From NCBI GenBank assembly GCA_030604405.1, contig JAUVVY010000002.1:1-64000 (forward strand): 64,000 nucleotides of DNA. Direction: 5' to 3'. The DNA comes from a bacterium (lineage in GTDB: Bacteria > Armatimonadota > Zipacnadia > Zipacnadales > UBA11051). How positions within the stretch are numbered: position 1 is the stretch's first letter; each line of letters opens with the position of its first letter. This document shows, piece by piece, positions 1 to 64,000 of the stretch. The notes under the pieces were generated by a model. It made no database searches. It was not told where the DNA came from and was given only the letters and a program-made list of their open reading frames with translations. A program made the position numbers and the translations under genes.

Positions 1-166
1 GGCGCGGGCTTGTACCGCGCCGGTCGTGTAGCGCAATATCTTTGCAGGCCACAACCTATTCGATGTCACTTTCCAGCCTGTCAATGCCGTTGTAGGGGCG
101 CAATTCATTGCGCCCAATCAGCGGGAGCGTGGAGGGAGTAGGGCTGGCGCGGTACAAGCCCGCGCC
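1..166. repeat. Inverted-repeat element at window edge
   Basis: A 21-bp sequence at 1-21 recurs as its exact reverse complement at 146-166. Between them, at about 95-114, lies a second palindrome with arms GGGCGCAAT and ATTGCGCCC. No gene is visible in positions 1-225 apart from the end of the MFS gene's downstream region. The nested arrangement looks like a dispersed intergenic repeat. The left boundary may lie outside the window. Confidence 0.6.
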
Positions 167-225
167 CTACAACTGCCTTGCCTGTCCGCTCTTCTAACGC
201 CCCAAGCTGAGCAGTTACCTGAGTC

Positions 226-1392
226 CTAAACTGCGCGGCGGCGGTCGGCGAGGTTGCGCCAGATGAATATGGCGAGCAGGACGGCAGGTATGACAGCAAC
301 GGCACCCATGCCCCAGCGCAAGTCCGCCCGGTCAGCAATCAAGCCCACCATGGCCGGTCCGATGACCCCGCCGGCATTACCCATTCCCGCCAGCAGCGAG
401 AACATGGTGGCCCCGCCACGGGTGAAGTGCTCGGAGGTGTAAGCCAATACGCTGGGCCAGAGCGTGGCCACTGCCAGGCCGAAAAGGACGAAGGCTGCGG
501 CTGAGCCATAGGCGCCGGGAGAAAGCGCGGCCACCAGCAAGCAGCCGAGACACAAGACGGCCGCCACCGATACCAGAACCATGGGGCGCAGTTGCCGCGC
601 CAGCCCGCTTGCGGACAGACGCCCCACAGCCATGCCGATAGAAAAGCCCATCAGAACGACTCCGGCCGGCGCTTCAGCCCAGCCGAAAACCCCGGCCATG
701 TAGGCCGGCACCCACTGCGCAACCGCGAGCTCATTGGCTCCCACCAGAAGCATCGTGGCCAGCAGAATGACAAACAGCGGCTGCGATATAAGCCAACCTA
801 CGCCCTGGCGCTCGGCTCGTTCGGCCTCCGCTTCTACTACGGGCGTGAGCACAAACACAGCGCCACATAGCACAGCCGGCAGCGTCATCACCGGGAAGAT
901 GAAGCGCCACGACAGACCGCAGCCCAGTATCCAGCTCGCCCCGGCGACGGTGGCGACCGCCCCTATGGAGTAGAAGGCATGCAGGAGGTTCAAAGCGCTG
1001 GCACGCGTGTCGGTACAGATGTTGCAGACCAGCGGGCTGAACAGGGCGTCGAGAATGCCAGCGCCCAGGCCTCCCACAACGGCGGCAGCCAGCAGCAGCC
1101 AGTACGTCGGTGCCAGTCCCATCGCAGCCTGCCCGACAATCACCAGCAGCGCGCCGAGGATGATGAAGGGGCGCATGCCGTAGCGATCCGCCAGCGGGCC
1201 GGCCACCAGAATTCCCGCCACTATGCCGGCGAAGCTGATACTGGCGATCAGGCCCATCTGAGCTTGCGTCAGGTCTTCGAAACTGCGGGCGATGGGGACC
1301 AGGCAGACCGCGAGGGTGTTGATCTGGGTGCCCAGGGCGACCATCCCGAGGTAGCTTCCGGCCAACAGCCGTTTGCGGTGTGATGGGGTCAC
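226..1392 (-). CDS. Major facilitator superfamily transporter
   Basis: A 388-residue hydrophobic protein with the about 12 membrane segments of an MFS carrier in the inner membrane. The loop after the second segment reads GPLADRYGMRPF, the family's signature A. The second half contains the related ADRADLRWG segment, consistent with a duplicated six-helix fold. The substrate cannot be told; the FucP/sugar-type MFS group is possible. A TTG start at 1422 is also open, but the GTG at 1392 has AGAGGA 9 bases upstream and removes a polar leader, so it is preferred. The gene stands alone on the minus strand, with a dispersed repeat upstream. Confidence 0.85.
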   Translation of the reverse strand: MTPSHRKRLLAGSYLGMVALGTQINTLAVCLVPIARSFEDLTQAQMGLIASISFAGIVAGILVAGPLADRYGMRPFIILGALLVIVGQAAMGLAPTYWLLLAAAVVGGLGAGILDALFSPLVCNICTDTRASALNLLHAFYSIGAVATVAGASWILGCGLSWRFIFPVMTLPAVLCGAVFVLTPVVEAEAERAERQGVGWLISQPLFVILLATMLLVGANELAVAQWVPAYMAGVFGWAEAPAGVVLMGFSIGMAVGRLSASGLARQLRPMVLVSVAAVLCLGCLLVAALSPGAYGSAAAFVLFGLAVATLWPSVLAYTSEHFTRGGATMFSLLAGMGNAGGVIGPAMVGLIADRADLRWGMGAVAVIPAVLLAIFIWRNLADRRRAV

Positions 1393-1449
1393 TGTTGCAG
1401 TTCCTCTGGGTTGTGTTCTCAAACCCGTGCCCCGGGCTATCCCGAATTA

Positions 1450-1539
1450 TTCACCAACGCGTAGCTCGGCCTGCCCTGAGCTTGTCGAAGGGCAGGTGAG
1501 AACGCGAGTTATCGCGTTCTCAGCTTCCAGCCCGAGGTC
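1450..1539. repeat. Modular hairpin repeat, copy A
   Basis: The centre is a perfect hairpin with arms GAGAACGCGA (1498-1507) and TCGCGTTCTC (1512-1521). Beside it is a second hairpin containing the CTGAGCTTGTCGAAGG-type motif seen in many bacterial intergenic repeats. The outer arms (TTCACCAACGCGTAGCTCGG side and CCCGAGGTC side) match, in reverse orientation, the element at 41680-41814. The DNA between the hairpins differs between the copies. Confidence 0.75.
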
Positions 1540-1622
1540 GTTGAAGCTACCACAGTGTGTTACCTTACGCGGCTGAGCAAAAACAGCTCCGTGCGCCTAC
1601 AAACGGTCTGTCTCCTTTTACC

Positions 1623-2741
1623 CTATTGCTTGGGCCTGAGTTGGAGGTCGTCGAAATAGACGCTGCCCTTTGATTTGCTCCACACAAAAATCTCGTAGAA
1701 GCTGTGACCGAGCTCGGCGGTGACCTCCCAGGAATACGGGGTCCAATCGGCCGCCGGCTCAAAAGCAGGACTCACGACGTGTTGCTGTTTAACATCGCCC
1801 TCGGCCTTGCCAACAAGCGATACCCCGCAATGCTGCTCGCCGTCGGTCTTGTAGTAGCCGGACAAGAGGTAGGTCTGCCCGGGCACGACTTCTACCTGCT
1901 GGCCAACAACGAGATAGAGGCTGCCTGCAATGCCGGTAATCCTCAGGGCACTGCCGCTGCGGCCGGCGCCCTTGACGACGATGCTTTCGTACTTGGTTTC
2001 GGAGTCAGGCCCCCAGCCCGCGATGCGCCAGCCGTAAGGGGTGCCGCCGAATCTGCCTTGTTCGAAATCCCCGTTGCGCAGCAGCGGAGCCGTGCTGAAG
2101 GCGAGTTGGGCCGTGAGAATATTGTGGGCCGGCGTGGCGTCGGGCACGATCAGCGTGACGGTGTGCTTGGTCTCGGGGAGGTTGCCGGGTGAGATAATGA
2201 GGTCGGCGCGCTTGCCATCGGAGCTCTGGTCCATCTGCAGCTTCCCGCCATAAGTGCCTAAAGGCCTGCCGCTGATGTAGGCTCTCACGCGATCGCCAGC
2301 GACCGGATTGAGCCGATCCGCGACAGTGCAGATGATGCTTGAAGGGATCTCCCAGAAGTGTCCGGCGTCCATGGCATCTGCGGCGGGGTCGAGGGCGACG
2401 GCGCCGACACTGGCGGCCTGCAAGGTCGGGGCATCGGTGTCAGGCAGGACGAGCCAGGCGGGCTTGTCAAGGAGAATTACAGCGCGATGGGATGCATCTG
2501 GCGGAAGTGAGAAGGATATGCCATCGGCAGAGCTGGTTACCTCGAGTGGCTTCCACTCGCCGGCACTATTGAGGTACATCGGCTGATTAACGGTGACGCC
2601 GGGCGGCAGTGTAGCTTTGACAGGCACGCTGGCGGACATCGTTATGGTGTGGACCTGGTAATCTGCAGGCGCGCACCACCCGAGATGTGTCACAGCCAGA
2701 AGCGCCAGGAGGGCAAGCGCCATCAGGCCGGCCGTTCTCAT
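1623..2741 (-). CDS. Secreted protein with C-terminal carbohydrate-binding-like domain
   Basis: 372 residues. It starts with a clear signal peptide (residues 1-23, ending near WCA) and is therefore exported. AGGAGG lies upstream of the ATG. The first 200 residues are beta-rich and not recognised. From about residue 215 (LLRNGDFEQG...) to the end there is a CBM4/9-like beta-sandwich, with the typical G-D-F-E start, YLLSGYYKTDG middle and VYFDDLQL end. It lies 48 bases downstream of the heparinase-type lyase on the same strand. That lyase carries a similar NGGFEQ module, so the two probably act on the same polysaccharide and form one operon. No catalytic residues are apparent. Confidence 0.75.
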   Translation of the reverse strand: MRTAGLMALALLALLAVTHLGWCAPADYQVHTITMSASVPVKATLPPGVTVNQPMYLNSAGEWKPLEVTSSADGISFSLPPDASHRAVILLDKPAWLVLPDTDAPTLQAASVGAVALDPAADAMDAGHFWEIPSSIICTVADRLNPVAGDRVRAYISGRPLGTYGGKLQMDQSSDGKRADLIISPGNLPETKHTVTLIVPDATPAHNILTAQLAFSTAPLLRNGDFEQGRFGGTPYGWRIAGWGPDSETKYESIVVKGAGRSGSALRITGIAGSLYLVVGQQVEVVPGQTYLLSGYYKTDGEQHCGVSLVGKAEGDVKQQHVVSPAFEPAADWTPYSWEVTAELGHSFYEIFVWSKSKGSVYFDDLQLRPKQ

Positions 2742-2789
2742 ACGATCTGCCTCCTGTGTTTACCGGCGGACGAGTTTGTCAGGCGGCAG

Positions 2790-5615
2790 CTATCTGCCGG
2801 CGATGGTGTAGATGTTCCCGGCGGCCTTGAGCAGCAGTCTGGTAGGGCCACAGTAGGCCTGCTTAATCGGCCTGGTGCTGAACACCTTCAGGTGGACCTC
2901 TGAGGCAGCCATGCGCGGTGCATGCGGGACCAGGCTGTCGGTCATCAGCACGTGGACGCTGTCGTTCTCGCCGCGCCAGATCGCTACGGTCACCGGCTCC
3001 TCGCGGTCCACTGCGATGATTTTGTTGCCATTGGCCTCAAGGAAAGTGCCCTCCTGGAGGTAGGCATAGTTCCAGCCCGTATCGGCGGAGATGGCGGCAA
3101 AGGTGCCGTCGTGGATGAATATGCGCTCTCCCGCCTCTATGGGGCCGCCGGCGGTGAGCAGTGCGAACTGGGTGCCGCCAAGCATTGCGGTGACGCCGCG
3201 TGCGCCGTCTTCCAGAGCGCTGACCTCGGGTAGCTCGGCAGTCTGCTGTGGTGGCTGGGCTTCGTCCATGATTTCGAAAGATACATCATCGTACCAAGCC
3301 TGGCCGTCGCCGGAGTAGTTGAGGGCGAGGCATACGTTCTCGGTGCCTTCCGGCGCGACGGCTTCGAGTTCAATTCTGGTCCAGTCCGTGGGCGCCATTT
3401 CTTCGCTGGTCTCGCGGGCGAATGATTTCTTGCGGTCGAAGAAGTGGATTACCATCGTTGCGCCGCGGGCGGTGGTGCTTGCGGTCTTTAGCCATATAGT
3501 GGCCTTGAGCTTTGTGCCCGGCTCGATGGGCAGCTTGGGGCTGTAGTAGTAGCCGCTGCGGTCTATGCGACCCGAGGCCTCGCCGTCGTGCTTCACCTCA
3601 GTGTCAATGACATGATTGGGGAGGTCCTCATTGCTGCGAGGGCTCCAGCCCAGCATCGCCTGCTCGAAGCCGCCGTTGCGGACCAGCGATGAGCCGTACA
3701 ATGCCCTGGGGTACATCACGGTCACGAAATCGGCTTCCCGTACTTTGTCGGTATAGGCGCGCAAGAACTGGCCGTACTTCTCTGCGCCCGGGTAAAGCTG
3801 TGCGGCGGTGGTGATGCCTTGTGGCCCGAACATCCAGCAGGCAAGCTGGGCCTTGATGCCGCTGATAGTCCAGTGGTCGCCATCCGCCTGTTCGCAGATG
3901 CTGGACGGCCCGGCCTGCAGCGTGATGTTGTAGCTGTGCGGCTCCGGGGCGGCCAGATGATCCACCATCACGAAGAAATGAGGCTTGAAGTAGAAGATGT
4001 TGCGGGTGAAATCATCAAGCACGGTCCGGTCATCCTTGTTGTAAGCCGGCGCGGCCTGGGCCTGGACGTAATCAAAGGCCTCGCAGGAGAAGAACTTCTC
4101 GATTTTGCCGCCGGTCTTGTGAACCTGGTCGTGGCCCAGATGGGGCACCGTGGTTTCCTGCATGTAACCGTCATCAATATCAAGTACCGCCGAGGCGTGG
4201 CCCATAGTCCCCTGGCTGAACTTGAGCATCGCCGGGTCATAACGGTAGCGATAGCCACGGTCGGCGATGATCCACTCGCCCAGGTAGCTGATGACGAAGG
4301 CATTGTGGTCGTAGTGGTTGTGGCCGATAGGATTATCAAATGGCCCTGATTTGAGGGCCAGGTAGGGAGTGTGGGGTTTGTAGCTGTCGCGCAGGATGGC
4401 ATAGCCGATGTCCACGAAGGGGCGCGAGGGGTTGAAGGTCGGCTGGAGCGGGTTGATGTTATCTGGATTGAAGCGCAAGAACTGGTGCAGCGTTGTGGGC
4501 TTGATGGCGTCGATCTGCTGCAGATACCAGGCGGCCTCGCTGGAGCCACGATTGGCCAGAATTGACATGGTCTCGGAGTAGCCGGCAGTGGGGCTGCCAT
4601 CGGAGAAGCAAGGCATGACGCGGCCATCCGGGGTCATGTGTGAGATGGTGTATGTGGGCATGGTGGTCAGGAAGGGATGCTGAAACAGGTCAGTCTCAAC
4701 CTGGGCGGCCGTCACCGCGTCGAGCACGTGAGCGAAACTGTCCAGCAGATACGTGCCGTAGCCCGGGCCCTCGAAAAGCCCGCCGTCCTTGCCACACAGG
4801 TCAAGGGAGGTCTTGGTGTATTGGATTGCCTTGGCGAGGTATTCGCCGCCGCTGGGGTCGTCGGGGCGGATCGCTACTGCCGCGCAGGCCAGACCCGCGG
4901 TCAGAACGGCATAGCCGTTGGTCTCCGGAGCATAACGGCCGACATCAAGCACGATCATGTCCATGCCCTTTTCAATTAGCGCCTGGCGAATGGTCGCGCG
5001 CTCCTGTTCGGTAAGGGTGTCGTAGCACCAGTCGTAGAAAAGACCGACGCATTTTGTGATATGGCCGGTGTCGAGGCAGGCCTTGATCCTGCCGCCTCCG
5101 TAGCTGGGGTCGCTCCAGCAGTCCCAGTGCGTCAGGTGCATGACGATTCTTTTCGCGCGCTCGGCATACTTGACATCGCCTGTGATGAGGTAAGCGGCGG
5201 CCAGGGCCTTGATGCGGACGGTGATCGCGTCCGGGCGCTGCTCCTGGGTCATGGCGGTCCAGGGCGGGTAAGCCGGCACATCGTCGTGTCGCGGCGGAGT
5301 TGCGTCACTGAGCGTGTACTCCCACGGCACCGAATTGCCGCCCCCGGTTGGCATGTTGACCTTGTAACTGTAAGGCGGCGCGTCGAGGTATCGGTCCGCC
5401 TGGACCAGAAAGCCCTGCCATATCTCGGCGGTGTTGAAACCGAACTGGCTGGGCTCGGTGTCGGCGGCTGCGGCCCGCAATTGGGGCAGCATCTCCGAGT
5501 TAATCAGCACACAGGGATGCTCCAGCAGGCCGGTCATGTTGGTCTGCGCTTCTGCGCTCATGTTGATCAGCCCCAGTAGCAGAATCAGTGGTAGAGATAG
5601 CCCGGGTATTCTCAT
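2790..5615 (-). CDS. Secreted heparinase II/III-type polysaccharide lyase with inserted carbohydrate-binding module
   Basis: About 941 residues with an N-terminal signal peptide (MRIPGLSLPLILLLGLINMSAEA). Residues about 30-380 resemble the alpha/alpha toroid of alginate/heparin lyases (LITGDVKYAERAKRIV, FYDWCYDTLTEQER). Residues 390-640 match the heparinase II/III beta-sandwich, including IGHNHYDHNAFVISYLGEWIIADRGY, with the His-rich stretch expected at the active site or metal site. Residues about 650-780 form a CBM4/9-like module (SLVRNGGFEQAM...WYDDVSFEI). The family cleaves uronic-acid polysaccharides by beta-elimination; the substrate here is unknown. An ATG at 5627 is also possible, but GGAG lies 6 bases before the one at 5615. 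Confidence 0.85.
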   Translation of the reverse strand: MRIPGLSLPLILLLGLINMSAEAQTNMTGLLEHPCVLINSEMLPQLRAAAADTEPSQFGFNTAEIWQGFLVQADRYLDAPPYSYKVNMPTGGGNSVPWEYTLSDATPPRHDDVPAYPPWTAMTQEQRPDAITVRIKALAAAYLITGDVKYAERAKRIVMHLTHWDCWSDPSYGGGRIKACLDTGHITKCVGLFYDWCYDTLTEQERATIRQALIEKGMDMIVLDVGRYAPETNGYAVLTAGLACAAVAIRPDDPSGGEYLAKAIQYTKTSLDLCGKDGGLFEGPGYGTYLLDSFAHVLDAVTAAQVETDLFQHPFLTTMPTYTISHMTPDGRVMPCFSDGSPTAGYSETMSILANRGSSEAAWYLQQIDAIKPTTLHQFLRFNPDNINPLQPTFNPSRPFVDIGYAILRDSYKPHTPYLALKSGPFDNPIGHNHYDHNAFVISYLGEWIIADRGYRYRYDPAMLKFSQGTMGHASAVLDIDDGYMQETTVPHLGHDQVHKTGGKIEKFFSCEAFDYVQAQAAPAYNKDDRTVLDDFTRNIFYFKPHFFVMVDHLAAPEPHSYNITLQAGPSSICEQADGDHWTISGIKAQLACWMFGPQGITTAAQLYPGAEKYGQFLRAYTDKVREADFVTVMYPRALYGSSLVRNGGFEQAMLGWSPRSNEDLPNHVIDTEVKHDGEASGRIDRSGYYYSPKLPIEPGTKLKATIWLKTASTTARGATMVIHFFDRKKSFARETSEEMAPTDWTRIELEAVAPEGTENVCLALNYSGDGQAWYDDVSFEIMDEAQPPQQTAELPEVSALEDGARGVTAMLGGTQFALLTAGGPIEAGERIFIHDGTFAAISADTGWNYAYLQEGTFLEANGNKIIAVDREEPVTVAIWRGENDSVHVLMTDSLVPHAPRMAASEVHLKVFSTRPIKQAYCGPTRLLLKAAGNIYTIAGR

Positions 5616-5771
5616 TGCGTTCTCCATACGTGCAACCTCATTTTAGGTCCGTTTATAGGTATATGCGCCGTGCAGCCGGCGGAATCCTGCGTGCGCCGCC
5701 CGCATGTCGAAAGAAGGTTGAAGTGTAGCCAGCGGGGAAGCAGTCAGTCTGGCCGCCCAAGCGACAACGGA

Positions 5772-5790
5772 CTCGGGCTGGAAGCCCGAG
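5772..5790. repeat. Short intergenic hairpin
   Basis: CTCGGGCT and AGCCCGAG form an 8-bp stem with a 3-base loop in the divergent gap between the lyase and the UroD-like gene (5628-5886). This 'self-describing' palindrome type is a common dispersed intergenic element. There is no T-tract, so a terminator role is doubtful. Confidence 0.5.
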
Positions 5791-5886
5791 CCACGCGACA
5801 ATAATGGAGAGGGCCGGACGTGGGACAGAATGGGCAGAAAGTCGCCTATGCGATCAAAATGCTACTGACATCGGAGGTGTGCTCGA

Positions 5887-6951
5887 TTGGAGTATAAGCC
5901 GGATTGGGAGCAGGCAGCGGAGCGGATGACCGCCTGGTGGGACCAGGAAGTGCTCGACCGGGCCTGCCTCCAGGTAACCGCGCCGCTGCAAACGCCGCGA
6001 CCCATAACCGGGCCTGAGGACATCCGCGAACGCTGGCTCGATATGGAATACGTGCTGGCTGTGGCCGAAGAGCGGATGCGGTGCACCTACTGGGCCGGTG
6101 ACGCCTATCCAATGCTGATGCCCAACCTGGGGCCCGATGCGTTTGCAGCATACATGGGCGCGGAACTCGTATTCTCCGAAACCACAACCTGGGTGAAACC
6201 GATTATTGAGGACTGGGATAATCTGCCGTCGCTGGATTTCGATTTTTCCGCGCCGTGGTGGCAGAAAATGGAGAGCATGTGCTACGAGGCCCTGGAGTTC
6301 GCACAGGGCAAGTTCTTCATCTCACTGCCTGACGGCCATGGCGGCACCGACGGTCTGGCGGCTCTGCGGCGGCCGGAAAGGCTGTGCATGGACCTCATTG
6401 ACAGGCCGGACGATGTGCTGGCAGCGATGGGAAAAATGGACCAGGCCAATACCATCTATTACGAGCGGCTGTTTTCGATTTTCCATCAATACCAGAAAGG
6501 CGCGTGCGGGTTCGTGCCGGCATGGGGGCCGGGGAAGACGGCTACCAGCCAGTGCGATTTTCTGGCGCTGATAGGCCCGCAGATGTCGGAGGAATTCGTA
6601 ATGCCCGGCATTCGGGAGGAAACAGATTTGCTGGATCACTCCGTGTTTCACCTCGACGGCCCGGACGCGCTGGTGCACCTGGACATGCTGCTGGAGATGC
6701 CGGGGATCGAGGCGGTCCAGTGGGTGCCCGGCGCCGGCAACCCGACGGCCAGCGGGTGGCTTGAGTACCTCAAGCGCGTCCAGGCAGCGGGCAAGAGCCT
6801 GTACCTGTCCGCCAGTGGGCCGGGAGAGGTGGAACTGCTGATGCGGGAGCTTGAGCCACAGGGCTTGCTGATGCGGACGGGTGTCGAGACACCGAAACTT
6901 GCCGACGAACTGGTCGCGAAAGTGGCGAAATGGACGACGGATCGCAAGTAG
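5887..6951 (+). CDS. Uroporphyrinogen decarboxylase (UroD)-like protein
   Basis: 354 residues resembling the UroD/MtaA TIM-barrel superfamily. Recognisable parts are YWAGDAYPMLMPNLGPDAFAAYMG near residue 70, the DRPDDVLAAM helix, FHLDGPDALVHLDMLLEMPGIEAVQWVPGAG near 255 and the C-terminal barrel strand LYLSASGPGEVELLM. The start is TTG at 5887, with GGAGGT at 5873-5878 spaced 8 bases; no in-frame ATG fits. In catabolic loci of this kind such proteins are usually not heme enzymes but corrinoid methyltransferase-like or of unknown role, so heme synthesis is not inferred. The stop codon lies inside an 18-bp direct repeat that flanks the element downstream. Confidence 0.75.
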   Translation: MEYKPDWEQAAERMTAWWDQEVLDRACLQVTAPLQTPRPITGPEDIRERWLDMEYVLAVAEERMRCTYWAGDAYPMLMPNLGPDAFAAYMGAELVFSETTTWVKPIIEDWDNLPSLDFDFSAPWWQKMESMCYEALEFAQGKFFISLPDGHGGTDGLAALRRPERLCMDLIDRPDDVLAAMGKMDQANTIYYERLFSIFHQYQKGACGFVPAWGPGKTATSQCDFLALIGPQMSEEFVMPGIREETDLLDHSVFHLDGPDALVHLDMLLEMPGIEAVQWVPGAGNPTASGWLEYLKRVQAAGKSLYLSASGPGEVELLMRELEPQGLLMRTGVETPKLADELVAKVAKWTTDRK

Positions 6952-7130
6952 CGCCGAGGCGTGGCAAGATTATCGGTAGGCTGATGCCGATTACACTGGC
7001 TTCATGCCTATCCCCCTAGCCCCCTTCCCTAGTAGGGAAGGGGGAATCAAAGGGGGTTAGGTGGCACCACGAGCACCACTACCGCTGACTTACCGATGAT
7101 TCTTGCACGCGCCGCAAGTAGCGCCGAGGC
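6943..7130. mobile_element. MITE-like insertion flanked by 18-bp direct repeats
   Basis: CGCAAGTAGCGCCGAGGC occurs at 6943-6960 and again at 7113-7130. The intervening 152 bases begin with GTGGCAAGATTATCGGTA and end with an imperfect inverted copy (reverse complement GCAAGAATCATCGGTA). They contain a perfect palindrome at 7020-7044 with arms CCCCCTTCCCT and AGGGAAGGGGG. There is no transposase. An 18-bp duplication is long for a target site, so a REP/MITE-like element or a local duplication are both possible. Confidence 0.45.
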
Positions 7131-7161
7131 CTTGCCAAGGTGCCGGTTATCGCTTATTGTG

Positions 7162-7407
7162 ATGCTTAGCTGTGCCGGCGGTGTTGCGAAAAGGGAAGTT
7201 GTGGGGCCTACCGTGAACGTCTTCTGGCAAATACTCATCAGCTATATGATCATTGGGTGGCTTATGGCCTTTCCGTCATATCGGCTCGGTCTGCGACCAA
7301 CGGTGGCCATTCTTGTCTTCGCAGTCGTGACCGCATTCGGCCTCTACCACGCCACGGTTGCGGCCCGTGCGTCGCGCCAGCGGCCAGAAGATAGGCAGGA
7401 CAGGTAA
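7162..7407 (+). CDS. Small two-helix membrane protein (hypothetical)
   Basis: A possible protein of about 81 residues with two hydrophobic segments (VFWQILISYMIIGWLMAFP and TVAILVFAVVTAFGLYHATVAA) separated by a short basic loop and ending in a charged tail. The start is uncertain: ATG 7162 and GTG 7213 are options, and none has a convincing Shine-Dalgarno sequence. It ends 7 bases before the stop of the convergent gene. I do not recognise it, and it may be spurious. Confidence 0.35.
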   Translation: MLSCAGGVAKREVVGPTVNVFWQILISYMIIGWLMAFPSYRLGLRPTVAILVFAVVTAFGLYHATVAARASRQRPEDRQDR

Positions 7408-7414
7408 ATCACAC

Positions 7415-8467
7415 TTACTGGCGCTCAGCCAGGACCTGCAGTAGCCGGAGGTCGAGAAGCTCCTCAGCGGCCTTCGCAACGTCTTCGGGCAGCGCCTCTC
7501 CAGAAATGACGGATCGAACGATTCCCTCGGCGAGAGCGATCAGCCGCGTGACACTGTCGTCATTCACCATGTTTTTGGCCGATGTCAGGCCGCGCAGGCA
7601 GTCTTCGACCCAGCGGCCGTCACAAGCACCAATGGCGGCTAGCAGCAAAGCCTCCTTGGCTTCCTGCCGGCGGTCAAATTCGTCGCCATCGAACATAACC
7701 TCGACCGCCGCCACGGTGAGTTCCGCAACCGTAGCAGCAGCCAGGTCCACGTAAGGAGCGTTTTGGACATGCTCCTGCGGCACCGTTTCCCACAGTCCCT
7801 CTACCACTCCCGGCTTGTCCACCAGATAGAGCACGGCGCATACTCGGGCAATCGTGGCCAGTGACGGCATCTCGAGCTGGGAGACGGGCATCTTTTCGGG
7901 AAGTTGCGACTGGGCCAACTGCTCGTCGGTGGCAGAAAGCCTCACTAAGCCGACGAAGACGTCATCTTCGGTGGGAATGTAGCCGACTGAGACGGACCAG
8001 TGGCCGCGAGCTTTGTCGAGTTCATCGAGCTGTAAGTATGCTGCGGCCAGCTCGCGGTGGACTATTTTGGCATCGGGCAACAGGCAGACGGCGTACCACA
8101 AGCCTGCTTGCGCCTGCTGATACTCGCCGCGGCGGAGCGCCCGGATTGATTCCTGAAGGATGCCGGGCCGCTGGGCCAACTCCGACAGCGGGCCAATGAA
8201 GTTGCGGCGCTCAATGCCCAGGAGGTCCGCCACGTCACGGGCAAGCGCTATCTGGCCTTGTTCTTCCCTACTCAACTCCCGTCCCAGCACCATGAGTCCC
8301 ATGGCGGACAGCCGGCCTCGGGCAGCCTCAAGCAGGCCAATTTCCGGGCTCGCCGGGGTCAATCCCGGTTCCAAAGGAAGTGGGATAAGAGGCGGAGGCT
8401 GGGCAACCGCCACCACGACGGACAGGATGAAAGCGGCTGTCAGCAACGGCAGAGCTGTCTTTATCAT
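7415..8467 (-). CDS. Secreted protein with degenerate tetratricopeptide-like region
   Basis: 350 residues. A signal peptide (MIKTALPLLTAAFILSVVVAVAQ) is followed by a proline-rich stretch. Around residues 110-165 there is a TPR-like helical hairpin (ALRRGEYQQAQAGLWYAVCLLPDAKIVHRELAAAYLQLDELDKARGHW). The remainder is predicted helical without a known signature. AGGAGG lies upstream of the ATG. It is probably a periplasmic scaffold or tally-type protein. The gene is a single unit with no co-oriented neighbour. Confidence 0.7.
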   Translation of the reverse strand: MIKTALPLLTAAFILSVVVAVAQPPPLIPLPLEPGLTPASPEIGLLEAARGRLSAMGLMVLGRELSREEQGQIALARDVADLLGIERRNFIGPLSELAQRPGILQESIRALRRGEYQQAQAGLWYAVCLLPDAKIVHRELAAAYLQLDELDKARGHWSVSVGYIPTEDDVFVGLVRLSATDEQLAQSQLPEKMPVSQLEMPSLATIARVCAVLYLVDKPGVVEGLWETVPQEHVQNAPYVDLAAATVAELTVAAVEVMFDGDEFDRRQEAKEALLLAAIGACDGRWVEDCLRGLTSAKNMVNDDSVTRLIALAEGIVRSVISGEALPEDVAKAAEELLDLRLLQVLAERQ

Positions 8468-8580
8468 TATGATTCTACCTCCTGCAGGGGTCTCGGTTGC
8501 GCCTGAGACGTCTCAAAGACTATTCGTCAGGCCTCACGGACTATCCTGCATGGCAAGTGAACAATCAGCGCCGACAGGAG

Positions 8581-8609
8581 TCGATATGTGGTGTGAAGAA
8601 TTCTATAAT
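8581..8609 (+). promoter_or_regulatory. Putative sigma-70 promoter of the rubrerythrin gene
   Basis: A perfect -10 TATAAT lies at 8604-8609. A weak -35 (TCGATA, 4 of 6 matches to TTGACA) lies at 8581-8586, spaced 17 bases. The start codon is 45 bases further on. Confidence 0.5.
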
Positions 8610-8653
8610 CAGCAAGAGACTTTGGAAGAAATCCCGTATGAGGAGGATGAGCT

Positions 8654-9229
8654 ATGGCCAGTTTGAAAGGCTCTCAGACGGAAAAGAATCTGCTGGCGGC
8701 GTTTGCCGGCGAATCGCAAGCCCGCAACCGTTACACATACTTCGCGTCGGCGGCGCGCAAGGAGGGCTACGAGCAAATCAGCGCGATCTTCAGCGAGACC
8801 GCAGATAACGAGAAAGAGCACGCCGAAGTGTTCTTCAAGTACCTCGAGGGCGGCGATGTGGAGATCACCGCGGAATACCCAGCCGGCGTAATCGGCGACA
8901 CGCTGGCAAATCTGAAAGCCGCTGCCGCCGGCGAGAAGGAGGAATGGGGTACTCTCTATCCTGAATTTGCGCAAATAGCCAGTGACGAGGGCTTCGCAGA
9001 CATTGCCGAGTCCTGGACCGAGATCGCCGAGGTCGAGGAGTACCACGAGCGGCGCTACAACCTCCTGGCCGACCGCGTCGCCAGGGGTGAGGTCTTCAAG
9101 CGCAGCGAACCGATCAAGTGGAAATGCCGCAACTGCGGTTACGTCCACGAGGGCACGGAAGCGCCACAGCTTTGCCCGGCCTGCCAGCACGCACAGGCAT
9201 ATTATGAGCCGTGGGCGGAGAACTACTGA
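8654..9229 (+). CDS. Rubrerythrin
   Basis: 191 residues. Residues 1-145 are the four-helix diiron domain, with the expected ligand motifs ESQARNRYTYFA, ETADNEKEHAEVF, and ESWTEIAEVEEYHERRY. Residues 155-180 are a C-terminal rubredoxin-type iron centre with two Cys pairs (CRNCGYVHEG...CPACQHA). Rubrerythrins reduce hydrogen peroxide in the cytoplasm of anaerobes and microaerophiles, so oxidative-stress defence is the likely role. AGGAGG at 8641-8646 lies 7 bases before the ATG. It is monocistronic, between its own promoter and a hairpin terminator. Length and motifs are canonical. Confidence 0.95.
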   Translation: MASLKGSQTEKNLLAAFAGESQARNRYTYFASAARKEGYEQISAIFSETADNEKEHAEVFFKYLEGGDVEITAEYPAGVIGDTLANLKAAAAGEKEEWGTLYPEFAQIASDEGFADIAESWTEIAEVEEYHERRYNLLADRVARGEVFKRSEPIKWKCRNCGYVHEGTEAPQLCPACQHAQAYYEPWAENY

Positions 9230-9280
9230 CCTCACAGCCCTGAGGCTTCTCATGCGTCTGATGGGTACTGACCACACAGA

Positions 9281-9315
9281 GCAACGGGCCGTCCGGGAAG
9301 GGCGGCCCGTTGTGC
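9281..9315 (+). terminator. Hairpin downstream of rubrerythrin
   Basis: CAACGGGCCG pairs with CGGCCCGTTG around a short purine-rich loop. No strong T-run follows, but the position, 52 bases after the rubrerythrin stop and before the convergent gene, fits a transcription terminator. Confidence 0.6.
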
Positions 9316-9361
9316 TTCACGGCGAAGTCTCGTGCTATGAGCGGCAGGCCCCCTGAACTCG

Positions 9362-10330
9362 TCAGGCCCAGGTGATCGCGCTGGGCTTCGCCTTGATGTA
9401 GCAGTCCTTGAGCAGCGCAATCGCCTTCATGAAGCCCTCGTTGGCAGTCATGAGACTGTCCTCGTGCTCGATCGAAAGCGCCCCGTCATAGCCGGTCATG
9501 CGCAGCGTGCTGATGATGTCGTTCCAGACCTCGGCACCATGGCCGTAGCCGACCGCCCGGAAGATCCACGAGCGGTTGAGCTCGTCGCCGTAGTGCTTGG
9601 TATCAAGCACGCCGTTGACCCTGGCATTCCAGTCATAGACCAGCACGTCCTTGGCGTGGAAGTGCTTGATGACCTTGCCGTGGCTCTGAATCCAGCGGAT
9701 GGCCGCAGCCGGCTCGATGCCCTGCCACCACAAATGGCTGGGATCGAAGTTGGCGCAGATGCGGTTGCCACAGGCCTTGCGCAACTTGATGAGAGTCTCC
9801 GGGTTATAGACCAGGAAATTCGGATGCATCTCGAAGCATACGTTGATGCGCTTTTTGTCAATGAACTTGTTCTCGGCTTTCCAGTACTTGATGGCGACAT
9901 CCCACTGGTACTCGAGGGCCGCCAGATGGTCCTCCGGCCAGGGGGCGACGACCCAGTTGGGCACCTTGTCGGTCGCGCAGCCGGCAGGCAGACCGGAGAA
10001 ATTGTTGACCTCGGTCACGCCGATCTTCTCGGCCAGCTTGACCGCGTCGCGCCAGGCCTCGTGATTCGCTGCGGCGATCTTCTTGTTGGGATGCAGAGGG
10101 TTGCCGTGGACGCTGAGCGCCGAGAGCACCAGGCCACGGCTCTTGATCGCCTTGACGAAGGCGTCGCGCTTGCGCTTTGAGGCATTAAGCTCCGCCGGAT
10201 TGCAGTGCGCAGTGCCCGGGTAGTTACCGGCGCCGATCTCGACGGCCTCCAGGCCACACTCGGCAAAGAAGTCCAGGACCTCTTCCAACGGCTGTGCGCT
10301 CCATGCTGCTGTTAGTGCACCGATCTTCAT
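9362..10330 (-). CDS. Sugar phosphate isomerase/epimerase family (xylose isomerase-like TIM barrel)
   Basis: 322 residues of the AP-endonuclease-2/xylose-isomerase TIM-barrel superfamily. The protein starts MKIGALTAAWSAQPLEEVLDFFAECGLEAVEIGAG. Metal-ligand candidates are seen in CFEMHPNFLVYNP (Glu), NFDPSHLWWQGI (Asp/His), HFHAKDV (His/Asp) and the C-terminal SIEHEDS (Glu). This set is typical of sugar isomerases and inosose-type enzymes. GGGAGGA precedes the ATG. It is the last gene of a minus-strand run that begins with a Gfo/Idh/MocA oxidoreductase, a frequent partnership in sugar or inositol breakdown. The substrate is unknown. Confidence 0.85.
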   Translation of the reverse strand: MKIGALTAAWSAQPLEEVLDFFAECGLEAVEIGAGNYPGTAHCNPAELNASKRKRDAFVKAIKSRGLVLSALSVHGNPLHPNKKIAAANHEAWRDAVKLAEKIGVTEVNNFSGLPAGCATDKVPNWVVAPWPEDHLAALEYQWDVAIKYWKAENKFIDKKRINVCFEMHPNFLVYNPETLIKLRKACGNRICANFDPSHLWWQGIEPAAAIRWIQSHGKVIKHFHAKDVLVYDWNARVNGVLDTKHYGDELNRSWIFRAVGYGHGAEVWNDIISTLRMTGYDGALSIEHEDSLMTANEGFMKAIALLKDCYIKAKPSAITWA

Positions 10331-10404
10331 TTCACTGTCCTCCCTAAATGATATTGCTGAACATGCTCAGTCTGAGACGGGTGCTGCTTGCGGCTCGGCA
10401 CAGG

Positions 10405-10827
10405 TCAGGCTTCCTTGGATGACGCGGGCACACGGGGCAGGATGCGGATAATCCACGCCACGGTGAAACAAGCACAGGCCCAGAACAATAGGTAATACGG
10501 GCCAAAGTCGTTGTATGACCAGACAACTTCTCTGTTAACCTGCCTTACATTCATGAGTAGTGGCACAATTGCTACTGTGAGCATTGTTATGAACAGTAGC
10601 GCGAGGCCCGATCTATTCATTCTTGATATATCCCAGGCCGGATATCTCCTCGCGAAAGTAGCTCCTAGTGCACCCGCAAGGATGGTTGCCAGGATCCACA
10701 GCGCCAGAAACTCCTGGGAGCTCCGTGCACGGTCTATTAGTCCGCTGATGCTTACCACGGCAACTACAGCCATCACCAGCAGGATGCACGCGAGCCGCGT
10801 CCGTTCGGAGCCAAATGTCCACTTCAA
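10405..10827 (-). CDS. Four-helix membrane protein, paralogue of its upstream neighbour
   Basis: 140 residues with four hydrophobic segments. The start is set by a TTG at 10827 with AGGAGGT 7 bases upstream; the frame stays open to an ATG at 10884, but that would overlap the previous gene. It shares aligned motifs with the next gene upstream: SQEFLALWILATILAGALGA versus SQTFLALWVSATILGAVAGV, and VVWSYN versus VAWSYN. Family unknown. It sits between the oxidoreductase and the isomerase in the same operon, so a role in the inner membrane linked to that pathway is possible but unproven. Confidence 0.65.
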   Translation of the reverse strand: MKWTFGSERTRLACILLVMAVVAVVSISGLIDRARSSQEFLALWILATILAGALGATFARRYPAWDISRMNRSGLALLFITMLTVAIVPLLMNVRQVNREVVWSYNDFGPYYLLFWACACFTVAWIIRILPRVPASSKEA

Positions 10828-10876
10828 GCTCGTCACCTCCTGAGACGCGCAGCACCAGCTTGCGGCTAGCAGCACG

Positions 10877-11326
10877 TCAAGCACCCTTCGGCGACGCAGA
10901 TGGCTCGCGCAGGAGACAAATAGCCACCGCTACCAGAAAAGAGGCGCATGACCACGGTAGCAGGAAAAACAGGCGAGTATTGTATGACCATGCGACCATA
11001 CTCTCAAATTGTGCGGGATAAAGGACTCGAAGACCTACCACTGTGACAAGGGCTACTACGAGTAGCCCAAGCGGCAACTCATCTTCGCACCTATCTGATG
11101 CATCCCGAGTCCGGCATCTTGGCGCATAAGCAACTCCAGCTACTGCCCCGAGGATCGTTGCGGAAACCCAGAGCGCCAAAAACGTCTGGGAGTCCTGTGC
11201 GGCATCTAATAGTATTCCGAAAATCCGCATCGCGCATACAAACACGAACACGATCAAAAGTACGTGACGCACTCGTGGGGGCAAAGGCGATTCGTACTCT
11301 CTATTGAAATATCGGTGCCAGTCCAC
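10877..11326 (-). CDS. Four-helix membrane protein, paralogue of its downstream neighbour
   Basis: 149 residues, with a GTG start and GGAGG 8 bases upstream. The N-terminus is cytoplasmic-looking (MDWHRYFNREYESPLPP), followed by four membrane spans: HVLLIVFVFVCAMRIFGILL, FLALWVSATILGAVAGVAYA, LPLGLLVVALVTVVGLRVLY and LFFLLPWSCASFLVAVAICLL. The end of the gene is 50 bases before the start of its paralogue. I do not recognise the family. The pair looks like a tandem duplication that has diverged considerably. Confidence 0.65.
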   Translation of the reverse strand: MDWHRYFNREYESPLPPRVRHVLLIVFVFVCAMRIFGILLDAAQDSQTFLALWVSATILGAVAGVAYAPRCRTRDASDRCEDELPLGLLVVALVTVVGLRVLYPAQFESMVAWSYNTRLFFLLPWSCASFLVAVAICLLREPSASPKGA

Positions 11327-11364
11327 GCAGCCCGCCTCCGCAAACAGGGCGCACGAAGTTGCGG

Positions 11365-12534
11365 CTAGACCTGAATCCAGTTGGCGCTTTCGCAGGATTG
11401 CTCGACAGCCGCCAGCACCTTCTGAATCTTCACGCCATCTTCAAAGTTGGGATGTGGCGATTCGCCCCTGGCGATGCCCTCCAGCAAGTCGTAAATGGTG
11501 TTGATGAAGGTGTGCTCGTAGCCGATGTTGTGTCCGCCGGGCCAGTAGCGCGGCCCGCCATCGGGCAGGCCCTGGAAAGGATGGCAGTCGGCATTGGCGA
11601 TAATTGTGGCAAATCCGGCCTCCTCGCCGGGGTCTTCAGCATTGTAATAGCCCAGCTCATTCAGGCGCTCGAGATTGAAGCGGATGCTGCCCTTTGAGCC
11701 GTTGATCTCGAAGCAGTTGGAATTCTTATGGCCCGGCGCAAAGCGCGTCGCCTCAAACGTGCCCAGCGCTCCATTGGCGAACTGGGCCAAGGCTACGGTA
11801 GCGTCGTCCACGGTGACATCGCCCATCTGCTCCGAGCCTGCGCCACCGAGACCGGCATCAGTGCTCTCAAGCTTGGGCCGCTGCTTGACAAAGGTGCGCC
11901 AGGAGCCGCAGACGTGGTCAATGTCGCCAACCAGCCACAGCGCCAGGTCAATGCTGTGAGCCATCAGATCGCCGAGAGCACCCGAGCCGGCAATCTCCTT
12001 CTGGCAGCGCCAGAACAGCGGGGCCGACGGGTCCATCAGCCAGTCCTGCAGGTAAGTGGCGCGCCAGTGGTAGATATCGCCGATCAGCCCGGCCTCAATC
12101 ATGTCTTTGGCCAGCCAGACCGCCGGAATGCGGCGGTAGTTGTGGCACAGCATGTGCACCACGCCGGCCTCCCGGACGGCCTTGAGGGCAGCCTCGGTCT
12201 CGGCCACGTTCATCCCCAAAGGCTTTTCGCAGATGATGTGCTTGCCCGCCTGCGCAGCCTTGATCACCATCGCGACGTGCACGTTGTTGGGGGTGTTGAT
12301 GTCAATCAGGCCGATGTCGTCGCGGTCGAGAAGCTGGTCAAAGTCATAGACGGCCTCTTCCCAGCCCATCTGCTTTGCGGCGGCGTCAACGGCATCCCTG
12401 GTGCGGCCGCAAATGGCCTTCATGACCGGCTTGATGGCAACCTCCGGGTAGAAGAACGGGACCTGCCGGTAGGCGTTGCTGTGCGCGCGGCCCATGAAAC
12501 TGTAACCAACCATACCCACGCCGATCTCTTGCAT
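11365..12534 (-). CDS. Gfo/Idh/MocA family oxidoreductase
   Basis: 389 residues. The N-terminal Rossmann fold starts GVGMVGYSFMGRAHSNAY, with VDINTPN-like and HIICEKPLGMNVAETEAA motifs; EKP is the family's catalytic Lys region. The C-terminal alpha/beta domain carries GSGALGDLMAHSIDLALWLVGDI, where the Asp/His pair is expected in the active site. These enzymes use NAD(P) to oxidise or reduce sugars, inositols or glycosides. GGGAGGA precedes the ATG. It is first in a minus-strand run with two membrane proteins and a xylose-isomerase-like protein, so a sugar/inositol catabolic operon is likely. Confidence 0.9.
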   Translation of the reverse strand: MQEIGVGMVGYSFMGRAHSNAYRQVPFFYPEVAIKPVMKAICGRTRDAVDAAAKQMGWEEAVYDFDQLLDRDDIGLIDINTPNNVHVAMVIKAAQAGKHIICEKPLGMNVAETEAALKAVREAGVVHMLCHNYRRIPAVWLAKDMIEAGLIGDIYHWRATYLQDWLMDPSAPLFWRCQKEIAGSGALGDLMAHSIDLALWLVGDIDHVCGSWRTFVKQRPKLESTDAGLGGAGSEQMGDVTVDDATVALAQFANGALGTFEATRFAPGHKNSNCFEINGSKGSIRFNLERLNELGYYNAEDPGEEAGFATIIANADCHPFQGLPDGGPRYWPGGHNIGYEHTFINTIYDLLEGIARGESPHPNFEDGVKIQKVLAAVEQSCESANWIQV

Positions 12535-12660
12535 AGCTGTATTCCTCCCTTGCGAAAATATGTTGCGCGGCTTGAATTTCGGTGTCCGCCTGTTGGCGTA
12601 ACTAGCTATTCGCCACGGGTCGGGGCAGGCCCTTCTTTTTTGCAGGCGCGCATCAGAAAA

Positions 12661-12680
12661 GCCCGCCTGCGGAGGCGGGC
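12661..12680 (-). terminator. Rho-independent terminator of the TPR gene
   Basis: GCCCGCCT and AGGCGGGC form a perfect 8-bp stem with a GCGG loop. Read on the minus strand, TTTT follows directly. It lies 57 bases beyond the stop of the gene ending at 12738. Confidence 0.8.
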
Positions 12681-12737
12681 CCGTTGTGTTCAGTAGCAGA
12701 CGAGAAACGCAGCTATTCGTGACGCGTACAGGGAGGC

Positions 12738-14090
12738 CTACCTGTTATATTCCTCCATCGCTTCAAAGGCCCTGTCGATTCCCAGCTCATGGTACCATTG
12801 CTTATACTTGGAGGCGTATCTCTCATAGTGTCGCGTGTTGGCCAGCCAGTCTGCCCAATCCTCAAGCTCGCCAGTTTTCAGGTATGTTTGGGCGGGTTCA
12901 GAGTCGGGGCGCATTTCCACCACACGGCTGAATGTCTCGTGCGCTTCGGCGTCCCGGCCAGTCATTGCCTGGACGCAGCCGACAGTCATAAGTGCGTCAG
13001 GGTCATCGCCGCCCTTTGCAGCGCTGTCCTCAGCAATGCACCAAAGGTCTTCCAACGTGGGCACCGCCGGAGCATCGCAGAATTTGTCACCGAATGGCAC
13101 AGCAGTGTGCGGCGGCGCGATGATCTCCCTGATAGCGCGCCTGACACACACCTGCAGCGCCGCGTCGTAGTTGTTCTTGTCACACGCTACCGCAGCAAAA
13201 AGGAGCATGGCATACTCATCGCTGGCCAGATCGGGGAATTCACAAAACAGCTCTCCTGTGTCTAGTTGTTCGCCGGACACGTAGGCGGCGTACGCAGCCG
13301 ATATCACACCGATTTCGTCCAGAGTGTCCTCAGACCGGAATCTGTCCGCGAGCTGCTTGGCCTTCGCGTGTTGCCCTGCCGCGACATACGCTTGCACCAG
13401 ATAGTCATCTTCGTAGAAGAACCTGTGGTACTCGATGTCTGTCTCTTCCAACATTGCCACGGCAAATTCAGGTTTCCCCGCCATATACCCCGTGCGCACC
13501 ACGTACCACAAGGCTTCAGGGGCGCTGGAAGCCCATTCCGGTGTCACGGCCGCCTCCAGCCATTCCAGTGCCTTTTCGTAGTCGCCGTCAGCGTAAAGCG
13601 CTTTTGCCACACAGAATCCGCCAGACCTACCCAGGTATCCGAGGTCTGTAGCCTGCCTGGCGCACCGCAAGGCCTCCTGCGGCTCTTTCGCGTCGGCCCA
13701 GTGATATGCGGCAGCGGCCCAGAGTATGCCCGAGCCGGTAGAAATGCGAGCCAACCTTTCGGCCTCTTGTGCAGTCTCACGCACCTCTGCCTCATAGCAC
13801 CATGATAGCGTTTCGCTGAGGGCCAGATGGAGGTATTTGTTAGCCGGCTCAGCGATGAGTGCCTTTTCAAGCGCCTCGGCCTTCTTGTCGGGGTCTTCGA
13901 TGTCAGCGGCCTCGCCCAGGAGTTCTTTGGCCTGCGCCTTGTCGGCCCGCCATTCTTCGGCCAAGCGCTTGCGCGCCTGCTGGTCCCGCCACACCTTATG
14001 GCCGTACCACATCGCCGCGCCGGCAACGCCCAGTGCGATGAGTAACAGCGCGGCCCTACGGGTCACATGAGGCAATCGAAGTCCTGCCAT
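12738..14090 (-). CDS. Membrane-anchored tetratricopeptide repeat protein
   Basis: 450 residues. One N-terminal membrane anchor (RRAALLLIALGVAGAAMWYGHKVW, residues 12-35) is followed by a charged helical stretch and a series of TPR-like helical pairs. Examples are ALEKALIAEPANKYLHLALSETL, PQEALRCARQATDLGYLG, GDYEKALEWLEAAVTPEW and GRDAEAHETFSRVVEMRPDSEPAQTYL. Such proteins scaffold complexes at the inner membrane; no enzymatic motif is seen. No strong Shine-Dalgarno sequence is visible. A terminator follows at 12661-12680. The gene precedes a minus-strand block of envelope proteins but is separated from it by about 200 bases. Confidence 0.75.
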   Translation of the reverse strand: MAGLRLPHVTRRAALLLIALGVAGAAMWYGHKVWRDQQARKRLAEEWRADKAQAKELLGEAADIEDPDKKAEALEKALIAEPANKYLHLALSETLSWCYEAEVRETAQEAERLARISTGSGILWAAAAYHWADAKEPQEALRCARQATDLGYLGRSGGFCVAKALYADGDYEKALEWLEAAVTPEWASSAPEALWYVVRTGYMAGKPEFAVAMLEETDIEYHRFFYEDDYLVQAYVAAGQHAKAKQLADRFRSEDTLDEIGVISAAYAAYVSGEQLDTGELFCEFPDLASDEYAMLLFAAVACDKNNYDAALQVCVRRAIREIIAPPHTAVPFGDKFCDAPAVPTLEDLWCIAEDSAAKGGDDPDALMTVGCVQAMTGRDAEAHETFSRVVEMRPDSEPAQTYLKTGELEDWADWLANTRHYERYASKYKQWYHELGIDRAFEAMEEYNR

Positions 14091-14287
14091 GAATGAACGC
14101 CCCCGAAGGAGCCTTTTCTCTTCTATGCAGTTCGTTGCTCTGGCGCCAACAAGGCACCTCGTGCGTCAGCAAGAAAGCAATATAGATCGACCGCACACAC
14201 CGGAATACACTATACAATGTATAACCGAGCGACGCCAAGGAGATCGGCAGCCATTGTGAAATGCGAACTGGTTTGAATTAAAGGGAG

Positions 14288-16663
14288 CTACTCGGTCGGT
14301 GTACGGGCCTTGTCGGGCGGCGGCTTGTGGAAGGCGAGGTAGCCGGGGAGGATTTCGTCGGTGCCGAGGCGGCCGGCACTGTTTGACAGCGTCATCATTC
14401 TGCCGCCCTGCAGCACTGCAATGCCGACATGCTGGTTGCGACGGGGACCGTAGGTGAAGGGCCACACGAGAATGTCACCGGGGCGGCACAGGCCATCTTC
14501 GCGCAGCTTGTAGCCCTTGCGCGGAAGGCCATTGGCCCAGTCGGCGGCATCGCCCAGGCTCCAGCCCAGAGCCTCCGCCAGCGTGCGCGCGCAGCGGTGC
14601 TTCACGTGACTGACCCGGCCGGTAGCCATCTTCTCAACCGCGCCCCTGATCTCGCCCTGACCCGGATAGGTGAGCACCAGCTTGTTGGCAAAGATCGTGG
14701 TCGTCATGCCCTCGGTGAAGCTCTGGCGCCACTCGGTGAGCTTCTGGAGGCGCTGCTTGGCGGCCCGGGAAGCTGTCGCTGCTTGTGTGGTGTCGGCCTG
14801 CAACTGCGCTATGTGCATATAGCCGACATACTCGCCGGCTACGGTGCGCTCAGTTGTGGCCAGGGCAGGGCCATGCTCGGGCGGGACGATGGGCAGGATG
14901 GCATAGACGCTACAGTCCCCGGTGTGGAGTTCTGGGACGGTCACCGTGGCCGGCTGCAACGCGGAGACGTCCTCGTCAACATCAAGTAGCGCCGCGCCCG
15001 CCAGCCACTGCAGAGTCGCATAGGCGTCGGAGCCGTAGTAACCGGCAGTGCATACCACGTAGATCTCGGCGCGGAGTGCCAGGCCGTCCTGCGTAGGAGT
15101 GAGGCTGTTAATCCAGCCTTCAAACCTGGCCGAGGGATAGTCGTCAAAGACGATCAGGATGGGGCTGCCCTGGCGGTACTGGCCGAGATAGTCGGGCGAA
15201 AGATCAGCATATACGCGAGCCCACTGAGTGTTGGCGACCTTGAGCAGGCTCTGGCCGGCGGCGACCTCTTCGCCTGCGGGCACCAATTGCTCAAGCACGA
15301 CGCCGCCGGTTGGCGCGCTGACGGTTTGCCAGCGCGGCTCGCCGAGGCGCGTGAGGGCCTGCGGTATGGGCGGCAGCGCGGACGGGCGCCGCTGCTGGGG
15401 CTGGCGGCTGACTGCGCTGAGACGGCGAATGCTCTGCAGCAGGTCCGCTGCCCGGGACTGATTGGTCGGCGTCCGGTCGAGAATAGTCGGGTCCGGGAAA
15501 GGCGGTTCATTGCTCGGTTTGGTTACCACGCCTGCTTGCGGTCGTGACTTCACAGCGGGGCGAGGGGTTGTTGTCCTGTTGGCTGGTTTCGGCACCGGCA
15601 GACCGGGCCTCTCAGCCGCTGCGACGGCCGCCTTTGCTGCGGCACGTGCGCCCTGGAGCTTGGCCTGCAACTCGTCGGCCCGCTTGTGGGATGAGGCGAT
15701 CGCATCCTGGAGCTCCTGGCTCGTGGCCTGCAGCCCTGCATACTGGGCCTCAAGCTGCTGGTGCTTTTGCTGTGCCGGCTTGATGGCATTAGCCGCCAAC
15801 ATGCCGCGGTCATAGAGGCTCTCTCGTGCCGCAAGGTCCTGGCCGGCCTGCTCCAGCTTAACCTGTGCTTCGGCGATCCTTTGATCCAAAGCGCTTTTTT
15901 CGGCCTGGAGTTCGGTCAACTCGCCCTCGGCGGCAGAAAGTTGTGCGGCTAAGTCGGCAGCATTTTGCCTGGCTGCCTCAACGTCGGCCCGAGCGGGCTG
16001 GGCATCGCGTTCAAGGCTCAGACCCGAAGCGGATGGCTCTCGGCTCAGGTCGCCCTGACGGACAGGCGCAAGTGGCTGTGGAGCAGACGGAGGTGTGGGC
16101 AAGATGCTGGTCAGCGGCCGGGACGCTGTGGGCGAAGGGAAATCGGGCACCGGCGCGGGCCGCAGTATCGTGAAAGGCCGGTCGAGATAGTGCCGTGCCG
16201 AGGCCTCGGCCTTGCGTAAGTCCGGCAGTATCCCGATGTCATACAGTCTTATCAGCGGAAAGCCGGCAGCGAAAAAGCCCGTTCGCGGATACGTGTACTC
16301 GACGACCGCAGCCTCAGGCGCCTGCAGAGAATAGATTGAACCCAAGGCGCCGCGTTGCTGCAGATAATCGCGAGGATCAATGGTTCCACTGCCGACGATC
16401 AGCCGGCCCCTGGGAATAAGCATCAAGTCCTTGCGCTGTAGGAGCGGACCGGATAAGGCATCGTCGGCGATGTGGGCGGCTGGTTTGACCGCCACGTGCT
16501 TAGCGCCCCACTGAGCCGGCAAGTCAACCTGCGCGGGCATGGCAAAGGTCGCCGCTGCGCTGACCAGCAGGCAGCAGACAACCGCAACCGGCAGACACAA
16601 ACATCTCTGGGCCGCTGCCAGATTCCCCAGCGTCCTTATTTGCTGTGAGTTGGCTGTGTTCAT
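14288..16663 (-). CDS. Membrane-fusion (HlyD/RND adaptor)-like protein fused to a papain-like CHAP/NlpC domain
   Basis: 791 residues. A hydrophobic N-terminal export or anchor segment (about 20-40) leads into a beta domain and a proline-rich linker, then a long Ala/Gln/Glu-rich coiled-coil hairpin (about 220-345). A second proline-rich linker follows. Next comes a barrel-sandwich half typical of HlyD adaptors (VSAPTGGVVLEQLVPAGEEVAAGQSLLKVANTQWARVYADL). The last 120 residues look like a CHAP/NlpC-P60 papain-like domain with Cys691 at the start of a helix (RCARTLAEALG), a GDILVWP strand, and His745 (NQHVGIAV). Adaptors normally bridge inner and outer membrane pumps; a fused cell-wall hydrolase domain is unusual. 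No pump genes lie next to it. Confidence 0.7.
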   Translation of the reverse strand: MNTANSQQIRTLGNLAAAQRCLCLPVAVVCCLLVSAAATFAMPAQVDLPAQWGAKHVAVKPAAHIADDALSGPLLQRKDLMLIPRGRLIVGSGTIDPRDYLQQRGALGSIYSLQAPEAAVVEYTYPRTGFFAAGFPLIRLYDIGILPDLRKAEASARHYLDRPFTILRPAPVPDFPSPTASRPLTSILPTPPSAPQPLAPVRQGDLSREPSASGLSLERDAQPARADVEAARQNAADLAAQLSAAEGELTELQAEKSALDQRIAEAQVKLEQAGQDLAARESLYDRGMLAANAIKPAQQKHQQLEAQYAGLQATSQELQDAIASSHKRADELQAKLQGARAAAKAAVAAAERPGLPVPKPANRTTTPRPAVKSRPQAGVVTKPSNEPPFPDPTILDRTPTNQSRAADLLQSIRRLSAVSRQPQQRRPSALPPIPQALTRLGEPRWQTVSAPTGGVVLEQLVPAGEEVAAGQSLLKVANTQWARVYADLSPDYLGQYRQGSPILIVFDDYPSARFEGWINSLTPTQDGLALRAEIYVVCTAGYYGSDAYATLQWLAGAALLDVDEDVSALQPATVTVPELHTGDCSVYAILPIVPPEHGPALATTERTVAGEYVGYMHIAQLQADTTQAATASRAAKQRLQKLTEWRQSFTEGMTTTIFANKLVLTYPGQGEIRGAVEKMATGRVSHVKHRCARTLAEALGWSLGDAADWANGLPRKGYKLREDGLCRPGDILVWPFTYGPRRNQHVGIAVLQGGRMMTLSNSAGRLGTDEILPGYLAFHKPPPDKARTPTE

Positions 16664-16681
16664 TTGCTATTCAGTTAGACC

Positions 16682-16687
16682 ATTATA
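16682..16687 (-). promoter_or_regulatory. Putative -10 element upstream of the adaptor-peptidase fusion gene
   Basis: On the minus strand TATAAT lies 18 bases before the ATG at 16663. No good -35 is seen and no Shine-Dalgarno sequence is evident in the very short leader, so transcript and start would be close together. Confidence 0.4.
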
Positions 16688-16794
16688 ACGCAATAAAGGT
16701 TCGATTGCCAGAGCTTAGTGCAAGTTTCACGCAAGATAATCCGGAGTTGCTGCTGCCGCCGGGGCTGCGTGTGCTTGCTACTTGACCTGCCACG

Positions 16795-17532
16795 CTACTG
16801 TTGGCCTGGCGGCTCGAAGCGGAGTTGGAGGAACGCGTCCTTCTTCAGGTATTCGGCATGTCCGTCGGCGTAGCTGAGGTTGAGGCCGCCAAAGTGGCGG
16901 TAAGCAGCCACCTCCGGGCCTCCGGCCACCTCTGCACCTTCGAACAGGAGGGGTATCGTCGCTGTTGGAGCGCGATCGCCCAGACTGTCCGTTCCCGCTC
17001 CACTCAGGAAAATGTTCATGCAGTAGCTGGTCTCCCTCCCGTGGGTGCCCTTGGGGTCGCTGTAGAAGTCCGACGGACAGCAGAGGATGCTGAAGTTCTT
17101 GGCGTAGGGCTGCGTCGCGCTCGCCCAATCGTGCGCCGGCGGAAAACGCTCGTCATAGTCGGAAAAGTACATCAACTGGGCGTTGGTCAGTTGGCGAACA
17201 TTAGACAAGCAGCAGCTTTGGTGGGCCTGCGCTTTTGGACCCGCCAGATAGCAGATGATTGCCAGGGCCAGGACTGCGGCCGCCATTCCCACAAGCGCGC
17301 GAGCTTTGCGACCGGGTCTGAGCAGTGCAACGATGCCCAGGACCAACGCGATAGCAGGCAGCAGGGCGCGGACGAAAGGAGCCAGGACGGCGTAGGCGAC
17401 GCGGTCATGCAACCCCCATACCAGCCACTGCCACAGCAAGGTGTCAATGAAGGGCGCCAGCAGCAAGGCGGCGAGGCCAAGGACAAGGGCAGCGATCGCC
17501 CAGCCGGAAGACGAATGCGCTTGCTTGCTCAT
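16795..17532 (-). CDS. H-x9-DG (DUF1559-related) membrane protein 1
   Basis: About 245 residues from ATG 17532, which has an AGGG-type site upstream; a longer start at 17577 is less likely. Three or more hydrophobic segments lie in residues 10-110. The exported part then begins HQSCCLSNVRQLTNAQLMYFSDYDERFPPAHDW and ends RHFGGLNLSYADGHAEYL, the characteristic H-x9-DG C-terminal signature. Cys-rich spots (SCCLSN, LCCPSD) could form disulfides. Family members are numerous in Planctomycetes and Armatimonadota and are thought to be pseudopilin-like. This one lacks the usual pilin leader and has extra N-terminal helices. Confidence 0.75.
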   Translation of the reverse strand: MSKQAHSSSGWAIAALVLGLAALLLAPFIDTLLWQWLVWGLHDRVAYAVLAPFVRALLPAIALVLGIVALLRPGRKARALVGMAAAVLALAIICYLAGPKAQAHQSCCLSNVRQLTNAQLMYFSDYDERFPPAHDWASATQPYAKNFSILCCPSDFYSDPKGTHGRETSYCMNIFLSGAGTDSLGDRAPTATIPLLFEGAEVAGGPEVAAYRHFGGLNLSYADGHAEYLKKDAFLQLRFEPPGQQ

Positions 17533-17621
17533 GTGCTCACCCTGCGGCCTTCTGTCTTTGGTATTATTGCCCAACACGGCGCCTCCAAGAGACGTTCTCT
17601 TCTCTCTCGTTCCGAAGCCTG

Positions 17622-18215
17622 CTACGTGGGCGGCGGCTCGAAACAGAGCTGGAGGAACTCGGGATTGTTCAGGTACTTGGCATGGCCGTCGGCGTAGCTC
17701 AGGTTCAGCGCGTTGCGGTGCCGGTAAGCAGCGACCTCCGGACCGCCGGCGACCTGCGTGCCATCGAATTCGAGCGGCGTTCTGTCAGGATAGCCGAGCG
17801 TGCCCTGGTCCAGTCCGCTCAGGAAGACGTTCATGGAGTAGCTTACCTCGCCCGAGTAGATGATCTCACCGCCATGATTCATCACGGCGTAGGCTTGGTC
17901 TCTTGCAGGACAGGTGAGGATCTGGCAGTTCTTGAGGTAAGGGCCGTACAGCGCCTTCGGCCAGTGGTCAACGGGCGGGAAACGCCCATCATAGTCCTGG
18001 GCATACATGAGCTGTGCGTGGGCCATACTCTTTAAGTTGGATAAACAACAGGACTGTCGGGATTCGGCCGTCATATTCTGGGCCCGGATAATCAGCAGCG
18101 TCATCCCTGCCGCGAGGCCAAGGACCAGAGCGGCGATCGCCCAGCCGGAGGTGCGACGCGCTTGGTTCTGCGCATCCTGGGTCTCGTCATTGGTGTGCTT
18201 GTCAATATCGCCCAT
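17622..18215 (-). CDS. H-x9-DG (DUF1559-related) membrane protein 2
   Basis: About 197 residues from ATG 18215. There is one membrane segment (SGWAIAALVLGLAAGMTLLIIRAQ). The extracytoplasmic domain is closely similar to the neighbour at 16795-17532: SCCLSNLKSMAHAQLMYAQDYDGRFPPVDHW, then SYSMNVFLSG, then GPEVAAYRHRNALNLSYADGHAKYL. The pair evidently arose by duplication. AGGA lies about 9 bases before this ATG, while the upstream in-frame ATG at 18254 would overlap the previous gene. It is co-oriented with three other envelope genes in a probable operon starting at 20410. Confidence 0.75.
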   Translation of the reverse strand: MGDIDKHTNDETQDAQNQARRTSGWAIAALVLGLAAGMTLLIIRAQNMTAESRQSCCLSNLKSMAHAQLMYAQDYDGRFPPVDHWPKALYGPYLKNCQILTCPARDQAYAVMNHGGEIIYSGEVSYSMNVFLSGLDQGTLGYPDRTPLEFDGTQVAGGPEVAAYRHRNALNLSYADGHAKYLNNPEFLQLCFEPPPT

Positions 18216-18256
18216 AGCGACACGTCCTGGAGGCTGTCGTACATGCCACGGCATTC

Positions 18257-19351
18257 CTAGTAGTCAAGGTACTTGTAGATCACGGTGCCGCTTTCGTCAA
18301 ATCCGAGGTAGATTGATTGAACGGAGCGCTGCCAGTGCCATACCTCAGCGGCGTCCACCGGATACTCGGCCATCTCTTCGGCCGTGGCGTCTGGCGGTGG
18401 TGGAGGTTTGGCGTGTGAGGCGTAGTTCGAGTGGCGTGGCGGGTTGAGGTCCCGGCGACCGGGAGGGCCGAGGATCGTGAGCACCTGCTGCTTCGACATG
18501 CCGCGTTGAATCAAGTCGTAGTCTCGCTCGGTGAAGCCCAGTTTCCTGCTCGGCGCAAGATAGCGGGGCAAGAGCGCTTGTTGCCATTTGGCCGAGCCGT
18601 CAGCAAACCCCATGTTCCAGCCGCCACTGTGCCAGGGCTTGCGATCGCTCAGCCACCACGTGCCCGGCGGCACGTCATCCAGCTTCCTTCCGGCTACGGC
18701 GGCGTTCCAGGTGTAACTGACGCCTGGCTCAGGCAAGCGGTTGAGATTCGGTCGCCCTGCTCGGTCATGGTTCACTGGGTCTGAGGGGCAGAAGAATATG
18801 CAAGAGTCCTTCGTGTACGGGTGAATAGCGCCGCCGCCCATCCAGGCCGCGTGCGCATGACGGGGCCAGTCCTTCCGGGGTGTGTTCCGTAATTCCTCTA
18901 GCACATCGTGGTGCACGCCGACTAGCTGGGTAGCGGTGGTGCATACGGGTAAGACCTCATCATAGTCCAGGGCATACATTGCGATGCCGGTGCCAATCTG
19001 CTTGAGGTTGCTGAGGCAGTTGTTGGCGCGCGCGCGTTCGCGATGAGGCCTGAAAAGGGGTGACCAGCCCGGCCAAGCAAAGTATGCCAGCAACGCGATA
19101 GCGGCGACCAGGACGAATGCCCCGGCGGCGGCCGCGACCTTCTTCTGGTACCACCATCGCACGCCGGCGATAAGTGCGCCAACCGCCAGCCCGAGTACCA
19201 GGCCTCCCAAGAGCACATACGGCGCTGCCCCGGGCAGAGCGCCTCTGGCGAGCAAGAACACTGCGAAGATGCTTGCCGCAGCGCCTGCGATGCCACACAA
19301 TAGCCATTTACCAAGCGACTTGGCGATGCCCATTGGCGCTTTCCTGTGCAT
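18257..19351 (-). CDS. H-x9-DG membrane protein 3 with BamE/SmpA-like tail
   Basis: 364 residues. Three hydrophobic segments (about 12-110) precede an exported domain starting NNCLSNLKQIGTGIAMYALDYDEVLPV, with WHSGGWNMGFADGSAKW as the H-x9-DG signature. Beyond it lies YDLIQRGMSKQQVLTILGPPGRRD, which resembles the I-x-x-GMS-x-x-x-V-x-x-x-LG-x-P motif of the BamE/SmpA/OmlA fold. The protein ends SIYLGFDESGTVIYKYLDY, like such a domain. The ATG at 19351 follows the previous gene's TAG directly. A second ATG at 19333 has AGGAAA before it and is also possible. Confidence 0.7.
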   Translation of the reverse strand: MHRKAPMGIAKSLGKWLLCGIAGAAASIFAVFLLARGALPGAAPYVLLGGLVLGLAVGALIAGVRWWYQKKVAAAAGAFVLVAAIALLAYFAWPGWSPLFRPHRERARANNCLSNLKQIGTGIAMYALDYDEVLPVCTTATQLVGVHHDVLEELRNTPRKDWPRHAHAAWMGGGAIHPYTKDSCIFFCPSDPVNHDRAGRPNLNRLPEPGVSYTWNAAVAGRKLDDVPPGTWWLSDRKPWHSGGWNMGFADGSAKWQQALLPRYLAPSRKLGFTERDYDLIQRGMSKQQVLTILGPPGRRDLNPPRHSNYASHAKPPPPPDATAEEMAEYPVDAAEVWHWQRSVQSIYLGFDESGTVIYKYLDY

Positions 19352-20410
19352 CTAGTCGAAGTACTTGATGACCCGAGCCTCGATAAGCCTGCCCGGCCGG
19401 TTGCGATGGCCAGTGAATTCGAGCTGGAGGTTGGGTATCGGCCACCACCAGCGGCCGCAGGCGAGCAACACGTGCGAAAGCGCCGGACGGGGCAATATCT
19501 CAAAAGAATGCCATTGGTTGTGGTCATATTGACCCAGCAGTGCCTCCGTCTCCGCCGGCCGCATGCCTGCGTGCAAGTGGGTGGCGAGCAGATCATCAAG
19601 CATCCTGGCCCGGGTGTTATCTCCCCATGAGAAGCGCTCGTGGCTCTGCCGGCCTGTGCCCTCGCCATTCCATCGGTCGGCATCAAAAGGCATCGGCGCA
19701 CCCCACGCCAGCACCAGGCCAACTGCCAGAAGGGGCACGATTGCGATAGGCACGATCACCGCCGCTCTCCTGTGATGCGGCGGCAGGACGGGGCCGCTGA
19801 CATCTCCCACAAGCATCGCCGCCTCGGCCATCGTCCATATCAGACAAATCACAATGCCGACCGCAATGGCGAGCGGGGGCGTGACCGCCAACCATGCTGC
19901 AAGAATCAACGCCGCAGCGACGGCGGCTATTACCAGCCGCAACTTGAGGCCCGGAGCTGAATCCGCATGCCACTGGGCGCGTTTTCGCATCGGTGCCTCA
20001 GCCGCGACCCAGAATTGCAGCACGCACACACCGACGAGAAGTGCCGCCGCCAGCAGAGCGCTGGCCCAGGGGGCATCAGCGGCCAGGGCAGCCCGGTTGA
20101 GGCCGCCGCTGAGTTGCATCGAGGCCGTGGCAATGGTATCGGCAAACACCCAGCAGGCCAGGAGGCCCCACCAGCCCGCCCACAACCAGGCGCCCCATCT
20201 GGTCACGACCATGAGCGTCCACCCGGCAAGTGGCAAAATGAGCCAAACCAACGCCACAGCCGAAGAGTAGTGATCCAGGCCTGGCGACAGTCGAACCAAG
20301 CCGGTAAGCAGTGCCGAAATGGTACTGAACACTGCCACCAATGCCAGCGGCAGCCCGGCCAGCCAAGAGATCAGCCATACGCCAGAGTGAGCGACCTTAC
20401 CGGCTGTCAT
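19352..20410 (-). CDS. Multi-pass membrane protein with BamE-like C-terminal segment
   Basis: 352 residues with about seven hydrophobic segments in the first 240. The extramembrane tail contains LDDLLATHLHAGMRPAETEALLGQYD and ends RLIEARVIKYFD. The L-x-x-GM-x-x-x-E-x-x-x-LLG pattern and the closing beta-strand resemble the BamE/SmpA-like tail of the next gene. I do not know the family. GAGAGGTG lies upstream of the ATG. Its stop codon touches the next gene's ATG, so the two are translationally coupled. Confidence 0.65.
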   Translation of the reverse strand: MTAGKVAHSGVWLISWLAGLPLALVAVFSTISALLTGLVRLSPGLDHYSSAVALVWLILPLAGWTLMVVTRWGAWLWAGWWGLLACWVFADTIATASMQLSGGLNRAALAADAPWASALLAAALLVGVCVLQFWVAAEAPMRKRAQWHADSAPGLKLRLVIAAVAAALILAAWLAVTPPLAIAVGIVICLIWTMAEAAMLVGDVSGPVLPPHHRRAAVIVPIAIVPLLAVGLVLAWGAPMPFDADRWNGEGTGRQSHERFSWGDNTRARMLDDLLATHLHAGMRPAETEALLGQYDHNQWHSFEILPRPALSHVLLACGRWWWPIPNLQLEFTGHRNRPGRLIEARVIKYFD

Positions 20411-20439
20411 GTTTGCGCACCTCTCGTGTGTCAGCGATA

Positions 20440-21090
20440 TTATGGCTTTTTGAACCGGACAGTGTAGCTGAAGAAGCTTCCCAGTGCATCGTCGAGATCG
20501 AAGCCTGCTTCGCGGCCCAGGCGGATAGTCGTTGAGCGCAGAGGATAATCCGGATCGGGCAGCAGCTCGCTCACCGCCACAATTCCGCCCGGCTTCAATA
20601 TCCGCCTGATCTCCCGCAAGGCGCGGCTCGGGTCCGGGACTTCTTGCAGCACTGCCACCACGATCACCAGGTCGAGCGAATCGTCATGAAAAGGCAGCTC
20701 ATAAGCACTGGCGCGTACAGGCTGGATGTTGTGTATGTCGCGGTGCTCAGCCCGGGCCAGCTTGCGCTGCAACTGGCGCAGCATGTTAAGTTGAATGTCA
20801 AGCGCAAAGACGCAGCCCGCCTCGCCAACGGCTCTGGCCAGGAAGGTTGTCAATGCTCCGCTGCCGCAGCCGAGGTCCAAAACGGACATGTCTGCCTGGA
20901 CGCCGCTGTCCCGGAGCACCTTGTCGGGCGGCTGCATCATGCGCCGGAAGCGGCTGTTGAGGAAGCGGCCAATGAACGCCGGCGCAGGAAAAGCAGCATG
21001 AAAGACCTTCTTAGCCAGCCTGGCCAGCACCTGGAAGGTCAGAAGAAGTGCCAGAATTGCTAATGCAATCTTCACGATCATAGAAACCAT
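20440..21090 (-). CDS. Membrane-anchored class I SAM-dependent methyltransferase
   Basis: 216 residues. An N-terminal membrane segment (IVKIALAILALLLTFQVLARLAKKVF) is followed by a Rossmann-like methyltransferase domain. Motif I is VLDLGCGSGALTTFL, the acidic residue after strand 2 is in FALDIQ, motif II is LDLVIVVAVLQEVPDPSRAL, and motif III is RILKPGGIVAVSELLPDP. This is closest to the UbiE/methyltransferase-11 type. A lipid or quinone substrate would fit the membrane anchor, but this is inference. It ends 30 bases before the multi-pass membrane gene, so it may lead the operon. The tRNA-Leu island begins upstream. Confidence 0.85.
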   Translation of the reverse strand: MVSMIVKIALAILALLLTFQVLARLAKKVFHAAFPAPAFIGRFLNSRFRRMMQPPDKVLRDSGVQADMSVLDLGCGSGALTTFLARAVGEAGCVFALDIQLNMLRQLQRKLARAEHRDIHNIQPVRASAYELPFHDDSLDLVIVVAVLQEVPDPSRALREIRRILKPGGIVAVSELLPDPDYPLRSTTIRLGREAGFDLDDALGSFFSYTVRFKKP

Positions 21091-21274
21091 CCGCGTGAAC
21101 TAATGTCCACTTGAGATAGTTCGCATTGTATTGTCGGCGTTGCATACGGCATGGATCAAAGGCATTCCAGCCAATTTCCCGTACCGACAATTCCTACACG
21201 CGTCCCAGCAGATGTGGACTCTACCATGTGTTTGTGATAATCTTGGCGGTGGTAAGGTTATTTTACCACAATGT

Positions 21275-21361
21275 GCCGGAGTGGCGGAACTGGCAGACGC
21301 ATGGGACTTAAAATCCCAAGGGCTTCGGCCCGTCCCGGTTCGAGTCCGGGCTCCGGCACCA
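21275..21361 (+). tRNA. tRNA-Leu (anticodon TAA)
   Basis: 87 bases with an encoded CCA end. The acceptor GCCGGAG pairs with CTCCGGC. The D stem is GCG/CGC. The anticodon stem is TGGGA/TCCCA with loop CTTAAAA, giving anticodon TAA at 21309-21311. The long variable arm (GGGC-TTCG-GCCC) marks a class II Leu tRNA. The T stem CCCGG/CCGGG is perfect. Its 3' end (from 21315) is repeated at 23597-23643 and serves as the integration site of the island downstream. Confidence 0.97.
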
Positions 21362-21391
21362 ACCCATTCGAGAAGGTGAGGGAACAGAGTC

Positions 21392-22120
21392 ATGATGGCG
21401 ACCAATATTGCAGTAGCAGTCTGTACCGCAGTCTTGGCTATCGCTACTGCTTTCATGGCATGGAAAACCTGGCAAGCGGCACAGAAAACCGCTGAAATGG
21501 CAGAAGCCACCAAGGAAATGGCCGATGCTACGCAAGGTGCCGCTACACTCGCGAGTGAGCAGCTTCAGTTCATGATGGAGGAAGCAGATCACGCAGCTAC
21601 CGCGAGCGTGGGCGTGGATATCACTTGGGACTCCGCAGCCTCTGAAAAGGTCATGGTAGGGCTTCACCTGTCGAATGCAGGGCCGGGCACCGCACGCGAT
21701 CTGAAGTTCCATGCTTGGCTGGCTACCGACGAACACCATTCGAACTTGGCGTATTCCTCATGGACCTGCCCGATGCTCGCGCGCGATGAGAGACTCGATG
21801 GAGCGTTGACGTTTGAAGGGCAGAATTTTCGTGATGTTTCCCGAGGCAGAGCACACCTTGAGCTATTGGTGACGTGGCGCGACGAAAAACGGCGGCCTTG
21901 GGCGTGGATAGTGCGCGCCAAGTACTTCGTGAGTTTGGGGAAAGACAATGCTTGGTTCACATATTATCCCAAGGAGTATTGTGGAGAGCAACTGAGTGCT
22001 GATGACCCTCTGGTCGATCCGCGATCCGACCAAAGCAAGCGGCACGACATAGTGAAACGGAGGTTGTCGGATTTCGGTCAAGCACTGGCAAGTGTTCGCG
22101 ACGAGCACTCAACTAGGTAG
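21392..22120 (+). CDS. Single-pass membrane protein of the TIR module (unknown family)
   Basis: 242 residues (ATG 21392 or 21395). The N-terminal membrane helix (IAVAVCTAVLAIATAFMAW) continues into a predicted amphipathic helix or coiled coil (KTWQAAQKTAEMAEATKEMADATQGAATLASEQL). A beta-rich globular domain of about 140 residues follows (MVGLHLSNAGPGTARDLKFHAWL, RAHLELLVTWRDEKRRPWAW), resembling the beta-sandwich found in many prokaryotic membrane proteins with a short N-terminal anchor. GAGGGAA precedes the start. No catalytic motif is seen. As first gene after attL in a TIR operon, it might act as sensor or scaffold; this is inference. Confidence 0.7.
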   Translation: MMATNIAVAVCTAVLAIATAFMAWKTWQAAQKTAEMAEATKEMADATQGAATLASEQLQFMMEEADHAATASVGVDITWDSAASEKVMVGLHLSNAGPGTARDLKFHAWLATDEHHSNLAYSSWTCPMLARDERLDGALTFEGQNFRDVSRGRAHLELLVTWRDEKRRPWAWIVRAKYFVSLGKDNAWFTYYPKEYCGEQLSADDPLVDPRSDQSKRHDIVKRRLSDFGQALASVRDEHSTR

Positions 22121-22352
22121 GCCTTGTGGATCAGGGCTTGGTCACTGTGGCATTTCACACCCACAGATCACCCCTATGACACCAGCAAACTTCGACGCGC
22201 TCTGCGTACCAGCCCGCAGAGCGCTGCGTAGCCCTCCGGCACGATTGCACCCCTTGTACCGACCGGGGCTGCACGTGGGGAGGTCCAGATGCACTATCCG
22301 ACGAATGCTGCAAGCACTTGACGCACGAATCTCCGCACCGCGGAAAAGGGCG

Positions 22353-22910
22353 ATGTTTGACTTCTGGGTGGCCATCCTAATCACGCTTGTCGTCGCCTTG
22401 GTCACAGTCCTGGCCGACTGGGCCACGTGGACGTTGCTTGTATATGGTCGCACGCTGCGGCGTCTGGTCGCGCTAGTGTCTGCAGGACCTCCGGCGAGAG
22501 AGCTACGCGTAAGCCTCGAGCGGGAACTGCAACGTTTTCGCGAGTACCGTTCGGCTTCCCAGACATGGGGTTTCGAGCTTGCCTCAGTCGCATTGTCGAT
22601 GGATGTCGTTGCGCTCTGCATATGGGTTCACGAGCCCACGATGTTTCCCTTCTTTGCACGCTTTGACTCGCCCGGCACGTCCAGAGGGTTGCTCGTCTGG
22701 ATTGTGGTGTTGGGGCTGCACACATTGCTCTTCCTTTCATCGTTGGCGATGAAGAACCAGCATTGCATCTCTGTAGCCGGAAACGGAGTAGAGGCCCCCC
22801 AGTTCCCCGCACGAGAGTGGTGGTCGGCGAACGTGTGGATGTTGCTCGGCAACGTGCTGGGGGTTTTGGCCTTGCTGGCAGCGATCGTCGTCTTCGCAAA
22901 TGCGCTATGA
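22353..22910 (+). CDS. Four-helix membrane protein of the TIR module (unknown family)
   Basis: About 185 residues from ATG 22353, preceded by a GGAAAAGGG stretch. A longer reading from 22092 overlaps the previous gene and gives an implausible Arg/Pro-rich leader. Four hydrophobic segments are seen: FWVAILITLVVALVTVLADWATWTLLVY, a weaker one near SVALSMDVVALCIWV, GLLVWIVVLGLHTLLFLSSLAM and VWMLLGNVLGVLALLAAIVVFANAL. Between the first two lies a helical cytoplasmic loop rich in Arg/Glu. It ends 10 bases before the TIR gene, which suggests translational coupling. A membrane-disrupting effector or a partner of the TIR protein would both fit. Confidence 0.65.
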   Translation: MFDFWVAILITLVVALVTVLADWATWTLLVYGRTLRRLVALVSAGPPARELRVSLERELQRFREYRSASQTWGFELASVALSMDVVALCIWVHEPTMFPFFARFDSPGTSRGLLVWIVVLGLHTLLFLSSLAMKNQHCISVAGNGVEAPQFPAREWWSANVWMLLGNVLGVLALLAAIVVFANAL

Positions 22911-22920
22911 GTGATTGACA

Positions 22921-23499
22921 ATGGACCTGGCATCCCTAATTAGCGTCGCCGTGAGCGCCACGGCAGCAGGTTTGGCACTCAGCCTGCTGCGCAACCTCCT
23001 GGCGGCGATGACATCCAGGAAGACCATTATGGTCGATGACCGGACTGTTCACATTGACCTGTCTGATCCTGAGAGGGTCAGTGCACTCCTGGCTCTACTC
23101 GACGGCCCGCCACGGGCGATGATGATATATGCACATGAGGACACGAAGTTTGTCCGGTCTCTGGTCAGCGATCTGCAGCAGCACGATGTGGCCGTGTGGT
23201 TCGATGAGGACGAGATCAATGTGGGCGATAGCCTAACAGAGGCAATCAGGTCTGGGTTGGCATCTAGCGGGTATGCCATCGTGGTGCTCTCGAGGGCGGC
23301 ACTCTCGTCCAAGTGGGTGAACTCCGAACTCGACCAAGCCCTTCACCGGCAGCAGAACGGTTACCCACCGCTCGTACTCCCCGCCCTGATAGAAGACCTC
23401 GACCTACCCACCCGCCTCGCCCACATACAGTACGCAGACTTCCGGGGCGACTATGACCACGGCCTGGAACAACTGCTTGCCGCAATGAGACAGACATGA
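22921..23499 (+). CDS. Membrane-anchored TIR-domain protein
   Basis: 192 residues. A short N-terminal membrane helix (LASLISVAVSATAAGLALSLLRNLLAAM) and a linker precede a TIR domain (about 65-190). The TIR signature runs AMMIYAHEDTKFVRSLVSDLQQHDVAVWFDEDEINVGDSLTEAIRSGLASSGYAIVVLS, then SSKWVNSELDQAL. The Glu in the W-x-x-x-EL motif is where bacterial TIR NAD-hydrolases keep the catalytic Glu. In known bacterial TIR systems these domains cleave NAD or make cyclic-ADP-ribose signals upon phage infection, so a defence role is likely. A TTG at 22915 is an alternative start. It is the last gene before the attachment repeat and a terminator. Confidence 0.85.
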   Translation: MDLASLISVAVSATAAGLALSLLRNLLAAMTSRKTIMVDDRTVHIDLSDPERVSALLALLDGPPRAMMIYAHEDTKFVRSLVSDLQQHDVAVWFDEDEINVGDSLTEAIRSGLASSGYAIVVLSRAALSSKWVNSELDQALHRQQNGYPPLVLPALIEDLDLPTRLAHIQYADFRGDYDHGLEQLLAAMRQT

Positions 23500-23596
23500 A
23501 GTCTCAGGAGCGGCTGCCGGAGCCCGGCGGGCGCGAAGAGTGTCAATCGAGCCGGAGTTTTCTCCCCCTCCCCTGACCGGGCTCCCGGTCTCTGTC

Positions 23597-23643
23597 CCCA
23601 AGTGCTTCGGCCCGTCCCGGTTCGAGTCCGGGCTCCGGCACCA
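23597..23643 (+). repeat. Attachment-site copy (tRNA-Leu 3' end)
   Basis: It matches 21315-21361 at 46 of 47 positions by eye, covering the variable arm, T arm, acceptor and CCA but not the 5' half of the tRNA. It therefore marks the right end of the TIR module. Confidence 0.85.
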
Positions 23644-23650
23644 TAAACGC

Positions 23651-23677
23651 AAGAGCCCCCGTATGACAGGGGCTCTT
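23651..23677 (+). terminator. Rho-independent-type terminator after the attachment repeat
   Basis: AAGAGCCCC pairs perfectly with GGGGCTCTT around a 9-base loop and is followed by TCT. It lies 8 bases beyond the attachment repeat. It may originally have terminated the tRNA-Leu transcript before the island entered. Confidence 0.8.
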
Positions 23678-23775
23678 TCTGAGTTCAGACTTGCCCCGAA
23701 GAGACGTTGCAGTTATGCCTCCGGGTGATACAAATCCAGAATGGTTTTGTGAGCAATGCGGATTCTTCGGTCAGG

Positions 23776-24519
23776 TCAATTGAGTGTCACCCAGTTTTCT
23801 ATGGTCCCAGGTGTGCCGAAGGTCTCTCCGGTACAGTTGAGCGGATCAGCATCACGTTCTGCCTGGGAGATGATCATCTGCTCTCGCGAAGTAACGCCGG
23901 CTGCTTGATATTCCTGAAATACCGCATCGGTCATCACTTCAAAGTAGGAGATGAGTTGCCAGGGGCAGGAAGGGTGGTTAGCGATTTCCACCTCGATAGC
24001 AATGTCTGAACACCCCAGATAGGCGTGTGTTCCCAGTTGCTGACCGGAGGTAACGTGGTCTCCTGGACTCACCCCGTCTGAGAGTGCGACGTGGAAAATA
24101 ATACAGGTGAAATCCGGGTAACCTGTCGGCCTGATGCGGATTTGACTGCCGCTGTCGCTCAACCCTTCCTGGTCGATCCTGGTGATGTCCCCTTCTACAG
24201 GTGAAAAGATCTCAATAGACAACGCCATGCCCTCCCTGGCCTGAAAGTAATGCTTCATACTTCGGCAGCTCTCGAAGCAGTCGGAGTAGTCATGCCCGAT
24301 ACCGGAGCGCAGCCTTGAGATTCGACTGATCTTCTCGAGTTCAATGTAGTTAGAATCTGCGAACCTGGGTATTCCCTGGCTCAGGTCCCAACCATCTCCG
24401 TCTTCTCCGTTTTCTCCGTTTTGTTCGTCTCCGCCCCCTCCGCTTCCGCAACCTGCGACTAACATCAGGGTAATGAGAAATGAGACTAAGCAGGCACTAT
24501 TGAGCAGGGATCTACGCAT
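23776..24519 (-). CDS. Lipoprotein with M23-peptidase-like fold
   Basis: 247 residues. The lipoprotein signal ends LMLVAGC (lipobox Cys24), followed by a Gly/Asp/Asn-rich tether. The body contains GIGHDYSDCFESCRSMKHYF, FSPVEGDITRI, HVALSDGVSPGDHVTSGQQLGTHAYLGCSDIAIEVEI. This follows the order of an M23 (LytM) domain, including the 'V-x-x-GD-x-V-x-x-GQ-x-LG' stretch. The usual final H-x-H is replaced by IEVEI, so the metalloprotease site may be incomplete. It is the only gene of module 2 and faces away from the tRNA-like copy upstream of it. Its first about 60 bases are duplicated in module 3. Confidence 0.7.
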   Translation of the reverse strand: MRRSLLNSACLVSFLITLMLVAGCGSGGGGDEQNGENGEDGDGWDLSQGIPRFADSNYIELEKISRISRLRSGIGHDYSDCFESCRSMKHYFQAREGMALSIEIFSPVEGDITRIDQEGLSDSGSQIRIRPTGYPDFTCIIFHVALSDGVSPGDHVTSGQQLGTHAYLGCSDIAIEVEIANHPSCPWQLISYFEVMTDAVFQEYQAAGVTSREQMIISQAERDADPLNCTGETFGTPGTIENWVTLN

Positions 24520-24540
24520 TGGGCTGCCTTTCTTGCTCCC

Positions 24541-24699
24541 GGCGAGAGATGCAACTAGTTGTATCTCAAGTCTATCATATCAGGAACGTTTGTCAACACA
24601 GAATAGGGCACTGCTGGAGTGGCGGAATTGGCACAGGCATGGGACCTAGAATCCCAAGGGCTTCGGCCCGTCGCGGTTCGAGTCCGGGCTCCGGCACCA
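24541..24699 (+). repeat. Long direct repeat, copy 1 (lipoprotein leader plus tRNA-like gene)
   Basis: Positions 24541-24699 align without gaps to 26462-26620 (constant offset 1921), with about five differences by eye. Similarity continues, more weakly and with gaps, into the first codons of the lipoprotein gene (to about 24400, versus about 26350). Confidence 0.9.
24613..24699 (+). tRNA. tRNA-Leu(TAG)-like gene, probably degenerate
   Basis: 87 bases, the same layout as the tRNA-Leu at 21275, with CCA. The acceptor GCTGGAG/CTCCGGC pairs with one G-U. The anticodon loop CCTAGAA gives TAG. However the D stem has a G-G mismatch (GCG/GGC) and the T stem has another (CGCGG/CCGGG). Function is doubtful; it may be a decaying tRNA carried by the element and used as an attachment site. 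Confidence 0.6.
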
Positions 24700-24713
24700 G
24701 ATGAGTAATCAAG

Positions 24714-24753
24714 AATGCCCGCAGCGGCCCCTCAGGGCCCGCTGCGGGCATAT
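24714..24753 (+). terminator. Long hairpin after the tRNA-like gene
   Basis: ATGCCCGCAGCGG pairs with CCGCTGCGGGCAT, a 13-bp stem around a CCCCTCAGGG-type loop that can itself pair. It lies 16 bases beyond the tRNA-like CCA. A terminator is likely; an attachment-site-associated recombination element is the alternative. Confidence 0.65.
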
Positions 24754-24879
24754 TGCTTCCCGGTGACGGGACGCCGATAAGACGCCACGGGGACGCCAGC
24801 AGACCGAATATGGGCGTGAACCGCAGGGGATTTTTCGTGAAGTCTCCGGTGGTTCACGACCTCTGAATCGGAGCCTGCT

Positions 24880-25809
24880 ATGCTCAACCTGAACACTCCG
24901 TCGGACGGCAGCATCACTATCAGTGAACTCGTGGCTGAGTACATCGACGACTGTCGCATCAGGAATCTCAGCCCCCAAACGATACTGTGGTATCGAACAC
25001 GCCTATCCCTATTCTTCGCCGATGTATGGGAAGATGAGTTGGCCTCAGTCACGGTGCGGCAGATGAGGGGGACGCTCCTGTCGATGCCGGAGTCACGGGA
25101 GGCGTCAACCGTCAACGGATACCTCAGGGCTGCGAAGGCGATGATGAATTACGCCATCGACAATGACTACGCAGTTGGGATCAACCCACGCCGTCTGAAG
25201 AAGATGAAGGAGCCAAGGAAGGTTCCGCCCTGCTTCTCGGTTGAGCAGGTGCAGGCGATGCTGAGACAACCCGATCTGTCAACCTTCATCGGCCTCAGGG
25301 ACCTAACGATGATGAGCGTTCTGTTGGACTGCGGTTTGCGGCTTAGCGAGTTGACTGGCCTGCTCGTGGCAGATGTGTGCATTCCCTATGCGACAGTGCG
25401 TGGGAAGGGCTCAAAGCAGAGGATCGTGGCGATGTCAGATGAGATGACCAAGCGGCTACGGAAATACCTGCGGGCGAGACAGCGGGTGGTAGCGAAGTCA
25501 AGAAGCGATGTGTCATTCCTGTTCCCGTCCCGCTACGGCAGGAGACTGAACAGCCGCACGGTGGATGGCATCTTGAAGAGATATGGTGGGATGGGAGGGG
25601 TCGAGGGGGTGCGGGTCTCCGCCCACACTTGGAGGTTCACATACACCACGCTGGCCCTTCGGGCCGGGATGTCCCTTACCTCCCTCCAGACTTGTCTCGG
25701 GCACGCCACGCTTGCGGTTACGAGGCATTATGCGGTTGTGAATGACACCGATGCGTTCAGCGATGCAAGGGCTTGCTCTCCGTTAGCGAATCTGCCGAAG
25801 CGTCGATAG
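24880..25809 (+). CDS. Tyrosine recombinase / integrase (XerC/D-like)
   Basis: 309 residues. The N-terminal SAM-like core-binding domain (about 10-95) reads ISELVAEYIDDCRIRNLSPQTILWYRTRL. The catalytic domain holds the full set: Arg in LLDCGLRLSELTGL, Lys in VRGKGSKQRIV, H-x-x-R in SAHTWRFT, His in LGHATLAVT and Tyr in RHYAVV. It therefore should be active in strand exchange. The gene follows the second tRNA-Leu-like copy and is the only integrase in the island, so it probably targets the tRNA-Leu 3' end. GGAGC lies 5 bases upstream of ATG. A hairpin at 25851-25870 separates it from the convergent RusA-like gene. Confidence 0.92.
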   Translation: MLNLNTPSDGSITISELVAEYIDDCRIRNLSPQTILWYRTRLSLFFADVWEDELASVTVRQMRGTLLSMPESREASTVNGYLRAAKAMMNYAIDNDYAVGINPRRLKKMKEPRKVPPCFSVEQVQAMLRQPDLSTFIGLRDLTMMSVLLDCGLRLSELTGLLVADVCIPYATVRGKGSKQRIVAMSDEMTKRLRKYLRARQRVVAKSRSDVSFLFPSRYGRRLNSRTVDGILKRYGGMGGVEGVRVSAHTWRFTYTTLALRAGMSLTSLQTCLGHATLAVTRHYAVVNDTDAFSDARACSPLANLPKRR

Positions 25810-25850
25810 GTGATGGTCGACGGGGGACGACGGCGAAGCCGCATTCGCAC

Positions 25851-25870
25851 AGCCCTCATCAACGAGGGCT
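25851..25870. terminator. Hairpin between convergent genes
   Basis: AGCCCTC and GAGGGCT form a 7-bp stem with a 6-base loop between the integrase stop and the RusA-like stop. It could serve both strands. No T-tract is present. Confidence 0.4.
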
Positions 25871-26303
25871 ACAGTCCGTCGTCGCCTTCGAGACCGACGG
25901 TGTAGAAGGGCCTCGGATCGCCGACGACCTTGCTGGCACAGATGAATACAACTTGGTGGTCGTCGTCGATAGCGATGGGCCTGCTGGGATGGGCCCCGGC
26001 GTTCTCCAAGGCACTCCACTCGTCGCCGAGCGTCGCCTTGGTATCGGCGGCCATCAGGCCGTCGCAGATGCCAGCTACAAACGTGTCGAGATCACCAGTC
26101 TGCCGAGTGTTGCTCGGCCCGGTGTGAACGACGATGCAGAGGCGAATATCTCGTTGCAGCACGGGACTGTCACCGAGTTCAGCGAGTGCAGCCCTCCGCA
26201 GACTGATGAGGCCTGGTATCTCGCGGGCGTTGCCCCACATCGAGATGGCCCCGCTTTTCTTGGGCGGCAGCCCATCGACCCTGAATGCGTAACATCGTGT
26301 CAC
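25869..26303 (-). CDS. RusA-like Holliday junction resolvase family protein
   Basis: About 144 residues from GTG 26303, which has GGGAGGT 5 bases upstream; an ATG at 26306 is only 2 bases from it. The order VDGLPPKK, then TRQTGDLDTFVAGICDGLMAA, then IAIDDDHQVVFICASKVVGDPRPFYTVGLEG matches the RusA pattern. That pattern is two Asp in a DLD motif, a further Asp one helix later, then a D-D-x-x-V strand followed by K. RusA enzymes cut Holliday junctions and are common in prophages. This fits a mobile element. The start overlaps the stop of a truncated lipoprotein leader. Confidence 0.65.
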   Translation of the reverse strand: MTRCYAFRVDGLPPKKSGAISMWGNAREIPGLISLRRAALAELGDSPVLQRDIRLCIVVHTGPSNTRQTGDLDTFVAGICDGLMAADTKATLGDEWSALENAGAHPSRPIAIDDDHQVVFICASKVVGDPRPFYTVGLEGDDGL

Positions 26304-26440
26304 CATCTACCTCCCTCAGGCATCGGCGTCCTCCCGCCTCCGTCTGCTCCGTTTTGTCCTCCGTCTCCGCAACCTGCGATTAGCATTAGGGTAACGACAA
26401 ATGAGACTAAGCAGGCACTATTCGGCAAGGATCTACGCAT
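26301..26440 (-). pseudogene. Truncated copy of the lipoprotein gene's 5' end
   Basis: The frame starts MRRSLPNSACLVSF and runs through the lipobox LMLIAGC, nearly the same as the intact lipoprotein at 23776-24519. After a short Gly/Asp tether it diverges and stops after 46 codons (TGA at 26303-26301). That stop overlaps the GTG start of the RusA-like gene. It could still make a 23-residue lipopeptide, but it looks like a remnant left by duplication and replacement. Confidence 0.8.
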
Positions 26441-26461
26441 CGGCCTCCCCTTCTTCCTCTC

Positions 26462-26620
26462 GGCGAGAGATGCAACTAGTTGTATCTCAAGTCTATCATA
26501 TCAGGAACGTTTGTCAACACAGAATATGGCACTGCTGGAGTGGCGGAATTGGCACAGACATGGGACCTAGAATCCCAAGGGCTTCGGCCCGTCGCGGTTC
26601 GCGTCAGGGGTCCGGCACCA
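26462..26620 (+). repeat. Long direct repeat, copy 2
   Basis: Counterpart of 24541-24699, ending exactly at the last CCA of the degenerate tRNA-like sequence. The next base begins the stop codon of the adjacent membrane-protein gene, so this is the island's right border. Confidence 0.9.
26534..26620 (+). pseudogene. tRNA-Leu(TAG)-like pseudogene
   Basis: Third tRNA-Leu-type copy, 87 bases, TAG anticodon. It has two D-stem mismatches (GCG/GAC), T-stem mismatches (CGCGG/CAGGG), a changed T loop (TTCGCGT) and a G-G clash in the acceptor. It cannot fold as a normal tRNA. The damage increases from copy 1 to copy 3. Confidence 0.85.
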
Positions 26621-28861
26621 TTAGACGTTTTGTCCCCGGCGGCGCCTGCGAGCGTTTAGCCAGAACACCAGAGCCATGGCCATCAACACCGCGGTGGCAA
26701 TGCTCAGCCCCAGGCCGATGTCATAATCCCACGGCTCGAAGCTCAGCCTGACCTGGTGCGTGCCTGGCGGGACGGGCATCTGCATGAAGAAGCCGCCCGG
26801 GTGGGCAAGCTGTAGCGGAATCGGCTGTGCGTCAACCGTAGCAAGCCACCCCGGGTAGTGGCTCTGCATGATGAATAGTGTCGCCTGCCGTGGGGCGGTG
26901 AAATCGAGCAAGAATTCTCCCGGGCCCGGACTGCGACATTCGACCGGTTGCAGCTCGTATGGCCCGCCGACCGGCGCAGGCCTGAGGAAGTTCCCTGGGC
27001 TCAGTAGCGTCTGATTGCAGAGAAAGAACGAGCCGACACAGTCGGGATTCTCGTAGAGATAAGGCCGCGAGGGGTCGGGCTGTATCCACGGCGGGCCAAG
27101 ATCGTGCGGGGACATAGTAATCCACTTGATGCCCAGGCGGGTGCAGAAGTCGGCCAGTCGGTATGGATCGGATACCGTGCGGCGAAGTTGGACGTCAGTG
27201 TGCAGGGCCGCTGCGGGTAGAACGGCGTCGCCGACCAGAGCACTGGGAATGCCATAGACCGAGCAGGCATTCTCGGCCAAACGGTCGCGCCAGTCAATCA
27301 CCCGGGTCTTTGACGTGCTCACGGGAGGCCAGGTTGGTGTTGTGCCCTCCAGGCAGGCGACCTTTTCACCGGAGTGAACGGTACGGCTGAGACAGAGCCG
27401 GGCGGCTTGTGGCGGATCGGTCCAGAACTCCATCGGCACAGTGCGGTTGAGCATGAGCCAGAGAAGGCTCAACTGGGCCACAGTGCAGAAAATGACAACC
27501 CAGGCGAGCCGAACGCCGGAGAGCCTGGCGCCAGCGATGGTGATAGTCACAAGCAGCAGCGCAATGCATGCCAGCGAGGCCTCAAGCCATGTTGTTGGAG
27601 GCGAGCCAAGAGTGCATGTGGCGACGCAAAGGAGGAGCGCCACCGCCGCTATTGTTGCGCCTGTTCTGACGCGGCTGGATGGCGTTGCGGGGTTTCTGAT
27701 GAGGAATTGCATGTAGTCGGCGGCAAGCAGCGCCAGGCCGAGAGAGACCAATAGCACATTGCGCGCCGGCACGCGGAAGATGGAGAATGGCGGAATATGC
27801 GCTAGAAGATGGTAAAGCGGCGTGTTGCCCCCCAGCATCAGCAGCGTGCCGATGACAACCAGCGCCACAGCATAGCGCATGCGCAGGTTCCATTTGCGCG
27901 GCGTGAGTAGACTCAATATAGCCAGGAGAATTGCCGCAATGCCGACATAGCCGAGGCTCTCCCAATATGCGGTGCCCATCTGGGTCTTGAGCCCGGCTGC
28001 GGGGAGGATGAAGCGGGGGAAGTCGGCCCACTGGAAGCTGCCGGAGGTGATGAAGTCATAATGTCCTGCAGGCTCGGGGCGGGGAAAGAGCTTCGAAGAG
28101 TAGTACAGCGGCACGACTTGCGCCGCACCCAGAAGCACTCCACCGCCCAGCACCAGAATCGCCCTGCCCACCAGGCTCCCAATCGGAGCAAGCTGCGATT
28201 TTTCGCTCCGCCACGCCACGAGTGCGTAAATGACTATCATCAGAACGGCGAGCCAGACGTATTGCGGGTGTCCGCCAAGAAAGCTGAGAGCCAGGGCGGC
28301 TGCGCCTGCCAACGCCCAGGGCCACGGCCTGTCCTTGCGAAGCCACTGTGTAGCCAGCCATAGCGTTATGAAAATGTGGCTGAGGCCCATGACGACATTG
28401 ATGTGAATCTGGTGGGCGGCCATGACCCCGCCGCCGCCCACGCAAAGTGCCAGCAGCAAAGCAGGCAAGACGCCCAGGCCGAGGGCGAGGGCAAGCAAGT
28501 AGGCGGCGAGACAGGCTGTGAAGGCGTGCAGGATCAAGGACGCCCGGTACGCTGTTGACCAGTGTAGGATGCGGTAGAGGATCAGGTTCGGCGGATAGAG
28601 CATCGCCGACGGGCCGGAGCCGTGCTGGTAATAGCCACTGCCCAGGTCTTTGTTCCACAAAGCTATGCGTCCCTGCTGCAGCCGCGTGCCATAGTGACGC
28701 ATCTGTGGTATAGTATGGCGGCCGACATCGTCTTGATACGGCATGCGGCCGAGCAGGAACTGGAAATTGACACCGATGCAGTAGAGCAGCAGAAAGCCTA
28801 CTGCAAATATGTGAGGACGCAAGCCAGCTTTTGGTGGGTCTGCAGGAATCGGCATAGACAC
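26621..28861 (-). CDS. YfhO-family multi-pass membrane protein
   Basis: 746 residues with about 12 membrane spans and a large extracytoplasmic C-terminal beta domain closed by a last helix (IGLGLSIATAVLMAMALVFWL). Typical YfhO/GT-C features are MPYQDDVGRHTIPQM...WNKDLGSGYYQHGSGPSAMLYPPNLIL after the first helix and the FIMQSHYPGWLATVDAQPIPL...PPGTHQVRLSFEP domain near the end. Family members are thought to transfer sugars from lipid-linked donors to wall polymers or proteins. GTG 28861 and ATG 28855 are both possible starts. The stop codon abuts the island border. It is divergent from the HD gene across 68 bases. Confidence 0.8.
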   Translation of the reverse strand: MSMPIPADPPKAGLRPHIFAVGFLLLYCIGVNFQFLLGRMPYQDDVGRHTIPQMRHYGTRLQQGRIALWNKDLGSGYYQHGSGPSAMLYPPNLILYRILHWSTAYRASLILHAFTACLAAYLLALALGLGVLPALLLALCVGGGGVMAAHQIHINVVMGLSHIFITLWLATQWLRKDRPWPWALAGAAALALSFLGGHPQYVWLAVLMIVIYALVAWRSEKSQLAPIGSLVGRAILVLGGGVLLGAAQVVPLYYSSKLFPRPEPAGHYDFITSGSFQWADFPRFILPAAGLKTQMGTAYWESLGYVGIAAILLAILSLLTPRKWNLRMRYAVALVVIGTLLMLGGNTPLYHLLAHIPPFSIFRVPARNVLLVSLGLALLAADYMQFLIRNPATPSSRVRTGATIAAVALLLCVATCTLGSPPTTWLEASLACIALLLVTITIAGARLSGVRLAWVVIFCTVAQLSLLWLMLNRTVPMEFWTDPPQAARLCLSRTVHSGEKVACLEGTTPTWPPVSTSKTRVIDWRDRLAENACSVYGIPSALVGDAVLPAAALHTDVQLRRTVSDPYRLADFCTRLGIKWITMSPHDLGPPWIQPDPSRPYLYENPDCVGSFFLCNQTLLSPGNFLRPAPVGGPYELQPVECRSPGPGEFLLDFTAPRQATLFIMQSHYPGWLATVDAQPIPLQLAHPGGFFMQMPVPPGTHQVRLSFEPWDYDIGLGLSIATAVLMAMALVFWLNARRRRRGQNV

Positions 28862-28929
28862 TCTCGAAATTCAACAGGGATGGACGATAGACCTGCTGAG
28901 GGCGACCCACACTTACCGGAGGTGATAGT

Positions 28930-29481
28930 GTGACACGCGATGACGCAATGCAACTGCTTACGGAATTTACGAAGAACCCGAACCTGGTGAAGCATGCGCT
29001 GGCTGTAGAAGCCGCCATGCGGGCCTATGCGCGGCGGTTTGGTAAGGACGAGGAGACATGGGGACTGGTCGGGCTGCTGCACGACTTTGACTACGAGATG
29101 TATCCGGATCCCGCCGACCATCCATTCAAAGGCGCTGAGATTCTTCGCGAGCGAGGCTGGCCGGAAGAGATCGTGGAAGCTGTGGTGGCACATGCTGACT
29201 ACGGCGGCATTGAACGCGACACCGATCTCAAGAAAAGCATCTACGCTGTTGACGAGTTGACGGGCCTTATCGTTGCCACAGCACTGGTACGTCCGGACAA
29301 GAAACTCCAAAGCGTGAAAGTCAGCTCGGTCAAGAAGAAGTTCAAGAGTAAGGGCTTCGCCGCCTCCGTTGACAGAGACCTTATCAGCCGAGGTGCAGAG
29401 GAGCTGGGCGACAGCCTCGACGAACTGATAGAGGTCGTCCTCGAGGCGATGCAGGGAATCGCTGAGGAGCTGGAGCTGTAG
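28930..29481 (+). CDS. HD (HDIG) domain phosphohydrolase-like protein
   Basis: 183 residues. Metal-ligand motifs follow the HD order: His in LVKHALAVEAAM, HD in GLLHDFDYEMYPD, His in HPFKGAEIL and His/Asp in VVAHADYGG. The C-terminal third is Lys-rich then acidic. Such small HDIG proteins hydrolyse phosphorylated nucleotides or act as regulators; the substrate is unknown. The start is GTG 28930, with GGAGGTGA 5 bases upstream. The next gene begins 3 bases after the stop, so the two are co-translated. Confidence 0.85.
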   Translation: MTRDDAMQLLTEFTKNPNLVKHALAVEAAMRAYARRFGKDEETWGLVGLLHDFDYEMYPDPADHPFKGAEILRERGWPEEIVEAVVAHADYGGIERDTDLKKSIYAVDELTGLIVATALVRPDKKLQSVKVSSVKKKFKSKGFAASVDRDLISRGAEELGDSLDELIEVVLEAMQGIAEELEL

Positions 29482-29484
29482 TCC

Positions 29485-30462
29485 ATGCCGCCCAAGCGTT
29501 TGTTTGATGCGCCGAGGAATGAATCCGGCCGGGTACTCATAGAGTCAGAGAATATCACGCCGCCGCGCCGCAGCAGCGGACTGTGCGGGCTGGCTGTGTG
29601 CTTGCAGTCGGCTCTGCAGGCGGCCTCGCTGGCGGTTTCCTACGCGGAACTGATGGGCTTGCTCAATGCCGCTTTCTTGCTGCGAGTTGATGAGGAGTTC
29701 TCCGTTGCAGGGACCGTGGAAAGTCGGTGGGAGCGGCTGGCCGCGGTGCTGGCGGAGTTGGGATTTGGTGAGGCGCAAGTCCGCGAGCAGATGCCAGGGC
29801 CGGAGATAGTCGCCGAGGAACTGGGAAGCGGTCGCCCTCTGCTCGCGCTGGGCTGGGGCGAAGCGAGCGGCGACTGGTCGCTGATCTGTGGGCAGAACGC
29901 TGATGGGGAAAAGTGGTGGGGATATGAGTTCTCTGCTGATCCGGTGCTGGTCAAAGGTGAGGCCAGTTGTCGGATGCTGGTGCAGGTCGGTGGCATGGCG
30001 GGGGATGCAAATATGGCAGCGGCTCGCGACGGGGCGATAGCCGCGGCCGGGAGATTGCGACTGTCCGAGAAAGACCCGGTGAGCGCCTACGAGAAATGGG
30101 CTGAGCTGATGCGGGCTGATAGGCCGTTCCCGGAGGGTCCGCCCGGCGATGAGATGATAATGCGCCACGAATGGCTGACTGATGTACTGCTTGATGCGCG
30201 GTATGCCGCTGTGGATTTTCTGCGGACTGCCGCAGATAGTCTCGGGGAGTTGAGGGCCGAGGAGCTGGTGCAGGCGGCCGACCTTTATGAACAGGTTACA
30301 GGCGTTTTGGAGTCGCGGCAGCCCGGTCTGTTCGAGCCTGTCGTGACAGATGTCCTGCGCGATGCGCAGGTGCGGGACGAGTGGGCAGAACTGCTGCAGG
30401 AGGCGGCGGAGCTGGAAACAGAGGCGTTAGGTATTGTGAAGCGAGTATCCCAGGGACAGTGA
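29485..30462 (+). CDS. Hypothetical protein with possible papain/C39-like N-terminal region
   Basis: 325 residues, cytoplasmic, without signal or membrane helix. The region SSGLCGLAVCLQSALQAASLAVSYAELMGLLNAAFLLRVDE resembles the start of C39/BtrH-type papain folds (G-x-C-x-x-x-x-x-x-x-L followed by 'SYAELMGLSGAAF'-like text). The remaining part alternates a beta region (RPLLALGWGEASGDWSLICGQNADGEKWWGYEF) with a helical C-terminal half (180-325). The catalytic His is not identifiable, so the assignment is weak. ATG lies 3 bases after the HD gene. The CocE-type hydrolase follows 20 bases downstream. Confidence 0.55.
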   Translation: MPPKRLFDAPRNESGRVLIESENITPPRRSSGLCGLAVCLQSALQAASLAVSYAELMGLLNAAFLLRVDEEFSVAGTVESRWERLAAVLAELGFGEAQVREQMPGPEIVAEELGSGRPLLALGWGEASGDWSLICGQNADGEKWWGYEFSADPVLVKGEASCRMLVQVGGMAGDANMAAARDGAIAAAGRLRLSEKDPVSAYEKWAELMRADRPFPEGPPGDEMIMRHEWLTDVLLDARYAAVDFLRTAADSLGELRAEELVQAADLYEQVTGVLESRQPGLFEPVVTDVLRDAQVRDEWAELLQEAAELETEALGIVKRVSQGQ

Positions 30463-30482
30463 ACAGGGAATGGTGAAGCGTC

Positions 30483-32198
30483 ATGCGCAAGTGGCTGCTG
30501 ATAGCGGTCGTACTGATGTTACTGATTGCTGCTGTTTGCACGGCTCAGCGGCCAACATTTGGGCCGCAAACAGTTATGGTGTCGATGCGTGACGGTGTGA
30601 AGCTGGCCACGGACTTATACATAGATCCGCGAGGCGGAGGGCCGTGGCCGGCAGTACTGCTTCGGACCCCCTACGGCAAAGCCACTTCGACAGGGCCGGC
30701 ACGGGGAATAGTGCGTGCAGGCTATGTGTACGTGGTGCAGGATATGCGCGGGCGGTTCGATTCTGAGGGTGAGGATACGCCGTTTCTGACAGATGGCGCC
30801 GGAGAGCTCCAGGACGGCTATGACACCATCGAATGGCTCGCCGGGCAGGAGTGGTGCGATGGAAAAGTGGGGATGCTCGGGGGTTCGGCAAGGGGGATAA
30901 CTCAGTATCTGGCAGCGGCCTCCGCGCCTCCGCCTCTGCGCTGCTGCCGGGTGGGAGCGGCCGCGCCGAGCATCTATCACTACGCCGCGTATTACGGCGG
31001 AGTGTTCCGCCAACAGATGGCAGCGGGCTGGCTGACGGGCCAGAAGTTCCGTCCCGAGTGCCTGGCGCTAGCGAAAGCGCACCCGTCGTACGACGATCTG
31101 TGGCGGCCGGTGAACCTGGCCGAATACGCCGAGCAAGTCAATGTGGCGATGGTCCACCAGGGCGGGTGGTTTGACTGCTTTCAGGGCGGGACCATTTTCG
31201 CCTACGAAACGCTGCAGGAGCATGGCGGCGAAGGCGCGCGCGGAAGTCAGATACTGGTCATCGGTCCTGGTGCGCATGGTACGCCGGACCCCGAGGCGCT
31301 GAAGTTCCCCGAGAACAGCAAGGAAGTTCCATTCCCATACTGGCGCGAGTTTTTCGGCCATTATCTGAAGGGCGAAGACGCCGGCATCATCGAGCAGGGG
31401 CCGCGAGCTTACTACTACGTAATGGGCGCGGTTGGCGAAGAGGGCGCTCCCGGCAACTTCTGGCGAAGCGCGGATCAATGGCCGCCGCCGTCCCAGCAGA
31501 CTGCCTATTACCTGCACGCCGATAAGACGTTTTCTGAGCAGGAGCCGGCTGAGGAAAATGCGGGACTTAGCTACGAATATGACCCGGCAAACCCGGTGGC
31601 GACAATCGGCGGGGCGAATCTGGGGCTGCCAAAAGGCTCAATGGACCAGCGGCCGGCTGAGCAGCGCGAGGATGTACTGGTCTTTACTACACAGCCCCTG
31701 GCCGACGCGATGGAGGTGACCGGCCATCTGCGGGCGGTGCTGTATATTTCATCTGACTGCCCCGATACCGATTTCACGGCCAAGCTCACGGATGTGTATC
31801 CGGACGGCCGCTCGATGCTGATAGTTGACGGCATCCAGCGCGCCAAATACCGCAATTCACTGGAAACGCCGGAGCTGCTGGAGGCCGGGCAGGTCTATCG
31901 CGTCGAGATTGACCTGTGGAGCACCAGCCTCATCTTCAACAGCGGGCACCGCATCCGCGTGGCCATTTCGTCGAGCAACTACCCGCGCTTCTCGGCCAAT
32001 CCCAATACCGGCGCAGCTACCGACGATGGGGAAGAGAAGCGTGTGGCCAGCAACACAATATACATGAGCGGTCAACATGCCTCGCATGTTATACTGCCGG
32101 TGGTGACAGGGATGCGGGATTGGAGCCGCGCCGGGCCAAGGGCTTCTCCGGTTAACTTGGCATTGCGCTTGCTGCCAAGGTCTGTTCAGGGTCGGTAA
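30483..32198 (+). CDS. Secreted CocE/NonD-family (S15) alpha/beta hydrolase
   Basis: 571 residues with a signal peptide (LLIAVVLMLLIAAVCTA). The alpha/beta-hydrolase domain runs about 30-340: TVMVSMRDGVKLATDLYIDP, then VVQDMRGRFDSEGEDTPF, then the nucleophile elbow MLGGSARGITQYLAAA (Ser, usual form GxSYxG) and IGPGAHGT for the His. The C-terminal jelly-roll domain (about 350-571) matches X-Pro dipeptidyl-peptidase C: VTGHLRAVLYISSDCPDTDFTAKLTDVYPDGRSMLI. Family members hydrolyse esters, beta-lactams or peptides. It is third in the HD-unknown-hydrolase run and is followed by a terminator hairpin. Confidence 0.9.
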   Translation: MRKWLLIAVVLMLLIAAVCTAQRPTFGPQTVMVSMRDGVKLATDLYIDPRGGGPWPAVLLRTPYGKATSTGPARGIVRAGYVYVVQDMRGRFDSEGEDTPFLTDGAGELQDGYDTIEWLAGQEWCDGKVGMLGGSARGITQYLAAASAPPPLRCCRVGAAAPSIYHYAAYYGGVFRQQMAAGWLTGQKFRPECLALAKAHPSYDDLWRPVNLAEYAEQVNVAMVHQGGWFDCFQGGTIFAYETLQEHGGEGARGSQILVIGPGAHGTPDPEALKFPENSKEVPFPYWREFFGHYLKGEDAGIIEQGPRAYYYVMGAVGEEGAPGNFWRSADQWPPPSQQTAYYLHADKTFSEQEPAEENAGLSYEYDPANPVATIGGANLGLPKGSMDQRPAEQREDVLVFTTQPLADAMEVTGHLRAVLYISSDCPDTDFTAKLTDVYPDGRSMLIVDGIQRAKYRNSLETPELLEAGQVYRVEIDLWSTSLIFNSGHRIRVAISSSNYPRFSANPNTGAATDDGEEKRVASNTIYMSGQHASHVILPVVTGMRDWSRAGPRASPVNLALRLLPRSVQGR

Positions 32199-32303
32199 AC
32201 ATTAGCAAGCGGGCGAAGGCTGCCTGGACGCGGCGATCGAGTCAACAGGCAGCGGCGTCGGGCTGGCAGCCCCAGCTTCCCGAAGAATTGGTTGAATGAA
32301 ACG

Positions 32304-32339
32304 GTGTCCCCGGGTGGCGTAGCTTGCACTCGGGGACAC
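32304..32339 (+). terminator. Hairpin downstream of the CocE-type hydrolase
   Basis: GTGTCCCCG pairs perfectly with CGGGGACAC (9 bp) around an 18-base loop, followed by TTGTGTGTGT. It lies about 105 bases after the stop and just before the next promoter. Confidence 0.55.
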
Positions 32340-32364
32340 TTGTGTGTGTCGGGGCGGTCAGTCG

Positions 32365-32373
32365 TGCTATAAT
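32365..32373 (+). promoter_or_regulatory. Extended -10 promoter for the large lyase gene
   Basis: TGCTATAAT contains a consensus extended -10 (TGnTATAAT). No good -35 is visible. It lies 68 bases before the ATG at 32442. Confidence 0.6.
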
Positions 32374-32441
32374 GTGGGCGTTAGAAGGCCAGGACGCCGT
32401 GGCCGGGGCCGCAAGTGCTACGGGCCTGAAGAGGTGGTCTG

Positions 32442-35400
32442 ATGCAGTTTGCCAGCGTTGTGCTGTTGTCCTGTCTGTTATGCGCAGTGGGGATACACGC
32501 TGCTGAGACCGTGACCCTGGACTCCCTGCGCCTTGAGGTCGAGCCGCTTGCGGCGGACGATTTCACGGGCGGGCTGGAAAACTGGGCAATCGAGGGCAAC
32601 TCGAAGGTGTTCGTCGAGAATAGCAGGCTGCGGATTGATACGCCCGAAAAGGGCTATGCCACCGTCTGGTACAAAGAGCCTTTTGAGGGCAATCATCTGA
32701 TCCGTTTTCGGGCGCGGGTGCTGCCCCCACGCCACGCCAGCAATATCAACTTTTTCTTCTGCGCATCGTTGCCTGATGACGGAGACTTCTTCGCCCAGCA
32801 GCGCACCGGCGCCTACAATGAGTACCACGAGATCAACAACTACACCATGACATTCACAGGTCGGCGGGATGATCGCCGCGAGGATGGGACGCTTGCCGCC
32901 CCCGGCTACATGCGTCTGCGCAAGAACCCAGGCTTCAACATGGTGGACGAAAACCTGGCCTTCAAAGCCGAGGTAGAGACAGATTACGACATTGCCATAT
33001 TCAAGGTCGGTAACCGCATCAAGGTATTCGTCAACGAGGTTCCGGCTCTGGACTGGTGGGATATGAGCGAGACGGGCCTGGACATGGCACACTCCGGCGG
33101 CTATGCAGGATTTCGCACTTTTTGGTCGCGGCTGGAGATTGATGACTTTGAAGTCCACCAGGTCAAGTCATGGAGCATGGCAGGGATTGAAAAGCTGAAG
33201 GATTTGTGCCTGGAAACCGACCTGTCGCAGGCGCGTATTGTAATCGGGTCTGCGCCCTCGCACAAAGATGCGGCCGAGAAGATCGCCGAGGCGATAGAGG
33301 ACAAGTGCGGCCAGGCTCCGGCAATCGTAGCCGACACCGAGATCATTGGTAGCGTGCCGGGCCAAGAGCCGCTGCTGGTCATCGGCAATCTGGCCGACAA
33401 CGTAGTGATGCGCAAGCTCTACTTCGAGTGGTACACGCTGGTGGACCGGCGTTTCCCCGGTGCCAGCGGCTATCTGCTCCAGACTATCCATAACCCCTAC
33501 GGCAGTGGCAACAATATCGTGGTCGTAGGCGCCAGCGACGATACGGGTCTGGCCGCCGCTGCCGAGAAATTTCTGCAACACATCGGTGATGGGGCCAAGA
33601 TCGGCCGCATCTATGATGTCCTGCCGAGCGAGGACTATGCCAAACTCAAGGACTGGGATCAGGAAAGGGGGGGCGAAAGGCTGGTCATCCCTGCCGGCTT
33701 TCCGCTGAAATATGGATTGGCCAATTACGGCAGCCGCGACGACGCTCAGCTAACCGCTTGTGTTTACCTGCTTACCGGCGATGAGTCGCGTGCGGAGATT
33801 TACCGTCAACAGATGCTCAAGTGGGTGGACAAGGGCATTATTCACCACCTGTACATCCCGTCGTGGATGATCATCTGGGACCTGATGGAAGAGCACCCGG
33901 TCTTCTCCGATGAAGACAGGCTGATGATTACCAACTGGTTCCTGACGCAACTGCGCTCTGGTCAGTGCATCGGGGCCCTGCACGTCCAGCGCACGCACGC
34001 GGGCATGCCGCATCACAATCACGGCACCAGGCCGGCTCAGGGCAGCTTCTTTCTCGCTCGCTACTTCAAGAACCAATACAGGCTACGGGAATGTGAGGTC
34101 TATCTGAACCGCATCGCCTGTTATTTCGATACGCAGGCCGACTGGTCGAAGCCTTATTGCGACTCTTCGGGGCATCAGTGGTCGGCGACCCTGGAAAACA
34201 AGGCTATCTACGCCCTGGCTTCCGGCAATGAGCGGTTTTTCACCTCAGGCGCGGCGCGGCAAGCGGCCGAACGGGCCCTGCGCACCACCAACAATGTCGG
34301 CATGATACCGACGATCGGCGATGCAAGTTACGGAGCGGCCGCCAGCGGGCTGCTTTCCAAGGCCGCATTCTATTACCAAGACGGGCGGTATCTCTGGCCG
34401 ATGTCCGTCAGGCTCGATGACGCTCCTACGGACAGCGTCGGCTGGGATGATGAACTGGCCCGCGGCTTCGCAGGCGATGTGGGAATGGCTGAGCCCACCG
34501 ACATTATCGGCCTGTCCGTTGTGCGCCATGACAAGGGCTACTGGGAGGGCTGGCGCACCCTGAGGAGCAGGAAGAATTTCAGCCCGCCCAATGTCTCCTA
34601 CGAAAAGGCCTTCGACAAGATCGCCTTCCGCACCGGGCTGAGGCCTGAAGATGAATTGCTGTTGCTTGATGGCGTGGTCAATAATAGCCACGACTACGAT
34701 GACACCAACACAATCCACGAATACTCGCGCAACGGTCGAGCTTACCTGGTCACCTGCGACGGGCTTTTCGGCAGCACGATGGCCTATCACAACGGTGTCA
34801 ACATCATACGCGATGCGCTGTCCACCGACATTCCTTATTGTGCCGAACTCATCCACGCTGCTGAGCTGAGCCCGGTCATGGTCACCCAGACGCGGCTGAA
34901 TGATTTTTCGGACGCCGACTGGACCCGCACGATCGTTCTCGTCCCTGACAGGTGCTTTGTTGTGATAGACCGCATGCAAGCGCGCGAAGCCGGCACCTTC
35001 ACTTTCACCGGCCACTGGACAACGCTGGGAGAGCCTGAGATGTCCGGCGATACATTGACCGTAAGTCAGTGGCCGCGAAGAGAAGAGCAGAGCGGCGAAA
35101 ACACCACCTACTTCCATATGCAGGCCCCGGGGCATCTTGTGACGCACGAGCGTTTGGCCTATCTGCGCCACGGCCGTGGTGTGCGGTACTACCCATACGC
35201 TGAGCCCAAGCCCAACATGATGGCTCAGTCCAAGACCAGCGCGCTAAACGAGGGCGAATCGGGATTCCTCTATGCTCTGGGCCATGAGACCAACGACTCG
35301 CCGGACGCTGCCTTCGTCCTACACGAGGTCGCTGCGGGCGTGGTGCGTGTAGCGGGTGAGCAGTACGCAGCGTACGCGGGCGCAGCGGTCAAAGCTGTGA

Positions 35401-36857
35401 AAATCGGAGTTGTTGAAGTTGACGCCGACGTGTTCTACCTCGACGCTGACACGGTATCTGTTGCCGGCGGGCGGCGTGTGGCGGTCGGCGATACGGTAAT
35501 CCTGCAAGCACTCGAGCCGGTCACGGCAAGCATTGACCTGAGCACGGGCAAAGTGGTTGCCGGACAGGCCGAGGGGGCGAAGCTGGCCGCGCTGGGGGAT
35601 GAGGCACACGCAAGCCTGCGCCAGCAGTTGCTTTCAGACGGCATGGATAAGAAAGCGGAGGCCGCCAGTGTTGCCGAGACCGGCGCGCCGCTTGAACAGC
35701 TCTGGGAATTTGACGCCGGCGGACAGGTCACTTACCTGCGCCCGTACCTGGGCAATCCGGGGGCCGAAGTAAGAAACGAAGATAAGCAGCCACTGCCCGC
35801 TGAACTCGGTGTGGTCGCCGTACCCAGCGCCGCCGGTCATGTCAGCTTCCTGGGCGCTGACGGAGAAGAAGTCAAGCGCATAGATGTGGGCGTCCGCGTC
35901 TATGACGTGGCTGTGGATGACATTGACCGCGACGGCAGCTATGAGATACTGATCGCGCGCCAGGGCGCACCGCAGTTACAGTGCCTCAACGCCGATGGAG
36001 AGGAGCGCTTCGCTTTTACACCGGAGCAAGAGCGAATCGTCAACTCGCAGTTGCAGATTACCAGGCATCCAGGGGTGTACGTCTTTGTAGCCGAGCGCGA
36101 CCCCAACAGTGACAAGACCATCTGCGTCGCCACCGGCGATCAGCGTTTGCATGGGCTCAATCCCGCCGGTGAGCGCCAGTGGATATTCTGGTCCTACGCC
36201 GGGGTGTGGACCAGGCACGGGCTATACGATCTTGAAGGCGATGGCGTTAAGGAGATCGTCGGCGGCAACGGCGAGCTCTCCGCCTCGGCCACGCTATACT
36301 TCCTCAATGGCCGCGACACCTACGTCAAGCGCGTATTCGCCGAGGGATGGGGCTCCACTCTCAGCTCCATGGTCATTGGTGACATCAACGGTGACGGCCT
36401 TGACGAGATCGTAGCCGGCACAAGTCGCACAAGCCTGCGCGCCATTGAGCCGTCCCGCGTAGGGCATCTGGAAGGGTATCTGTGGAGCCACAAACTGGGT
36501 GACGACGTGCGGGGTGTTGAGATCATCACAGGTGCCGACGGGCAGCCGCTGGTCGTCGCCGGGGCGATGAGCGAATTCATTTCGGCCTTCAACGGTGCAG
36601 GCGAGAAGCAGTGGGCGACGGCCGTCGGCGCACCAGTTAGATTCACGACGACTGTCCGCTCGGGGGACGAAGCCATGATCGTCGCTGCGCTCAAGGATGG
36701 GACAGTGGTAGTGCTGTCGAAGTCCGGACAAGCGGCTCATAACATTAAGCTGCCCTCACCGCCCACTGCTCTGGCAGTAGCAGGCGAGCGGCACGATTTG
36801 ATTCTAGTGGCAGGCGAGGACGGAGTCGTCAGAGCGCTGGCAATACCAGAGGGCTAA
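32442..36857 (+). CDS. Very large secreted heparinase-type lyase with N-terminal DUF1961-like and C-terminal beta-propeller domains
   Basis: 1471 residues with a signal peptide. Domains in order: a concanavalin-like DUF1961-type sandwich (about 40-245, FEGNHLIRFRARVLPPRHASNINFFFCASLPDD...); an alpha/beta segment like the N-domain of GH67/DUF4838 (about 260-390); an alpha-toroid of lyases (about 420-700, GMPHHNHGTRPAQGSFFLARYF); a heparinase II/III beta-sandwich (about 720-1050, VVNNSHDYDDTNTIHEYSRNGRAYLVTCDG); and a propeller with FG-GAP-like calcium loops (about 1110-1471, DIDRDGSYEILIA, DLEGDGVKEIVGG, DINGDGLDEIVAG). It probably degrades an acidic polysaccharide outside the cytoplasm. GAGGTGG precedes ATG. 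Confidence 0.8.
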   Translation: MQFASVVLLSCLLCAVGIHAAETVTLDSLRLEVEPLAADDFTGGLENWAIEGNSKVFVENSRLRIDTPEKGYATVWYKEPFEGNHLIRFRARVLPPRHASNINFFFCASLPDDGDFFAQQRTGAYNEYHEINNYTMTFTGRRDDRREDGTLAAPGYMRLRKNPGFNMVDENLAFKAEVETDYDIAIFKVGNRIKVFVNEVPALDWWDMSETGLDMAHSGGYAGFRTFWSRLEIDDFEVHQVKSWSMAGIEKLKDLCLETDLSQARIVIGSAPSHKDAAEKIAEAIEDKCGQAPAIVADTEIIGSVPGQEPLLVIGNLADNVVMRKLYFEWYTLVDRRFPGASGYLLQTIHNPYGSGNNIVVVGASDDTGLAAAAEKFLQHIGDGAKIGRIYDVLPSEDYAKLKDWDQERGGERLVIPAGFPLKYGLANYGSRDDAQLTACVYLLTGDESRAEIYRQQMLKWVDKGIIHHLYIPSWMIIWDLMEEHPVFSDEDRLMITNWFLTQLRSGQCIGALHVQRTHAGMPHHNHGTRPAQGSFFLARYFKNQYRLRECEVYLNRIACYFDTQADWSKPYCDSSGHQWSATLENKAIYALASGNERFFTSGAARQAAERALRTTNNVGMIPTIGDASYGAAASGLLSKAAFYYQDGRYLWPMSVRLDDAPTDSVGWDDELARGFAGDVGMAEPTDIIGLSVVRHDKGYWEGWRTLRSRKNFSPPNVSYEKAFDKIAFRTGLRPEDELLLLDGVVNNSHDYDDTNTIHEYSRNGRAYLVTCDGLFGSTMAYHNGVNIIRDALSTDIPYCAELIHAAELSPVMVTQTRLNDFSDADWTRTIVLVPDRCFVVIDRMQAREAGTFTFTGHWTTLGEPEMSGDTLTVSQWPRREEQSGENTTYFHMQAPGHLVTHERLAYLRHGRGVRYYPYAEPKPNMMAQSKTSALNEGESGFLYALGHETNDSPDAAFVLHEVAAGVVRVAGEQYAAYAGAAVKAVKIGVVEVDADVFYLDADTVSVAGGRRVAVGDTVILQALEPVTASIDLSTGKVVAGQAEGAKLAALGDEAHASLRQQLLSDGMDKKAEAASVAETGAPLEQLWEFDAGGQVTYLRPYLGNPGAEVRNEDKQPLPAELGVVAVPSAAGHVSFLGADGEEVKRIDVGVRVYDVAVDDIDRDGSYEILIARQGAPQLQCLNADGEERFAFTPEQERIVNSQLQITRHPGVYVFVAERDPNSDKTICVATGDQRLHGLNPAGERQWIFWSYAGVWTRHGLYDLEGDGVKEIVGGNGELSASATLYFLNGRDTYVKRVFAEGWGSTLSSMVIGDINGDGLDEIVAGTSRTSLRAIEPSRVGHLEGYLWSHKLGDDVRGVEIITGADGQPLVVAGAMSEFISAFNGAGEKQWATAVGAPVRFTTTVRSGDEAMIVAALKDGTVVVLSKSGQAAHNIKLPSPPTALAVAGERHDLILVAGEDGVVRALAIPEG

Positions 36858-36987
36858 CCTGGTTATCGGGGCACCCAATCTCTGCTTGAGCAAAACTTGC
36901 GCAACATGCACGGGGCATTGGGCGTCCTTGGCAGTAATCAGGGCAGTTCGCGCGTCGCTACAGACGGACAGCCGAAGCGGCAGGTGA

Positions 36988-38454
36988 GTGGCTATGACAG
37001 CTTATGTGACCAGAGGCGTCTTGGTACTGGCAATTGTCGGTCTGATGACGGCACTGTCTGCCGGTGATAGGGCACAGGTGGCGGCCAGGCAAGCGGTCCT
37101 GACGTTCATGTACGGAGAGGTGCAGGTGCGTCATGGCACCGGCGGATACAAAGCGGCTAAACTCAACGAGGCACTGAAACCCGGCGACGCCATCAAGACC
37201 GGGGCCGATGCGCGGGCCGAAATCAGCCTGCACGGCGGCGGGTATGTGCGGCTTGACCAAGGCTCTCACCTGCTGATTACGCACCTGCAGGAAGGCGGCA
37301 CGACGAGCTTCCAGGCGCTGCTGGGTGGGGTGTGGGTAACCATCGAAAAAGCACTCTCACGCGGCAGCAAGTTTGAGGTGCGGATGCCAAGTGCTGTTGC
37401 TTCGGTGAGGGGCACGGTTTTCCGCTGCGAGGTGGACGAAGATGGCGGCTCTTCGACTTACGTGTATGACGGGAGCGTAGAGGTACAGGCTGGCAACGAG
37501 ACCAGGAAGATCACGCCCGCCCAGTACGCCAGGATCGCCAGAGGGCGCAAGATCGCGATGGCCCAGATGAACCTTGATGACGACGACAAGCGCGCATGGG
37601 TGCAGCACAACCGCAAGCGGGACATCCTGCGGCATCTGGGCAATCCCAAGATAATGGTCGCGCTCACCGACGGCGAGGAGATGGGTAAGAAGGCGGCGCT
37701 GGCTGCCTCACTGGCGCTGGCGAGATCGTTGCGCCGGCAAGGCTTTGTCGAGGCGTCGGTGGGTCAAAAGGACCTGGCCAATATTTCGTTCGACGAGAAT
37801 GATTGGATACAGTGGCGCGAGAAAACTGACAATGACTATTTCGTGGTGGGCAAGGCCGTCCCGGGACAAGTGCGGCAGATAGATGGCGGCAAATTCTTCG
37901 CCCGGGCTCACGGCGGTGCGTACCTTGTGCCCGCCGGCAGCCGCCAGCATATCGCGAAGGCAACCGCGTCTGTGCGGGGGGATGGGGACGACGAAAAGCA
38001 AGCCGTCGTGGCCGCGCTCAATGCGCTTGGGACGCGGCTGGCTGAGGAGTTGGCACCGGCGATAATGCGCGAGATGATGGAGGAGCGGCAAGGCACTGTG
38101 CGGGTTGAGATTGGTGGCGTCGGCAACCGCACTCAGATCTTCTTGCTGCGCGAGATGGTATCGCGATTGGAGGGCGTTGTTAACGTGACACCGTTGCGTG
38201 CAGTCGGTGGCACACTCGCCCTGGCTGTTGCCGGAGATATCGAGCCGGCGAAGTTGGCCGCCGTGCTGAGACAGTCTGAGGCGATACAGGAAGTGCAGGT
38301 GTTGGGCCGAGTCGTGCGCGCGAAACTGAAGCCGATGCCCGGTCAGCAAAAGGTCCGGCCCCAGGCCCGGCCCCAGCGACCGGGCCAGACAGCAGTGAGA
38401 CGAAAGCCACAGGGCGGGCGTTCGGCACCTGTTTGGCGCAGGCCGCAAAAGTAG
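36988..38454 (+). CDS. FecR-domain secreted protein
   Basis: 488 residues, starting GTG 36988 or ATG 36994. Signal peptide, then a FecR domain (about 38-185): GDAIKTGADARAEISLHGGGYVRLDQGSHLLI and SVRGTVFRCEVDEDGGSSTYVYDGSVEVQAG. A middle domain of about 200 residues and a final part near VRVEIGGVGNRTQIFLLREMVSRLEGVVNVTPLRAVGG, resembling a flagellar-assembly-T or secretin-like alpha/beta fold, follow. The tail is Pro/Gln/Arg-rich and basic. FecR proteins often sit beside CHASE2-cyclase genes, as here, so an envelope-sensing pair is plausible. Confidence 0.8.
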   Translation: MAMTAYVTRGVLVLAIVGLMTALSAGDRAQVAARQAVLTFMYGEVQVRHGTGGYKAAKLNEALKPGDAIKTGADARAEISLHGGGYVRLDQGSHLLITHLQEGGTTSFQALLGGVWVTIEKALSRGSKFEVRMPSAVASVRGTVFRCEVDEDGGSSTYVYDGSVEVQAGNETRKITPAQYARIARGRKIAMAQMNLDDDDKRAWVQHNRKRDILRHLGNPKIMVALTDGEEMGKKAALAASLALARSLRRQGFVEASVGQKDLANISFDENDWIQWREKTDNDYFVVGKAVPGQVRQIDGGKFFARAHGGAYLVPAGSRQHIAKATASVRGDGDDEKQAVVAALNALGTRLAEELAPAIMREMMEERQGTVRVEIGGVGNRTQIFLLREMVSRLEGVVNVTPLRAVGGTLALAVAGDIEPAKLAAVLRQSEAIQEVQVLGRVVRAKLKPMPGQQKVRPQARPQRPGQTAVRRKPQGGRSAPVWRRPQK

Positions 38455-38531
38455 AAAGCCTGGTGGGATGATCCAGGATCGCGAGCGGGCCCTCACAACT
38501 GAGCCGACGGGCCGCCGTCAGTATCGCACTG

Positions 38532-40190
38532 GTGCTGGCGGTGTTATGCTCTGTAGCGGCAGCGTGGCTGCCGATGCTGCAGAGCATTGAACTGAATCTG
38601 ATAGACCGACGCCTGCGCACAATCACCCCGGCCAGCGCCGAAGATGACCTGCTCATCGTCGGCATCGAAGAATCCACATTCGAGGCCCTGCCAACGTGGG
38701 GCCCCACGGCTTTAGACCGCTCTACCTATGCCCCCGTTATCAGCAAGTTGAAGGCGGCCGGCGCAAGAGCTATTGCACTTGATGTGTACTTTGGCGATGC
38801 CGATTCCGACGCCGGCTCAGACCGCTTGCTCGCCGCGGCGATCGCAAGAGCCGGCAATGTGGTCGTTGTGGCCGATGCCATATCCAGAGTCGAAGGTGGA
38901 AAGCAGGAGCTCTATGAGTTTCAGCTTCCCACCGCAGCGGTTGCGCAGGCCGCAGTAAGAGTGGCTTCCCCACTGCTTTTCCGGCCCGATAATATAGTGC
39001 GCTGGGTTGAACTGTAACAAAGCGATGAAGATGCAGGCACGGTCTATCAGGCCCTGTGTCTGGCGGCAGTGGAGGTGGCAACCGGCGGGCAACTGGACGT
39101 TGACAGCGCGGGCGCAGAGGGCAGAACGATCGTGTGGGCGGGGCCCAGCGGAACCGTCCCCTACGTGTCTTTTGAAGACGTTCACGCTGGCAACGTCGCA
39201 GCCGAGCGCATCAAGGACCGGATTGTCTTTATCGGCCGCTGGCACCAGATGGAGGACCAGTTGCAGACACCTCTGGGGCCAATGAGCGGGGTCGAAATCC
39301 ACGCTCAAGCCGCCGCCACGCTACTTTCGGGCGAGCATTTGCATATAGCAAGTAACGCCGTCGGCCTGCTCAGTGCCATCGGCTTGTGCGTTATTGTCGC
39401 CGTGATCGGCGTACGACGGCGCGGATGGCTGACCCTGGTGTTGTTCGTCATGGCCACCTTGCTGTGGATCGCTGCGGCCGATGCCGCTGCAGTGGTGGGG
39501 AAGATTGCCGTGCCAATGACAGGCACCGCGCTCAGCCTGATCGTCGTGGGGGTAGTGCTTGCGGCCATGCAGAGCGCGCGCGCAGTCGCCTCACTGTCAC
39601 GCCTGTGGCCTTCGTGGGCAAAAGCCGAGGGAGAAGAGGTTGAGGTGACGGTGCTGGTGTGCGACCTCGCCGGCTACACGGCCAAATCGGAAGAAGCCGC
39701 TCCGGCAGAGATGCTGGGGGCGCTGCAAGAGTTCTTTGCAATAGTTGATAACACGGTTGGTGGCTTCGGCGGGATACTCGCTCGCCGCCCGGGGGATGCG
39801 GCTATAGTGTTTTTCCGCGCCGATGACAGCGGTAAGCATCATGCGCGGCGAGGCGTCGAAGCGGCATTGGCATTGCGAGATCGGCTGCAGGGACAGTGGC
39901 AGCACACCGACATGGGCTTCGGCATCACCCTGACGACGGGGATTGTGTCACTGGGGATCGTGGGAACGTCTCCGCCCGAGCCACAGATTCTCGGCGACCC
40001 CGTCAACGTGGCTTTCCGACTACAAGACGAAACGCGGCGCCTTGATGAGCCGATCATTTGCGATTGGACAACTGCGAATGCAGACCCCGAGACGGCAAAA
40101 ACGATGAGGCCGCTCGGCGAAGTGGAAATCCGGAAACGCCGCGCTCCAGTGCGAATATTCGCCCCCGACCAGCTCATCACGCGAGCTTGA
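38532..40190 (+). pseudogene. CHASE2-domain adenylyl/guanylyl cyclase interrupted by an in-frame TAA
   Basis: The reading frame continues unchanged across a TAA at 39015-39017. Before it lies the start of CHASE2 (LNLIDRRLRTITPASAEDDLLIVGIEESTF, then YAPVISKLKAAGARAIALDVYF). After it lies the rest (DEDAGTVYQALCLAAVEVATGG, KDRIVFIGRWHQMEDQLQTPLGPMSGVEIHAQAAATLL), three membrane helices (about 39350-39590) and a class III cyclase domain. Catalytic residues are present: Asp in VCDLAGYT, Asp in RPGDAAIVFF, Asn/Arg in GDPVNVAFRLQ. Either a nonsense mutation, readthrough, separate translation of the second half (GTG 39069) or a sequence error explains it. The 5' start is also unclear (GTG 38532 cuts the first helix). 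Confidence 0.8.
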
Positions 40191-40264
40191 CAATCGGGCG
40201 CAGTCGGTGCAACACTGGATTACCAGCAGCCTGGACGGCTGTCGGCAACACGAGGAGGTTTTGC

Positions 40265-41632
40265 ATGGGCAGCACTAAGACGTATTGGGCCTCCGTTGAC
40301 CCCATGACCGTGCCCCGTATCGTGACAGAGACCGTTCCGGGGCCCAAGTCTCGTGAGCTGAACGAGCGGGGCATGAACTACATGGTGGGCTACTCCAGCC
40401 AGGTGCGACTGTGCCCGGTGGTCTTCGAGAAAGGATACGGCGTCACTCTGACCGATGTGGACGGCAATACCTATATAGACTTCTCCAGTGGCATCTACGT
40501 GACCACGCTGGGCCACTGCCATCCCAAAATCAGTGAGGCCGTGGCGGAACAGGCCAGGACGCTGATGAATTGTCACGACTTCAACACCCCGATAAAGGTG
40601 GAACTGCTGGAGAAACTCGCGGAGATTCAGCCCTGGGATCTGACGGGCATGCAACTCTACGACAGCGGCACTACAGCGGTGGAGGCGGGGCTGCGGGTAT
40701 GCCGGGTCGCTACCGGGCGGAATGAGTTCATCTCCTGTTATATGGACTTCCACGGCAAGACCGGCCATGCAGTCAGCCTGGGCAAGATGAACCCGAGTTA
40801 CGGTGCCGGCCGCAGCCAGGGCTTCTACGTGGTGCCGCGCCCGTACCCGTACCGGCCCATGTTTACCAGGCCGGACGGCACGATAGATACGGACGGCTAC
40901 CTGGATTTCTACGAGCAGTTTATCGAATACGGAACCAGCGGAGATGTGGCCGCCTTCGTGCTGGAGCCGGTGCAGGGATGGGCCGGGTCAGTGTTCCCGC
41001 CGGACGACTTCTTCCCGAAGCTGCGCGGATTCTGCGACGAGCGGGGCATACTGCTGATGGCCGATGAAGTACTCACGGGCATGGGACGCACCGGCAAATT
41101 CTTCTGCATGGAGCACTACAACACCGCCCCGGATGTGGCCATCATCGGCAAGGGGTTCGGCAACGGCTTTCCGGTGACGGGGATGTTGGTCTCCGAGAAG
41201 TACAAGGAGAGCATTGACGCGATCTCGGCCTCGACCAGCTATGGCGGCAATCCGATGGCCTGCGCCGCGGCATTGGCCAGCCTTGAGGTCATCGAAGAGG
41301 AAGGGCTGCTGGAGAAAGCGATATACCTGGGTGAGTACTTTCAGAAGCGTATGGAGGCCATGAAAGACGCGTACCCGATAGTGGGCGATGTGCGAGTGAA
41401 GGGGTGCCTGTGCGGGATAGAACTGGTTAAGGACCGCGAGACCAAAGAGCCCTTTGATGAGGCAGGTAGAGCAGTTTACACGCGGGCCTTCGAAAAAGGC
41501 TTGGCATGGGTGCCGGCCGGGCATATTCTTCGCATGTCGCCGCCGATTGTGATGGATGTCGAAATCGCCGCCAAGGGCATGGATATCATCGAAGAGACGA
41601 TCGCAGAGGTCGAGAACGAATTCGGCTACTGA
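40265..41632 (+). CDS. Class III PLP-dependent aminotransferase
   Basis: 455 residues from ATG 40265, with AGGAGG at 40254-40259. Typical class III layout: GVTLTDVDGNTYIDFSSGIYVTTLGHCHPKI near the N-terminus, GMQLYDSGTTAVEAGLRVCRVATGR for phosphate binding, FVLEPVQGWAGSVFPP, then LLMADEVLTGMGRTGKFFCMEHY with the cofactor Asp. The PLP Lys is in VAIIGKGFGNGFPVTGM, and YGGNPMACAAALASLEVIEEE follows. This is the 4-aminobutyrate/ornithine/acetylornithine group; the exact substrate is open. The longer upstream reading (from 40058) overlaps the cyclase gene and is rejected. Confidence 0.9.
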   Translation: MGSTKTYWASVDPMTVPRIVTETVPGPKSRELNERGMNYMVGYSSQVRLCPVVFEKGYGVTLTDVDGNTYIDFSSGIYVTTLGHCHPKISEAVAEQARTLMNCHDFNTPIKVELLEKLAEIQPWDLTGMQLYDSGTTAVEAGLRVCRVATGRNEFISCYMDFHGKTGHAVSLGKMNPSYGAGRSQGFYVVPRPYPYRPMFTRPDGTIDTDGYLDFYEQFIEYGTSGDVAAFVLEPVQGWAGSVFPPDDFFPKLRGFCDERGILLMADEVLTGMGRTGKFFCMEHYNTAPDVAIIGKGFGNGFPVTGMLVSEKYKESIDAISASTSYGGNPMACAAALASLEVIEEEGLLEKAIYLGEYFQKRMEAMKDAYPIVGDVRVKGCLCGIELVKDRETKEPFDEAGRAVYTRAFEKGLAWVPAGHILRMSPPIVMDVEIAAKGMDIIEETIAEVENEFGY

Positions 41633-41679
41633 GCCGCAGAGCGACGACGACCGAGATTATTCGTGAAGCGATTGGAAAA

Positions 41680-41814
41680 GACCTCGGGCTGCCCTTCGAC
41701 GTTGCTCAGGGCCGTGAGCCTGTCGAACGGGAAGCTGAGAACGCGACAACTCGCGTTCTCACCTGAGCGTGGTAGAAAGGACACCACGCTCAGGCCGAGC
41801 TACGCGTTGGTGAA
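41680..41814. repeat. Modular hairpin repeat, copy B
   Basis: Inverted relative to 1450-1539. Its shared parts are GACCTCGGGCTG, the central hairpin at 41737-41760 (GAGAACGCGA/TCGCGTTCTC) and AGGCCGAGCTACGCGTTGG. The flanking hairpins differ: one built on CCCTTCGAC/GTCGAACGGG and one on GAGCGTGGT/ACCACGCTC. The element fills the gap between the aminotransferase and the M55 gene. Confidence 0.75.
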
Positions 41815-41823
41815 CAATACGTC

Positions 41824-42681
41824 TTAGGAGCTTTTCCGTAGCCATGCAGGCTGGAAATTGAGCGGCCGCCAGTCGCGCGGATAGCTGTATATCTTATACA
41901 TCAACTCAATGATATCGTCGGCCTCCATTTCGCGCGTATGGGCGTCAAGGACGGTGAATTCTCCGGGGTCCTCTTCGTCGAAGGTCGGCTCGACGCGCTC
42001 GTCCCGGAAGTGCACCGGGCTCTGCAGCTTGAAAGGCTCGATGTCATCAATGACTTTCATGGCCTGCTCGGCGGCGGCGCGTATTCTGTTGCAAGCCTCC
42101 TCGCGCGAGCAACTCAGCGCCGAGAGCCGGCTGGTGCCGTACTTGACCGGTGCCGTCACCACCCCGGGGATGAGGTCTTCGGCCTGCTTGCAGGCATGGG
42201 CATCGCCGGTGCACAGAGCAAACGGCACGCCGTAGTGACCGGCAATGGCCGCCTGCAGGCCCATTTCGCCCAGTGAGATGCCGTTGAATTGCCAGTCGCG
42301 AATGTCCAGACTCATGGTGTGATAGAGATTGGCGCCCTCGGTTCCGGCCTTGGCATGAGCGCCGACGAGGCCGGTAGCCGCGCATGTTTCATCCAGAAAC
42401 GGCAGCCAGAAGGGGCGCTGCTGGCCATGGATTATTACGGCACGCGGGTCGAGGTGGTCGAGGTCTATGGTATATCCAGCGCCATGACCGTCATTGACTA
42501 GCACCGCAGTTGCCCCGCCAGCGTAAAGGCCGTCCACGGCGGCACTGACTTCCTCTGCCAGCCATATCCTCTGGCGACACCGGCGCTCATGATTCTCCAG
42601 ACTGGTATCGGTGCTCCCGCTTTCCCACTGATATACTCCGGCAACGCCCTCGAGATCGGTCATCATATAGAACTTCATCAT
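41824..42681 (-). CDS. M55 family D-aminopeptidase (DppA-like), copy 1
   Basis: 285 residues, cytoplasmic. Metal ligands expected for M55 are all visible: Asp and Glu in MMTDLEGVAGVYQW, His in LVNDGHGAGYTIDL, His in GAHAKAGTEGANLYHTMS and Glu in NGISLGEMGLQAAIAGHYGVP. M55 enzymes release N-terminal D-amino acids, for example from wall-derived peptides. It differs from DppA in being a tandem pair with the next gene (42706-43551), which is very similar; the spacing is 24 bases. It is translated second on the minus strand. Confidence 0.9.
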   Translation of the reverse strand: MMKFYMMTDLEGVAGVYQWESGSTDTSLENHERRCRQRIWLAEEVSAAVDGLYAGGATAVLVNDGHGAGYTIDLDHLDPRAVIIHGQQRPFWLPFLDETCAATGLVGAHAKAGTEGANLYHTMSLDIRDWQFNGISLGEMGLQAAIAGHYGVPFALCTGDAHACKQAEDLIPGVVTAPVKYGTSRLSALSCSREEACNRIRAAAEQAMKVIDDIEPFKLQSPVHFRDERVEPTFDEEDPGEFTVLDAHTREMEADDIIELMYKIYSYPRDWRPLNFQPAWLRKSS

Positions 42682-42705
42682 CGTTCCTCCTGAGTAGCTG
42701 TGCAG

Positions 42706-43551
42706 TCAGTTCACCGGCCGATAGGTCTTCCATACAGGTGTGTAATCGGGGTCGAACCCGTACATCTTGTTCATGAAATCTACCATGTCCCCGGCCTCGA
42801 TTTCGAAGGTGTGAGTGTCTATCACTCGCTTATCTGGCGGCGGGTTGTCGGGGTCGAGGGTTGGTTCCACGAACTCACAACGGAAGACTATTGGCGGGTC
42901 GAGTTTGAGTGGCTCAATGTCGCCGATTCGCTTCATGGCTTCTTCAGCGCCCTGCCGGATCATTTCGCGGGATTTGAGCGGGTGCACGGTCTTGGCTGAG
43001 AGCCGGCTGAGGCCTTCCTTGACAGCGACCGTCACGCAGCCGGGTACCAGTTCCTCCATCTCCCTGCACGCATACGCGTCACCGGCGCAGAAGATGAAGG
43101 GGACGCCGAAATGACCGGCCAGGAAAGCCTGGTAGCCGGTCTCGCCGACGCTGATGCCATTGAGCGAGTAATTGCGTATGCTCGTGCCCATGGTGTGGTA
43201 CAGGTTGCCGGGCGGGGTCTCTGCCTTGGCGTGGGTACCAACACTGGCCAGGCCGGCGCAGGTCTCGTCCAGGCCGGTGCAGTAGTCGGGCCGCTGTCCG
43301 CCATGGAAGATACGCAAGCGCGAGTCCACCAGCGACATGTCTATCGTATAGCCCGGGCCGTGGCCGTCGTTGACCCACACGTCTGTCGCTCCCCCGCTGA
43401 AGAAACCGTCTGCGGCTGCGTTGACTTCCTGTGCCAGCCAGCGTCGCTGGCGAAGCCGGCGCTCCATGTTTTCGAGACTCTGATCCTCGCGATTCTCCCA
43501 CTGATAAACCCCGGCAACGCCTTCGAGGTCGGTCACTACGTATATCTTCAT
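42706..43551 (-). CDS. M55 family D-aminopeptidase (DppA-like), copy 2
   Basis: 281 residues. It has the same metal-site order as copy 1: TDLEGVAGVYQW, WVNDGHGPGYTIDM, GTHAKAETPPGNLYHTMG and NGISVGETGYQAFLAGHFGVP. Residues differ mainly in the segments that line the decamer channel in DppA, which might mean a different peptide preference (inference). It is first in the two-gene minus-strand unit. No signal peptide, so it acts on imported peptides. Confidence 0.9.
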   Translation of the reverse strand: MKIYVVTDLEGVAGVYQWENREDQSLENMERRLRQRRWLAQEVNAAADGFFSGGATDVWVNDGHGPGYTIDMSLVDSRLRIFHGGQRPDYCTGLDETCAGLASVGTHAKAETPPGNLYHTMGTSIRNYSLNGISVGETGYQAFLAGHFGVPFIFCAGDAYACREMEELVPGCVTVAVKEGLSRLSAKTVHPLKSREMIRQGAEEAMKRIGDIEPLKLDPPIVFRCEFVEPTLDPDNPPPDKRVIDTHTFEIEAGDMVDFMNKMYGFDPDYTPVWKTYRPVN

Positions 43552-43734
43552 TATTCACCAATCTCCAATGCCCCTGCGATGACAGACAGCCCTCGCGAGG
43601 GATTACTTTGCCCTCGCATGGAGGTGAACTGCCGGTCGGTGACTAATGAATCGTTGGTCTTGGCCGCTGTTGACTCCTTCATACTGTCCGACATAATTCT
43701 CGGCGCACTGAGTTGAACAGATGGGCGGTTACTG

Positions 43735-45582
43735 ATGCGATACAAACGGTTAGCGATAATCGTGGGGGTTGTGCTTGCGGCTGCACTGGTGGTGTGGGCA
43801 ATTCGCCCGCATTTTGCGGGCATTGCGGTGGAGGTGGCCGTCGCTGAGCAAGCGCCGCTTTTCGCGCCGCTCTCGACAGACGGCGTAGTCGAGGCGATCG
43901 AGGTCAGGCTGGCCCCCGAAGCCGGCGGGACGCTGACGGAGCTTTTTGTTGACGAAGGGGATGCGGTGAGTGTGGGGGAGATCCTGGCTCACGTGACCGA
44001 CCGGAAGGCGGCCGCTCGGGTGGCAGAGGCACGCGGGGCTTTCGATGCGGCGGTTGCTCAGGTGAAGGTGGCATCTGCGGATGTGGATTTGCAACGGGGC
44101 CAATCCGCAGCCCAGATTGATGCCTCGACGGCCACCGTCGGCATGGAACACGCGCAGTTGGACAAGGCCAGACGCGGGCCGCGTCAGCAAGAGATCGCAC
44201 AGGCCGAAGCCACCGTGAGAGCTGCGCAGGCGGAAATAGGAGCCGCAGAAGCGGGCGTTGAAGCGGCTCGCATCGCGCTGGCGGAGACGCAAGAGTCATC
44301 GGCGGCACGAATACGGATGGCCGAAGGTGAGCTGGCGGCCGCTGAAGCCCAGCTCGACAAGGCGCACGCAGGCGCACGACCTCAGGAAATCGGGCAGGCG
44401 CGCGCGGCGCAGGATGCCGCTGCCGCCCAAAGCCATAATTTGAAGCTGCAGTACGACAGGGCCAAGCGCCTCCACACCCAGGGAGCGATGTCGAAATCGG
44501 ACCTCGATAATGCCGAGGCGGCGATGCTGGCGGCTAAGGCGCAGGAGAGGGCCGCGGCGCAAGCCCTGGATCTGCTGCTGGCAGGTGTGCGTGAAGAAGA
44601 CATAGCCACGGCTCAGGCCCGAGTGAAATCGGCCGGCAGTCGCGTCGAGCAAGCTAAAGCAGGCCAAAGATTAGTGGAGGTGCAGAGGAAGGAACTGGAA
44701 GCGGCCAAGGCCCGGCTTGAATACAGTAAAGCAGTGCTGGCGGAAAGCAGACAGTATGCGGAGATGCTGCGTGAGGGGACTCGCGAGGAGGACCTGCGCA
44801 CCCAGGAGCAGCGCCTGGCAATGGCACAGGCCCAACAACGCGCCGCTCTGGCCTCCCGCTCGACGGTGACGGCGGCGGTGCAAAGACTTGAGGCCGCCAT
44901 AGCCGAACAGAAACGCGCCGCTGCAGGTCTGGACACCGCCCGCAGTCATCTTTCCGATACCATCGTTACCAGCCCTATTGACGGAGTCGTGGTAAAGAAG
45001 CTGACGGAGGCCGGCGAGATCGTCGGTCCGCAGGTGCCGATACTGGTCCTTGTCAACAACACCGATGTCTGGGTGATCGCCGACGTTGATGATGAGGACA
45101 TCAGCCGCGTGCGGGTGGGGCAGGCGACGCAGGTGCTGTGCGAGGCGTACCCCGACCGCACCTTCGAGGGCGAGGTAGTGCGCATCGGCGAGGCCGCCAT
45201 GCCCAAAGGCCTGGGGCGGGTTAAGGCGAAGATCGTGCGGGTGAAGATACAGGTCGCCGATGCCGCGCCGCTGTTAAAGCCGGGTATGGCGGTGGATATC
45301 GAAGGCGATGCCGAGTTGAAAGCAAGCACGCTGCTGGTGGCGGCTGACGCGGTCATAGAGGAAGCTACCGAGCAGTATGTGTACGTGGTGAGGGATGGCC
45401 GGGCCCACAAGACTGTTGTGGAGACCGGCTTCAGCAACTACACGCAGACAGAGATCACCAGCGGCCTGAGCGAGGGAGACGGAGTTGTGGTCTCCGGGAA
45501 AGACGAGTTGCACGACGGCGTGCGGGTGTCTGTCAAGCAAGCTCCACAAAGCCCCAATACGCAGCTCGAGGCGACCAGGTAA
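43735..45582 (+). CDS. HlyD-type membrane fusion protein with long coiled-coil hairpin
   Basis: 615 residues. One N-terminal membrane anchor (LAIIVGVVLAAALVVWAI). A biotinyl-lipoyl half motif (LAPEAGGTLTELFVDEGDAVSVGEILAHV) is followed by an alpha-helical hairpin of about 320 residues, very rich in Ala/Gln/Glu, then SPIDGVVVKKLTEAGEIVGPQVPILVLVNNTDVWVIADVDDEDISRVRVGQ. A beta-barrel and a C-terminal domain follow. The hairpin includes four copies of a G-x-R-x-x-[ED]-[IL] motif (at QQEIAQAEA, PQEIGQARA, EEDIATAQA, EEDLRTQEQ), as in YbhG-like adaptors. It is the first gene of an adaptor-ATPase-permease operon; the ATPase starts at the base after its stop. Confidence 0.9.
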   Translation: MRYKRLAIIVGVVLAAALVVWAIRPHFAGIAVEVAVAEQAPLFAPLSTDGVVEAIEVRLAPEAGGTLTELFVDEGDAVSVGEILAHVTDRKAAARVAEARGAFDAAVAQVKVASADVDLQRGQSAAQIDASTATVGMEHAQLDKARRGPRQQEIAQAEATVRAAQAEIGAAEAGVEAARIALAETQESSAARIRMAEGELAAAEAQLDKAHAGARPQEIGQARAAQDAAAAQSHNLKLQYDRAKRLHTQGAMSKSDLDNAEAAMLAAKAQERAAAQALDLLLAGVREEDIATAQARVKSAGSRVEQAKAGQRLVEVQRKELEAAKARLEYSKAVLAESRQYAEMLREGTREEDLRTQEQRLAMAQAQQRAALASRSTVTAAVQRLEAAIAEQKRAAAGLDTARSHLSDTIVTSPIDGVVVKKLTEAGEIVGPQVPILVLVNNTDVWVIADVDDEDISRVRVGQATQVLCEAYPDRTFEGEVVRIGEAAMPKGLGRVKAKIVRVKIQVADAAPLLKPGMAVDIEGDAELKASTLLVAADAVIEEATEQYVYVVRDGRAHKTVVETGFSNYTQTEITSGLSEGDGVVVSGKDELHDGVRVSVKQAPQSPNTQLEATR

Positions 45583-46284
45583 ATGGCGGCCGGCAGCGAC
45601 TCCGTGCAACTGGACAAGGTCTCCAAAACCTACGACATGGGGCAGGTGCAAGTCCGTGCCCTGAGAGATGTCGAGCTGACCATCCCGGCGGGCGAGTTCG
45701 CGGTCTTTCTGGGGCCCAGCGGCTCCGGGAAAACTACGCTTATGAACATCATCGGGGGCCTCGATTCGCCCACATCAGGCCAGGTCATCGTCAGCGGCCA
45801 CGACCTTACCGGCTTGACCGAGGACCAGCTCACGGAATACCGGCGCGCTGATGTGGGGTTTGTATTCCAGTTCTACAACCTTGTGCCAACGCTTACGGCG
45901 CGCGAGAACGTACAATTGATCGCCGATCTCGTGAACAGTCCACAGGACCCCGTCGAACTGCTGCAAAGCGTCGGCCTCGGCGCCCATCTCGAGCATTTTC
46001 CCAGCCAGCTTTCCGGCGGCGAACAGCAGCGTGTGGCAATAGTCCGCGCTCTGGTCAAACGCCCAAAACTGCTGCTCGCCGATGAGCCGACCGGCAACCT
46101 GGACCAGGAGACCTCTACCGAGGTCCTCGGCGTCATCCACGACATGGCACGGCGCGAGAATACTACTGTCATCATGGTTACCCATGACGAGACCATTGCC
46201 CGGGACGCCGGAATGATCGTCAGATTGCTAAGCGGAAGCGTTGCATCCATTGAGGGTGACCGCAACAGTCCGCCGTCAGGCTGA
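45583..46284 (+). CDS. ABC transporter ATPase (LolD/MacB type)
   Basis: 233 residues. Walker A GPSGSGKTTLMNIIGG, Q-loop FVFQFYNLVPTLTARENV, signature LSGGEQQRVAIVRAL, Walker B LLLADEPTGNLD, and switch His VTHDETIARD are all intact. The 'ADEPTGNLD' and 'TYxMGxVxVxALRDVxL' features place it in the LolD/MacB/FtsE class, whose members drive mechanotransmission rather than substrate passage through the membrane. ATG follows the adaptor's TAA directly, and the permease begins 15 bases downstream. Confidence 0.95.
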   Translation: MAAGSDSVQLDKVSKTYDMGQVQVRALRDVELTIPAGEFAVFLGPSGSGKTTLMNIIGGLDSPTSGQVIVSGHDLTGLTEDQLTEYRRADVGFVFQFYNLVPTLTARENVQLIADLVNSPQDPVELLQSVGLGAHLEHFPSQLSGGEQQRVAIVRALVKRPKLLLADEPTGNLDQETSTEVLGVIHDMARRENTTVIMVTHDETIARDAGMIVRLLSGSVASIEGDRNSPPSG

Positions 46285-46298
46285 GGGGCAACAGGTGC

Positions 46299-48698
46299 GT
46301 GGCTGTGAGCCTACTAAACGTAAAACTCCTGCGGGACATCTACCAGTCACGGTGGCAGTTCATCGCTGTGATCGTTGTGGTAATGCTGGGCATCAGCTTT
46401 TACCAGAGCGCGTGGATGTCCTATCGTAACATCGGCGCTTCCTATGAGCTGTACTACGACATGCTCCGCTTTGCCGACTTTGAGATCACGCTGAACGAAG
46501 CTCCTGATACCATAGGCCGACGGCTGCGGCAGGTTCCTGGAATCACCAGCGTGCAGCCGCGCATTGTCTCCGAAGTCGAACTGGAAATGCCGGTGGTGGA
46601 TGCCAGGGAAGTGGTCGCTCGTATCATCTCACTGCCGGACAGCGGCCGGGCGGCGGTCAATGATGTGACGGTTTTGGAGGGGCGATATCTGGGCCCGGCG
46701 CATAAGCGCGAGGTGCTTGTTGAGCAGAGCTTCGCAGAACATCACAGCCTGCGCGTGGGCGACTACGTTCACCCGGTCGTAGATGGCGAGGTCACGGACC
46801 TTCGTATCGTGGGGCTCGCGCTCAGCCCGGAATACATCTACGCGATCCAGTCAAAGCAATACCTTATGCCCACGCCCTCGACTTTTGGGGCATTCTGGAT
46901 GCGTCGGGGGCAAGCGGAACGGCTGCTGGGGATGTCGGGGATGGTCAATAACGTCTGCGGACGGGCAGAAGAGCGGCAGCGGGACCGTGTCATGACGACC
47001 GCCCACGTCATGCTGGGCAGGTATGGGGCGGAGGAGCCGGTGCCGCGCGAAAAGCAGCCCTCCAACTACCTGCTGCAGATGGACCTTGCCGGCTATAGGC
47101 ACATGGCGGTGTTCTTTCCGCTGCTGTTCCTGGTCTGTGCTTCGCTTACGATCTACACGCTGCTGGTGCGGATCGTCAACAGCCAGCGCGGGCAGATCGG
47201 ATTCCTGCGGGCCAGCGGAATGTCTGTTCAGGCCCTCACCTGGCACTACCTGTACTATGCACTGCTGTGCGGCGCTCTGGGCGGGCTCCTGGGAGTCATT
47301 GCCGGGATATACATGTCACTGGCCCTGACAAGGTACTACCTCAGTTTTCTCGCTATCCCCGTAATCCATAATCCGATGCATTGGCCGACAGTGGCTCTTG
47401 GGCTGGCTGCAGGCGTGTTTAGCTGCGGCATTGCGGGCTATTTCTCGTCGCGGCGTGTCGCACTACTGGATCCGGCTGTGGCGCTGCGTGAAGAAGTGGC
47501 TGCGGTGGGCCGGCGCCCGCTGATCGAGCGCCTGCTGCCGGTTCTGGGCCGGCTTTCGTTCTACTGGCGAATCCCGTTGCGCAACATATTCCGCAACCGG
47601 CGCCGCACACTCTATACGGCTGCCGGCATTGCCATGGCTGTGAGTCTGATTCTCGTCTCCCTGGCAATCCGCGACGCAATGTTCGATTCGATTGATACGT
47701 ATATAGAGGAGATTCAGCGGTACGATTTGCAGGCAGCGTTGATACCGGCTCAGACCGCCTCCGTCGGCTTCCATGTCGCTCAGTGGCCGGGAGTGAGAAA
47801 GGCCGAAACTACGCTGGCGCTGCCCGTGGAACTGCACCGCGGCGAGAGGATTGTGAATACCGTGCTGGTGGGGCTGGAGCCGGGCTCGCACCTGCAGACG
47901 CTAGTTAGCCCCGAAGGCAGACCCGTGCAGGTACACGGCTCCGCGATGCTGATGAGTGCGGCCAACCGCAAAAAGCTGGGCGTCGAGACCGGCGACGTGA
48001 TCCGGCTGGCCTTCGCCCTCAACGACGAGGAGACCAATATTGAAGCGCCGGTGAGGGTAGGGGAGATCATCCGCCAGCCGGTCGGCTCGTATGTTTACCT
48101 TCCCGCCGCAACTGTCCGGCGCATTTTCGAGCGTGACCTGGGCCTGCCCAGAGGGGCCGTCACAACTTTGATGGTGCTGGGGGAGCCCGACCATCTGAAC
48201 ATGATAAAAGAGAAGCTCTACAAGGTCCCGAACGTGGCCGCGGTAGAAGACGCGAGGGAAACACGCGCTCAGTTGACTGAGATGTTGGAGATGAGCATGG
48301 GGTTTATAGTGATGATGATCATGCTGGGGGCAGGACTGGCACTGGCAATTATCTACAACACCGTCAGCATTAACATCGTTGAACGGACGCGGGAACTGGC
48401 CTCAATGCGTGCCATGGGCATGGCGCGGCGTACGGTGGGCATGCTGATAACCGTGGAGAATCTGCTGGTTGGCGTGCTGGGCCTGGTCGGGGGCATACCG
48501 CTTGGCTACGTACTGAACCAGGTCATGATAGCGAGCTGGGAAAACGAAATAATGCAGTTTCAGGCGGTGATCTTCCCGGCGTCCTACTTGACCACAGTTA
48601 TCGCGATCATTCTCACGATACTGTTGTCGCAAATCCCCGGCATCAGGCAACTCAACCGCGTGGACCTGGCCGCGGCCACCAAAGTGACCAGCGGATAG
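46299..48698 (+). CDS. FtsX/MacB-family ABC permease (double, about 10 helices)
   Basis: 799 residues, GTG start (46299; GTG 46305 also possible). A first helix (FIAVIVVVMLGISFYQSAW) leads into a periplasmic MacB-PCD domain, then three FtsX helices (about 270-400), followed by a second copy: helix near LYTAAGIAMAVSLILVSLAI, a second periplasmic domain and three C-terminal helices (FIVMMIMLGAGLALAIIYNTVSINIVERTRELASMRAMGM...). This duplicated layout is that of LolCDE/DevC-like exporters. With the adaptor and ATPase it forms a complete tripartite inner-membrane part; no outer-membrane channel gene is nearby. Cargo unknown: a lipid, lipopeptide or lipoprotein is possible. Confidence 0.9.
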   Translation: MAVSLLNVKLLRDIYQSRWQFIAVIVVVMLGISFYQSAWMSYRNIGASYELYYDMLRFADFEITLNEAPDTIGRRLRQVPGITSVQPRIVSEVELEMPVVDAREVVARIISLPDSGRAAVNDVTVLEGRYLGPAHKREVLVEQSFAEHHSLRVGDYVHPVVDGEVTDLRIVGLALSPEYIYAIQSKQYLMPTPSTFGAFWMRRGQAERLLGMSGMVNNVCGRAEERQRDRVMTTAHVMLGRYGAEEPVPREKQPSNYLLQMDLAGYRHMAVFFPLLFLVCASLTIYTLLVRIVNSQRGQIGFLRASGMSVQALTWHYLYYALLCGALGGLLGVIAGIYMSLALTRYYLSFLAIPVIHNPMHWPTVALGLAAGVFSCGIAGYFSSRRVALLDPAVALREEVAAVGRRPLIERLLPVLGRLSFYWRIPLRNIFRNRRRTLYTAAGIAMAVSLILVSLAIRDAMFDSIDTYIEEIQRYDLQAALIPAQTASVGFHVAQWPGVRKAETTLALPVELHRGERIVNTVLVGLEPGSHLQTLVSPEGRPVQVHGSAMLMSAANRKKLGVETGDVIRLAFALNDEETNIEAPVRVGEIIRQPVGSYVYLPAATVRRIFERDLGLPRGAVTTLMVLGEPDHLNMIKEKLYKVPNVAAVEDARETRAQLTEMLEMSMGFIVMMIMLGAGLALAIIYNTVSINIVERTRELASMRAMGMARRTVGMLITVENLLVGVLGLVGGIPLGYVLNQVMIASWENEIMQFQAVIFPASYLTTVIAIILTILLSQIPGIRQLNRVDLAAATKVTSG

Positions 48699-48700
48699 AC

Positions 48701-49342
48701 TCACCTGAACATGCGGAACTTGCTGGGCTTCAGGTCGGCCCGCTCCAGTAGCTCTGCAGCGGACGAAAGCAGCTTCTCAAATGCTGCAGTGCGCGCTTCC
48801 GGGTCTGTAATCTGCTCGTCAACCATATATTGTTCCTGGCGTTGCAGGGCGCGGCGGGAGGGGTTGTTGGCAACCGCCCATACCGCCAATTGCGCCACGT
48901 TTATCTCATCATGTTCCGGGATCACAACAGCGCACAGTCTGGCCATGCGGTCGTCGGGACACGCTTCGGGAAACATCTCATCTTCTGGCGTCGGAGCGCG
49001 GCGGCTGATATTGGTGCAGGCGGTGGGGATGCGCAGGTGTACCACGGCGTTCTTCGACAGGTCTACCGGCACCCAGCCCAGCGTACTCTGGCCTTGCCGG
49101 CCGCCCCGCTGTGCCCAGAACTGCGTCCCGGGAGCGATGGCAACGAATTTTGGCCCGCCCGGATTGCGGCCGATGGTGGCATCCACGCCGAGGTCGCCGG
49201 TACCGTAGAACTCGGCCCAGATTGTGCCCTCGTCGAGAGCCTGCAGCAGGTCGGCGGTGGCCGCCACACCCAGACTCGGACAAATCGTCACTAACAGAGC
49301 GATGATACCGATCCCAATATAGATTCGCGCCGGCTCTTGCAT
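48701..49342 (-). CDS. Secreted protein, paralogue of the gene at 49565-50176
   Basis: 213 residues from ATG 49342, preceded by AGGAGG; a longer frame to 49426 lacks a signal. The signal peptide (IGIGIIALLVTICPSLGVAA) leads into TADLLQALDEGTIWAEFYGTGDLGVDATIGR, a domain with STLGWVPVDLSKNAVVHLRIPTACTNISR and a conserved pair CPDDRMARLCAVV...VAQLAVWAVANNP. The C-terminus is SKFRMFR. I do not recognise the family. The same motifs occur in the upstream gene, so the two are duplicates. Two conserved Cys (one either side of DDRMxRL) may bond. Confidence 0.7.
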   Translation of the reverse strand: MQEPARIYIGIGIIALLVTICPSLGVAATADLLQALDEGTIWAEFYGTGDLGVDATIGRNPGGPKFVAIAPGTQFWAQRGGRQGQSTLGWVPVDLSKNAVVHLRIPTACTNISRRAPTPEDEMFPEACPDDRMARLCAVVIPEHDEINVAQLAVWAVANNPSRRALQRQEQYMVDEQITDPEARTAAFEKLLSSAAELLERADLKPSKFRMFR

Positions 49343-49564
49343 CCGTACTACCTCCTGGCAGTCGTACCTGCGTTGCCCCTTAGTATTCTGTGTTTGCACA
49401 CAGACCTCCTGCCAATAATGCCTCACAGCAATCCCCGTGGCTCCGGCAGTCTGCTGAGCCTGCGGTTTGCGTTGAGGCTGATTGTCGGTTAGCGCAAATG
49501 TTGAATCCCGAAATCAGAGAGCTGACCGCCACAAGCCTACGTGGTGGCCGAGGTGATGTGGAGG

Positions 49565-50176
49565 CTAGAGTGTGTGCAGCATAGGGCTGACATGCCTCTT
49601 GAACATGCGGAAGCTGTTGGGGTCGAGGCCGGCTCGCCGCAGAAGCAGCTTGGTTTTGGCCATGTCGCTGCGACCTCGCATCTGGCGTTGTGGAGGGTTG
49701 TTGGCAATCGCCCAGACGGCCAACTGTATAGCATCATGATCGTCTCTTGCGGGGTTCACCGTCGCACACAGTTTGAACATGCGCTCGTCCCGACACGGCC
49801 GGGCGTACAAGACGTCCTGGTAATTAGCGGCCGGCAGGTTGATGTCCATACAGGCGGTTTTTAGCTGTACACGGGCCACGCCGTGTCTGCCCAGATTGAT
49901 CGGCACCCATCCCAGCGTAGTCTGCGGCTGCACCCTGCGTGCCGTTGGGGCAAAATACGTGCCTGGTGAGATCGTCACGTGGGTCGGCCCGTAGAGAGTG
50001 CGGCGTATCGTGACGTCCACCGCCGAGCCTCCGGCGCCCCGGAATTCTGCTTCGATCCTGCCATCACGCAGAGCCTGCAACAGATCAACGGTAACTGCCG
50101 CAGTAGCAGTCACCAAACAACTCACCAGCAAACCCACCATCATAACTGTAAGCAAGACCCGCCGTGTCACTGCCAT
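49565..50176 (-). CDS. Secreted protein, paralogue of the gene at 48701-49342
   Basis: 203 residues from ATG 50176, with AGGAGGAGG upstream. Signal peptide (VLLTVMMVGLLVSCLVTATAA), then VDLLQALRDGRIEAEFRGAGGSAVDVTIRR, TTLGWVPINLGRHGVARVQLKTACMDINL and CRDERMFKLCATVNPARDDHDAIQLAVWAIANNP; end NSFRMFKRHVSPMLHTL. These align throughout with its neighbour. The 222-base gap between them holds no gene. The 'QLAVWAIANNP' helix is a feature of a family of secreted proteins of unknown role. Confidence 0.7.
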   Translation of the reverse strand: MAVTRRVLLTVMMVGLLVSCLVTATAAVTVDLLQALRDGRIEAEFRGAGGSAVDVTIRRTLYGPTHVTISPGTYFAPTARRVQPQTTLGWVPINLGRHGVARVQLKTACMDINLPAANYQDVLYARPCRDERMFKLCATVNPARDDHDAIQLAVWAIANNPPQRQMRGRSDMAKTKLLLRRAGLDPNSFRMFKRHVSPMLHTL

Positions 50177-50564
50177 GGCAGTGCCTCCTCCTGGTAATGG
50201 TGCCTCAATTGACCTATCTTTCCCTATCGCTATTAGTATTATACCCAATTTCCTTCATAGATATTCCAGTTCCGCGACCGATTTCCCTGCAATCGTCATC
50301 CAGCGGGATTGCCCTGGCAACGCCTCGAAATCATTAGAGGCAATGTCCTGGAGTCAACCGGGTGCTTCGCTGGGCACCCCGCTGATGCGGCACCAGGTGA
50401 TGCCTTGAGAAGCGTCTGCTGCACGTACAGCATCTTGGTCGTGGGGCGGCATCAACAATTTGAAGGTAAAATAATCGCGGGGCGGAAGGTTACTGGCACA
50501 AATTGTTGGAAATAGCAGTCAGCATAAATGCTTGGGGACAATTCCCCCAATAGGAGTGAAGGAG
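50177..50564. other. Divergent intergenic region (388 bases)
   Basis: It separates the minus-strand secreted protein from the aminotransferase array. A minus-strand -10 TATAAT is present at 50243-50238, 62 bases from the ATG at 50176, without a clear -35. For the plus strand only weak elements are visible (TTGTTG at 50503-50508 with TAAATG at 50525-50530). No open frame or RNA structure is convincing. Confidence 0.5.
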
Positions 50565-51884
50565 ATGTCAGAAGCAACAAAACTAGCCATTAAGGGCGGT
50601 CCCAAGTCCGTCACGAAAGACCCAGGCGACATGTTCACCTGGCCGATTATCACCCAGGAGGACGAAGACGCGGTACTTGAAGTGCTGCGGCGTGGGGCAA
50701 TGTCGGGGACGGACGTAACGATGGAATTCGAGAAAGACTATGCCGAATGGCATGGGGTGGACTACGCGCTCGGCGTCAGTACCGGCACCGCGGGGCTGCA
50801 GTCGGCGATGTGGGCGTGCGGCGTCGGCGTCGGCGACGAGATCATCGGACCCAGCCTCACTTACTGGGCAACCAACCTGCCCGCTTTCAGCCTGCAGGCG
50901 ACGATCGTATTCGCCGAGGTTGACCCCGAAACGCTGTGCCTCGACCCCAATGACATCGAACACCGCATCACCGAGCGCACCAAGGCGATCGTTCCGGTTC
51001 ACTACTGTGGCTACCCGGCGGACATGGACCCGATCATGGAGATCGCCGAGAAGCACAATGTCAAGGTAATCGAGGACGTTTCCCACGCCCACGGTGCGCT
51101 GTACAAGGGAAAGATCGTGGGGACCATCGGCCACATCGCAGCCTTCTCGGTCATGTCGGGCAAAGCGCTGGCCGTAGGCGAAGGCGGCATGATTGTGACC
51201 AACGACCGCAAACTCTGGGAGCGGTGCATCGTGTGGGGGCACTACGAGCGGACGGCGGCGACCCGCTGGACCGGGGAGCTGGAAGAGAAGTACGTCACCG
51301 ACCCCGAGCTGACACCGTTTGTGGGGCTGCCCTGGGGCGGATACAAGTATCGGATGCACCAGCTTTCCTCCGCGTGCGGTCGCGTACAGCTCAAGTACTA
51401 TAGAGAGCGCATGGAAGAGGTCCAGAAGGCGATGAACTACTTCTGGGATCTGTTGGAGGATGTGCCGGGTGTCAAGGCCCACAGGCCAGCGAAGGACTCA
51501 GGCAGCACCATGGGCGGCTGGTACGCGGCCCGCGGTCTGTATAGGCCCGAAGAGCTGGATGGTTTGGACATCGGCGTGTTCTGCAAAGCCGTGACCGCCG
51601 AAGGCTGCAGCACCGGTCCGGGTATCAACAGCCCGATGCACCTGCACCCGCTGCTCAACGACGCGGACATCTACGGCCATGGCAAGCCGACGCGGATTGC
51701 CAATTCCGACCGCGATCTGCGCCAGCCAGAAGGCAGTCTGCCGGTGACCGAAGCCATGCCACGGGCCTGCTACGGCATCCCGTGGTTCAAGCACTACCGG
51801 CCCGAGGTCATCGAAGAATATGCCATGGCGTTCAAGAAAGTTGCCGAGAACGCCGACCAGCTCGCAGATATTGAGCCGGAGTAA
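50565..51884 (+). CDS. DegT/DnrJ/EryC1 aminotransferase, tandem copy 1
   Basis: 439 residues from ATG 50565, with AGGAG 8 bases upstream. PLP-fold features: LGVSTGTAGLQSAMWACGVGVGDEIIGPSLTYWATNLPAF, AIVPVHYCGYPADMDPIMEIA, VIEDVSHAHGALYKG (Asp for the PLP nitrogen), and FSVMSGKALAVGEGGMIV with the Schiff-base Lys in SGK. The end has PLVLND-type LHPLLNDADIYGHGKPTRIANSDRDLRQPEGSLPVTE. Family members transfer an amino group to keto-sugars or inososes (StsC-like). The N-terminal LAIKGGPKSV and length of about 440 place it in the inosose/AHBA-type group. First of four copies. Confidence 0.9.
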   Translation: MSEATKLAIKGGPKSVTKDPGDMFTWPIITQEDEDAVLEVLRRGAMSGTDVTMEFEKDYAEWHGVDYALGVSTGTAGLQSAMWACGVGVGDEIIGPSLTYWATNLPAFSLQATIVFAEVDPETLCLDPNDIEHRITERTKAIVPVHYCGYPADMDPIMEIAEKHNVKVIEDVSHAHGALYKGKIVGTIGHIAAFSVMSGKALAVGEGGMIVTNDRKLWERCIVWGHYERTAATRWTGELEEKYVTDPELTPFVGLPWGGYKYRMHQLSSACGRVQLKYYRERMEEVQKAMNYFWDLLEDVPGVKAHRPAKDSGSTMGGWYAARGLYRPEELDGLDIGVFCKAVTAEGCSTGPGINSPMHLHPLLNDADIYGHGKPTRIANSDRDLRQPEGSLPVTEAMPRACYGIPWFKHYRPEVIEEYAMAFKKVAENADQLADIEPE

Positions 51885-51903
51885 CGCGGCGGGCGATGCA
51901 GAA

Positions 51904-53208
51904 ATGACCGCAAGGGACAAGCTCGCCATAAACGGCGGCTCGAAGGCCGTCCGGACTGCCCCGGGCGACATCTTCACCTGGCCGATCATCACAAAAGAGG
52001 ACGAAGACGCCGTACTCGAAGTGCTGCGCCGTGGTGGCATGTCGGGGACCGATGTCACCGTCGAGCTTGAGCGGGAGTTCGCCGACTGGCACGGGATGCA
52101 GTATGCGCTTGGACACAGTACCGGCACCGCCGCTTTGCAAGCAGCAATGTGGGGAATAGGGCTGGGGGTCGGTGACGAACTCATCGCCCCCAGCATGACT
52201 TATTGGGCCTCAGCACTGCCCGCCTTCAGCCTCCAGGCCACGGTGGTCTTCGCCGAGGTCGAAGCCGATACTCTGTGCCTGGATCCCGATGACATCGAGC
52301 GCCATATCACCGATCGGACCAGGGCGATAATGGTCACACATCTGCGCGGCTACCCGGCGCCGATGGATCGGATCGTGCCGGTGGCGCGCAAGCATGACCT
52401 CAAGATCATCGAGGACTTCTCGCAAGCGCAGGGCTCGCACCACAAGGGCCAACTCGTAGGCACGTTTGGCGATGTCGGGGCATGTTCGCTGATGTCGGGC
52501 AAGTCGCTGGCGGCCGGCGAGGCCGGGATGCTGATTACCAATGACCGGCGGATCTGGGAGCGTGCCATCGTCTGGGGCCATCGCGAGCGCACCGCCGCTA
52601 CCCGCTGGACTGGAGAATTGCAGGAGAAATACATCACCGACCCGGAACTGGTGCCTTATGCCGGCTATCCCTGGGGCGGTTACAAGTACAGGACGCATCA
52701 GCTTTCCTCGGCTGTCGGCAGAGTCCAGCTTAAGTATTACGGCGAGCGTATGGCCGACATTGACAAAGCCATGACCTACTTCTGGAACCTGCTCGAAGAG
52801 ATTCCGGGCATCCGCGCGCACCGTCCTCCAAGAGATGAAGGCAGCGATATGGGCGGCTGGTTCGGAGCCCGTGGCCTCTACGTGGCGGAGGAACTGGGCG
52901 GAGCCTCCGTGGACAGGTTCTGCGAGGCCGTCAGGGCCGAGGGAGTTCAGGCGGCAGCACCGCACAGGCGGCCAATGCTGCACCTGCACCCGCTTTTTAA
53001 TGAGGCGGATATCTACGGGCACGGCAAGCCCACGCGTATCGCTAATTCCGACCGCGATATGCGCCAGCCCGAGGGCAGCCTGCCCGTAACAGAAGGGCTG
53101 TATGACCGCGTGCTGGGGGTGCCGTGGTTTAAGCACTTCGATAAGACCATCATCGAAGAGCACGCGCTGGCGTTTTACAAAGTTGCCGAGAACTCCGACC
53201 AGCTCTGA
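51904..53208 (+). CDS. DegT/DnrJ/EryC1 aminotransferase, tandem copy 2
   Basis: 434 residues from ATG 51904. The start lies 20 bases after the previous stop and has no strong Shine-Dalgarno sequence, so coupling is likely. It is the most divergent copy: the strand before the cofactor Asp reads MVTHLRGYPAPMDRIVPVARKHDLKIIEDFSQAQGSHHKG in place of VPVH-CGYPADMDPI-EIAEKH. The Lys motif is SLMSGKSLAAGEAGM. The C-terminal IYGHGKPTRIANSDRDMRQPEGSLPVTEG is kept. The changes sit in the sugar/cofactor pocket region, so the substrate may differ (inference). Catalytic residues are retained. Confidence 0.9.
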   Translation: MTARDKLAINGGSKAVRTAPGDIFTWPIITKEDEDAVLEVLRRGGMSGTDVTVELEREFADWHGMQYALGHSTGTAALQAAMWGIGLGVGDELIAPSMTYWASALPAFSLQATVVFAEVEADTLCLDPDDIERHITDRTRAIMVTHLRGYPAPMDRIVPVARKHDLKIIEDFSQAQGSHHKGQLVGTFGDVGACSLMSGKSLAAGEAGMLITNDRRIWERAIVWGHRERTAATRWTGELQEKYITDPELVPYAGYPWGGYKYRTHQLSSAVGRVQLKYYGERMADIDKAMTYFWNLLEEIPGIRAHRPPRDEGSDMGGWFGARGLYVAEELGGASVDRFCEAVRAEGVQAAAPHRRPMLHLHPLFNEADIYGHGKPTRIANSDRDMRQPEGSLPVTEGLYDRVLGVPWFKHFDKTIIEEHALAFYKVAENSDQL

Positions 53209-53246
53209 CGCACAGAGTTGAGAGTGTCATCTGAGGAGCGATACTA

Positions 53247-54545
53247 ATGGCAGAGACTACGCAGCTTGCCATACTTGGCGGCCCTAAGGCTGTCAGCCTC
53301 GATCAGCGCGGCATCACCGGCTGGCCGATCATCACCGACGAGGACGAAGAAGCCGTGCTCGAGGTGCTCAGGCGTGGCGCGATGTCGGGTACGGATGTTA
53401 CCAGGGAATTCGAAGACGACATCGCACAGTGGCATGGCGTGAAGTACGCGCTGGGCCATAGCAGCGGCACTGCTGCTCTGCAAGCGGCGATGTGGGCTTG
53501 TGGCGTCGGCATAGGCGATGAGATCATCGCGCCTTCCTACACGTACTGGGCCTCCGCCTTGCCCGTCTTCAGCCTCCAGGGCACGATTGTCTTTGCCGAC
53601 ATCCATCCTGACAACCTGACCATAGATCCCGCCGACATCGAGCACCGTGTCACAGAGCGGACCAAGGCCATCGTTCCCGTACACATGGGTGGCTACCCCT
53701 GCGACATGGACCCGATCATGGAGATAGCCGAGAAGTATGATATCAAGGTCATCGAGGACGTATCCGTCGCCCAGGGCGGCCTGTACAAGGGCAGGCTGCT
53801 GGGGACGATCGGGCATGTCGGGGCCTTCTCCATCATGTCGGGCAAGGCGCTGGCTACCGGGGAGGCCGGCATGCTCATCACCAACGACCGCTACATCTAC
53901 GAGAAAGCCACCGTATGGGGACACTATGCGCGCACCACCACCACGCGCTGGTCCGGTGAGACCGGCGAGCAGACGATCACTGCTCCCGACCTGACACCGT
54001 TCGTGGGGCTGCCGTGGGGTGGCTGCAAATACCGCATGCACCAGTTGTCATCGGCGGTAGGGCGCGTGCAGCTTAAGTACTTCAAGCAGCGCCTGGGGGA
54101 GATGCGGGAGGCCATGAGCTACTTCTGGGATCTGCTGGAGGGCTGCGGTGGCTTACAGGTGAGCAGGCCCGCCAAGGCTTCGGGAAGCGTGATGGGTGGA
54201 TGCTGCGGTCCGGGTGGCATATACAAAGCTGACGAGCTGGGCGGCCTGCCGATCCAGAGGTTCTGCGAGGCAGTCGCAGCAGAGGGCTCGGCATCCGGCA
54301 CCTGGAGTGAGCCCCTGCACTTGCATCCATTGTTGAACGATGCCGATATCTACGGGCACGGCAAACCGACGCGCAACGCCAACTCCGACCGCGATCTGCG
54401 CCAGCCGGTGGGAAGTCTGCCGGTTACTGAATCGGCCGGTGAGCGTGTTTTCGGCAGCCCCTGGTTCAAGCACTACTGGCCGGAGATCATCGAGGAGCAC
54501 GCGGCCGCATTCCGCAAAGTCGCCGAAAACGCCGATCGACTCTGA
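53247..54545 (+). CDS. DegT/DnrJ/EryC1 aminotransferase, tandem copy 3
   Basis: 432 residues from ATG 53247, preceded by GAGGAG. Cofactor motifs: VIEDVSVAQGGLYKG (Asp) and FSIMSGKALATGEAGMLI (Lys). It lacks the YxAxRG of copies 1 and 4 and has VMGGCCGPGGIYKADELGG instead. Its tail has IYGHGKPTRNANSDRDLRQPVGSLPVTE. It is closest to copy 4, with which it shares the start LAILGGPKAVxLDQxGITGWPI and the upstream leader sequence. Confidence 0.9.
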   Translation: MAETTQLAILGGPKAVSLDQRGITGWPIITDEDEEAVLEVLRRGAMSGTDVTREFEDDIAQWHGVKYALGHSSGTAALQAAMWACGVGIGDEIIAPSYTYWASALPVFSLQGTIVFADIHPDNLTIDPADIEHRVTERTKAIVPVHMGGYPCDMDPIMEIAEKYDIKVIEDVSVAQGGLYKGRLLGTIGHVGAFSIMSGKALATGEAGMLITNDRYIYEKATVWGHYARTTTTRWSGETGEQTITAPDLTPFVGLPWGGCKYRMHQLSSAVGRVQLKYFKQRLGEMREAMSYFWDLLEGCGGLQVSRPAKASGSVMGGCCGPGGIYKADELGGLPIQRFCEAVAAEGSASGTWSEPLHLHPLLNDADIYGHGKPTRNANSDRDLRQPVGSLPVTESAGERVFGSPWFKHYWPEIIEEHAAAFRKVAENADRL

Positions 54546-54583
54546 CGCAGAGAGTTGAGAGTGTCACCAGAGGAGCGATACTG

Positions 54584-55888
54584 ATGGGAGAAGGTTCGAA
54601 GCTTGCTATACTTGGCGGCCCGAAAGCCGTTACGCTGGACCAGAAGGGCATCACTGGCTGGCCGATCGTCACCGAGGAGGACGAGGAGGCCGTGCTTGAA
54701 GTGCTCCGACGCGGTGCGATGTCGGGCAGAGATGTCACGATGCAGTTTGAACAAGAGTATGCGGACTGGCACGGTACGAAATATGCTCTGGGCCACAGCA
54801 GTGGCACGGCGGCTCTGCAGGCGGCGATGTGGGCCTGTGGGGTCGGTGTGGGCGATGAGATTATCAGCCCAAGCCTGACTTATTGGGCGTCGGCGCTGCC
54901 GGTATTCGGCCTGCAGGGCACCGTAGTGTTCGCCGATGTGCATCCCGACACCCTCACCATTGACCCCGGAGATATCGAACACCGCATCACTCAGCGCACC
55001 AAGGCGATTGTCCCGGTACACCTGGGCGGACACCCGGCCGACATGGACCCGATAATGGACATCGCCGAGAAACATGACATCAAGGTGATCGAGGATGTCT
55101 CTCACGCCCATGGGGCTCTGTACAAGGGGCGGCTGGTTGGCGCAATTGGTCATGTCGCATGTTTCTCCATTATGTCGGGCAAGGCGCTGGCGACCGGCGA
55201 AGGCGGGATGCTGACAACAAGCGACAGGTATATCTGGGAGAAGGCTACCGCGTGGGGGCACTACGGCCGCACCAGAGCCACCCAGTGGACCGGCGAATTG
55301 GAGGAGCAGATCATCACCGCGCCCGACCTGACGCCCTTCGTGGGAATGCCCTGGGGTGGTTACAAGTACCGGATGCATCAGCTTACCTCTGCAATGGGCA
55401 GAGTGCAACTCAAGCACTACAAAGAGCGCATGGCAGAGATCCAGCAGGCCATGAATTACTTCTGGGATCTGCTCGAGGGCGTGCCTGGTTTGCAGGCTCA
55501 CAGACCGCCGCAGAATTCTGGCAGTACGATGGGCGGCTGGTACGCCCCACGCGGGATTTATAATTCGGAAAAGCTTGGCGGCCTGCACCTCCACAGATTC
55601 GCCGAAGCTGTGGCTGCCGAAGGTGCCACTTGCGGCGCAGGCAGCCGCCGCAGGCTGCACCTGCACCCGCTGTTCAATGAGGCGGATATCTACGGACACG
55701 GCAAACCGACGCGGATTGCCAATTCCGACCGCGACCTGCGCCAGCCGGAGGGCAGCCTGCCGGTCACCGAGGCAGAAGGCGACCGGGTCTATAACATCCC
55801 GTGGTTCAAGCACTACTGGCCAAAGATTATCGAGGAACACGCAGCAGCCTACAGGAAGGTGGCCGAGAACGCCGACCAGCTTCTGTAG
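54584..55888 (+). CDS. DegT/DnrJ/EryC1 aminotransferase, tandem copy 4
   Basis: 434 residues from ATG 54584, preceded by AGAGGAG. Motifs: VIEDVSHAHGALYKG and FSIMSGKALATGEGGMLT. It combines features of copy 1 (STMGGWYAPRGIYNSEKL) and copy 3 (LAILGGPKAVTLDQKGITGWPI). The 35 bases before this ATG are nearly the same as those before copy 3, so gene and leader were duplicated together. A terminator closes the array at 55921-55951. Confidence 0.9.
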   Translation: MGEGSKLAILGGPKAVTLDQKGITGWPIVTEEDEEAVLEVLRRGAMSGRDVTMQFEQEYADWHGTKYALGHSSGTAALQAAMWACGVGVGDEIISPSLTYWASALPVFGLQGTVVFADVHPDTLTIDPGDIEHRITQRTKAIVPVHLGGHPADMDPIMDIAEKHDIKVIEDVSHAHGALYKGRLVGAIGHVACFSIMSGKALATGEGGMLTTSDRYIWEKATAWGHYGRTRATQWTGELEEQIITAPDLTPFVGMPWGGYKYRMHQLTSAMGRVQLKHYKERMAEIQQAMNYFWDLLEGVPGLQAHRPPQNSGSTMGGWYAPRGIYNSEKLGGLHLHRFAEAVAAEGATCGAGSRRRLHLHPLFNEADIYGHGKPTRIANSDRDLRQPEGSLPVTEAEGDRVYNIPWFKHYWPKIIEEHAAAYRKVAENADQLL

Positions 55889-55920
55889 CGTGTCGCGTGC
55901 ATCGCAGCCTGAGAGAAAAC

Positions 55921-55951
55921 AAGCGGCGGGGGCAACTGGCCCTCGCCGCTT
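55921..55951 (+). terminator. Terminator of the aminotransferase array
   Basis: AAGCGGCGGGGGC (55921-55933) pairs with the segment ending CGCCGCTT (55939-55951) in a 13-bp stem with one mismatch and a 5-base loop. A moderately T-rich stretch (TGGTCTTGTG) follows. It also lies ahead of the convergent gene ending at 55979. Confidence 0.75.
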
Positions 55952-55978
55952 GGTCTTGTGTCCTCACGAATTGCCCGC

Positions 55979-56416
55979 TCATGGAGTGGGTGGTTTGGGG
56001 TTTACCGTGACGATCGCATGTGGCGACTCCTTGCCGTCCGCCGTCACTGTGTATGTGTGGATTTCGTAGCGAAGCGGGCGCTGTTCCCAGAAGAACGCTC
56101 GCGGGGTGGATATCAATAGTGCGAAAGTTCCATCAGGGTTGACCTTGTGACGGTGGCCTGGGATCGTTCTGTAGTATTTGCTGCCATCCAGCGTATCATA
56201 GATCTGGGTTTGGATCACAACAAGCGATCCGAGCGCAGCCGCGCCGACGACCAGAGTACTGGGGCCGATGAGGTCGCCTTTCTGGGGACTTTTGACGATT
56301 GGCGCCTCGCCCTTGGCAGGCAGCTTAGTTGTCGGTTGACTGGTCTGGGCCGCACATACGGCGGCTAACATAGCCAGTGCAATGCAGGTGGCCAGCACAA
56401 TAGAATGTGTTCTCAC
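55979..56416 (-). CDS. Secreted Ig-like-domain protein
   Basis: 145 residues, GTG start with GAGGAGG upstream. A signal peptide (IVLATCIALAMLAAVCAA) precedes a linker, then a single beta-sandwich (about 45-145): SPQKGDLIGPSTLVVGAAALGSLVVIQTQIYDTLDG...GHRHKVNPDGTFALLISTP...LRYEIHTYTVTADGKESPHAIVTV. The domain repeats in the next gene upstream (56493). It is the last gene of the VWA cluster on the minus strand. No enzymatic motif; an adhesion or surface-display role is possible. Confidence 0.7.
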   Translation of the reverse strand: MRTHSIVLATCIALAMLAAVCAAQTSQPTTKLPAKGEAPIVKSPQKGDLIGPSTLVVGAAALGSLVVIQTQIYDTLDGSKYYRTIPGHRHKVNPDGTFALLISTPRAFFWEQRPLRYEIHTYTVTADGKESPHAIVTVNPKPPTP

Positions 56417-56492
56417 GTTTGGTGTCCTCCTCTCTAAAGACTTCAGGTGTCAATAATTCCACAGTGCGACGTTTGAGTTGCCCGGACGCAAC

Positions 56493-57143
56493 TTAAGGTG
56501 TCGGCGATCTCTGCTGCACGGTGATGATGGCGTGCGGTGACTTGCCGCCATCGCGCGTGACAGTGAAGACATGGATCTCGTAGCGCAGTGGGCGCTTCTC
56601 GCCAAACGATATCAGGGGGGTGGCGATCAGCAGTTCGAAACTGCCGTCCGGCTTGGGCGCATGGCGATGGCCGGGGACCATCTTAATGAACTGGCCGTCG
56701 AGCTGGTCATAGACCTCCGTCTGGATTACGACAACCGAGTTCGGCTGGGCCCTGCCGATGACCAGGGTGCTTGGCCCGACCTGTTCACCGTTGCTGGGGC
56801 TAGCGACCTGCGGCATGTCCCCATAGGCGGAAGTCTGGCCTGTCGCTGCGCCGGCCATTGCCGCGGTGAGTTGGCCGCTGTCGGCGGCCGCGAAGTACGC
56901 CCCGCCGCCAATCTGGGAGATTTCTTGCAGATACCTTTCGGCTTCCGAGCCCGCGGTCAAATCAAACCCAACAGTGTTGATGCTGAGCCTCATCGAGCTG
57001 TTGCTGACTGCCTGCTGCGCCTCCTGGAGGGCCTGCTCAACCGTCTCGCCCTCGGTGGTCAGGTCTATGATTTCGGCCGCGCAGACCGCAGTGATCAAAA
57101 GCAGTGCGAGAAATGAGATCAGAAATCGTGTTGGCACTCTCAT
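56493..57143 (-). CDS. Secreted protein with the C-terminal half of a VWA domain plus Ig-like domain
   Basis: 216 residues from ATG 57143 (GGAGG upstream). After the signal peptide the mature part opens at what is strand 4 of a VWA fold: IIDLTTEGETVEQALQEAQQAVSNSSMRLSINTVGFDLTAGSEAERYLQEISQIGGGAYFAAADSGQLTAAM. This corresponds to the 'LTDGE...INTIGF...GGxYFxA' end of VWA domains; the DxSxS metal site is absent. An Ig-like domain like that at 55979-56416 follows. The two upstream VWA proteins lack exactly this end. It may complement them or be a remnant. Confidence 0.7.
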   Translation of the reverse strand: MRVPTRFLISFLALLLITAVCAAEIIDLTTEGETVEQALQEAQQAVSNSSMRLSINTVGFDLTAGSEAERYLQEISQIGGGAYFAAADSGQLTAAMAGAATGQTSAYGDMPQVASPSNGEQVGPSTLVIGRAQPNSVVVIQTEVYDQLDGQFIKMVPGHRHAPKPDGSFELLIATPLISFGEKRPLRYEIHVFTVTRDGGKSPHAIITVQQRSPTP

Positions 57144-57222
57144 AGTTGCTGTCAACCTCCACACACTTGTTGTTCGTTTACGATCGACCTCAAACCGAGC
57201 GGCGTGCCTCAGTGGCAGTCGC

Positions 57223-59055
57223 TCATTGGCGGCCTCTCATTTGCGCCTCCTGCACCTGCTGGAACATCCTATGCAGGCTGGCGCTGGCCTCCTCCTGCCT
57301 GATGCCACCGTGTTGAGGGCAGTTATCCTGGCCATCGCACAGGATGATGAGCCGGCCCTTTTTCCCCTGGCCTTTGGTAGTCAGGTAAGTGAGGGCCTTG
57401 TACTTTGAGTAGGTGAGCGGCGTGTCACCTCCGGCGCTAAGTCTGTCCGCGGCGCTCTTGAGCTCCTCCGCGTCCATGGTGAAGTCGCAGTGGACTTTGA
57501 CGCTGCAAGCACCGTAAGCCACCAGGCACCACTCGGTCTTGCCGTCATCGGTCTGGTCCACGGCGGTCTTGACGGCTGCCTTGGCTGCGTCCAGCTTGCT
57601 GCCCCCCATACTGCCGCTGCAGTCCACCAGGAAAAGGAGGGACAACTCCGGCTGCTTGCCAACCTTTCCCGTCCATTTCGCCTCCACCACCATATCCTGG
57701 TTCGGCCATCCATATAGTTTCTTGGTGCGCTTGTCGGCAAATGCGAGCCGCAGGTCCACTTCGTAGGGCCCCGGCTTGCTGGCGTCAAAGGGGAACTTGA
57801 TGTAGGCTGTCCCCGCCTTGCCTTTGTTCCAGCTTTCCGCCTGGGCAATCACGCCGGTGCTGGTCTGACCGGCCTGAGCCAATTGGGGCCGAACGAGGAT
57901 GATCGGCGCCCACTTGCCGTCGGCGGGCCAGTTCGCCAGTTCGTTGCCGTCTTTGTCGCGCACCTCAAGAAAGCTGAGCATAGACTCAATGGTAGGGTTC
58001 CCCGGCCACGCTTTGGTAGTGTCGAAAGTGCTGCCGATGAGGCCGCCGGTGTCCAGGTCTCTCTCCGGCTGGATGACCAGATGTGCTGGATTCGCGGCCC
58101 AGTCGTTGAAAAACCCCACTGAATCCGAGATGGCGCGTGAGATTGCCCTATCCCACTGCTGACAGAACAGCTTGAAAAGACGAAAATCGTTGACCGTGTA
58201 GTTAACCACAAGACGCCCCGTGGTCTCGCCGGCGTTGCGGTCTGGGAGCTCCAACTGCACATCATCGATGAGCAGCGGCTTCATCAGTAAGTCGTACTCC
58301 TGCCGCGTCGGCGGCGTCCCCTTCAATACACGGCTGAAAACTGCCCCCCGCCACGCGCTCTGATTGTGAACGTTCACAAACCACTGAGTGCATTGTCCCA
58401 TCAGCACGGCGGATTTCGTCAGGTCGGTGGTGAACGCCACCGGGGTCAATTGGGTTGGTCGCCAGTATACGGGGTTACTCGGGAAAGTTTCCCGAAAGGC
58501 CGCGCAGATCAGGTTTGCCGGCACAGCTCCAGACCTGACGACATAGCGCTCAAGATTGGAGGCCTTGCGCAGGACGTGTTCACACTCCACCAGTTCCAGG
58601 CGCTTATGGCGGACCTCAAAGTCGTGCCCCCCGCCAAAGTACCCGCCGAATTCGTTTACCAGCGGGTGTATCACACAGTCGGTGCAATAGTGCGTCAACC
58701 ATCCCAGAGCGAAGGCGGTGCCGGCGTCGCGACGCGACGAGAACCACGACGCCTGCGCCTGCTTCAGCATGTTCGTGATGAGTTGGCCAGTGCGTTCATA
58801 GTGAGCCTCTGTGCCAGGATGTCCCAGTCCAAAGGCTTCCGCTACCAGATACGTGGTCAGAGCAATGTCGGGTCCGGTCGTCCCGGCCAGGTAGGCATCC
58901 ATATTGGCATTGCAGATGTCCTTCACTGACTGCGGCGCTTGATCCAACGCCCGCAGAGCCACGTATACGTGCCCGGGGGCCTGGCTGGCCTGGCCTGCGC
59001 TCACTACCATCGTAGCGATCACGATGACCATGACCGGAAGCAGAAACCTGTTCAT
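57223..59055 (-). CDS. Secreted zinc-phospholipase C-like protein fused to a VWA domain
   Basis: About 610 residues from ATG 59055 (GGAGGAG upstream). Signal peptide, then a domain like Zn-dependent phospholipase C/S1-P1 nuclease (about 30-180): GHVYVALRAL, NMDAYLAGTTGPDIALT, HYERTGQLITNM, TAFALGWLTHYCTDCVIHPLVNEFGG. The HYCTD..IHP stretch supplies the expected His/Asp zinc ligands. A middle part is unassigned. The VWA domain (470-610) has the MIDAS motif DCSGS at 478-482 and the Thr in GGDTPLTYS, but stops soon after LIILCDGQDN. Upstream is a second VWA protein. Membrane lipid or surface binding is possible. Confidence 0.75.
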   Translation of the reverse strand: MNRFLLPVMVIVIATMVVSAGQASQAPGHVYVALRALDQAPQSVKDICNANMDAYLAGTTGPDIALTTYLVAEAFGLGHPGTEAHYERTGQLITNMLKQAQASWFSSRRDAGTAFALGWLTHYCTDCVIHPLVNEFGGYFGGGHDFEVRHKRLELVECEHVLRKASNLERYVVRSGAVPANLICAAFRETFPSNPVYWRPTQLTPVAFTTDLTKSAVLMGQCTQWFVNVHNQSAWRGAVFSRVLKGTPPTRQEYDLLMKPLLIDDVQLELPDRNAGETTGRLVVNYTVNDFRLFKLFCQQWDRAISRAISDSVGFFNDWAANPAHLVIQPERDLDTGGLIGSTFDTTKAWPGNPTIESMLSFLEVRDKDGNELANWPADGKWAPIILVRPQLAQAGQTSTGVIAQAESWNKGKAGTAYIKFPFDASKPGPYEVDLRLAFADKRTKKLYGWPNQDMVVEAKWTGKVGKQPELSLLFLVDCSGSMGGSKLDAAKAAVKTAVDQTDDGKTEWCLVAYGACSVKVHCDFTMDAEELKSAADRLSAGGDTPLTYSKYKALTYLTTKGQGKKGRLIILCDGQDNCPQHGGIRQEEASASLHRMFQQVQEAQMRGRQ

Positions 59056-59196
59056 TCGATCTCCTCCGACGCGAGTTGTGCCCCTCTTTAGCACCAAATA
59101 CACCCGGTACAGTCTCTTCGACATTCTGCTCGCATTGCGACGGACTCGGGGTGGCGCTTGGGGCGCTGTGTTCCAGCTATGAGACGTGCGCCCTGG

Positions 59197-60582
59197 TCAT
59201 GGCTGCTGAACGGGCGCAGCCAGATTCTGGGTGCTGATGATACTGCGCAGGCCGGCCGCGGCTTCAGTGCGGCCACCGCCCTGACGCGTTTGAGAATTGT
59301 TCTCACCATCGCAAAGCACGATCAGCCGCCCGGTCTTGCCGTGACCGTTCTTGACCAGGTAAGCTGTGGCCTTGTATATCGAGTAGGTAAGCGGCGTGTC
59401 GCCGTTTGCGTTAAGACTGGCGGCCGCCGCCTGAACCGCCGCTGCATCGCTAGTGAATGCCACCACCTGCCAACATGTGGAGGCGCCTCCGAAGCCCATC
59501 AACGCCCATTCGGTCTTGCCGTCGTTGCTCTGATTCACCGAGTTGATTACGGCCTGCTTGGCTGCCTCGATCTTGGATCCGCCCATGCTTCCGCTGCAGT
59601 CAACCAGGAACAGGATCGAGAGCTCGACATTGCCGACTTGCGTCGGCTGCTGAGGCTGCGTCGGCTGCTGAGGCTGCGTGGGTGGCTGGGCTGGTTCGCC
59701 GGCCGGTATCTGGGCCCACATGGCGCGTTGATCTGCGATCTCCTGGGTGAGGGTAGCTCTGGCTAGATCGAGCTGCTGGTTGATGAGGTTGGTCTGTTCT
59801 GCCGGCGACAGCGACTTGTTGGCTGCGCTCTTACCCAGGTCAACGATATTGCTCACGACAGTGGCAATGGCGTCACTGACGTAATTCGCCCCGTGGGTAG
59901 CAAAGCCCGTGCAGTAATCGGCAATTATGCCAATAAGACCGGCGGAGAGGCCTTTCGCGGCGATCTCGGTCTTCTTCAGTTCGAGGACGGCGATCATCTG
60001 CCCAAGCTTTTCCACGGCTGCGGCGCCTTCGTTGATTTTGGTGATGTCTTCGGGCTTCAGCTTGTTCGTGTTTTGTGCGACGAACTGGTCTTTGTCATCC
60101 AGAAATTGAAAGACCTCTGGGGGCGTGTGTGTGCGCTGGGCGTTCTTGCTCACCTCGTCCCAGCCGTCAACGCCGTTCTGGTATTGGACAATACGTTCTG
60201 TCAGTTCAGGTCCCCAGTCAGCGGGCCTATTCTGCGAATACCCAAGCATGCCACCCATCGAGGTGCTGCCGTAAACCTCGTTCATCTGGGCGCGCTGCGC
60301 CGCGGGCATTTTCTCCCACAGGTACATTTTCTGCATCTGGGTCAAGTCCTTGACGAAGACATCGTGGTCGGCCCACTTTACCATCATCTTCTGGCTATAG
60401 CCGCCGATCCACCAGCCTTCGAGGTGGAAGTTAATCTCGCCGCTGAGCATCCACGCCTCGATTCCTGGGTATGTGGGTATGTCATCGGGAGCCGCCCCGA
60501 TAGTAGCAGCGGGCTGGGAGAATACTACGGCGGGGAGAAGCAGGCTCAGTACGGCAACAAGAACCAAGATCCGCTCGCTCAC
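59197..60582 (-). CDS. Secreted von Willebrand A-domain protein
   Basis: 461 residues, GTG start. Signal peptide (ILVLVAVLSLLLPAVVFSQ), then a helical domain of about 290 residues with no clear relatives, a Pro/Gln/Thr-rich hinge (TQPQQP repeats) and a VWA domain from about 316: SILFLVDCSGSMGGSKIEAAKQAV with DCSGS of the MIDAS, WALMGFGGASTCWQ, and NANGDTPLTYSIYKATAYL. It stops soon after LIVLCDGENNS, like the neighbour's VWA. It is the first gene of the minus-strand cluster. VWA domains bind protein ligands through a metal. Confidence 0.8.
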   Translation of the reverse strand: MSERILVLVAVLSLLLPAVVFSQPAATIGAAPDDIPTYPGIEAWMLSGEINFHLEGWWIGGYSQKMMVKWADHDVFVKDLTQMQKMYLWEKMPAAQRAQMNEVYGSTSMGGMLGYSQNRPADWGPELTERIVQYQNGVDGWDEVSKNAQRTHTPPEVFQFLDDKDQFVAQNTNKLKPEDITKINEGAAAVEKLGQMIAVLELKKTEIAAKGLSAGLIGIIADYCTGFATHGANYVSDAIATVVSNIVDLGKSAANKSLSPAEQTNLINQQLDLARATLTQEIADQRAMWAQIPAGEPAQPPTQPQQPTQPQQPTQVGNVELSILFLVDCSGSMGGSKIEAAKQAVINSVNQSNDGKTEWALMGFGGASTCWQVVAFTSDAAAVQAAAASLNANGDTPLTYSIYKATAYLVKNGHGKTGRLIVLCDGENNSQTRQGGGRTEAAAGLRSIISTQNLAAPVQQP

Positions 60583-60871
60583 CTTCCACGCCCCTTTCTA
60601 TGAACGCTGTAATCCGACGCTGCGGGGTGCGACACTTCCTGCCAGTATATATGAAGCCACTGACATTGGTCAACCGCTTCGGCAGTTGCTGTCCGAGGGC
60701 AACAGCAAGCGCCGGAACCTAGCGACGAGGCGCTCACCGATACAGGCGTTGCTGCGACAGGGCTTGCCAACAGAGCCGTATTGTTGCACAATGGCCGCAG
60801 GATAGTTCGCCCATGAGGCGAAATTGCACGTAGCCTGGAGTTGGTGTCGGTTTTCTGGGAGGGATGTTTCT

Positions 60872-61822
60872 TTGGCCCATAAAGCTGATCTCAAAGTCTC
60901 TGTGGTCATACCGATTTACGATGAAGAGGAATGTATTGACATCCTCTACGACCGACTGACGGCGGCTCTGGGCGAGTTGGAAGCTGATTATGAGATCATC
61001 TTCGTCAACGATGGCAGCCACGATGCGTCGCTTGACATGCTCACGGCTCTGCACCAAACGGACGCCCGCGTCGTGGTCGTTAATCTCTCGCGCAACTTCG
61101 GGCACCAGCCGGCCATTTCAGCCGGCCTGGCCGAGGCGAATGGCGACTGTGTCGTCATTATGGACGGAGACCTGCAGGACCCGCCTGAGGTCATACCTGA
61201 TTTGGTCGCAAAGTGGCGCCAGGGCAACATGGTAGTCCTGGCATATCGCCGCAGCCGTCGAGAGGGCTTTCTTCGCCAGCGGCTTTACTGGCTCTTCTAC
61301 ACGCTGCTGGGAACGGTCAGCGACTATCCGATCCCCCTGGACGCCGGCGTATTCGGCCTGATTGACCGCCGCGTCGCTGACCAGTTGCGGAATCTTTCCG
61401 AACACAATCGCTTTCTGCCAGGCCTGCGGGCATGGATCGGCTTTTCACAGGCAGTGGTGCCCTATGACCGCGAAGAGCGGGTCGCCGGCAGGCCGAAACA
61501 AAGTCTCGTCAGGCTCACCAGATACGCACTGGACGCCGTATTCAGCTTCAGCTATAAGCCGCTGCGCCTCAGCCTTGCAGCCGGCCTGGTGATAAGTGGC
61601 GTGTGCTTCTTGTATGCGGTAGTGCTGGTGATCAAGCGCCTTGTGGGCATTGATGTGGTTCCGGGTTTTACGACACCGACTGTTGCCATTCTATTTCTGG
61701 GCGGAGTGCAATTGATCAGCATTGGCATCCTGGGCGAGTACATCGGTCGGGTGTACGACGAGGTGAAGGCCCGGCCACTTTACATAGTATCGGAGATATT
61801 GCGCAAAGGCGAAGAGAGCTAG
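60872..61822 (+). CDS. Membrane-bound family 2 glycosyltransferase (polyprenyl-phosphate type)
   Basis: 316 residues from TTG 60872, which has GGGAGGG 8 bases upstream; a longer TTG reading from 60824 is less likely. GT-A fold: SVVIPIYDEEECIDILYDRL, then VNDGSHDASLDML, then RNFGHQPAISAGLAEANGD and the metal site MDGDLQDPPEVIP. The C-terminal two helices (LAAGLVISGVCFLYAVVLVIKRLVG and VAILFLGGVQLISIGILGEYIGRVYDEVKARPLYIV) are typical of GtrB/ArnC/DPM1-like enzymes that load sugars on undecaprenyl or dolichyl phosphate. The following lipid A genes suggest an envelope glycan role. Confidence 0.9.
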   Translation: MAHKADLKVSVVIPIYDEEECIDILYDRLTAALGELEADYEIIFVNDGSHDASLDMLTALHQTDARVVVVNLSRNFGHQPAISAGLAEANGDCVVIMDGDLQDPPEVIPDLVAKWRQGNMVVLAYRRSRREGFLRQRLYWLFYTLLGTVSDYPIPLDAGVFGLIDRRVADQLRNLSEHNRFLPGLRAWIGFSQAVVPYDREERVAGRPKQSLVRLTRYALDAVFSFSYKPLRLSLAAGLVISGVCFLYAVVLVIKRLVGIDVVPGFTTPTVAILFLGGVQLISIGILGEYIGRVYDEVKARPLYIVSEILRKGEES

Positions 61823-61858
61823 GTTTGGCGCGCCAGGATTTTCTCTGTGCGGGCCTGT

Positions 61859-61888
61859 TTGACACCGCTATTGGCGCTTTGCTATAAT
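61859..61888 (+). promoter_or_regulatory. Strong sigma-70 promoter for fabZ-lpxA-lpxB
   Basis: A perfect TTGACA at 61859-61864 and a perfect TATAAT at 61883-61888 are spaced by 18 bases. The mRNA leader before fabZ would be about 140 bases. Confidence 0.85.
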
Positions 61889-62030
61889 CGCCGCGCCCGC
61901 ATTTGTAGCCGGCCAGTGTGTCCGAGCTTAGCACATGACGGCATAGAGCCGACCTTTTCCAAGCGAGCGCTTTGCACCATTTTGGCTATGTCCTTGGGCA
62001 AAAAGGCCATTCTTGGAGGAACATAATCCG

Positions 62031-62459
62031 ATGATGGACATCAAAGAAATACAGGAGATACTGCCGCACCGGTATCCGTTTCTGCTCATAGATCGCGTTA
62101 TCGAAGTGGAACCCGGTAAGCGGGCGGTCGCGATCAAGAACGTGACCTTCAACGAACCGCAATTCACCGGCCACTGGCCGGGGAACCCGATGATGCCGGG
62201 CGTGTTGGTACTGGAAGCGATGGCGCAGACCGGTGGCATCATGCTCCTGACGGCTATCGGGGACTCCGGGAGAAACGCTCTGTTCGGCGGACTGGACAAT
62301 GTGCGGTTCCGCCGCCAGGTGATTCCGGGGGATCAACTGCGCCTGGAGGCCACCATCATCAGGCGCAAGAGCGACGTCGGCAAGGTGCGTGTCGTAGCCA
62401 CAGTAGATGGTGAGGTAGCCGCTGAGGGAGAATTCTTGTTCGCCCTGGTTGACAGGTAA
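62031..62459 (+). CDS. fabZ: 3-hydroxyacyl-ACP dehydratase FabZ
   Basis: 142 residues from ATG 62031 (or 62034); GGAGGA is at 62015-62020. A TTG upstream at 62013 overlaps the Shine-Dalgarno and is rejected. Hot-dog-fold motifs are complete: LPHRYPFLLIDRV, NEPQFTGHWPGNPMMPG with the catalytic His, and VLVLEAMAQTGG with the catalytic Glu. FabZ dehydrates 3-hydroxyacyl-ACP in fatty-acid synthesis and competes with LpxA for hydroxyacyl-ACP, which explains its place before lpxA. Length and sequence are canonical. Confidence 0.97.
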   Translation: MMDIKEIQEILPHRYPFLLIDRVIEVEPGKRAVAIKNVTFNEPQFTGHWPGNPMMPGVLVLEAMAQTGGIMLLTAIGDSGRNALFGGLDNVRFRRQVIPGDQLRLEATIIRRKSDVGKVRVVATVDGEVAAEGEFLFALVDR

Positions 62460-62497
62460 TAGCGGGCATCAAATCAGTCGAGGCAGAGAGCAGCTAT

Positions 62498-63286
62498 ATG
62501 AACATTGATCCAACGGCGATTGTTGACCAACAAGCCGAGCTGGGTAGCGGGGTGAAGGTCAAAGCATTTACCATAATCGAGGCTGAGGTTGAGGTCGGGG
62601 ACGGATGCGTTGTCGGCCCGCACGCTGTAATTCGCACCGGCACCATTGTTGGGGAGAATACGCACGTCCATACCGGCGCTGTCCTGGGTGAACCACCTCA
62701 GGACGCCAAGTACCAGGGGGAACCGACCAAGCTCATCATCGGACGCAACAATACCATCCGTGAGTATGTGACCGTACACAGGGCCTCCGGCGAGGGCACC
62801 GAGACGGTGCTGGGCGATGACAACATGTTGATGGCGTACTCCCATCTCGGTCACAACTGCCGGATCGGTAACGGAACTCTGATAGCTAACTCGGCAGCGT
62901 TAGGCGGGCATTGTGTCGTCGAGGATTTCGTGAATATCGGCGGCCTGGTTGGAATGCACCAGTATGTGACCGTCGGCATGATGGCGATGGTGGGAGGGAT
63001 GTCGCGCATCGTTGGCGATGTGCCTCCCTATATGATGGTGGAGGGTAACCCGGCTGAGCCACGCGGACTGAACTGGCGAGGGCTGGCGCGGCACGGCGTG
63101 TCTGAGGAAGATCGCGCCGAACTCAAGAGGGCTTACCGATTCCTGTACCGCTCGGAATACAACATCAGCGACGCTCTAGCGGTCATTGAGAGGGAGCTCA
63201 GAGAGACAGAGCAAGTCGTGTATATCGCCGAATTTCTCCGCCGCGTGGACGCCGGCTACGCCGGCCGACAGATTGATCCCCACTAA
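62498..63286 (+). CDS. lpxA: Acyl-ACP--UDP-N-acetylglucosamine O-acyltransferase LpxA
   Basis: 262 residues. Left-handed parallel beta-helix built from hexapeptide repeats (from IDPTAIVDQQAELGSGVKVKAFTIIE onward), with IREYVTVHRAS and MLMAYSHLGHNCRIGNG carrying the catalytic His, then the helical C-terminal domain (ELKRAYRFLYRSEYNISDALAVIERE). LpxA performs the first step of lipid A synthesis in the cytoplasm. Its presence supports a lipopolysaccharide-type outer membrane. It starts 39 bases after fabZ. Confidence 0.97.
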   Translation: MNIDPTAIVDQQAELGSGVKVKAFTIIEAEVEVGDGCVVGPHAVIRTGTIVGENTHVHTGAVLGEPPQDAKYQGEPTKLIIGRNNTIREYVTVHRASGEGTETVLGDDNMLMAYSHLGHNCRIGNGTLIANSAALGGHCVVEDFVNIGGLVGMHQYVTVGMMAMVGGMSRIVGDVPPYMMVEGNPAEPRGLNWRGLARHGVSEEDRAELKRAYRFLYRSEYNISDALAVIERELRETEQVVYIAEFLRRVDAGYAGRQIDPH

Positions 63287-63312
63287 CCTGCCGGCTCACC
63301 TGGAGAACCCCG

Positions 63313-64000
63313 ATGAAGGACCGCTCGCAGGTTTTCATTGTTACCGGTGAGCCGTCCGGTGACCTGCACGCGTCTTTGCTGTCCGAAGAGTTGCGGCTGG
63401 CCGGTAATGTCGCCATCACAGCGGTCGGCGGAGCCAGGTTGAAGACCGTCGGGGCCGACATATTCATAGACAGCAGCCGCTGGGGTGCAGTCGGCATACC
63501 GGACGTACTGCGTAAGTACCCTACGTACTGGCTAGGGTTGCGTAGAGTTGTCGCCAGGTTGCTTGCACAGCCGCCCGATCTACTGGTACTGGTGGATTTC
63601 GGCGCCTTCAACATGCGGCTGCTCAAACGTCTGGGCGCCGAACGCAGGCCGAAGTCTTTCTATTTTTTCCCGCCCGGTTCCTGGGGCCGCAACCCGCGCG
63701 ACTTCTCGGACATGGTGCAGCTCACCGACTGTGTCGCCACCCCCTTTCCCTGGTCAGAACAGATCCTGCGCCAACAGGGCGTAAATGCGCATTTCGTCGG
63801 CCATCCGGTCATAGACCGCGTCAAGCCTGCAGAGGACGTTGGGGCGCTGCGCAGGGAGTTGGGGGTTCCTGAAGAGGCTTTCTGCCTCGGGCTGCTGCCG
63901 GGCTCGCGGCTAATCGAGCGACGCCTACTCGGTCCGCAGATGATTGGAACAGCGGCCCGCCTCAGGCGGCGGTATCCGGAGTTGCACTCGCTCTTTTCGC
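63313..64000 (+). CDS. lpxB: Lipid-A-disaccharide synthase-like protein LpxB (partial, cut by the window end)
   Basis: At least 229 residues are visible from ATG 63313 (GGAG upstream). The frame is open to the last base. Motifs: FIVTGEPSGDLHASLL, AVGGARLKTVGADIF, LLVLVDFGAFNMRLLK, FVGHPVIDRVKPAEDVGALRRELG and LGLLPGSRLIERR. All occur in LpxB in this order. The segment that in typical LpxB reads Y-x-S-P-x-x-W-A-W is here FFPPGSWGRNPRD, a departure that may reflect a divergent subfamily. LpxB joins UDP-diacylglucosamine and lipid X. Confidence 0.9.
   Translation, partial: MKDRSQVFIVTGEPSGDLHASLLSEELRLAGNVAITAVGGARLKTVGADIFIDSSRWGAVGIPDVLRKYPTYWLGLRRVVARLLAQPPDLLVLVDFGAFNMRLLKRLGAERRPKSFYFFPPGSWGRNPRDFSDMVQLTDCVATPFPWSEQILRQQGVNAHFVGHPVIDRVKPAEDVGALRRELGVPEEAFCLGLLPGSRLIERRLLGPQMIGTAARLRRRYPELHSLFS

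What the first reader, a model, noticed from the sequence alone, without database searches (positions are those of the whole stretch)
21315..23643. Three-gene membrane/TIR module bounded by tRNA-Leu attachment repeats
A membrane-anchored TIR protein with the conserved W-x-x-x-EL Glu is co-directional with a four-helix membrane protein (10-base gap) and a single-pass protein with a beta-rich domain. The trio is neatly bracketed by 47-bp direct repeats (46/47 match), so it is a discrete cargo. TIR proteins in bacteria usually work in anti-phage defence with an NAD- or nucleotide-dependent partner, but this set has neither a ThsA-like nor a cyclase gene. The two membrane partners could be the sensor and pore, making a new abortive-infection-type architecture.
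Basis: partly seen in the sequence, partly recalled or inferred. Interest (0 to 1): 0.75.

Follow-up and report, generated by a model that had tools for sequence, protein, structure and literature searches.

The report
TIR gene cassette in tRNA-Leu array
A small, probably mobile DNA block carrying a membrane-anchored TIR enzyme, perhaps an anti-virus suicide gene, is the first of three blocks inserted in a row at a leucine tRNA gene; the insertion is of a known kind, but the enzyme's build is unusual and its two partner genes have no relatives that we could find.

Summary
The repeats are real but belong to a larger object. One 47-bp core from the tRNA-Leu 3' half occurs four times (47, 46, 46, 43 of 47), dividing 5.26 kb into three segments: the trio, a lipoprotein gene, and a tyrosine integrase. 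One same-genus relative shows the uninserted site: there the neighbour gene's stop codon directly follows the tRNA CCA, as after the last copy here. The two nearest integrase relatives (59%) also lie just behind tRNA-Leu(UAA). The trio segment thus resembles a cis-mobilizable element (attachment sites, no integrase) beside an integrase-bearing one, a known arrangement.

Gene 3 is a TIR protein with the catalytic W-x-x-x-E and one N-terminal helix; 0 of 81 related TIR frames (78 informative) showed such a helix. Genes 1 and 2 read as coding but gave no homologue in the collections searched, so co-occurrence could not be tested. Most likely: a tethered TIR NADase acting in abortive defence, with gene 2 its likeliest partner.

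The parts
21275..21361 (+). tRNA-Leu(UAA), integration target; its 3' half is the left att core of the array
   Evidence: ARAGORN, Rfam 58 bits
21315..21361 (+). att core copy 1 (47 bp)
21392..22120 (+). gene 1 (P0001 is this frame from its second ATG, 21395): one N-terminal helix, coiled coil, beta-rich domain; no homologue found
22197..22224 (+). 10-bp perfect hairpin with 8-base loop in the gap between genes 1 and 2
   Evidence: fold of 22121-22352, z -3.07
22353..22910 (+). gene 2 (P0005): four-helix membrane protein; no homologue found
22921..23499 (+). gene 3 (P0002): N-terminal membrane helix, short linker, TIR domain with W132/E136
   Evidence: Pfam TIR_2 2.8e-27, PDB relatives, alignment
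23597..23643 (+). att core copy 2 (46/47), right end of segment A
23776..24519 (-). segment B: lipoprotein-like gene (M23 match below cut-off; 'lipoprotein' is read from its first residues)
24437..24699 (+). 263-bp repeat, copy 1 (start of the lipoprotein gene, its upstream region, tRNA-Leu copy)
24613..24699 (+). degenerate tRNA-Leu copy (anticodon TAG); 24653-24699 is att core copy 3 (46/47)
   Evidence: Rfam 34.2 bits, two mismatched pairs
24880..25809 (+). segment C: tyrosine recombinase (P0003), 180 bases behind the tRNA-Leu copy
   Evidence: Pfam Phage_integrase 1.7e-27
26358..26620 (+). 263-bp repeat, copy 2 (92%), with a truncated lipoprotein start and a degenerate tRNA-Leu copy at 26533-26620
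26574..26620 (+). att core copy 4 (43/47), right end of the array
26621..28861 (-). right chromosomal flank: large membrane protein whose stop codon directly follows the last CCA
20440..21090 (-). left chromosomal flank: methyltransferase
   Evidence: same neighbour of tRNA-Leu in G262

Best explanation
A 5.26-kb tandem array of three att-delimited segments lies inserted at the 3' end of tRNA-Leu(UAA). Segment C carries a tyrosine integrase; segment A, with the trio, has att cores on both sides but no integrase, so it looks like a cis-mobilizable element that the neighbouring integrase could move (inferred). Its cargo is most likely a toxic defence gene: a TIR NADase held at the inner face of the membrane by an N-terminal helix, switched on when phage infection makes it cluster, then destroying NAD+ (inferred from the TIR family). 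Gene 2, 10 bases upstream, is the likeliest partner, as anchor, inhibitor or sensor (inferred). Gene 1 starts 30 bases behind the tRNA in the same direction, so the segment may be read through from the tRNA promoter (inferred). Shown: the array, an uninserted site in one relative, the TIR domain with its catalytic Glu, coding-like frames. Not shown: excision, NADase activity, defence, partnership.
For: Four copies of one 47-bp core in one orientation; a search of the own genome with the tRNA at E<=1 gave besides these only tRNA-Leu(CAA) and two matches of 16 and 23 bases. Uninserted site in same-genus G263: tRNA-Leu(UAA) followed at once by the stop codon of the homologue (63% identity) of the right-flank gene, as after the last copy in the window. 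Left flank with an identical tRNA in G262. Integrase relatives at 59% in G251 and G254 start 170 and 172 bases behind tRNA-Leu(UAA), near other genes. TIR. Codon model. CIME definition in PMC5704250 (passages); tandem islands at one tmRNA gene, some without an integration module, in PMC3146451 (passages). A TIR NADase on an integrative element that defends: SpbK on ICEBs1, PMC12847820 (passages).
Against: No homologue of genes 1 or 2, so no co-occurrence. PADLOC scans of 10 neighbouring window genes gave no defence system; the one match, of the methyltransferase to the mad2 model, covers 58-197 of the protein and may be no more than a shared methyltransferase domain. No excised form was seen for this array. 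The TIR's first motif is divergent (I-Y-A-H-E-D where most have S-H-x-S-x-D). The 263-bp repeat in segments B and C is more than simple site-specific insertion would leave. Synteny is not uniform: in G262 a histidine kinase gene lies behind the tRNA, and the right-flank homologue (78%) sits on another contig with no tRNA in the 326 bases held behind it; in G260 its homologue (49%) has no tRNA within the locus. The promoter scan found no plus-strand site for the tRNA either, so it says little about gene 1.
Confidence: 0.5

Rival explanations
1. The three genes form one new membrane defence system: gene 1's beta domain senses infection, the TIR makes a signal or burns NAD+, gene 2 is the pore or effector.
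For: Co-directional order within one att-bounded segment; all three have hydrophobic helices; no known partner gene in the segment; a transmembrane effector paired with TIR proteins is known from TM-macro Thoeris (PMC11204291, passages).
Against: No recurrence in the collections searched; a 232-base structured gap between genes 1 and 2; no ligand-binding domain recognised in gene 2. Topology is uncertain: no K or R before the first helix of any of the three, but after it gene 1 has 3 K/R against 7 D/E in 40 residues.
Confidence: 0.2
2. A decaying island: the segment holds unrelated orphan genes, the TIR is a leftover and nothing works together.
For: Segments B and C carry degraded copies (truncated lipoprotein start, degenerate tRNA copies); no homologues of genes 1 and 2.
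Against: All three frames are open and score best in their own frame, and the TIR keeps its catalytic residues; segment A's two cores are the closest pair.
Confidence: 0.22
3. The repeats are tRNA genes multiplied by segmental duplication and not attachment sites.
For: Copies at 24612 and 26533 span the full tRNA and share 263 bp.
Against: The copy at 23597 is only the 3' half, as integration at tRNA genes leaves (principle: Islander, PMC4383910, passages); an integrase lies inside the array; its two nearest relatives sit at the same tRNA; the uninserted site in G263 is precise.
Confidence: 0.06

Closest known systems
Cis-mobilizable elements (CIMEs) in tandem with integrative elements (PMC5704250)
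   Same: att sites on both sides, no integrase or recognised transfer gene, directly beside an integrase-bearing element at a shared tRNA target
   Different: Very small (2.3 kb); no conjugation gene recognised in the array's five scanned proteins; excision untested
Dehalococcoides ssrA genomic islands (PMC3146451)
   Same: Tandem islands bounded by repeats of one tDNA 3' end, some without an integration module
   Different: tRNA-Leu target, tyrosine instead of serine integrase, TIR cargo instead of reductive dehalogenases
SpbK (TIR NADase on ICEBs1, PMC12847820)
   Same: TIR gene carried by an integrative element
   Different: SpbK has a phage-portal-binding N-terminal domain; here a membrane helix and a short linker
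Thoeris (ThsB TIR plus ThsA, including TM-macro ThsA, PMC11204291)
   Same: TIR protein near a membrane protein
   Different: No SIR2, SLOG or macro domain recognised; the TIR itself has a membrane helix
Dictyostelium TirC (PMC13142454, preprint)
   Same: C-terminal TIR NADase behind a single N-terminal hydrophobic helix
   Different: Eukaryotic; related to TIR-STING; no bacterial partner genes at its locus

Membership tests
Cis-mobilizable element | att sites at both ends of the segment | tested here: met
   cores 21315-21361 and 23597-23643, 46/47
Cis-mobilizable element | no integrase or transfer gene of its own | tested here: met
   the three proteins match no integrase or transfer family above cut-off in Pfam or NCBIfam, nor an integrase in PHROGs; gene 1's IcmS match is below cut-off. 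Short frames of the segment were not scanned.
Cis-mobilizable element | neighbouring element with an integrase for the same site | tested here: met
   integrase 24880-25809; its two relatives at 59% sit at tRNA-Leu(UAA)
Cis-mobilizable element | mobilised in cis (excision or transfer shown) | not testable with these tools
   needs PCR or reads across junctions
TIR NADase | TIR family match | tested here: met
   TIR_2 2.8e-27; PDB AbTIR 4.6e-15
TIR NADase | catalytic Glu in W-x-x-x-E | tested here: met
   W132, E136 invariant in 10 sequences
TIR NADase | NAD+ hydrolysis | not testable with these tools
   needs an assay
Thoeris | ThsA effector (SIR2-SLOG or TM-macro) beside the TIR gene | tested here: not met
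   genes 1 and 2 match no such domain
Thoeris | ThsB-type TIR | tested here: inconclusive
   PF08937 ThsB_TIR 24.9 bits, above its cut-off of 21.2, but TIR_2 is far better at 96.1 bits; PADLOC ThsB 4e-15 is second to PDC-S66; NCBIfam ThcB4 21.3 bits against a cut-off of 220
CBASS / TIR-STING | cyclase gene, STING or SAVED domain | tested here: not met
   no such domain in the three proteins; PADLOC's SAVED_TIR model matches only in its TIR part, profile 20-97 of 404

The most novel reading that the evidence does not exclude
The tRNA-Leu gene works as a promoter and dock for small defence cassettes that carry att cores but no integrase. A neighbouring integrase loads them in trans, and the newest lands directly behind the tRNA promoter and is read through, much as in an integron. 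The newest cassette here is a new three-part membrane TIR system: a beta-domain sensor, a four-helix channel and a tethered NADase.
Probability: 0.12. Interest if true: 0.72.

Novelty: new variant of a known kind. Interest (0 to 1): 0.4.

Why it matters
If the TIR works, it would show a bacterial TIR held by its own membrane helix and carried on a cassette without an integrase, linking tandem tRNA islands that share an integrase to the spread of defence genes. If genes 1 and 2 are required, they are two membrane protein families that the PADLOC, Pfam, PHROGs and NCBIfam models searched do not describe.

Tried and rejected
Gene 2's only hit outside the own genome (G001, E=0.0099, one stop inside) and the hit of the TIR's N-terminal 66 residues in G129 (E=0.005, in a frame that looks like a nucleoside phosphorylase, a name recalled) were set aside as chance. 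AlphaFold models of genes 1 and 2 were poor (mean pLDDT 53.8 and 59.7); the Foldseek hits for gene 1 (mostly arrestins; 4 with E<=0.001) come from a poor model and were not used. A start of gene 2 further upstream was rejected: 22092-22352 does not score as coding. Matches below cut-off were not used: TIGR02588 (gene 1), IcmS (gene 1) and TPIP1 (gene 2), both. Searches that gave nothing of use: the TIR and the integrase in viral contigs; the whole array against plasmids, one tRNA-sized match; the integrase against plasmid records, 2792 records, all below 60% identity; the TIR against phage records, 6 records, all below 60%, and plasmid records, 163, all below 60%. Literature: 'membrane-anchored TIR' with 'bacterial' and 'phage' returned 0 papers; 'TIR domain' with 'four transmembrane', 'anti-phage' and 'defense' returned 2 reviews (listing only).

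Single-protein scans find only close relatives. The phylum was named by no tool; Armatimonadota is a guess from recall. Only 10 of the window's flanking genes were scanned with PADLOC.

Full report
What is there. The window is bases 1-64000 of contig C63 (190,841 bases) of a 4.37-Mb genome in 96 contigs. A tRNA-Leu(UAA) gene lies at 21275-21361. Its last 47 bases, from the 3' strand of the anticodon stem to CCA, occur four times in the window, all in one orientation: 21315 (47/47), 23597 (46/47), 24653 (46/47) and 26574 (43/47). No match of 28 or more lies on the minus strand, and the best match in five mononucleotide shuffles was 28. A search of the own genome with the tRNA at E<=1 gave, besides these four, only tRNA-Leu(CAA) on another contig and two matches of 16 and 23 bases.

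Segment contents. A holds the three reported genes. B holds a lipoprotein-like gene on the minus strand (23776-24519; M23 match below cut-off). C holds a tyrosine recombinase (24880-25809, Phage_integrase 1.7e-27). B and C end in 263-bp repeats, 92% alike, with the start of the lipoprotein gene, its upstream region and a full-length but degenerate tRNA-Leu copy. The copy at 24613 scores 34.2 bits in Rfam against 58 for the true tRNA; the copy at 26533 was not called a tRNA. So B and C share a duplication, and the array's history is not simple integration alone.

Relatives. In G263 (same genus) tRNA-Leu(UAA) is followed immediately after CCA by the stop codon of the homologue (63% identity) of the gene at 26621-28861; in the window that gene's stop codon follows immediately after the CCA of the last copy. 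In G262 the left flank is alike: 88.8% identity over 732 bases around the methyltransferase, and an identical tRNA, 88 of 88 bases. But there a histidine kinase gene lies behind the tRNA, and the homologue of the right-flank gene (78%) is on another contig with no tRNA found in the locus, which holds 326 bases behind the gene. In G261 the frame next behind the tRNA is an HD-domain gene matching window 28908-29481 at 67.6%. In G260 the tRNA lies near a contig end, with an unrelated frame behind it and a second tRNA-like match (68.6%) 1.2 kb further on; its right-flank homologue (49%) has no tRNA within the locus. None of the array's five proteins P0001-P0005 matches the contigs of these tRNAs (tblastn, E<=1e-3, L034, L182, L183, L184). 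Thus one relative of four shows the exact uninserted junction, one more shows the left side, and none has the array.

The integrase and its site. Of 291 genomes of the phylum, 6 (own included) had an integrase match at E<=1e-45. Two are close: 59% in G251 and 59% in G254, whose match to residue 1 begins 170 and 172 bases behind a tRNA-Leu(UAA); the window's lies 180 bases behind its tRNA-Leu copy. As a control, ARAGORN was run on 32 integrase-match loci with their flanks (L043-L072, L188, L189; some flanks are cut by contig ends). Besides these three, two had a tRNA-Leu: L048 (UAA, about 0.8 kb away, in a tRNA cluster) and L054 (CAA, about 140 bases from a partial match). The other 27 had no tRNA-Leu (one has tRNA-Met, one tRNA-SeC). 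Neighbouring genes differ: in G254 a frame with a weak AAA_16 match and one with a weak NYN match, both below cut-off; in G251 a second integrase and frames without a match; none matched PADLOC. No P0001, P0002, P0004 or P0005 match lies there.

The TIR protein. P0002 (192 aa) has one N-terminal hydrophobic helix (residues 5-23), a linker, and a TIR domain from about residue 70 (TIR_2 2.8e-27). Solved relatives include a 'Molecular chaperone Tir' (2.2e-15), AbTIR (4.6e-15) and Cat1 (2.3e-9). W132 and E136 are invariant in 10 aligned sequences, as are W93, D95, G102, D103, S104 and L123; the first motif is divergent. The best PADLOC match is PDC-S66 (1.4e-23), then ThsB (4e-15); NCBIfam gives nothing above a curated cut-off. 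Of 291 phylum genomes, 9 (own included) had a TIR match at E<=1e-10, none of the other 8 in the same order. A genome-contig scan gave 114 relatives, of which the best 80 loci were kept. In these, 81 TIR frames were examined and 0 showed a hydrophobic helix before the domain. The first methionine was taken as the start; in three rows (L081, L086, L090) this fell inside or behind the domain, so 78 of 81 are informative. Charges around the helix are compatible with a cytosolic TIR (no K/R before it, 5 K/R and 6 D/E in the 40 residues after it), but do not prove it.

Genes 1 and 2. Gene 1 has one N-terminal helix and a model with a long helix and nine strands, at low confidence. Gene 2 has four hydrophobic helices and a low-confidence all-helical model. 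Both score best in their own frame: 0.12 and 0.13 per codon, against at best -0.13 and 0.06 in other frames and 0.38 on average for the training genes. Searches found no relative: phylum genomes, plasmids, viral contigs, genome contigs for gene 2 only, and 9138 frames of at least 60 residues from the loci then held, 12 window-derived loci left out (phmmer E<=10). Co-occurrence could therefore not be tested.

Layout and expression. Gene 1's first ATG is 30 bases behind the tRNA, in the same direction. The sigma-70 scan of 21100-26700 gave four sites, all on the minus strand, against 2.2 expected in shuffles, and one terminator-like site, behind the tRNA copy at 24737, against 3.6 expected. It found none upstream of the tRNA either, so absence of a site for gene 1 means little; read-through from the tRNA promoter is an inference from spacing alone. 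The 232-base gap before gene 2 folds strongly (z -3.07, 0 of 200 shuffles as good), with a perfect 10-bp hairpin at 22197-22224; it may separate gene 1 from the pair gene 2-TIR.

How it most likely works. Island: site-specific insertion at the tRNA 3' end by the segment C integrase or a relative, with segment A as an integrase-less passenger. That is the pattern of a cis-mobilizable element in tandem (PMC5704250, passages), with the ssrA islands of Dehalococcoides as the nearest described parallel that I found (PMC3146451, passages). Cargo: a tethered TIR NADase kept inactive until clustered. Clustering as the trigger is reported for SpbK (PMC12847820, passages). In TirC of amoebae, removing the N-terminal helix made the protein toxic in amoeba cells (PMC13142454, preprint, passages). 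Whether gene 2 restrains, senses or forms a pore cannot be told from sequence.

Novelty. The island is a new member of a known kind; the TIR's build and its two orphan neighbours make it a variant. Literature searches (open-licence PMC only; listings, and passages of six papers) showed me no paper on this array or trio.

Noticed in passing
L073:13657-13891 and L185:1-127 (G254, end of contig C3 and start of C1): The same 127 bases (71 plus the tRNA-Leu 3' half) are followed on C1 by other genes, but on C3 by the element's own left end, in inverted orientation (164-nt arms, 99%). This could be an attP-like junction, a second inverted copy, or an assembly error.
   Followed up: partly
L074:6806-6828 / 8052-8074 and 6945-6967 / 8027-8049 (G251): Here too a piece of the tRNA-Leu and a piece of the element's left end recur as perfect 23-nt inverted copies just behind the integrase, on either side of two unresolved bases. 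Both close integrase relatives thus show an inverted tRNA-plus-left-end piece.
   Followed up: partly
window 24437-24519 and 26358-26440: The start of the lipoprotein gene is duplicated with its upstream region; both copies keep the same promoter-like site on the minus strand.
   Followed up: no
window 50532-55888: Four similar co-directional frames in a row; the first is a DegT/DnrJ/EryC1 aminotransferase (4.3e-78), the other three were not scanned.
   Followed up: partly
window 16795-19351: Three neighbouring minus-strand frames share C-L-S-N and a Y-x-x-D-Y-D stretch. The third (18257-19351) matches DUF1559 (2.4e-8); the first matched nothing at E<=0.001; the second was not scanned.
   Followed up: partly
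window 22121-22352: Gap with strong predicted structure (z -3.07); no Rfam family at E<=0.1.
   Followed up: partly

Follow-up and report, generated by a model that had tools for sequence, protein, structure and literature searches.

Four tandem paralogues of an uncharacterised DegT/DnrJ/EryC1 aminotransferase subfamily in a Zipacnadia-type Armatimonadota genome

Why would a bacterium keep four similar DegT/DnrJ/EryC1 aminotransferases side by side, and would the four copies still carry out the same reaction? We addressed this question for four complete open reading frames lying head to tail on the plus strand at positions 50565-55888 of the window, that is, the whole 64,000-nucleotide stretch of DNA that was analysed. 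The window belongs to a Candidatus Zipacnadia-type Armatimonadota MAG of 4.37 Mb (G000); congeneric genomes are labelled G001 to G004. The features of the array are as follows.

50565-51884, plus strand: copy 1, DegT-family aminotransferase with the PLP lysine Lys200, Asp171 and His174
51904-53208, plus strand: copy 2, paralogue with a changed pocket (H174Q, Y180H, Y227R, Y320F); orthologues in G001 and G002
53209-53246, plus strand: spacer between copies 2 and 3, near-identical to the next spacer, with a good Shine-Dalgarno sequence (GAGGAG) inside
53247-54545, plus strand: copy 3, paralogue with H174V, W319C and Y320C; orthologue not seen elsewhere
54546-54583, plus strand: spacer between copies 3 and 4, a duplicate of the preceding spacer
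54584-55888, plus strand: copy 4, active site near-standard, sister to copy 3; G001 orthologue (91%)
55920-55952, plus strand: strong terminator-like hairpin 3' of copy 4, 14 pairs of which 11 are G-C

The encoded proteins have 432-439 residues each. Full-length identities are 67% between copies 1 and 2, 69% between 1 and 3, 72% between 1 and 4, 63% between 2 and 3, 66% between 2 and 4, and 76% between 3 and 4. The preliminary description, made from the sequence of the locus, had proposed four full-length, mutually similar enzymes in tandem with copies 3 and 4 closest to each other; both statements hold, the last pair being the highest of the six. It had also named an assembly artefact as an outcome that would overturn the array. 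This outcome could be ruled out, because 24-37% of residues differ between copies and congeners carry a separate orthologue for each of several copies. Since the stop-to-start gaps are short (19, 38 and 38 nt), the hairpin after copy 4 is the only strong one of its kind in the array, and the genes flanking the array on both sides lie on the minus strand, the array is likely to be one transcription unit. The duplication that produced copies 3 and 4 seems to have left its trace in the two near-identical spacers.

All four copies match the PF01041 profile with E-values from 4e-68 to 1e-78, scoring 230-265 bits against a curated cut-off of 19.8. The NCBIfam equivalog cut-offs for ArnB, PseC and WecE were not reached by any copy: the scores are at most 179 bits, whereas these cut-offs stand at 375 bits or higher (631 for ArnB and 423.5 for PseC). 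The PLP lysine (K200) and the pyridine-nitrogen aspartate (D171), noted earlier as intact, are present in the four copies and in all 83 homologues, and D171, K200, E206, K261 and R263 are invariant across the four copies.

The pockets are less uniform. We counted changes at 87 near-invariant sites, each at least 95% conserved. Copy 1 has no change at these sites, copy 4 has one, copy 3 has five, and copy 2 has seven; the 74 comparable homologues have 1.5 changes on average and six at most. Residue 174 would be the family's His or Gln contact to the PLP O3'; three of the four copies have one of these two residues there, copies 1 and 4 a His and copy 2 a Gln, whereas copy 3 has Val. In Spr1654, the cofactor is held by Asp170 and Lys199, and His173 bonds its O3' (PMC5936713); our alignment maps D171, K200 and H174 onto these three residues, respectively. 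Residues W319 and Y320 are presumably near the cofactor, judging from the family motif. Copy 2 carries the signature H174Q, Y227R and Y320F, kept in G001 and G002 as H174Q, Y227R/K and Y320F. Its segment of residues 121-190 is only 47-57% identical to the other copies, which, together with its seven changes, agrees with the earlier remark that copy 2 is distinct around the pocket. Copies 2 and 3 are thus both altered at sites with at least 95% conservation among 83 homologues, copy 3 through H174V, W319C and Y320C.

Such losses could suggest that the array holds one functional enzyme and decaying paralogues, the second outcome that the preliminary description had named as a refutation. The three substitutions of copy 3, its long terminal branch in the maximum-likelihood tree (0.217), and a frameshifted copy-4-like gene in G003, which an assembly error may also explain, would fit decay. 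However, all four copies are full length without stops, the catalytic Lys and Asp are intact, and pairwise NG86 estimates of dN/dS are low. Measured against their G001 orthologues, copies 1, 2 and 4 give dN/dS values of 0.054, 0.163 and 0.127, respectively. Copy 3, having no orthologue from which its own branch could be measured, was compared with copy 4 (0.088), and a three-point estimate gives about 0.1 for its branch. The dS values between copies are near saturation (1.25-1.78), so the between-copy dN/dS is rough. All four copies are kept by purifying selection, with dN/dS of 0.09-0.16 for copies 2-4 and 0.05-0.16 for the array as a whole, and we consider decay very unlikely.

How did the copies arise? 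Looking for the same array in relatives, as had been suggested, gave a graded picture within the genus. The syntenic site of G004 holds a single copy, and G002 has copies 1 and 2 plus a fragment. In G001, copies 1 and 2 lie close to the end of one contig and copy 4 is on a different one; copy 3 was not seen in G001, where about 900 nt of unrelated sequence stand at both contig ends. A gene resembling copy 4 lies at the end of a G003 contig (L140:7927-9117); its frameshift near residue 322 would mean a pseudogene or else an error of assembly. Copy 2 of G001 is directly followed by a copy 1 tail (L060:11249-11287) before the contig runs into unrelated sequence, a sign that array copies recombined at least once in this congener.

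In the maximum-likelihood tree, genes of G001, G002 and G004 cluster with copy 1 (support 90-99). Copy 2 has its closest relatives in G001 and G002 (bootstrap 100), copies 3 and 4 pair with each other (100), and a G001 gene joins copy 4 (99). Copy 1 is the slowly evolving orthologue of genes that other bacteria have once, and copies 2, 3 and 4 are tandem duplicates. An older duplication followed by losses, instead of a genus-level event, could also be conceived because copies 2 and 3/4 fall outside the clade formed by copy 1 and family f5, at a deep position that is poorly resolved (42).

The surroundings of the array point to the same kind of process. Four more adjacent paralogue pairs lie within a 19-kb stretch (41.8-60.6 kb), at 41824-43551, 48701-50248, 55979-57164 and 57223-60582; they comprise M55 D-aminopeptidases (56% identical), two pairs without a Pfam match (38% and 58%), and VWA proteins (55%). 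On this basis, the locus seems prone to tandem duplication. Tandem duplicates being common here, and four tightly spaced copies probably sharing a transcription unit, one might regard the array as a matter of pure gene dosage, in which four copies of one activity raise the enzyme level; the nearly standard pockets of copies 1 and 4 would agree with this. The copies are, however, only 63-76% identical with saturated dS, and the pocket changes of copy 2 are kept in two congeners, which would not be expected if dosage alone were selected. We therefore regard dosage as an improbable explanation.

Another possibility is that the products form mixed dimers or tetramers, with copy 2 or 3 as the modified partner of a catalytic copy 1 or 4. 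In one DegT enzyme, both subunits contribute residues to an active site at their dimer interface (PMC5936713), and copy 3 is under purifying selection despite the loss of three near-invariant residues. There is also a precedent in a Serratia sp. ATCC 39006 PDB entry (8y96) titled "heterooligomeric aminotransferase". This protein shares the fold at 25-26% identity, and it is the entry title that makes it a precedent for DegT hetero-oligomers. Against mixed assemblies, no array copy is an obvious dead subunit because all of them keep K200, D171, E206, K261 and R263; moreover, copy 4 of G001 lies on a different contig from copies 1 and 2, and many genomes have a single copy only. Mixed assemblies of this kind seem unlikely to us.

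We asked how exceptional the array is. In G000, PF01041 has 29 matches, of which 26 are strong, and the array copies form one clade with their homologues, from which the genome's 22 other DegT proteins of full length are separate. The homologues are mostly 45-83% identical and come from Armatimonadota, Latescibacterota, Poribacteria, Clostridia, Lentisphaerota, Omnitrophota and others. The parent subfamily of the array is thus widespread but uncharacterised. Counted at E ≤ 1e-110, it is present in 57 of 291 Armatimonadota genomes, nearly always as a single copy. Among these 291 genomes, a second copy outside the genus, where present, lies on a different contig, no tandem was found outside the genus, and four in tandem occur in G000 only. 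Our literature search found nothing relevant on DegT arrays, and the main text of the Zipacnadia paper (PMC10290634) mentions neither aminotransferases nor DegT. As a separate observation, two goat-gut Oscillospiraceae (L110:2426-6774 and L120:7635-11958) have tandem triplets of this subfamily that arose independently, with three matching paralogues in permuted order (A-B-C versus C-A-B); five near-invariant sites are changed in paralogue A.

What might the substrate be? The genes around the array encode an ABC transporter and unrelated proteins that are either secreted or of unknown kind, and no dehydratase, epimerase, cyclitol synthase or glycosyltransferase adjoins it. Ten PF16363-type matches of G000 lie on other contigs, and the genome has 78 Gfo/Idh/MocA matches above the cut-off. 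Single-copy orthologues in the same order mostly stand alone too. Of the earlier claim that an array without sugar-biosynthesis genes is unusual, the absence is confirmed, but the word "unusual" is weakly founded, as the subfamily normally stands alone in Armatimonadota.

The structural comparison places the enzymes only broadly. The AlphaFold2 model of copy 1 (pLDDT 95.5) has the fold-type-I aminotransferase fold, with Z-scores above 40 to DegT structures. The best match is Fic25, which works in ficellomycin biosynthesis (Z 44.7, 408 residues). GDP-perosamine synthase and QdtB are among the matches tied with it, followed by BtrR, AHBA synthase and ArnB. Fic25 of Streptomyces ficellus (8gyh, 8gyi, 8gyj) is the closest solved structure and matches over the full length, sharing the N-terminal SKLAxxGG and the protein length with the array copies; the identity is only 33%, however, and the segment of about residues 355-400 aligns poorly. 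Nucleotide-sugar aminotransferases such as ArnB, PseC, Spr1654 and GDP-perosamine synthase share the fold and the PLP site. By our inferred mapping, the donor-binding Lys of ArnB and Spr1654 would correspond to Lys261 of the array copies, whereas the donor-binding His196 of Spr1654 would be replaced by Met197.

The 2-deoxy-scyllo-inosose aminotransferases BtrR and RbmB (2c7t, 5w71, 5w70) share the DegT fold, the PLP Lys and Asp, and a similar length; AHBA synthase (1b9h) is 25% identical to copy 1 by structure alignment only. These resemblances in length and fold might suggest a role in amino-cyclitol or amino-sugar natural product biosynthesis, like StsC/BtrR or AHBA synthase. Yet the identity to BtrR and RbmB is 28-29%, the Asn of the BtrR xNYxx motif stands opposite Lys261 in the array copies, and genes of the DOI pathway are missing from the array, as are adjoining genes for cyclitol synthase, dehydratase or glycosyltransferase. 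The sole PF01761 (DHQ-synthase type) protein of G000 is encoded on another contig. We judge such a role to be quite improbable, and amino-sugar or amino-inositol diversity arising from the array, as first proposed, is a guess.

Neighbours of the subfamily in other genomes offer a different hint. An Amidohydro_2 gene directly adjoins the subfamily gene in 18 of 140 slots, compared with 15 of 576 for other genes (p 5e-6, a guide only, since slots within one lineage are not independent). Amidohydro_2 includes sugar lactonases, and together with this adjacency a role of the subfamily on oxidised sugar-type compounds would be plausible. The array locus itself has no Amidohydro_2 neighbour. A Gfo/Idh/MocA operon partner was also considered and rejected, its adjacency not being above background (8/140 versus 22/576, p 0.35). 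In several phyla (L105, L107, L109, L130, L134), we noticed the subfamily gene paired with a second, distant DegT gene (about 31-38% identical), with Amidohydro_2 beside some of the pairs.

With moderate confidence, we favour a local, genus-level tandem amplification with diverged substrate use of the copies. One gene of this fold-type-I PLP subfamily would have been amplified in tandem within the genus, copy 1 remaining the conserved enzyme and copies 2-4 being duplicates retained under purifying selection. All four would be made from one mRNA and act as dimeric transaminases. Glutamate or glutamine would exchange an amino group with the keto group of a compound derived from a sugar or polyol; this compound may lack a nucleotide link, although nucleotide sugars are also conceivable. 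Copies 2-4 might use related yet different substrates or stereoisomers, and altered or reduced catalysis would be likeliest in copy 3. The genus might thereby have widened a single transamination step instead of building a whole sugar pathway. It is doubtful, though conceivable, that the four paralogues instead form a mixed oligomer or a graded transaminase set encoded as one unit, with rewired PLP O3' and pocket contacts in copies 2 and 3, and that tandem diversification is recurrent in the subfamily, happening again independently in gut Oscillospiraceae. The array is not categorically new. Its interest lies in a DegT subfamily about 60% identical across many uncultured phyla that matches none of the characterised equivalog models; one to four copies within one genus make a natural series for substrate change in a PLP transaminase, and the pocket changes (positions 174, 227, 319 and 320) lend themselves to direct testing.

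Elsewhere in the window, a TIR-domain protein (22915-23499) is encoded between two tRNA-Leu genes, and a tyrosine-recombinase-like integrase, recognised by eye, lies at 24880-25809 just past the second tRNA-Leu; the region 21275-25809 is possibly a small mobile or defence island. At 16795-19351, a tandem trio encodes prepilin-like proteins of the H-X9-DG type that are 26-49% identical.
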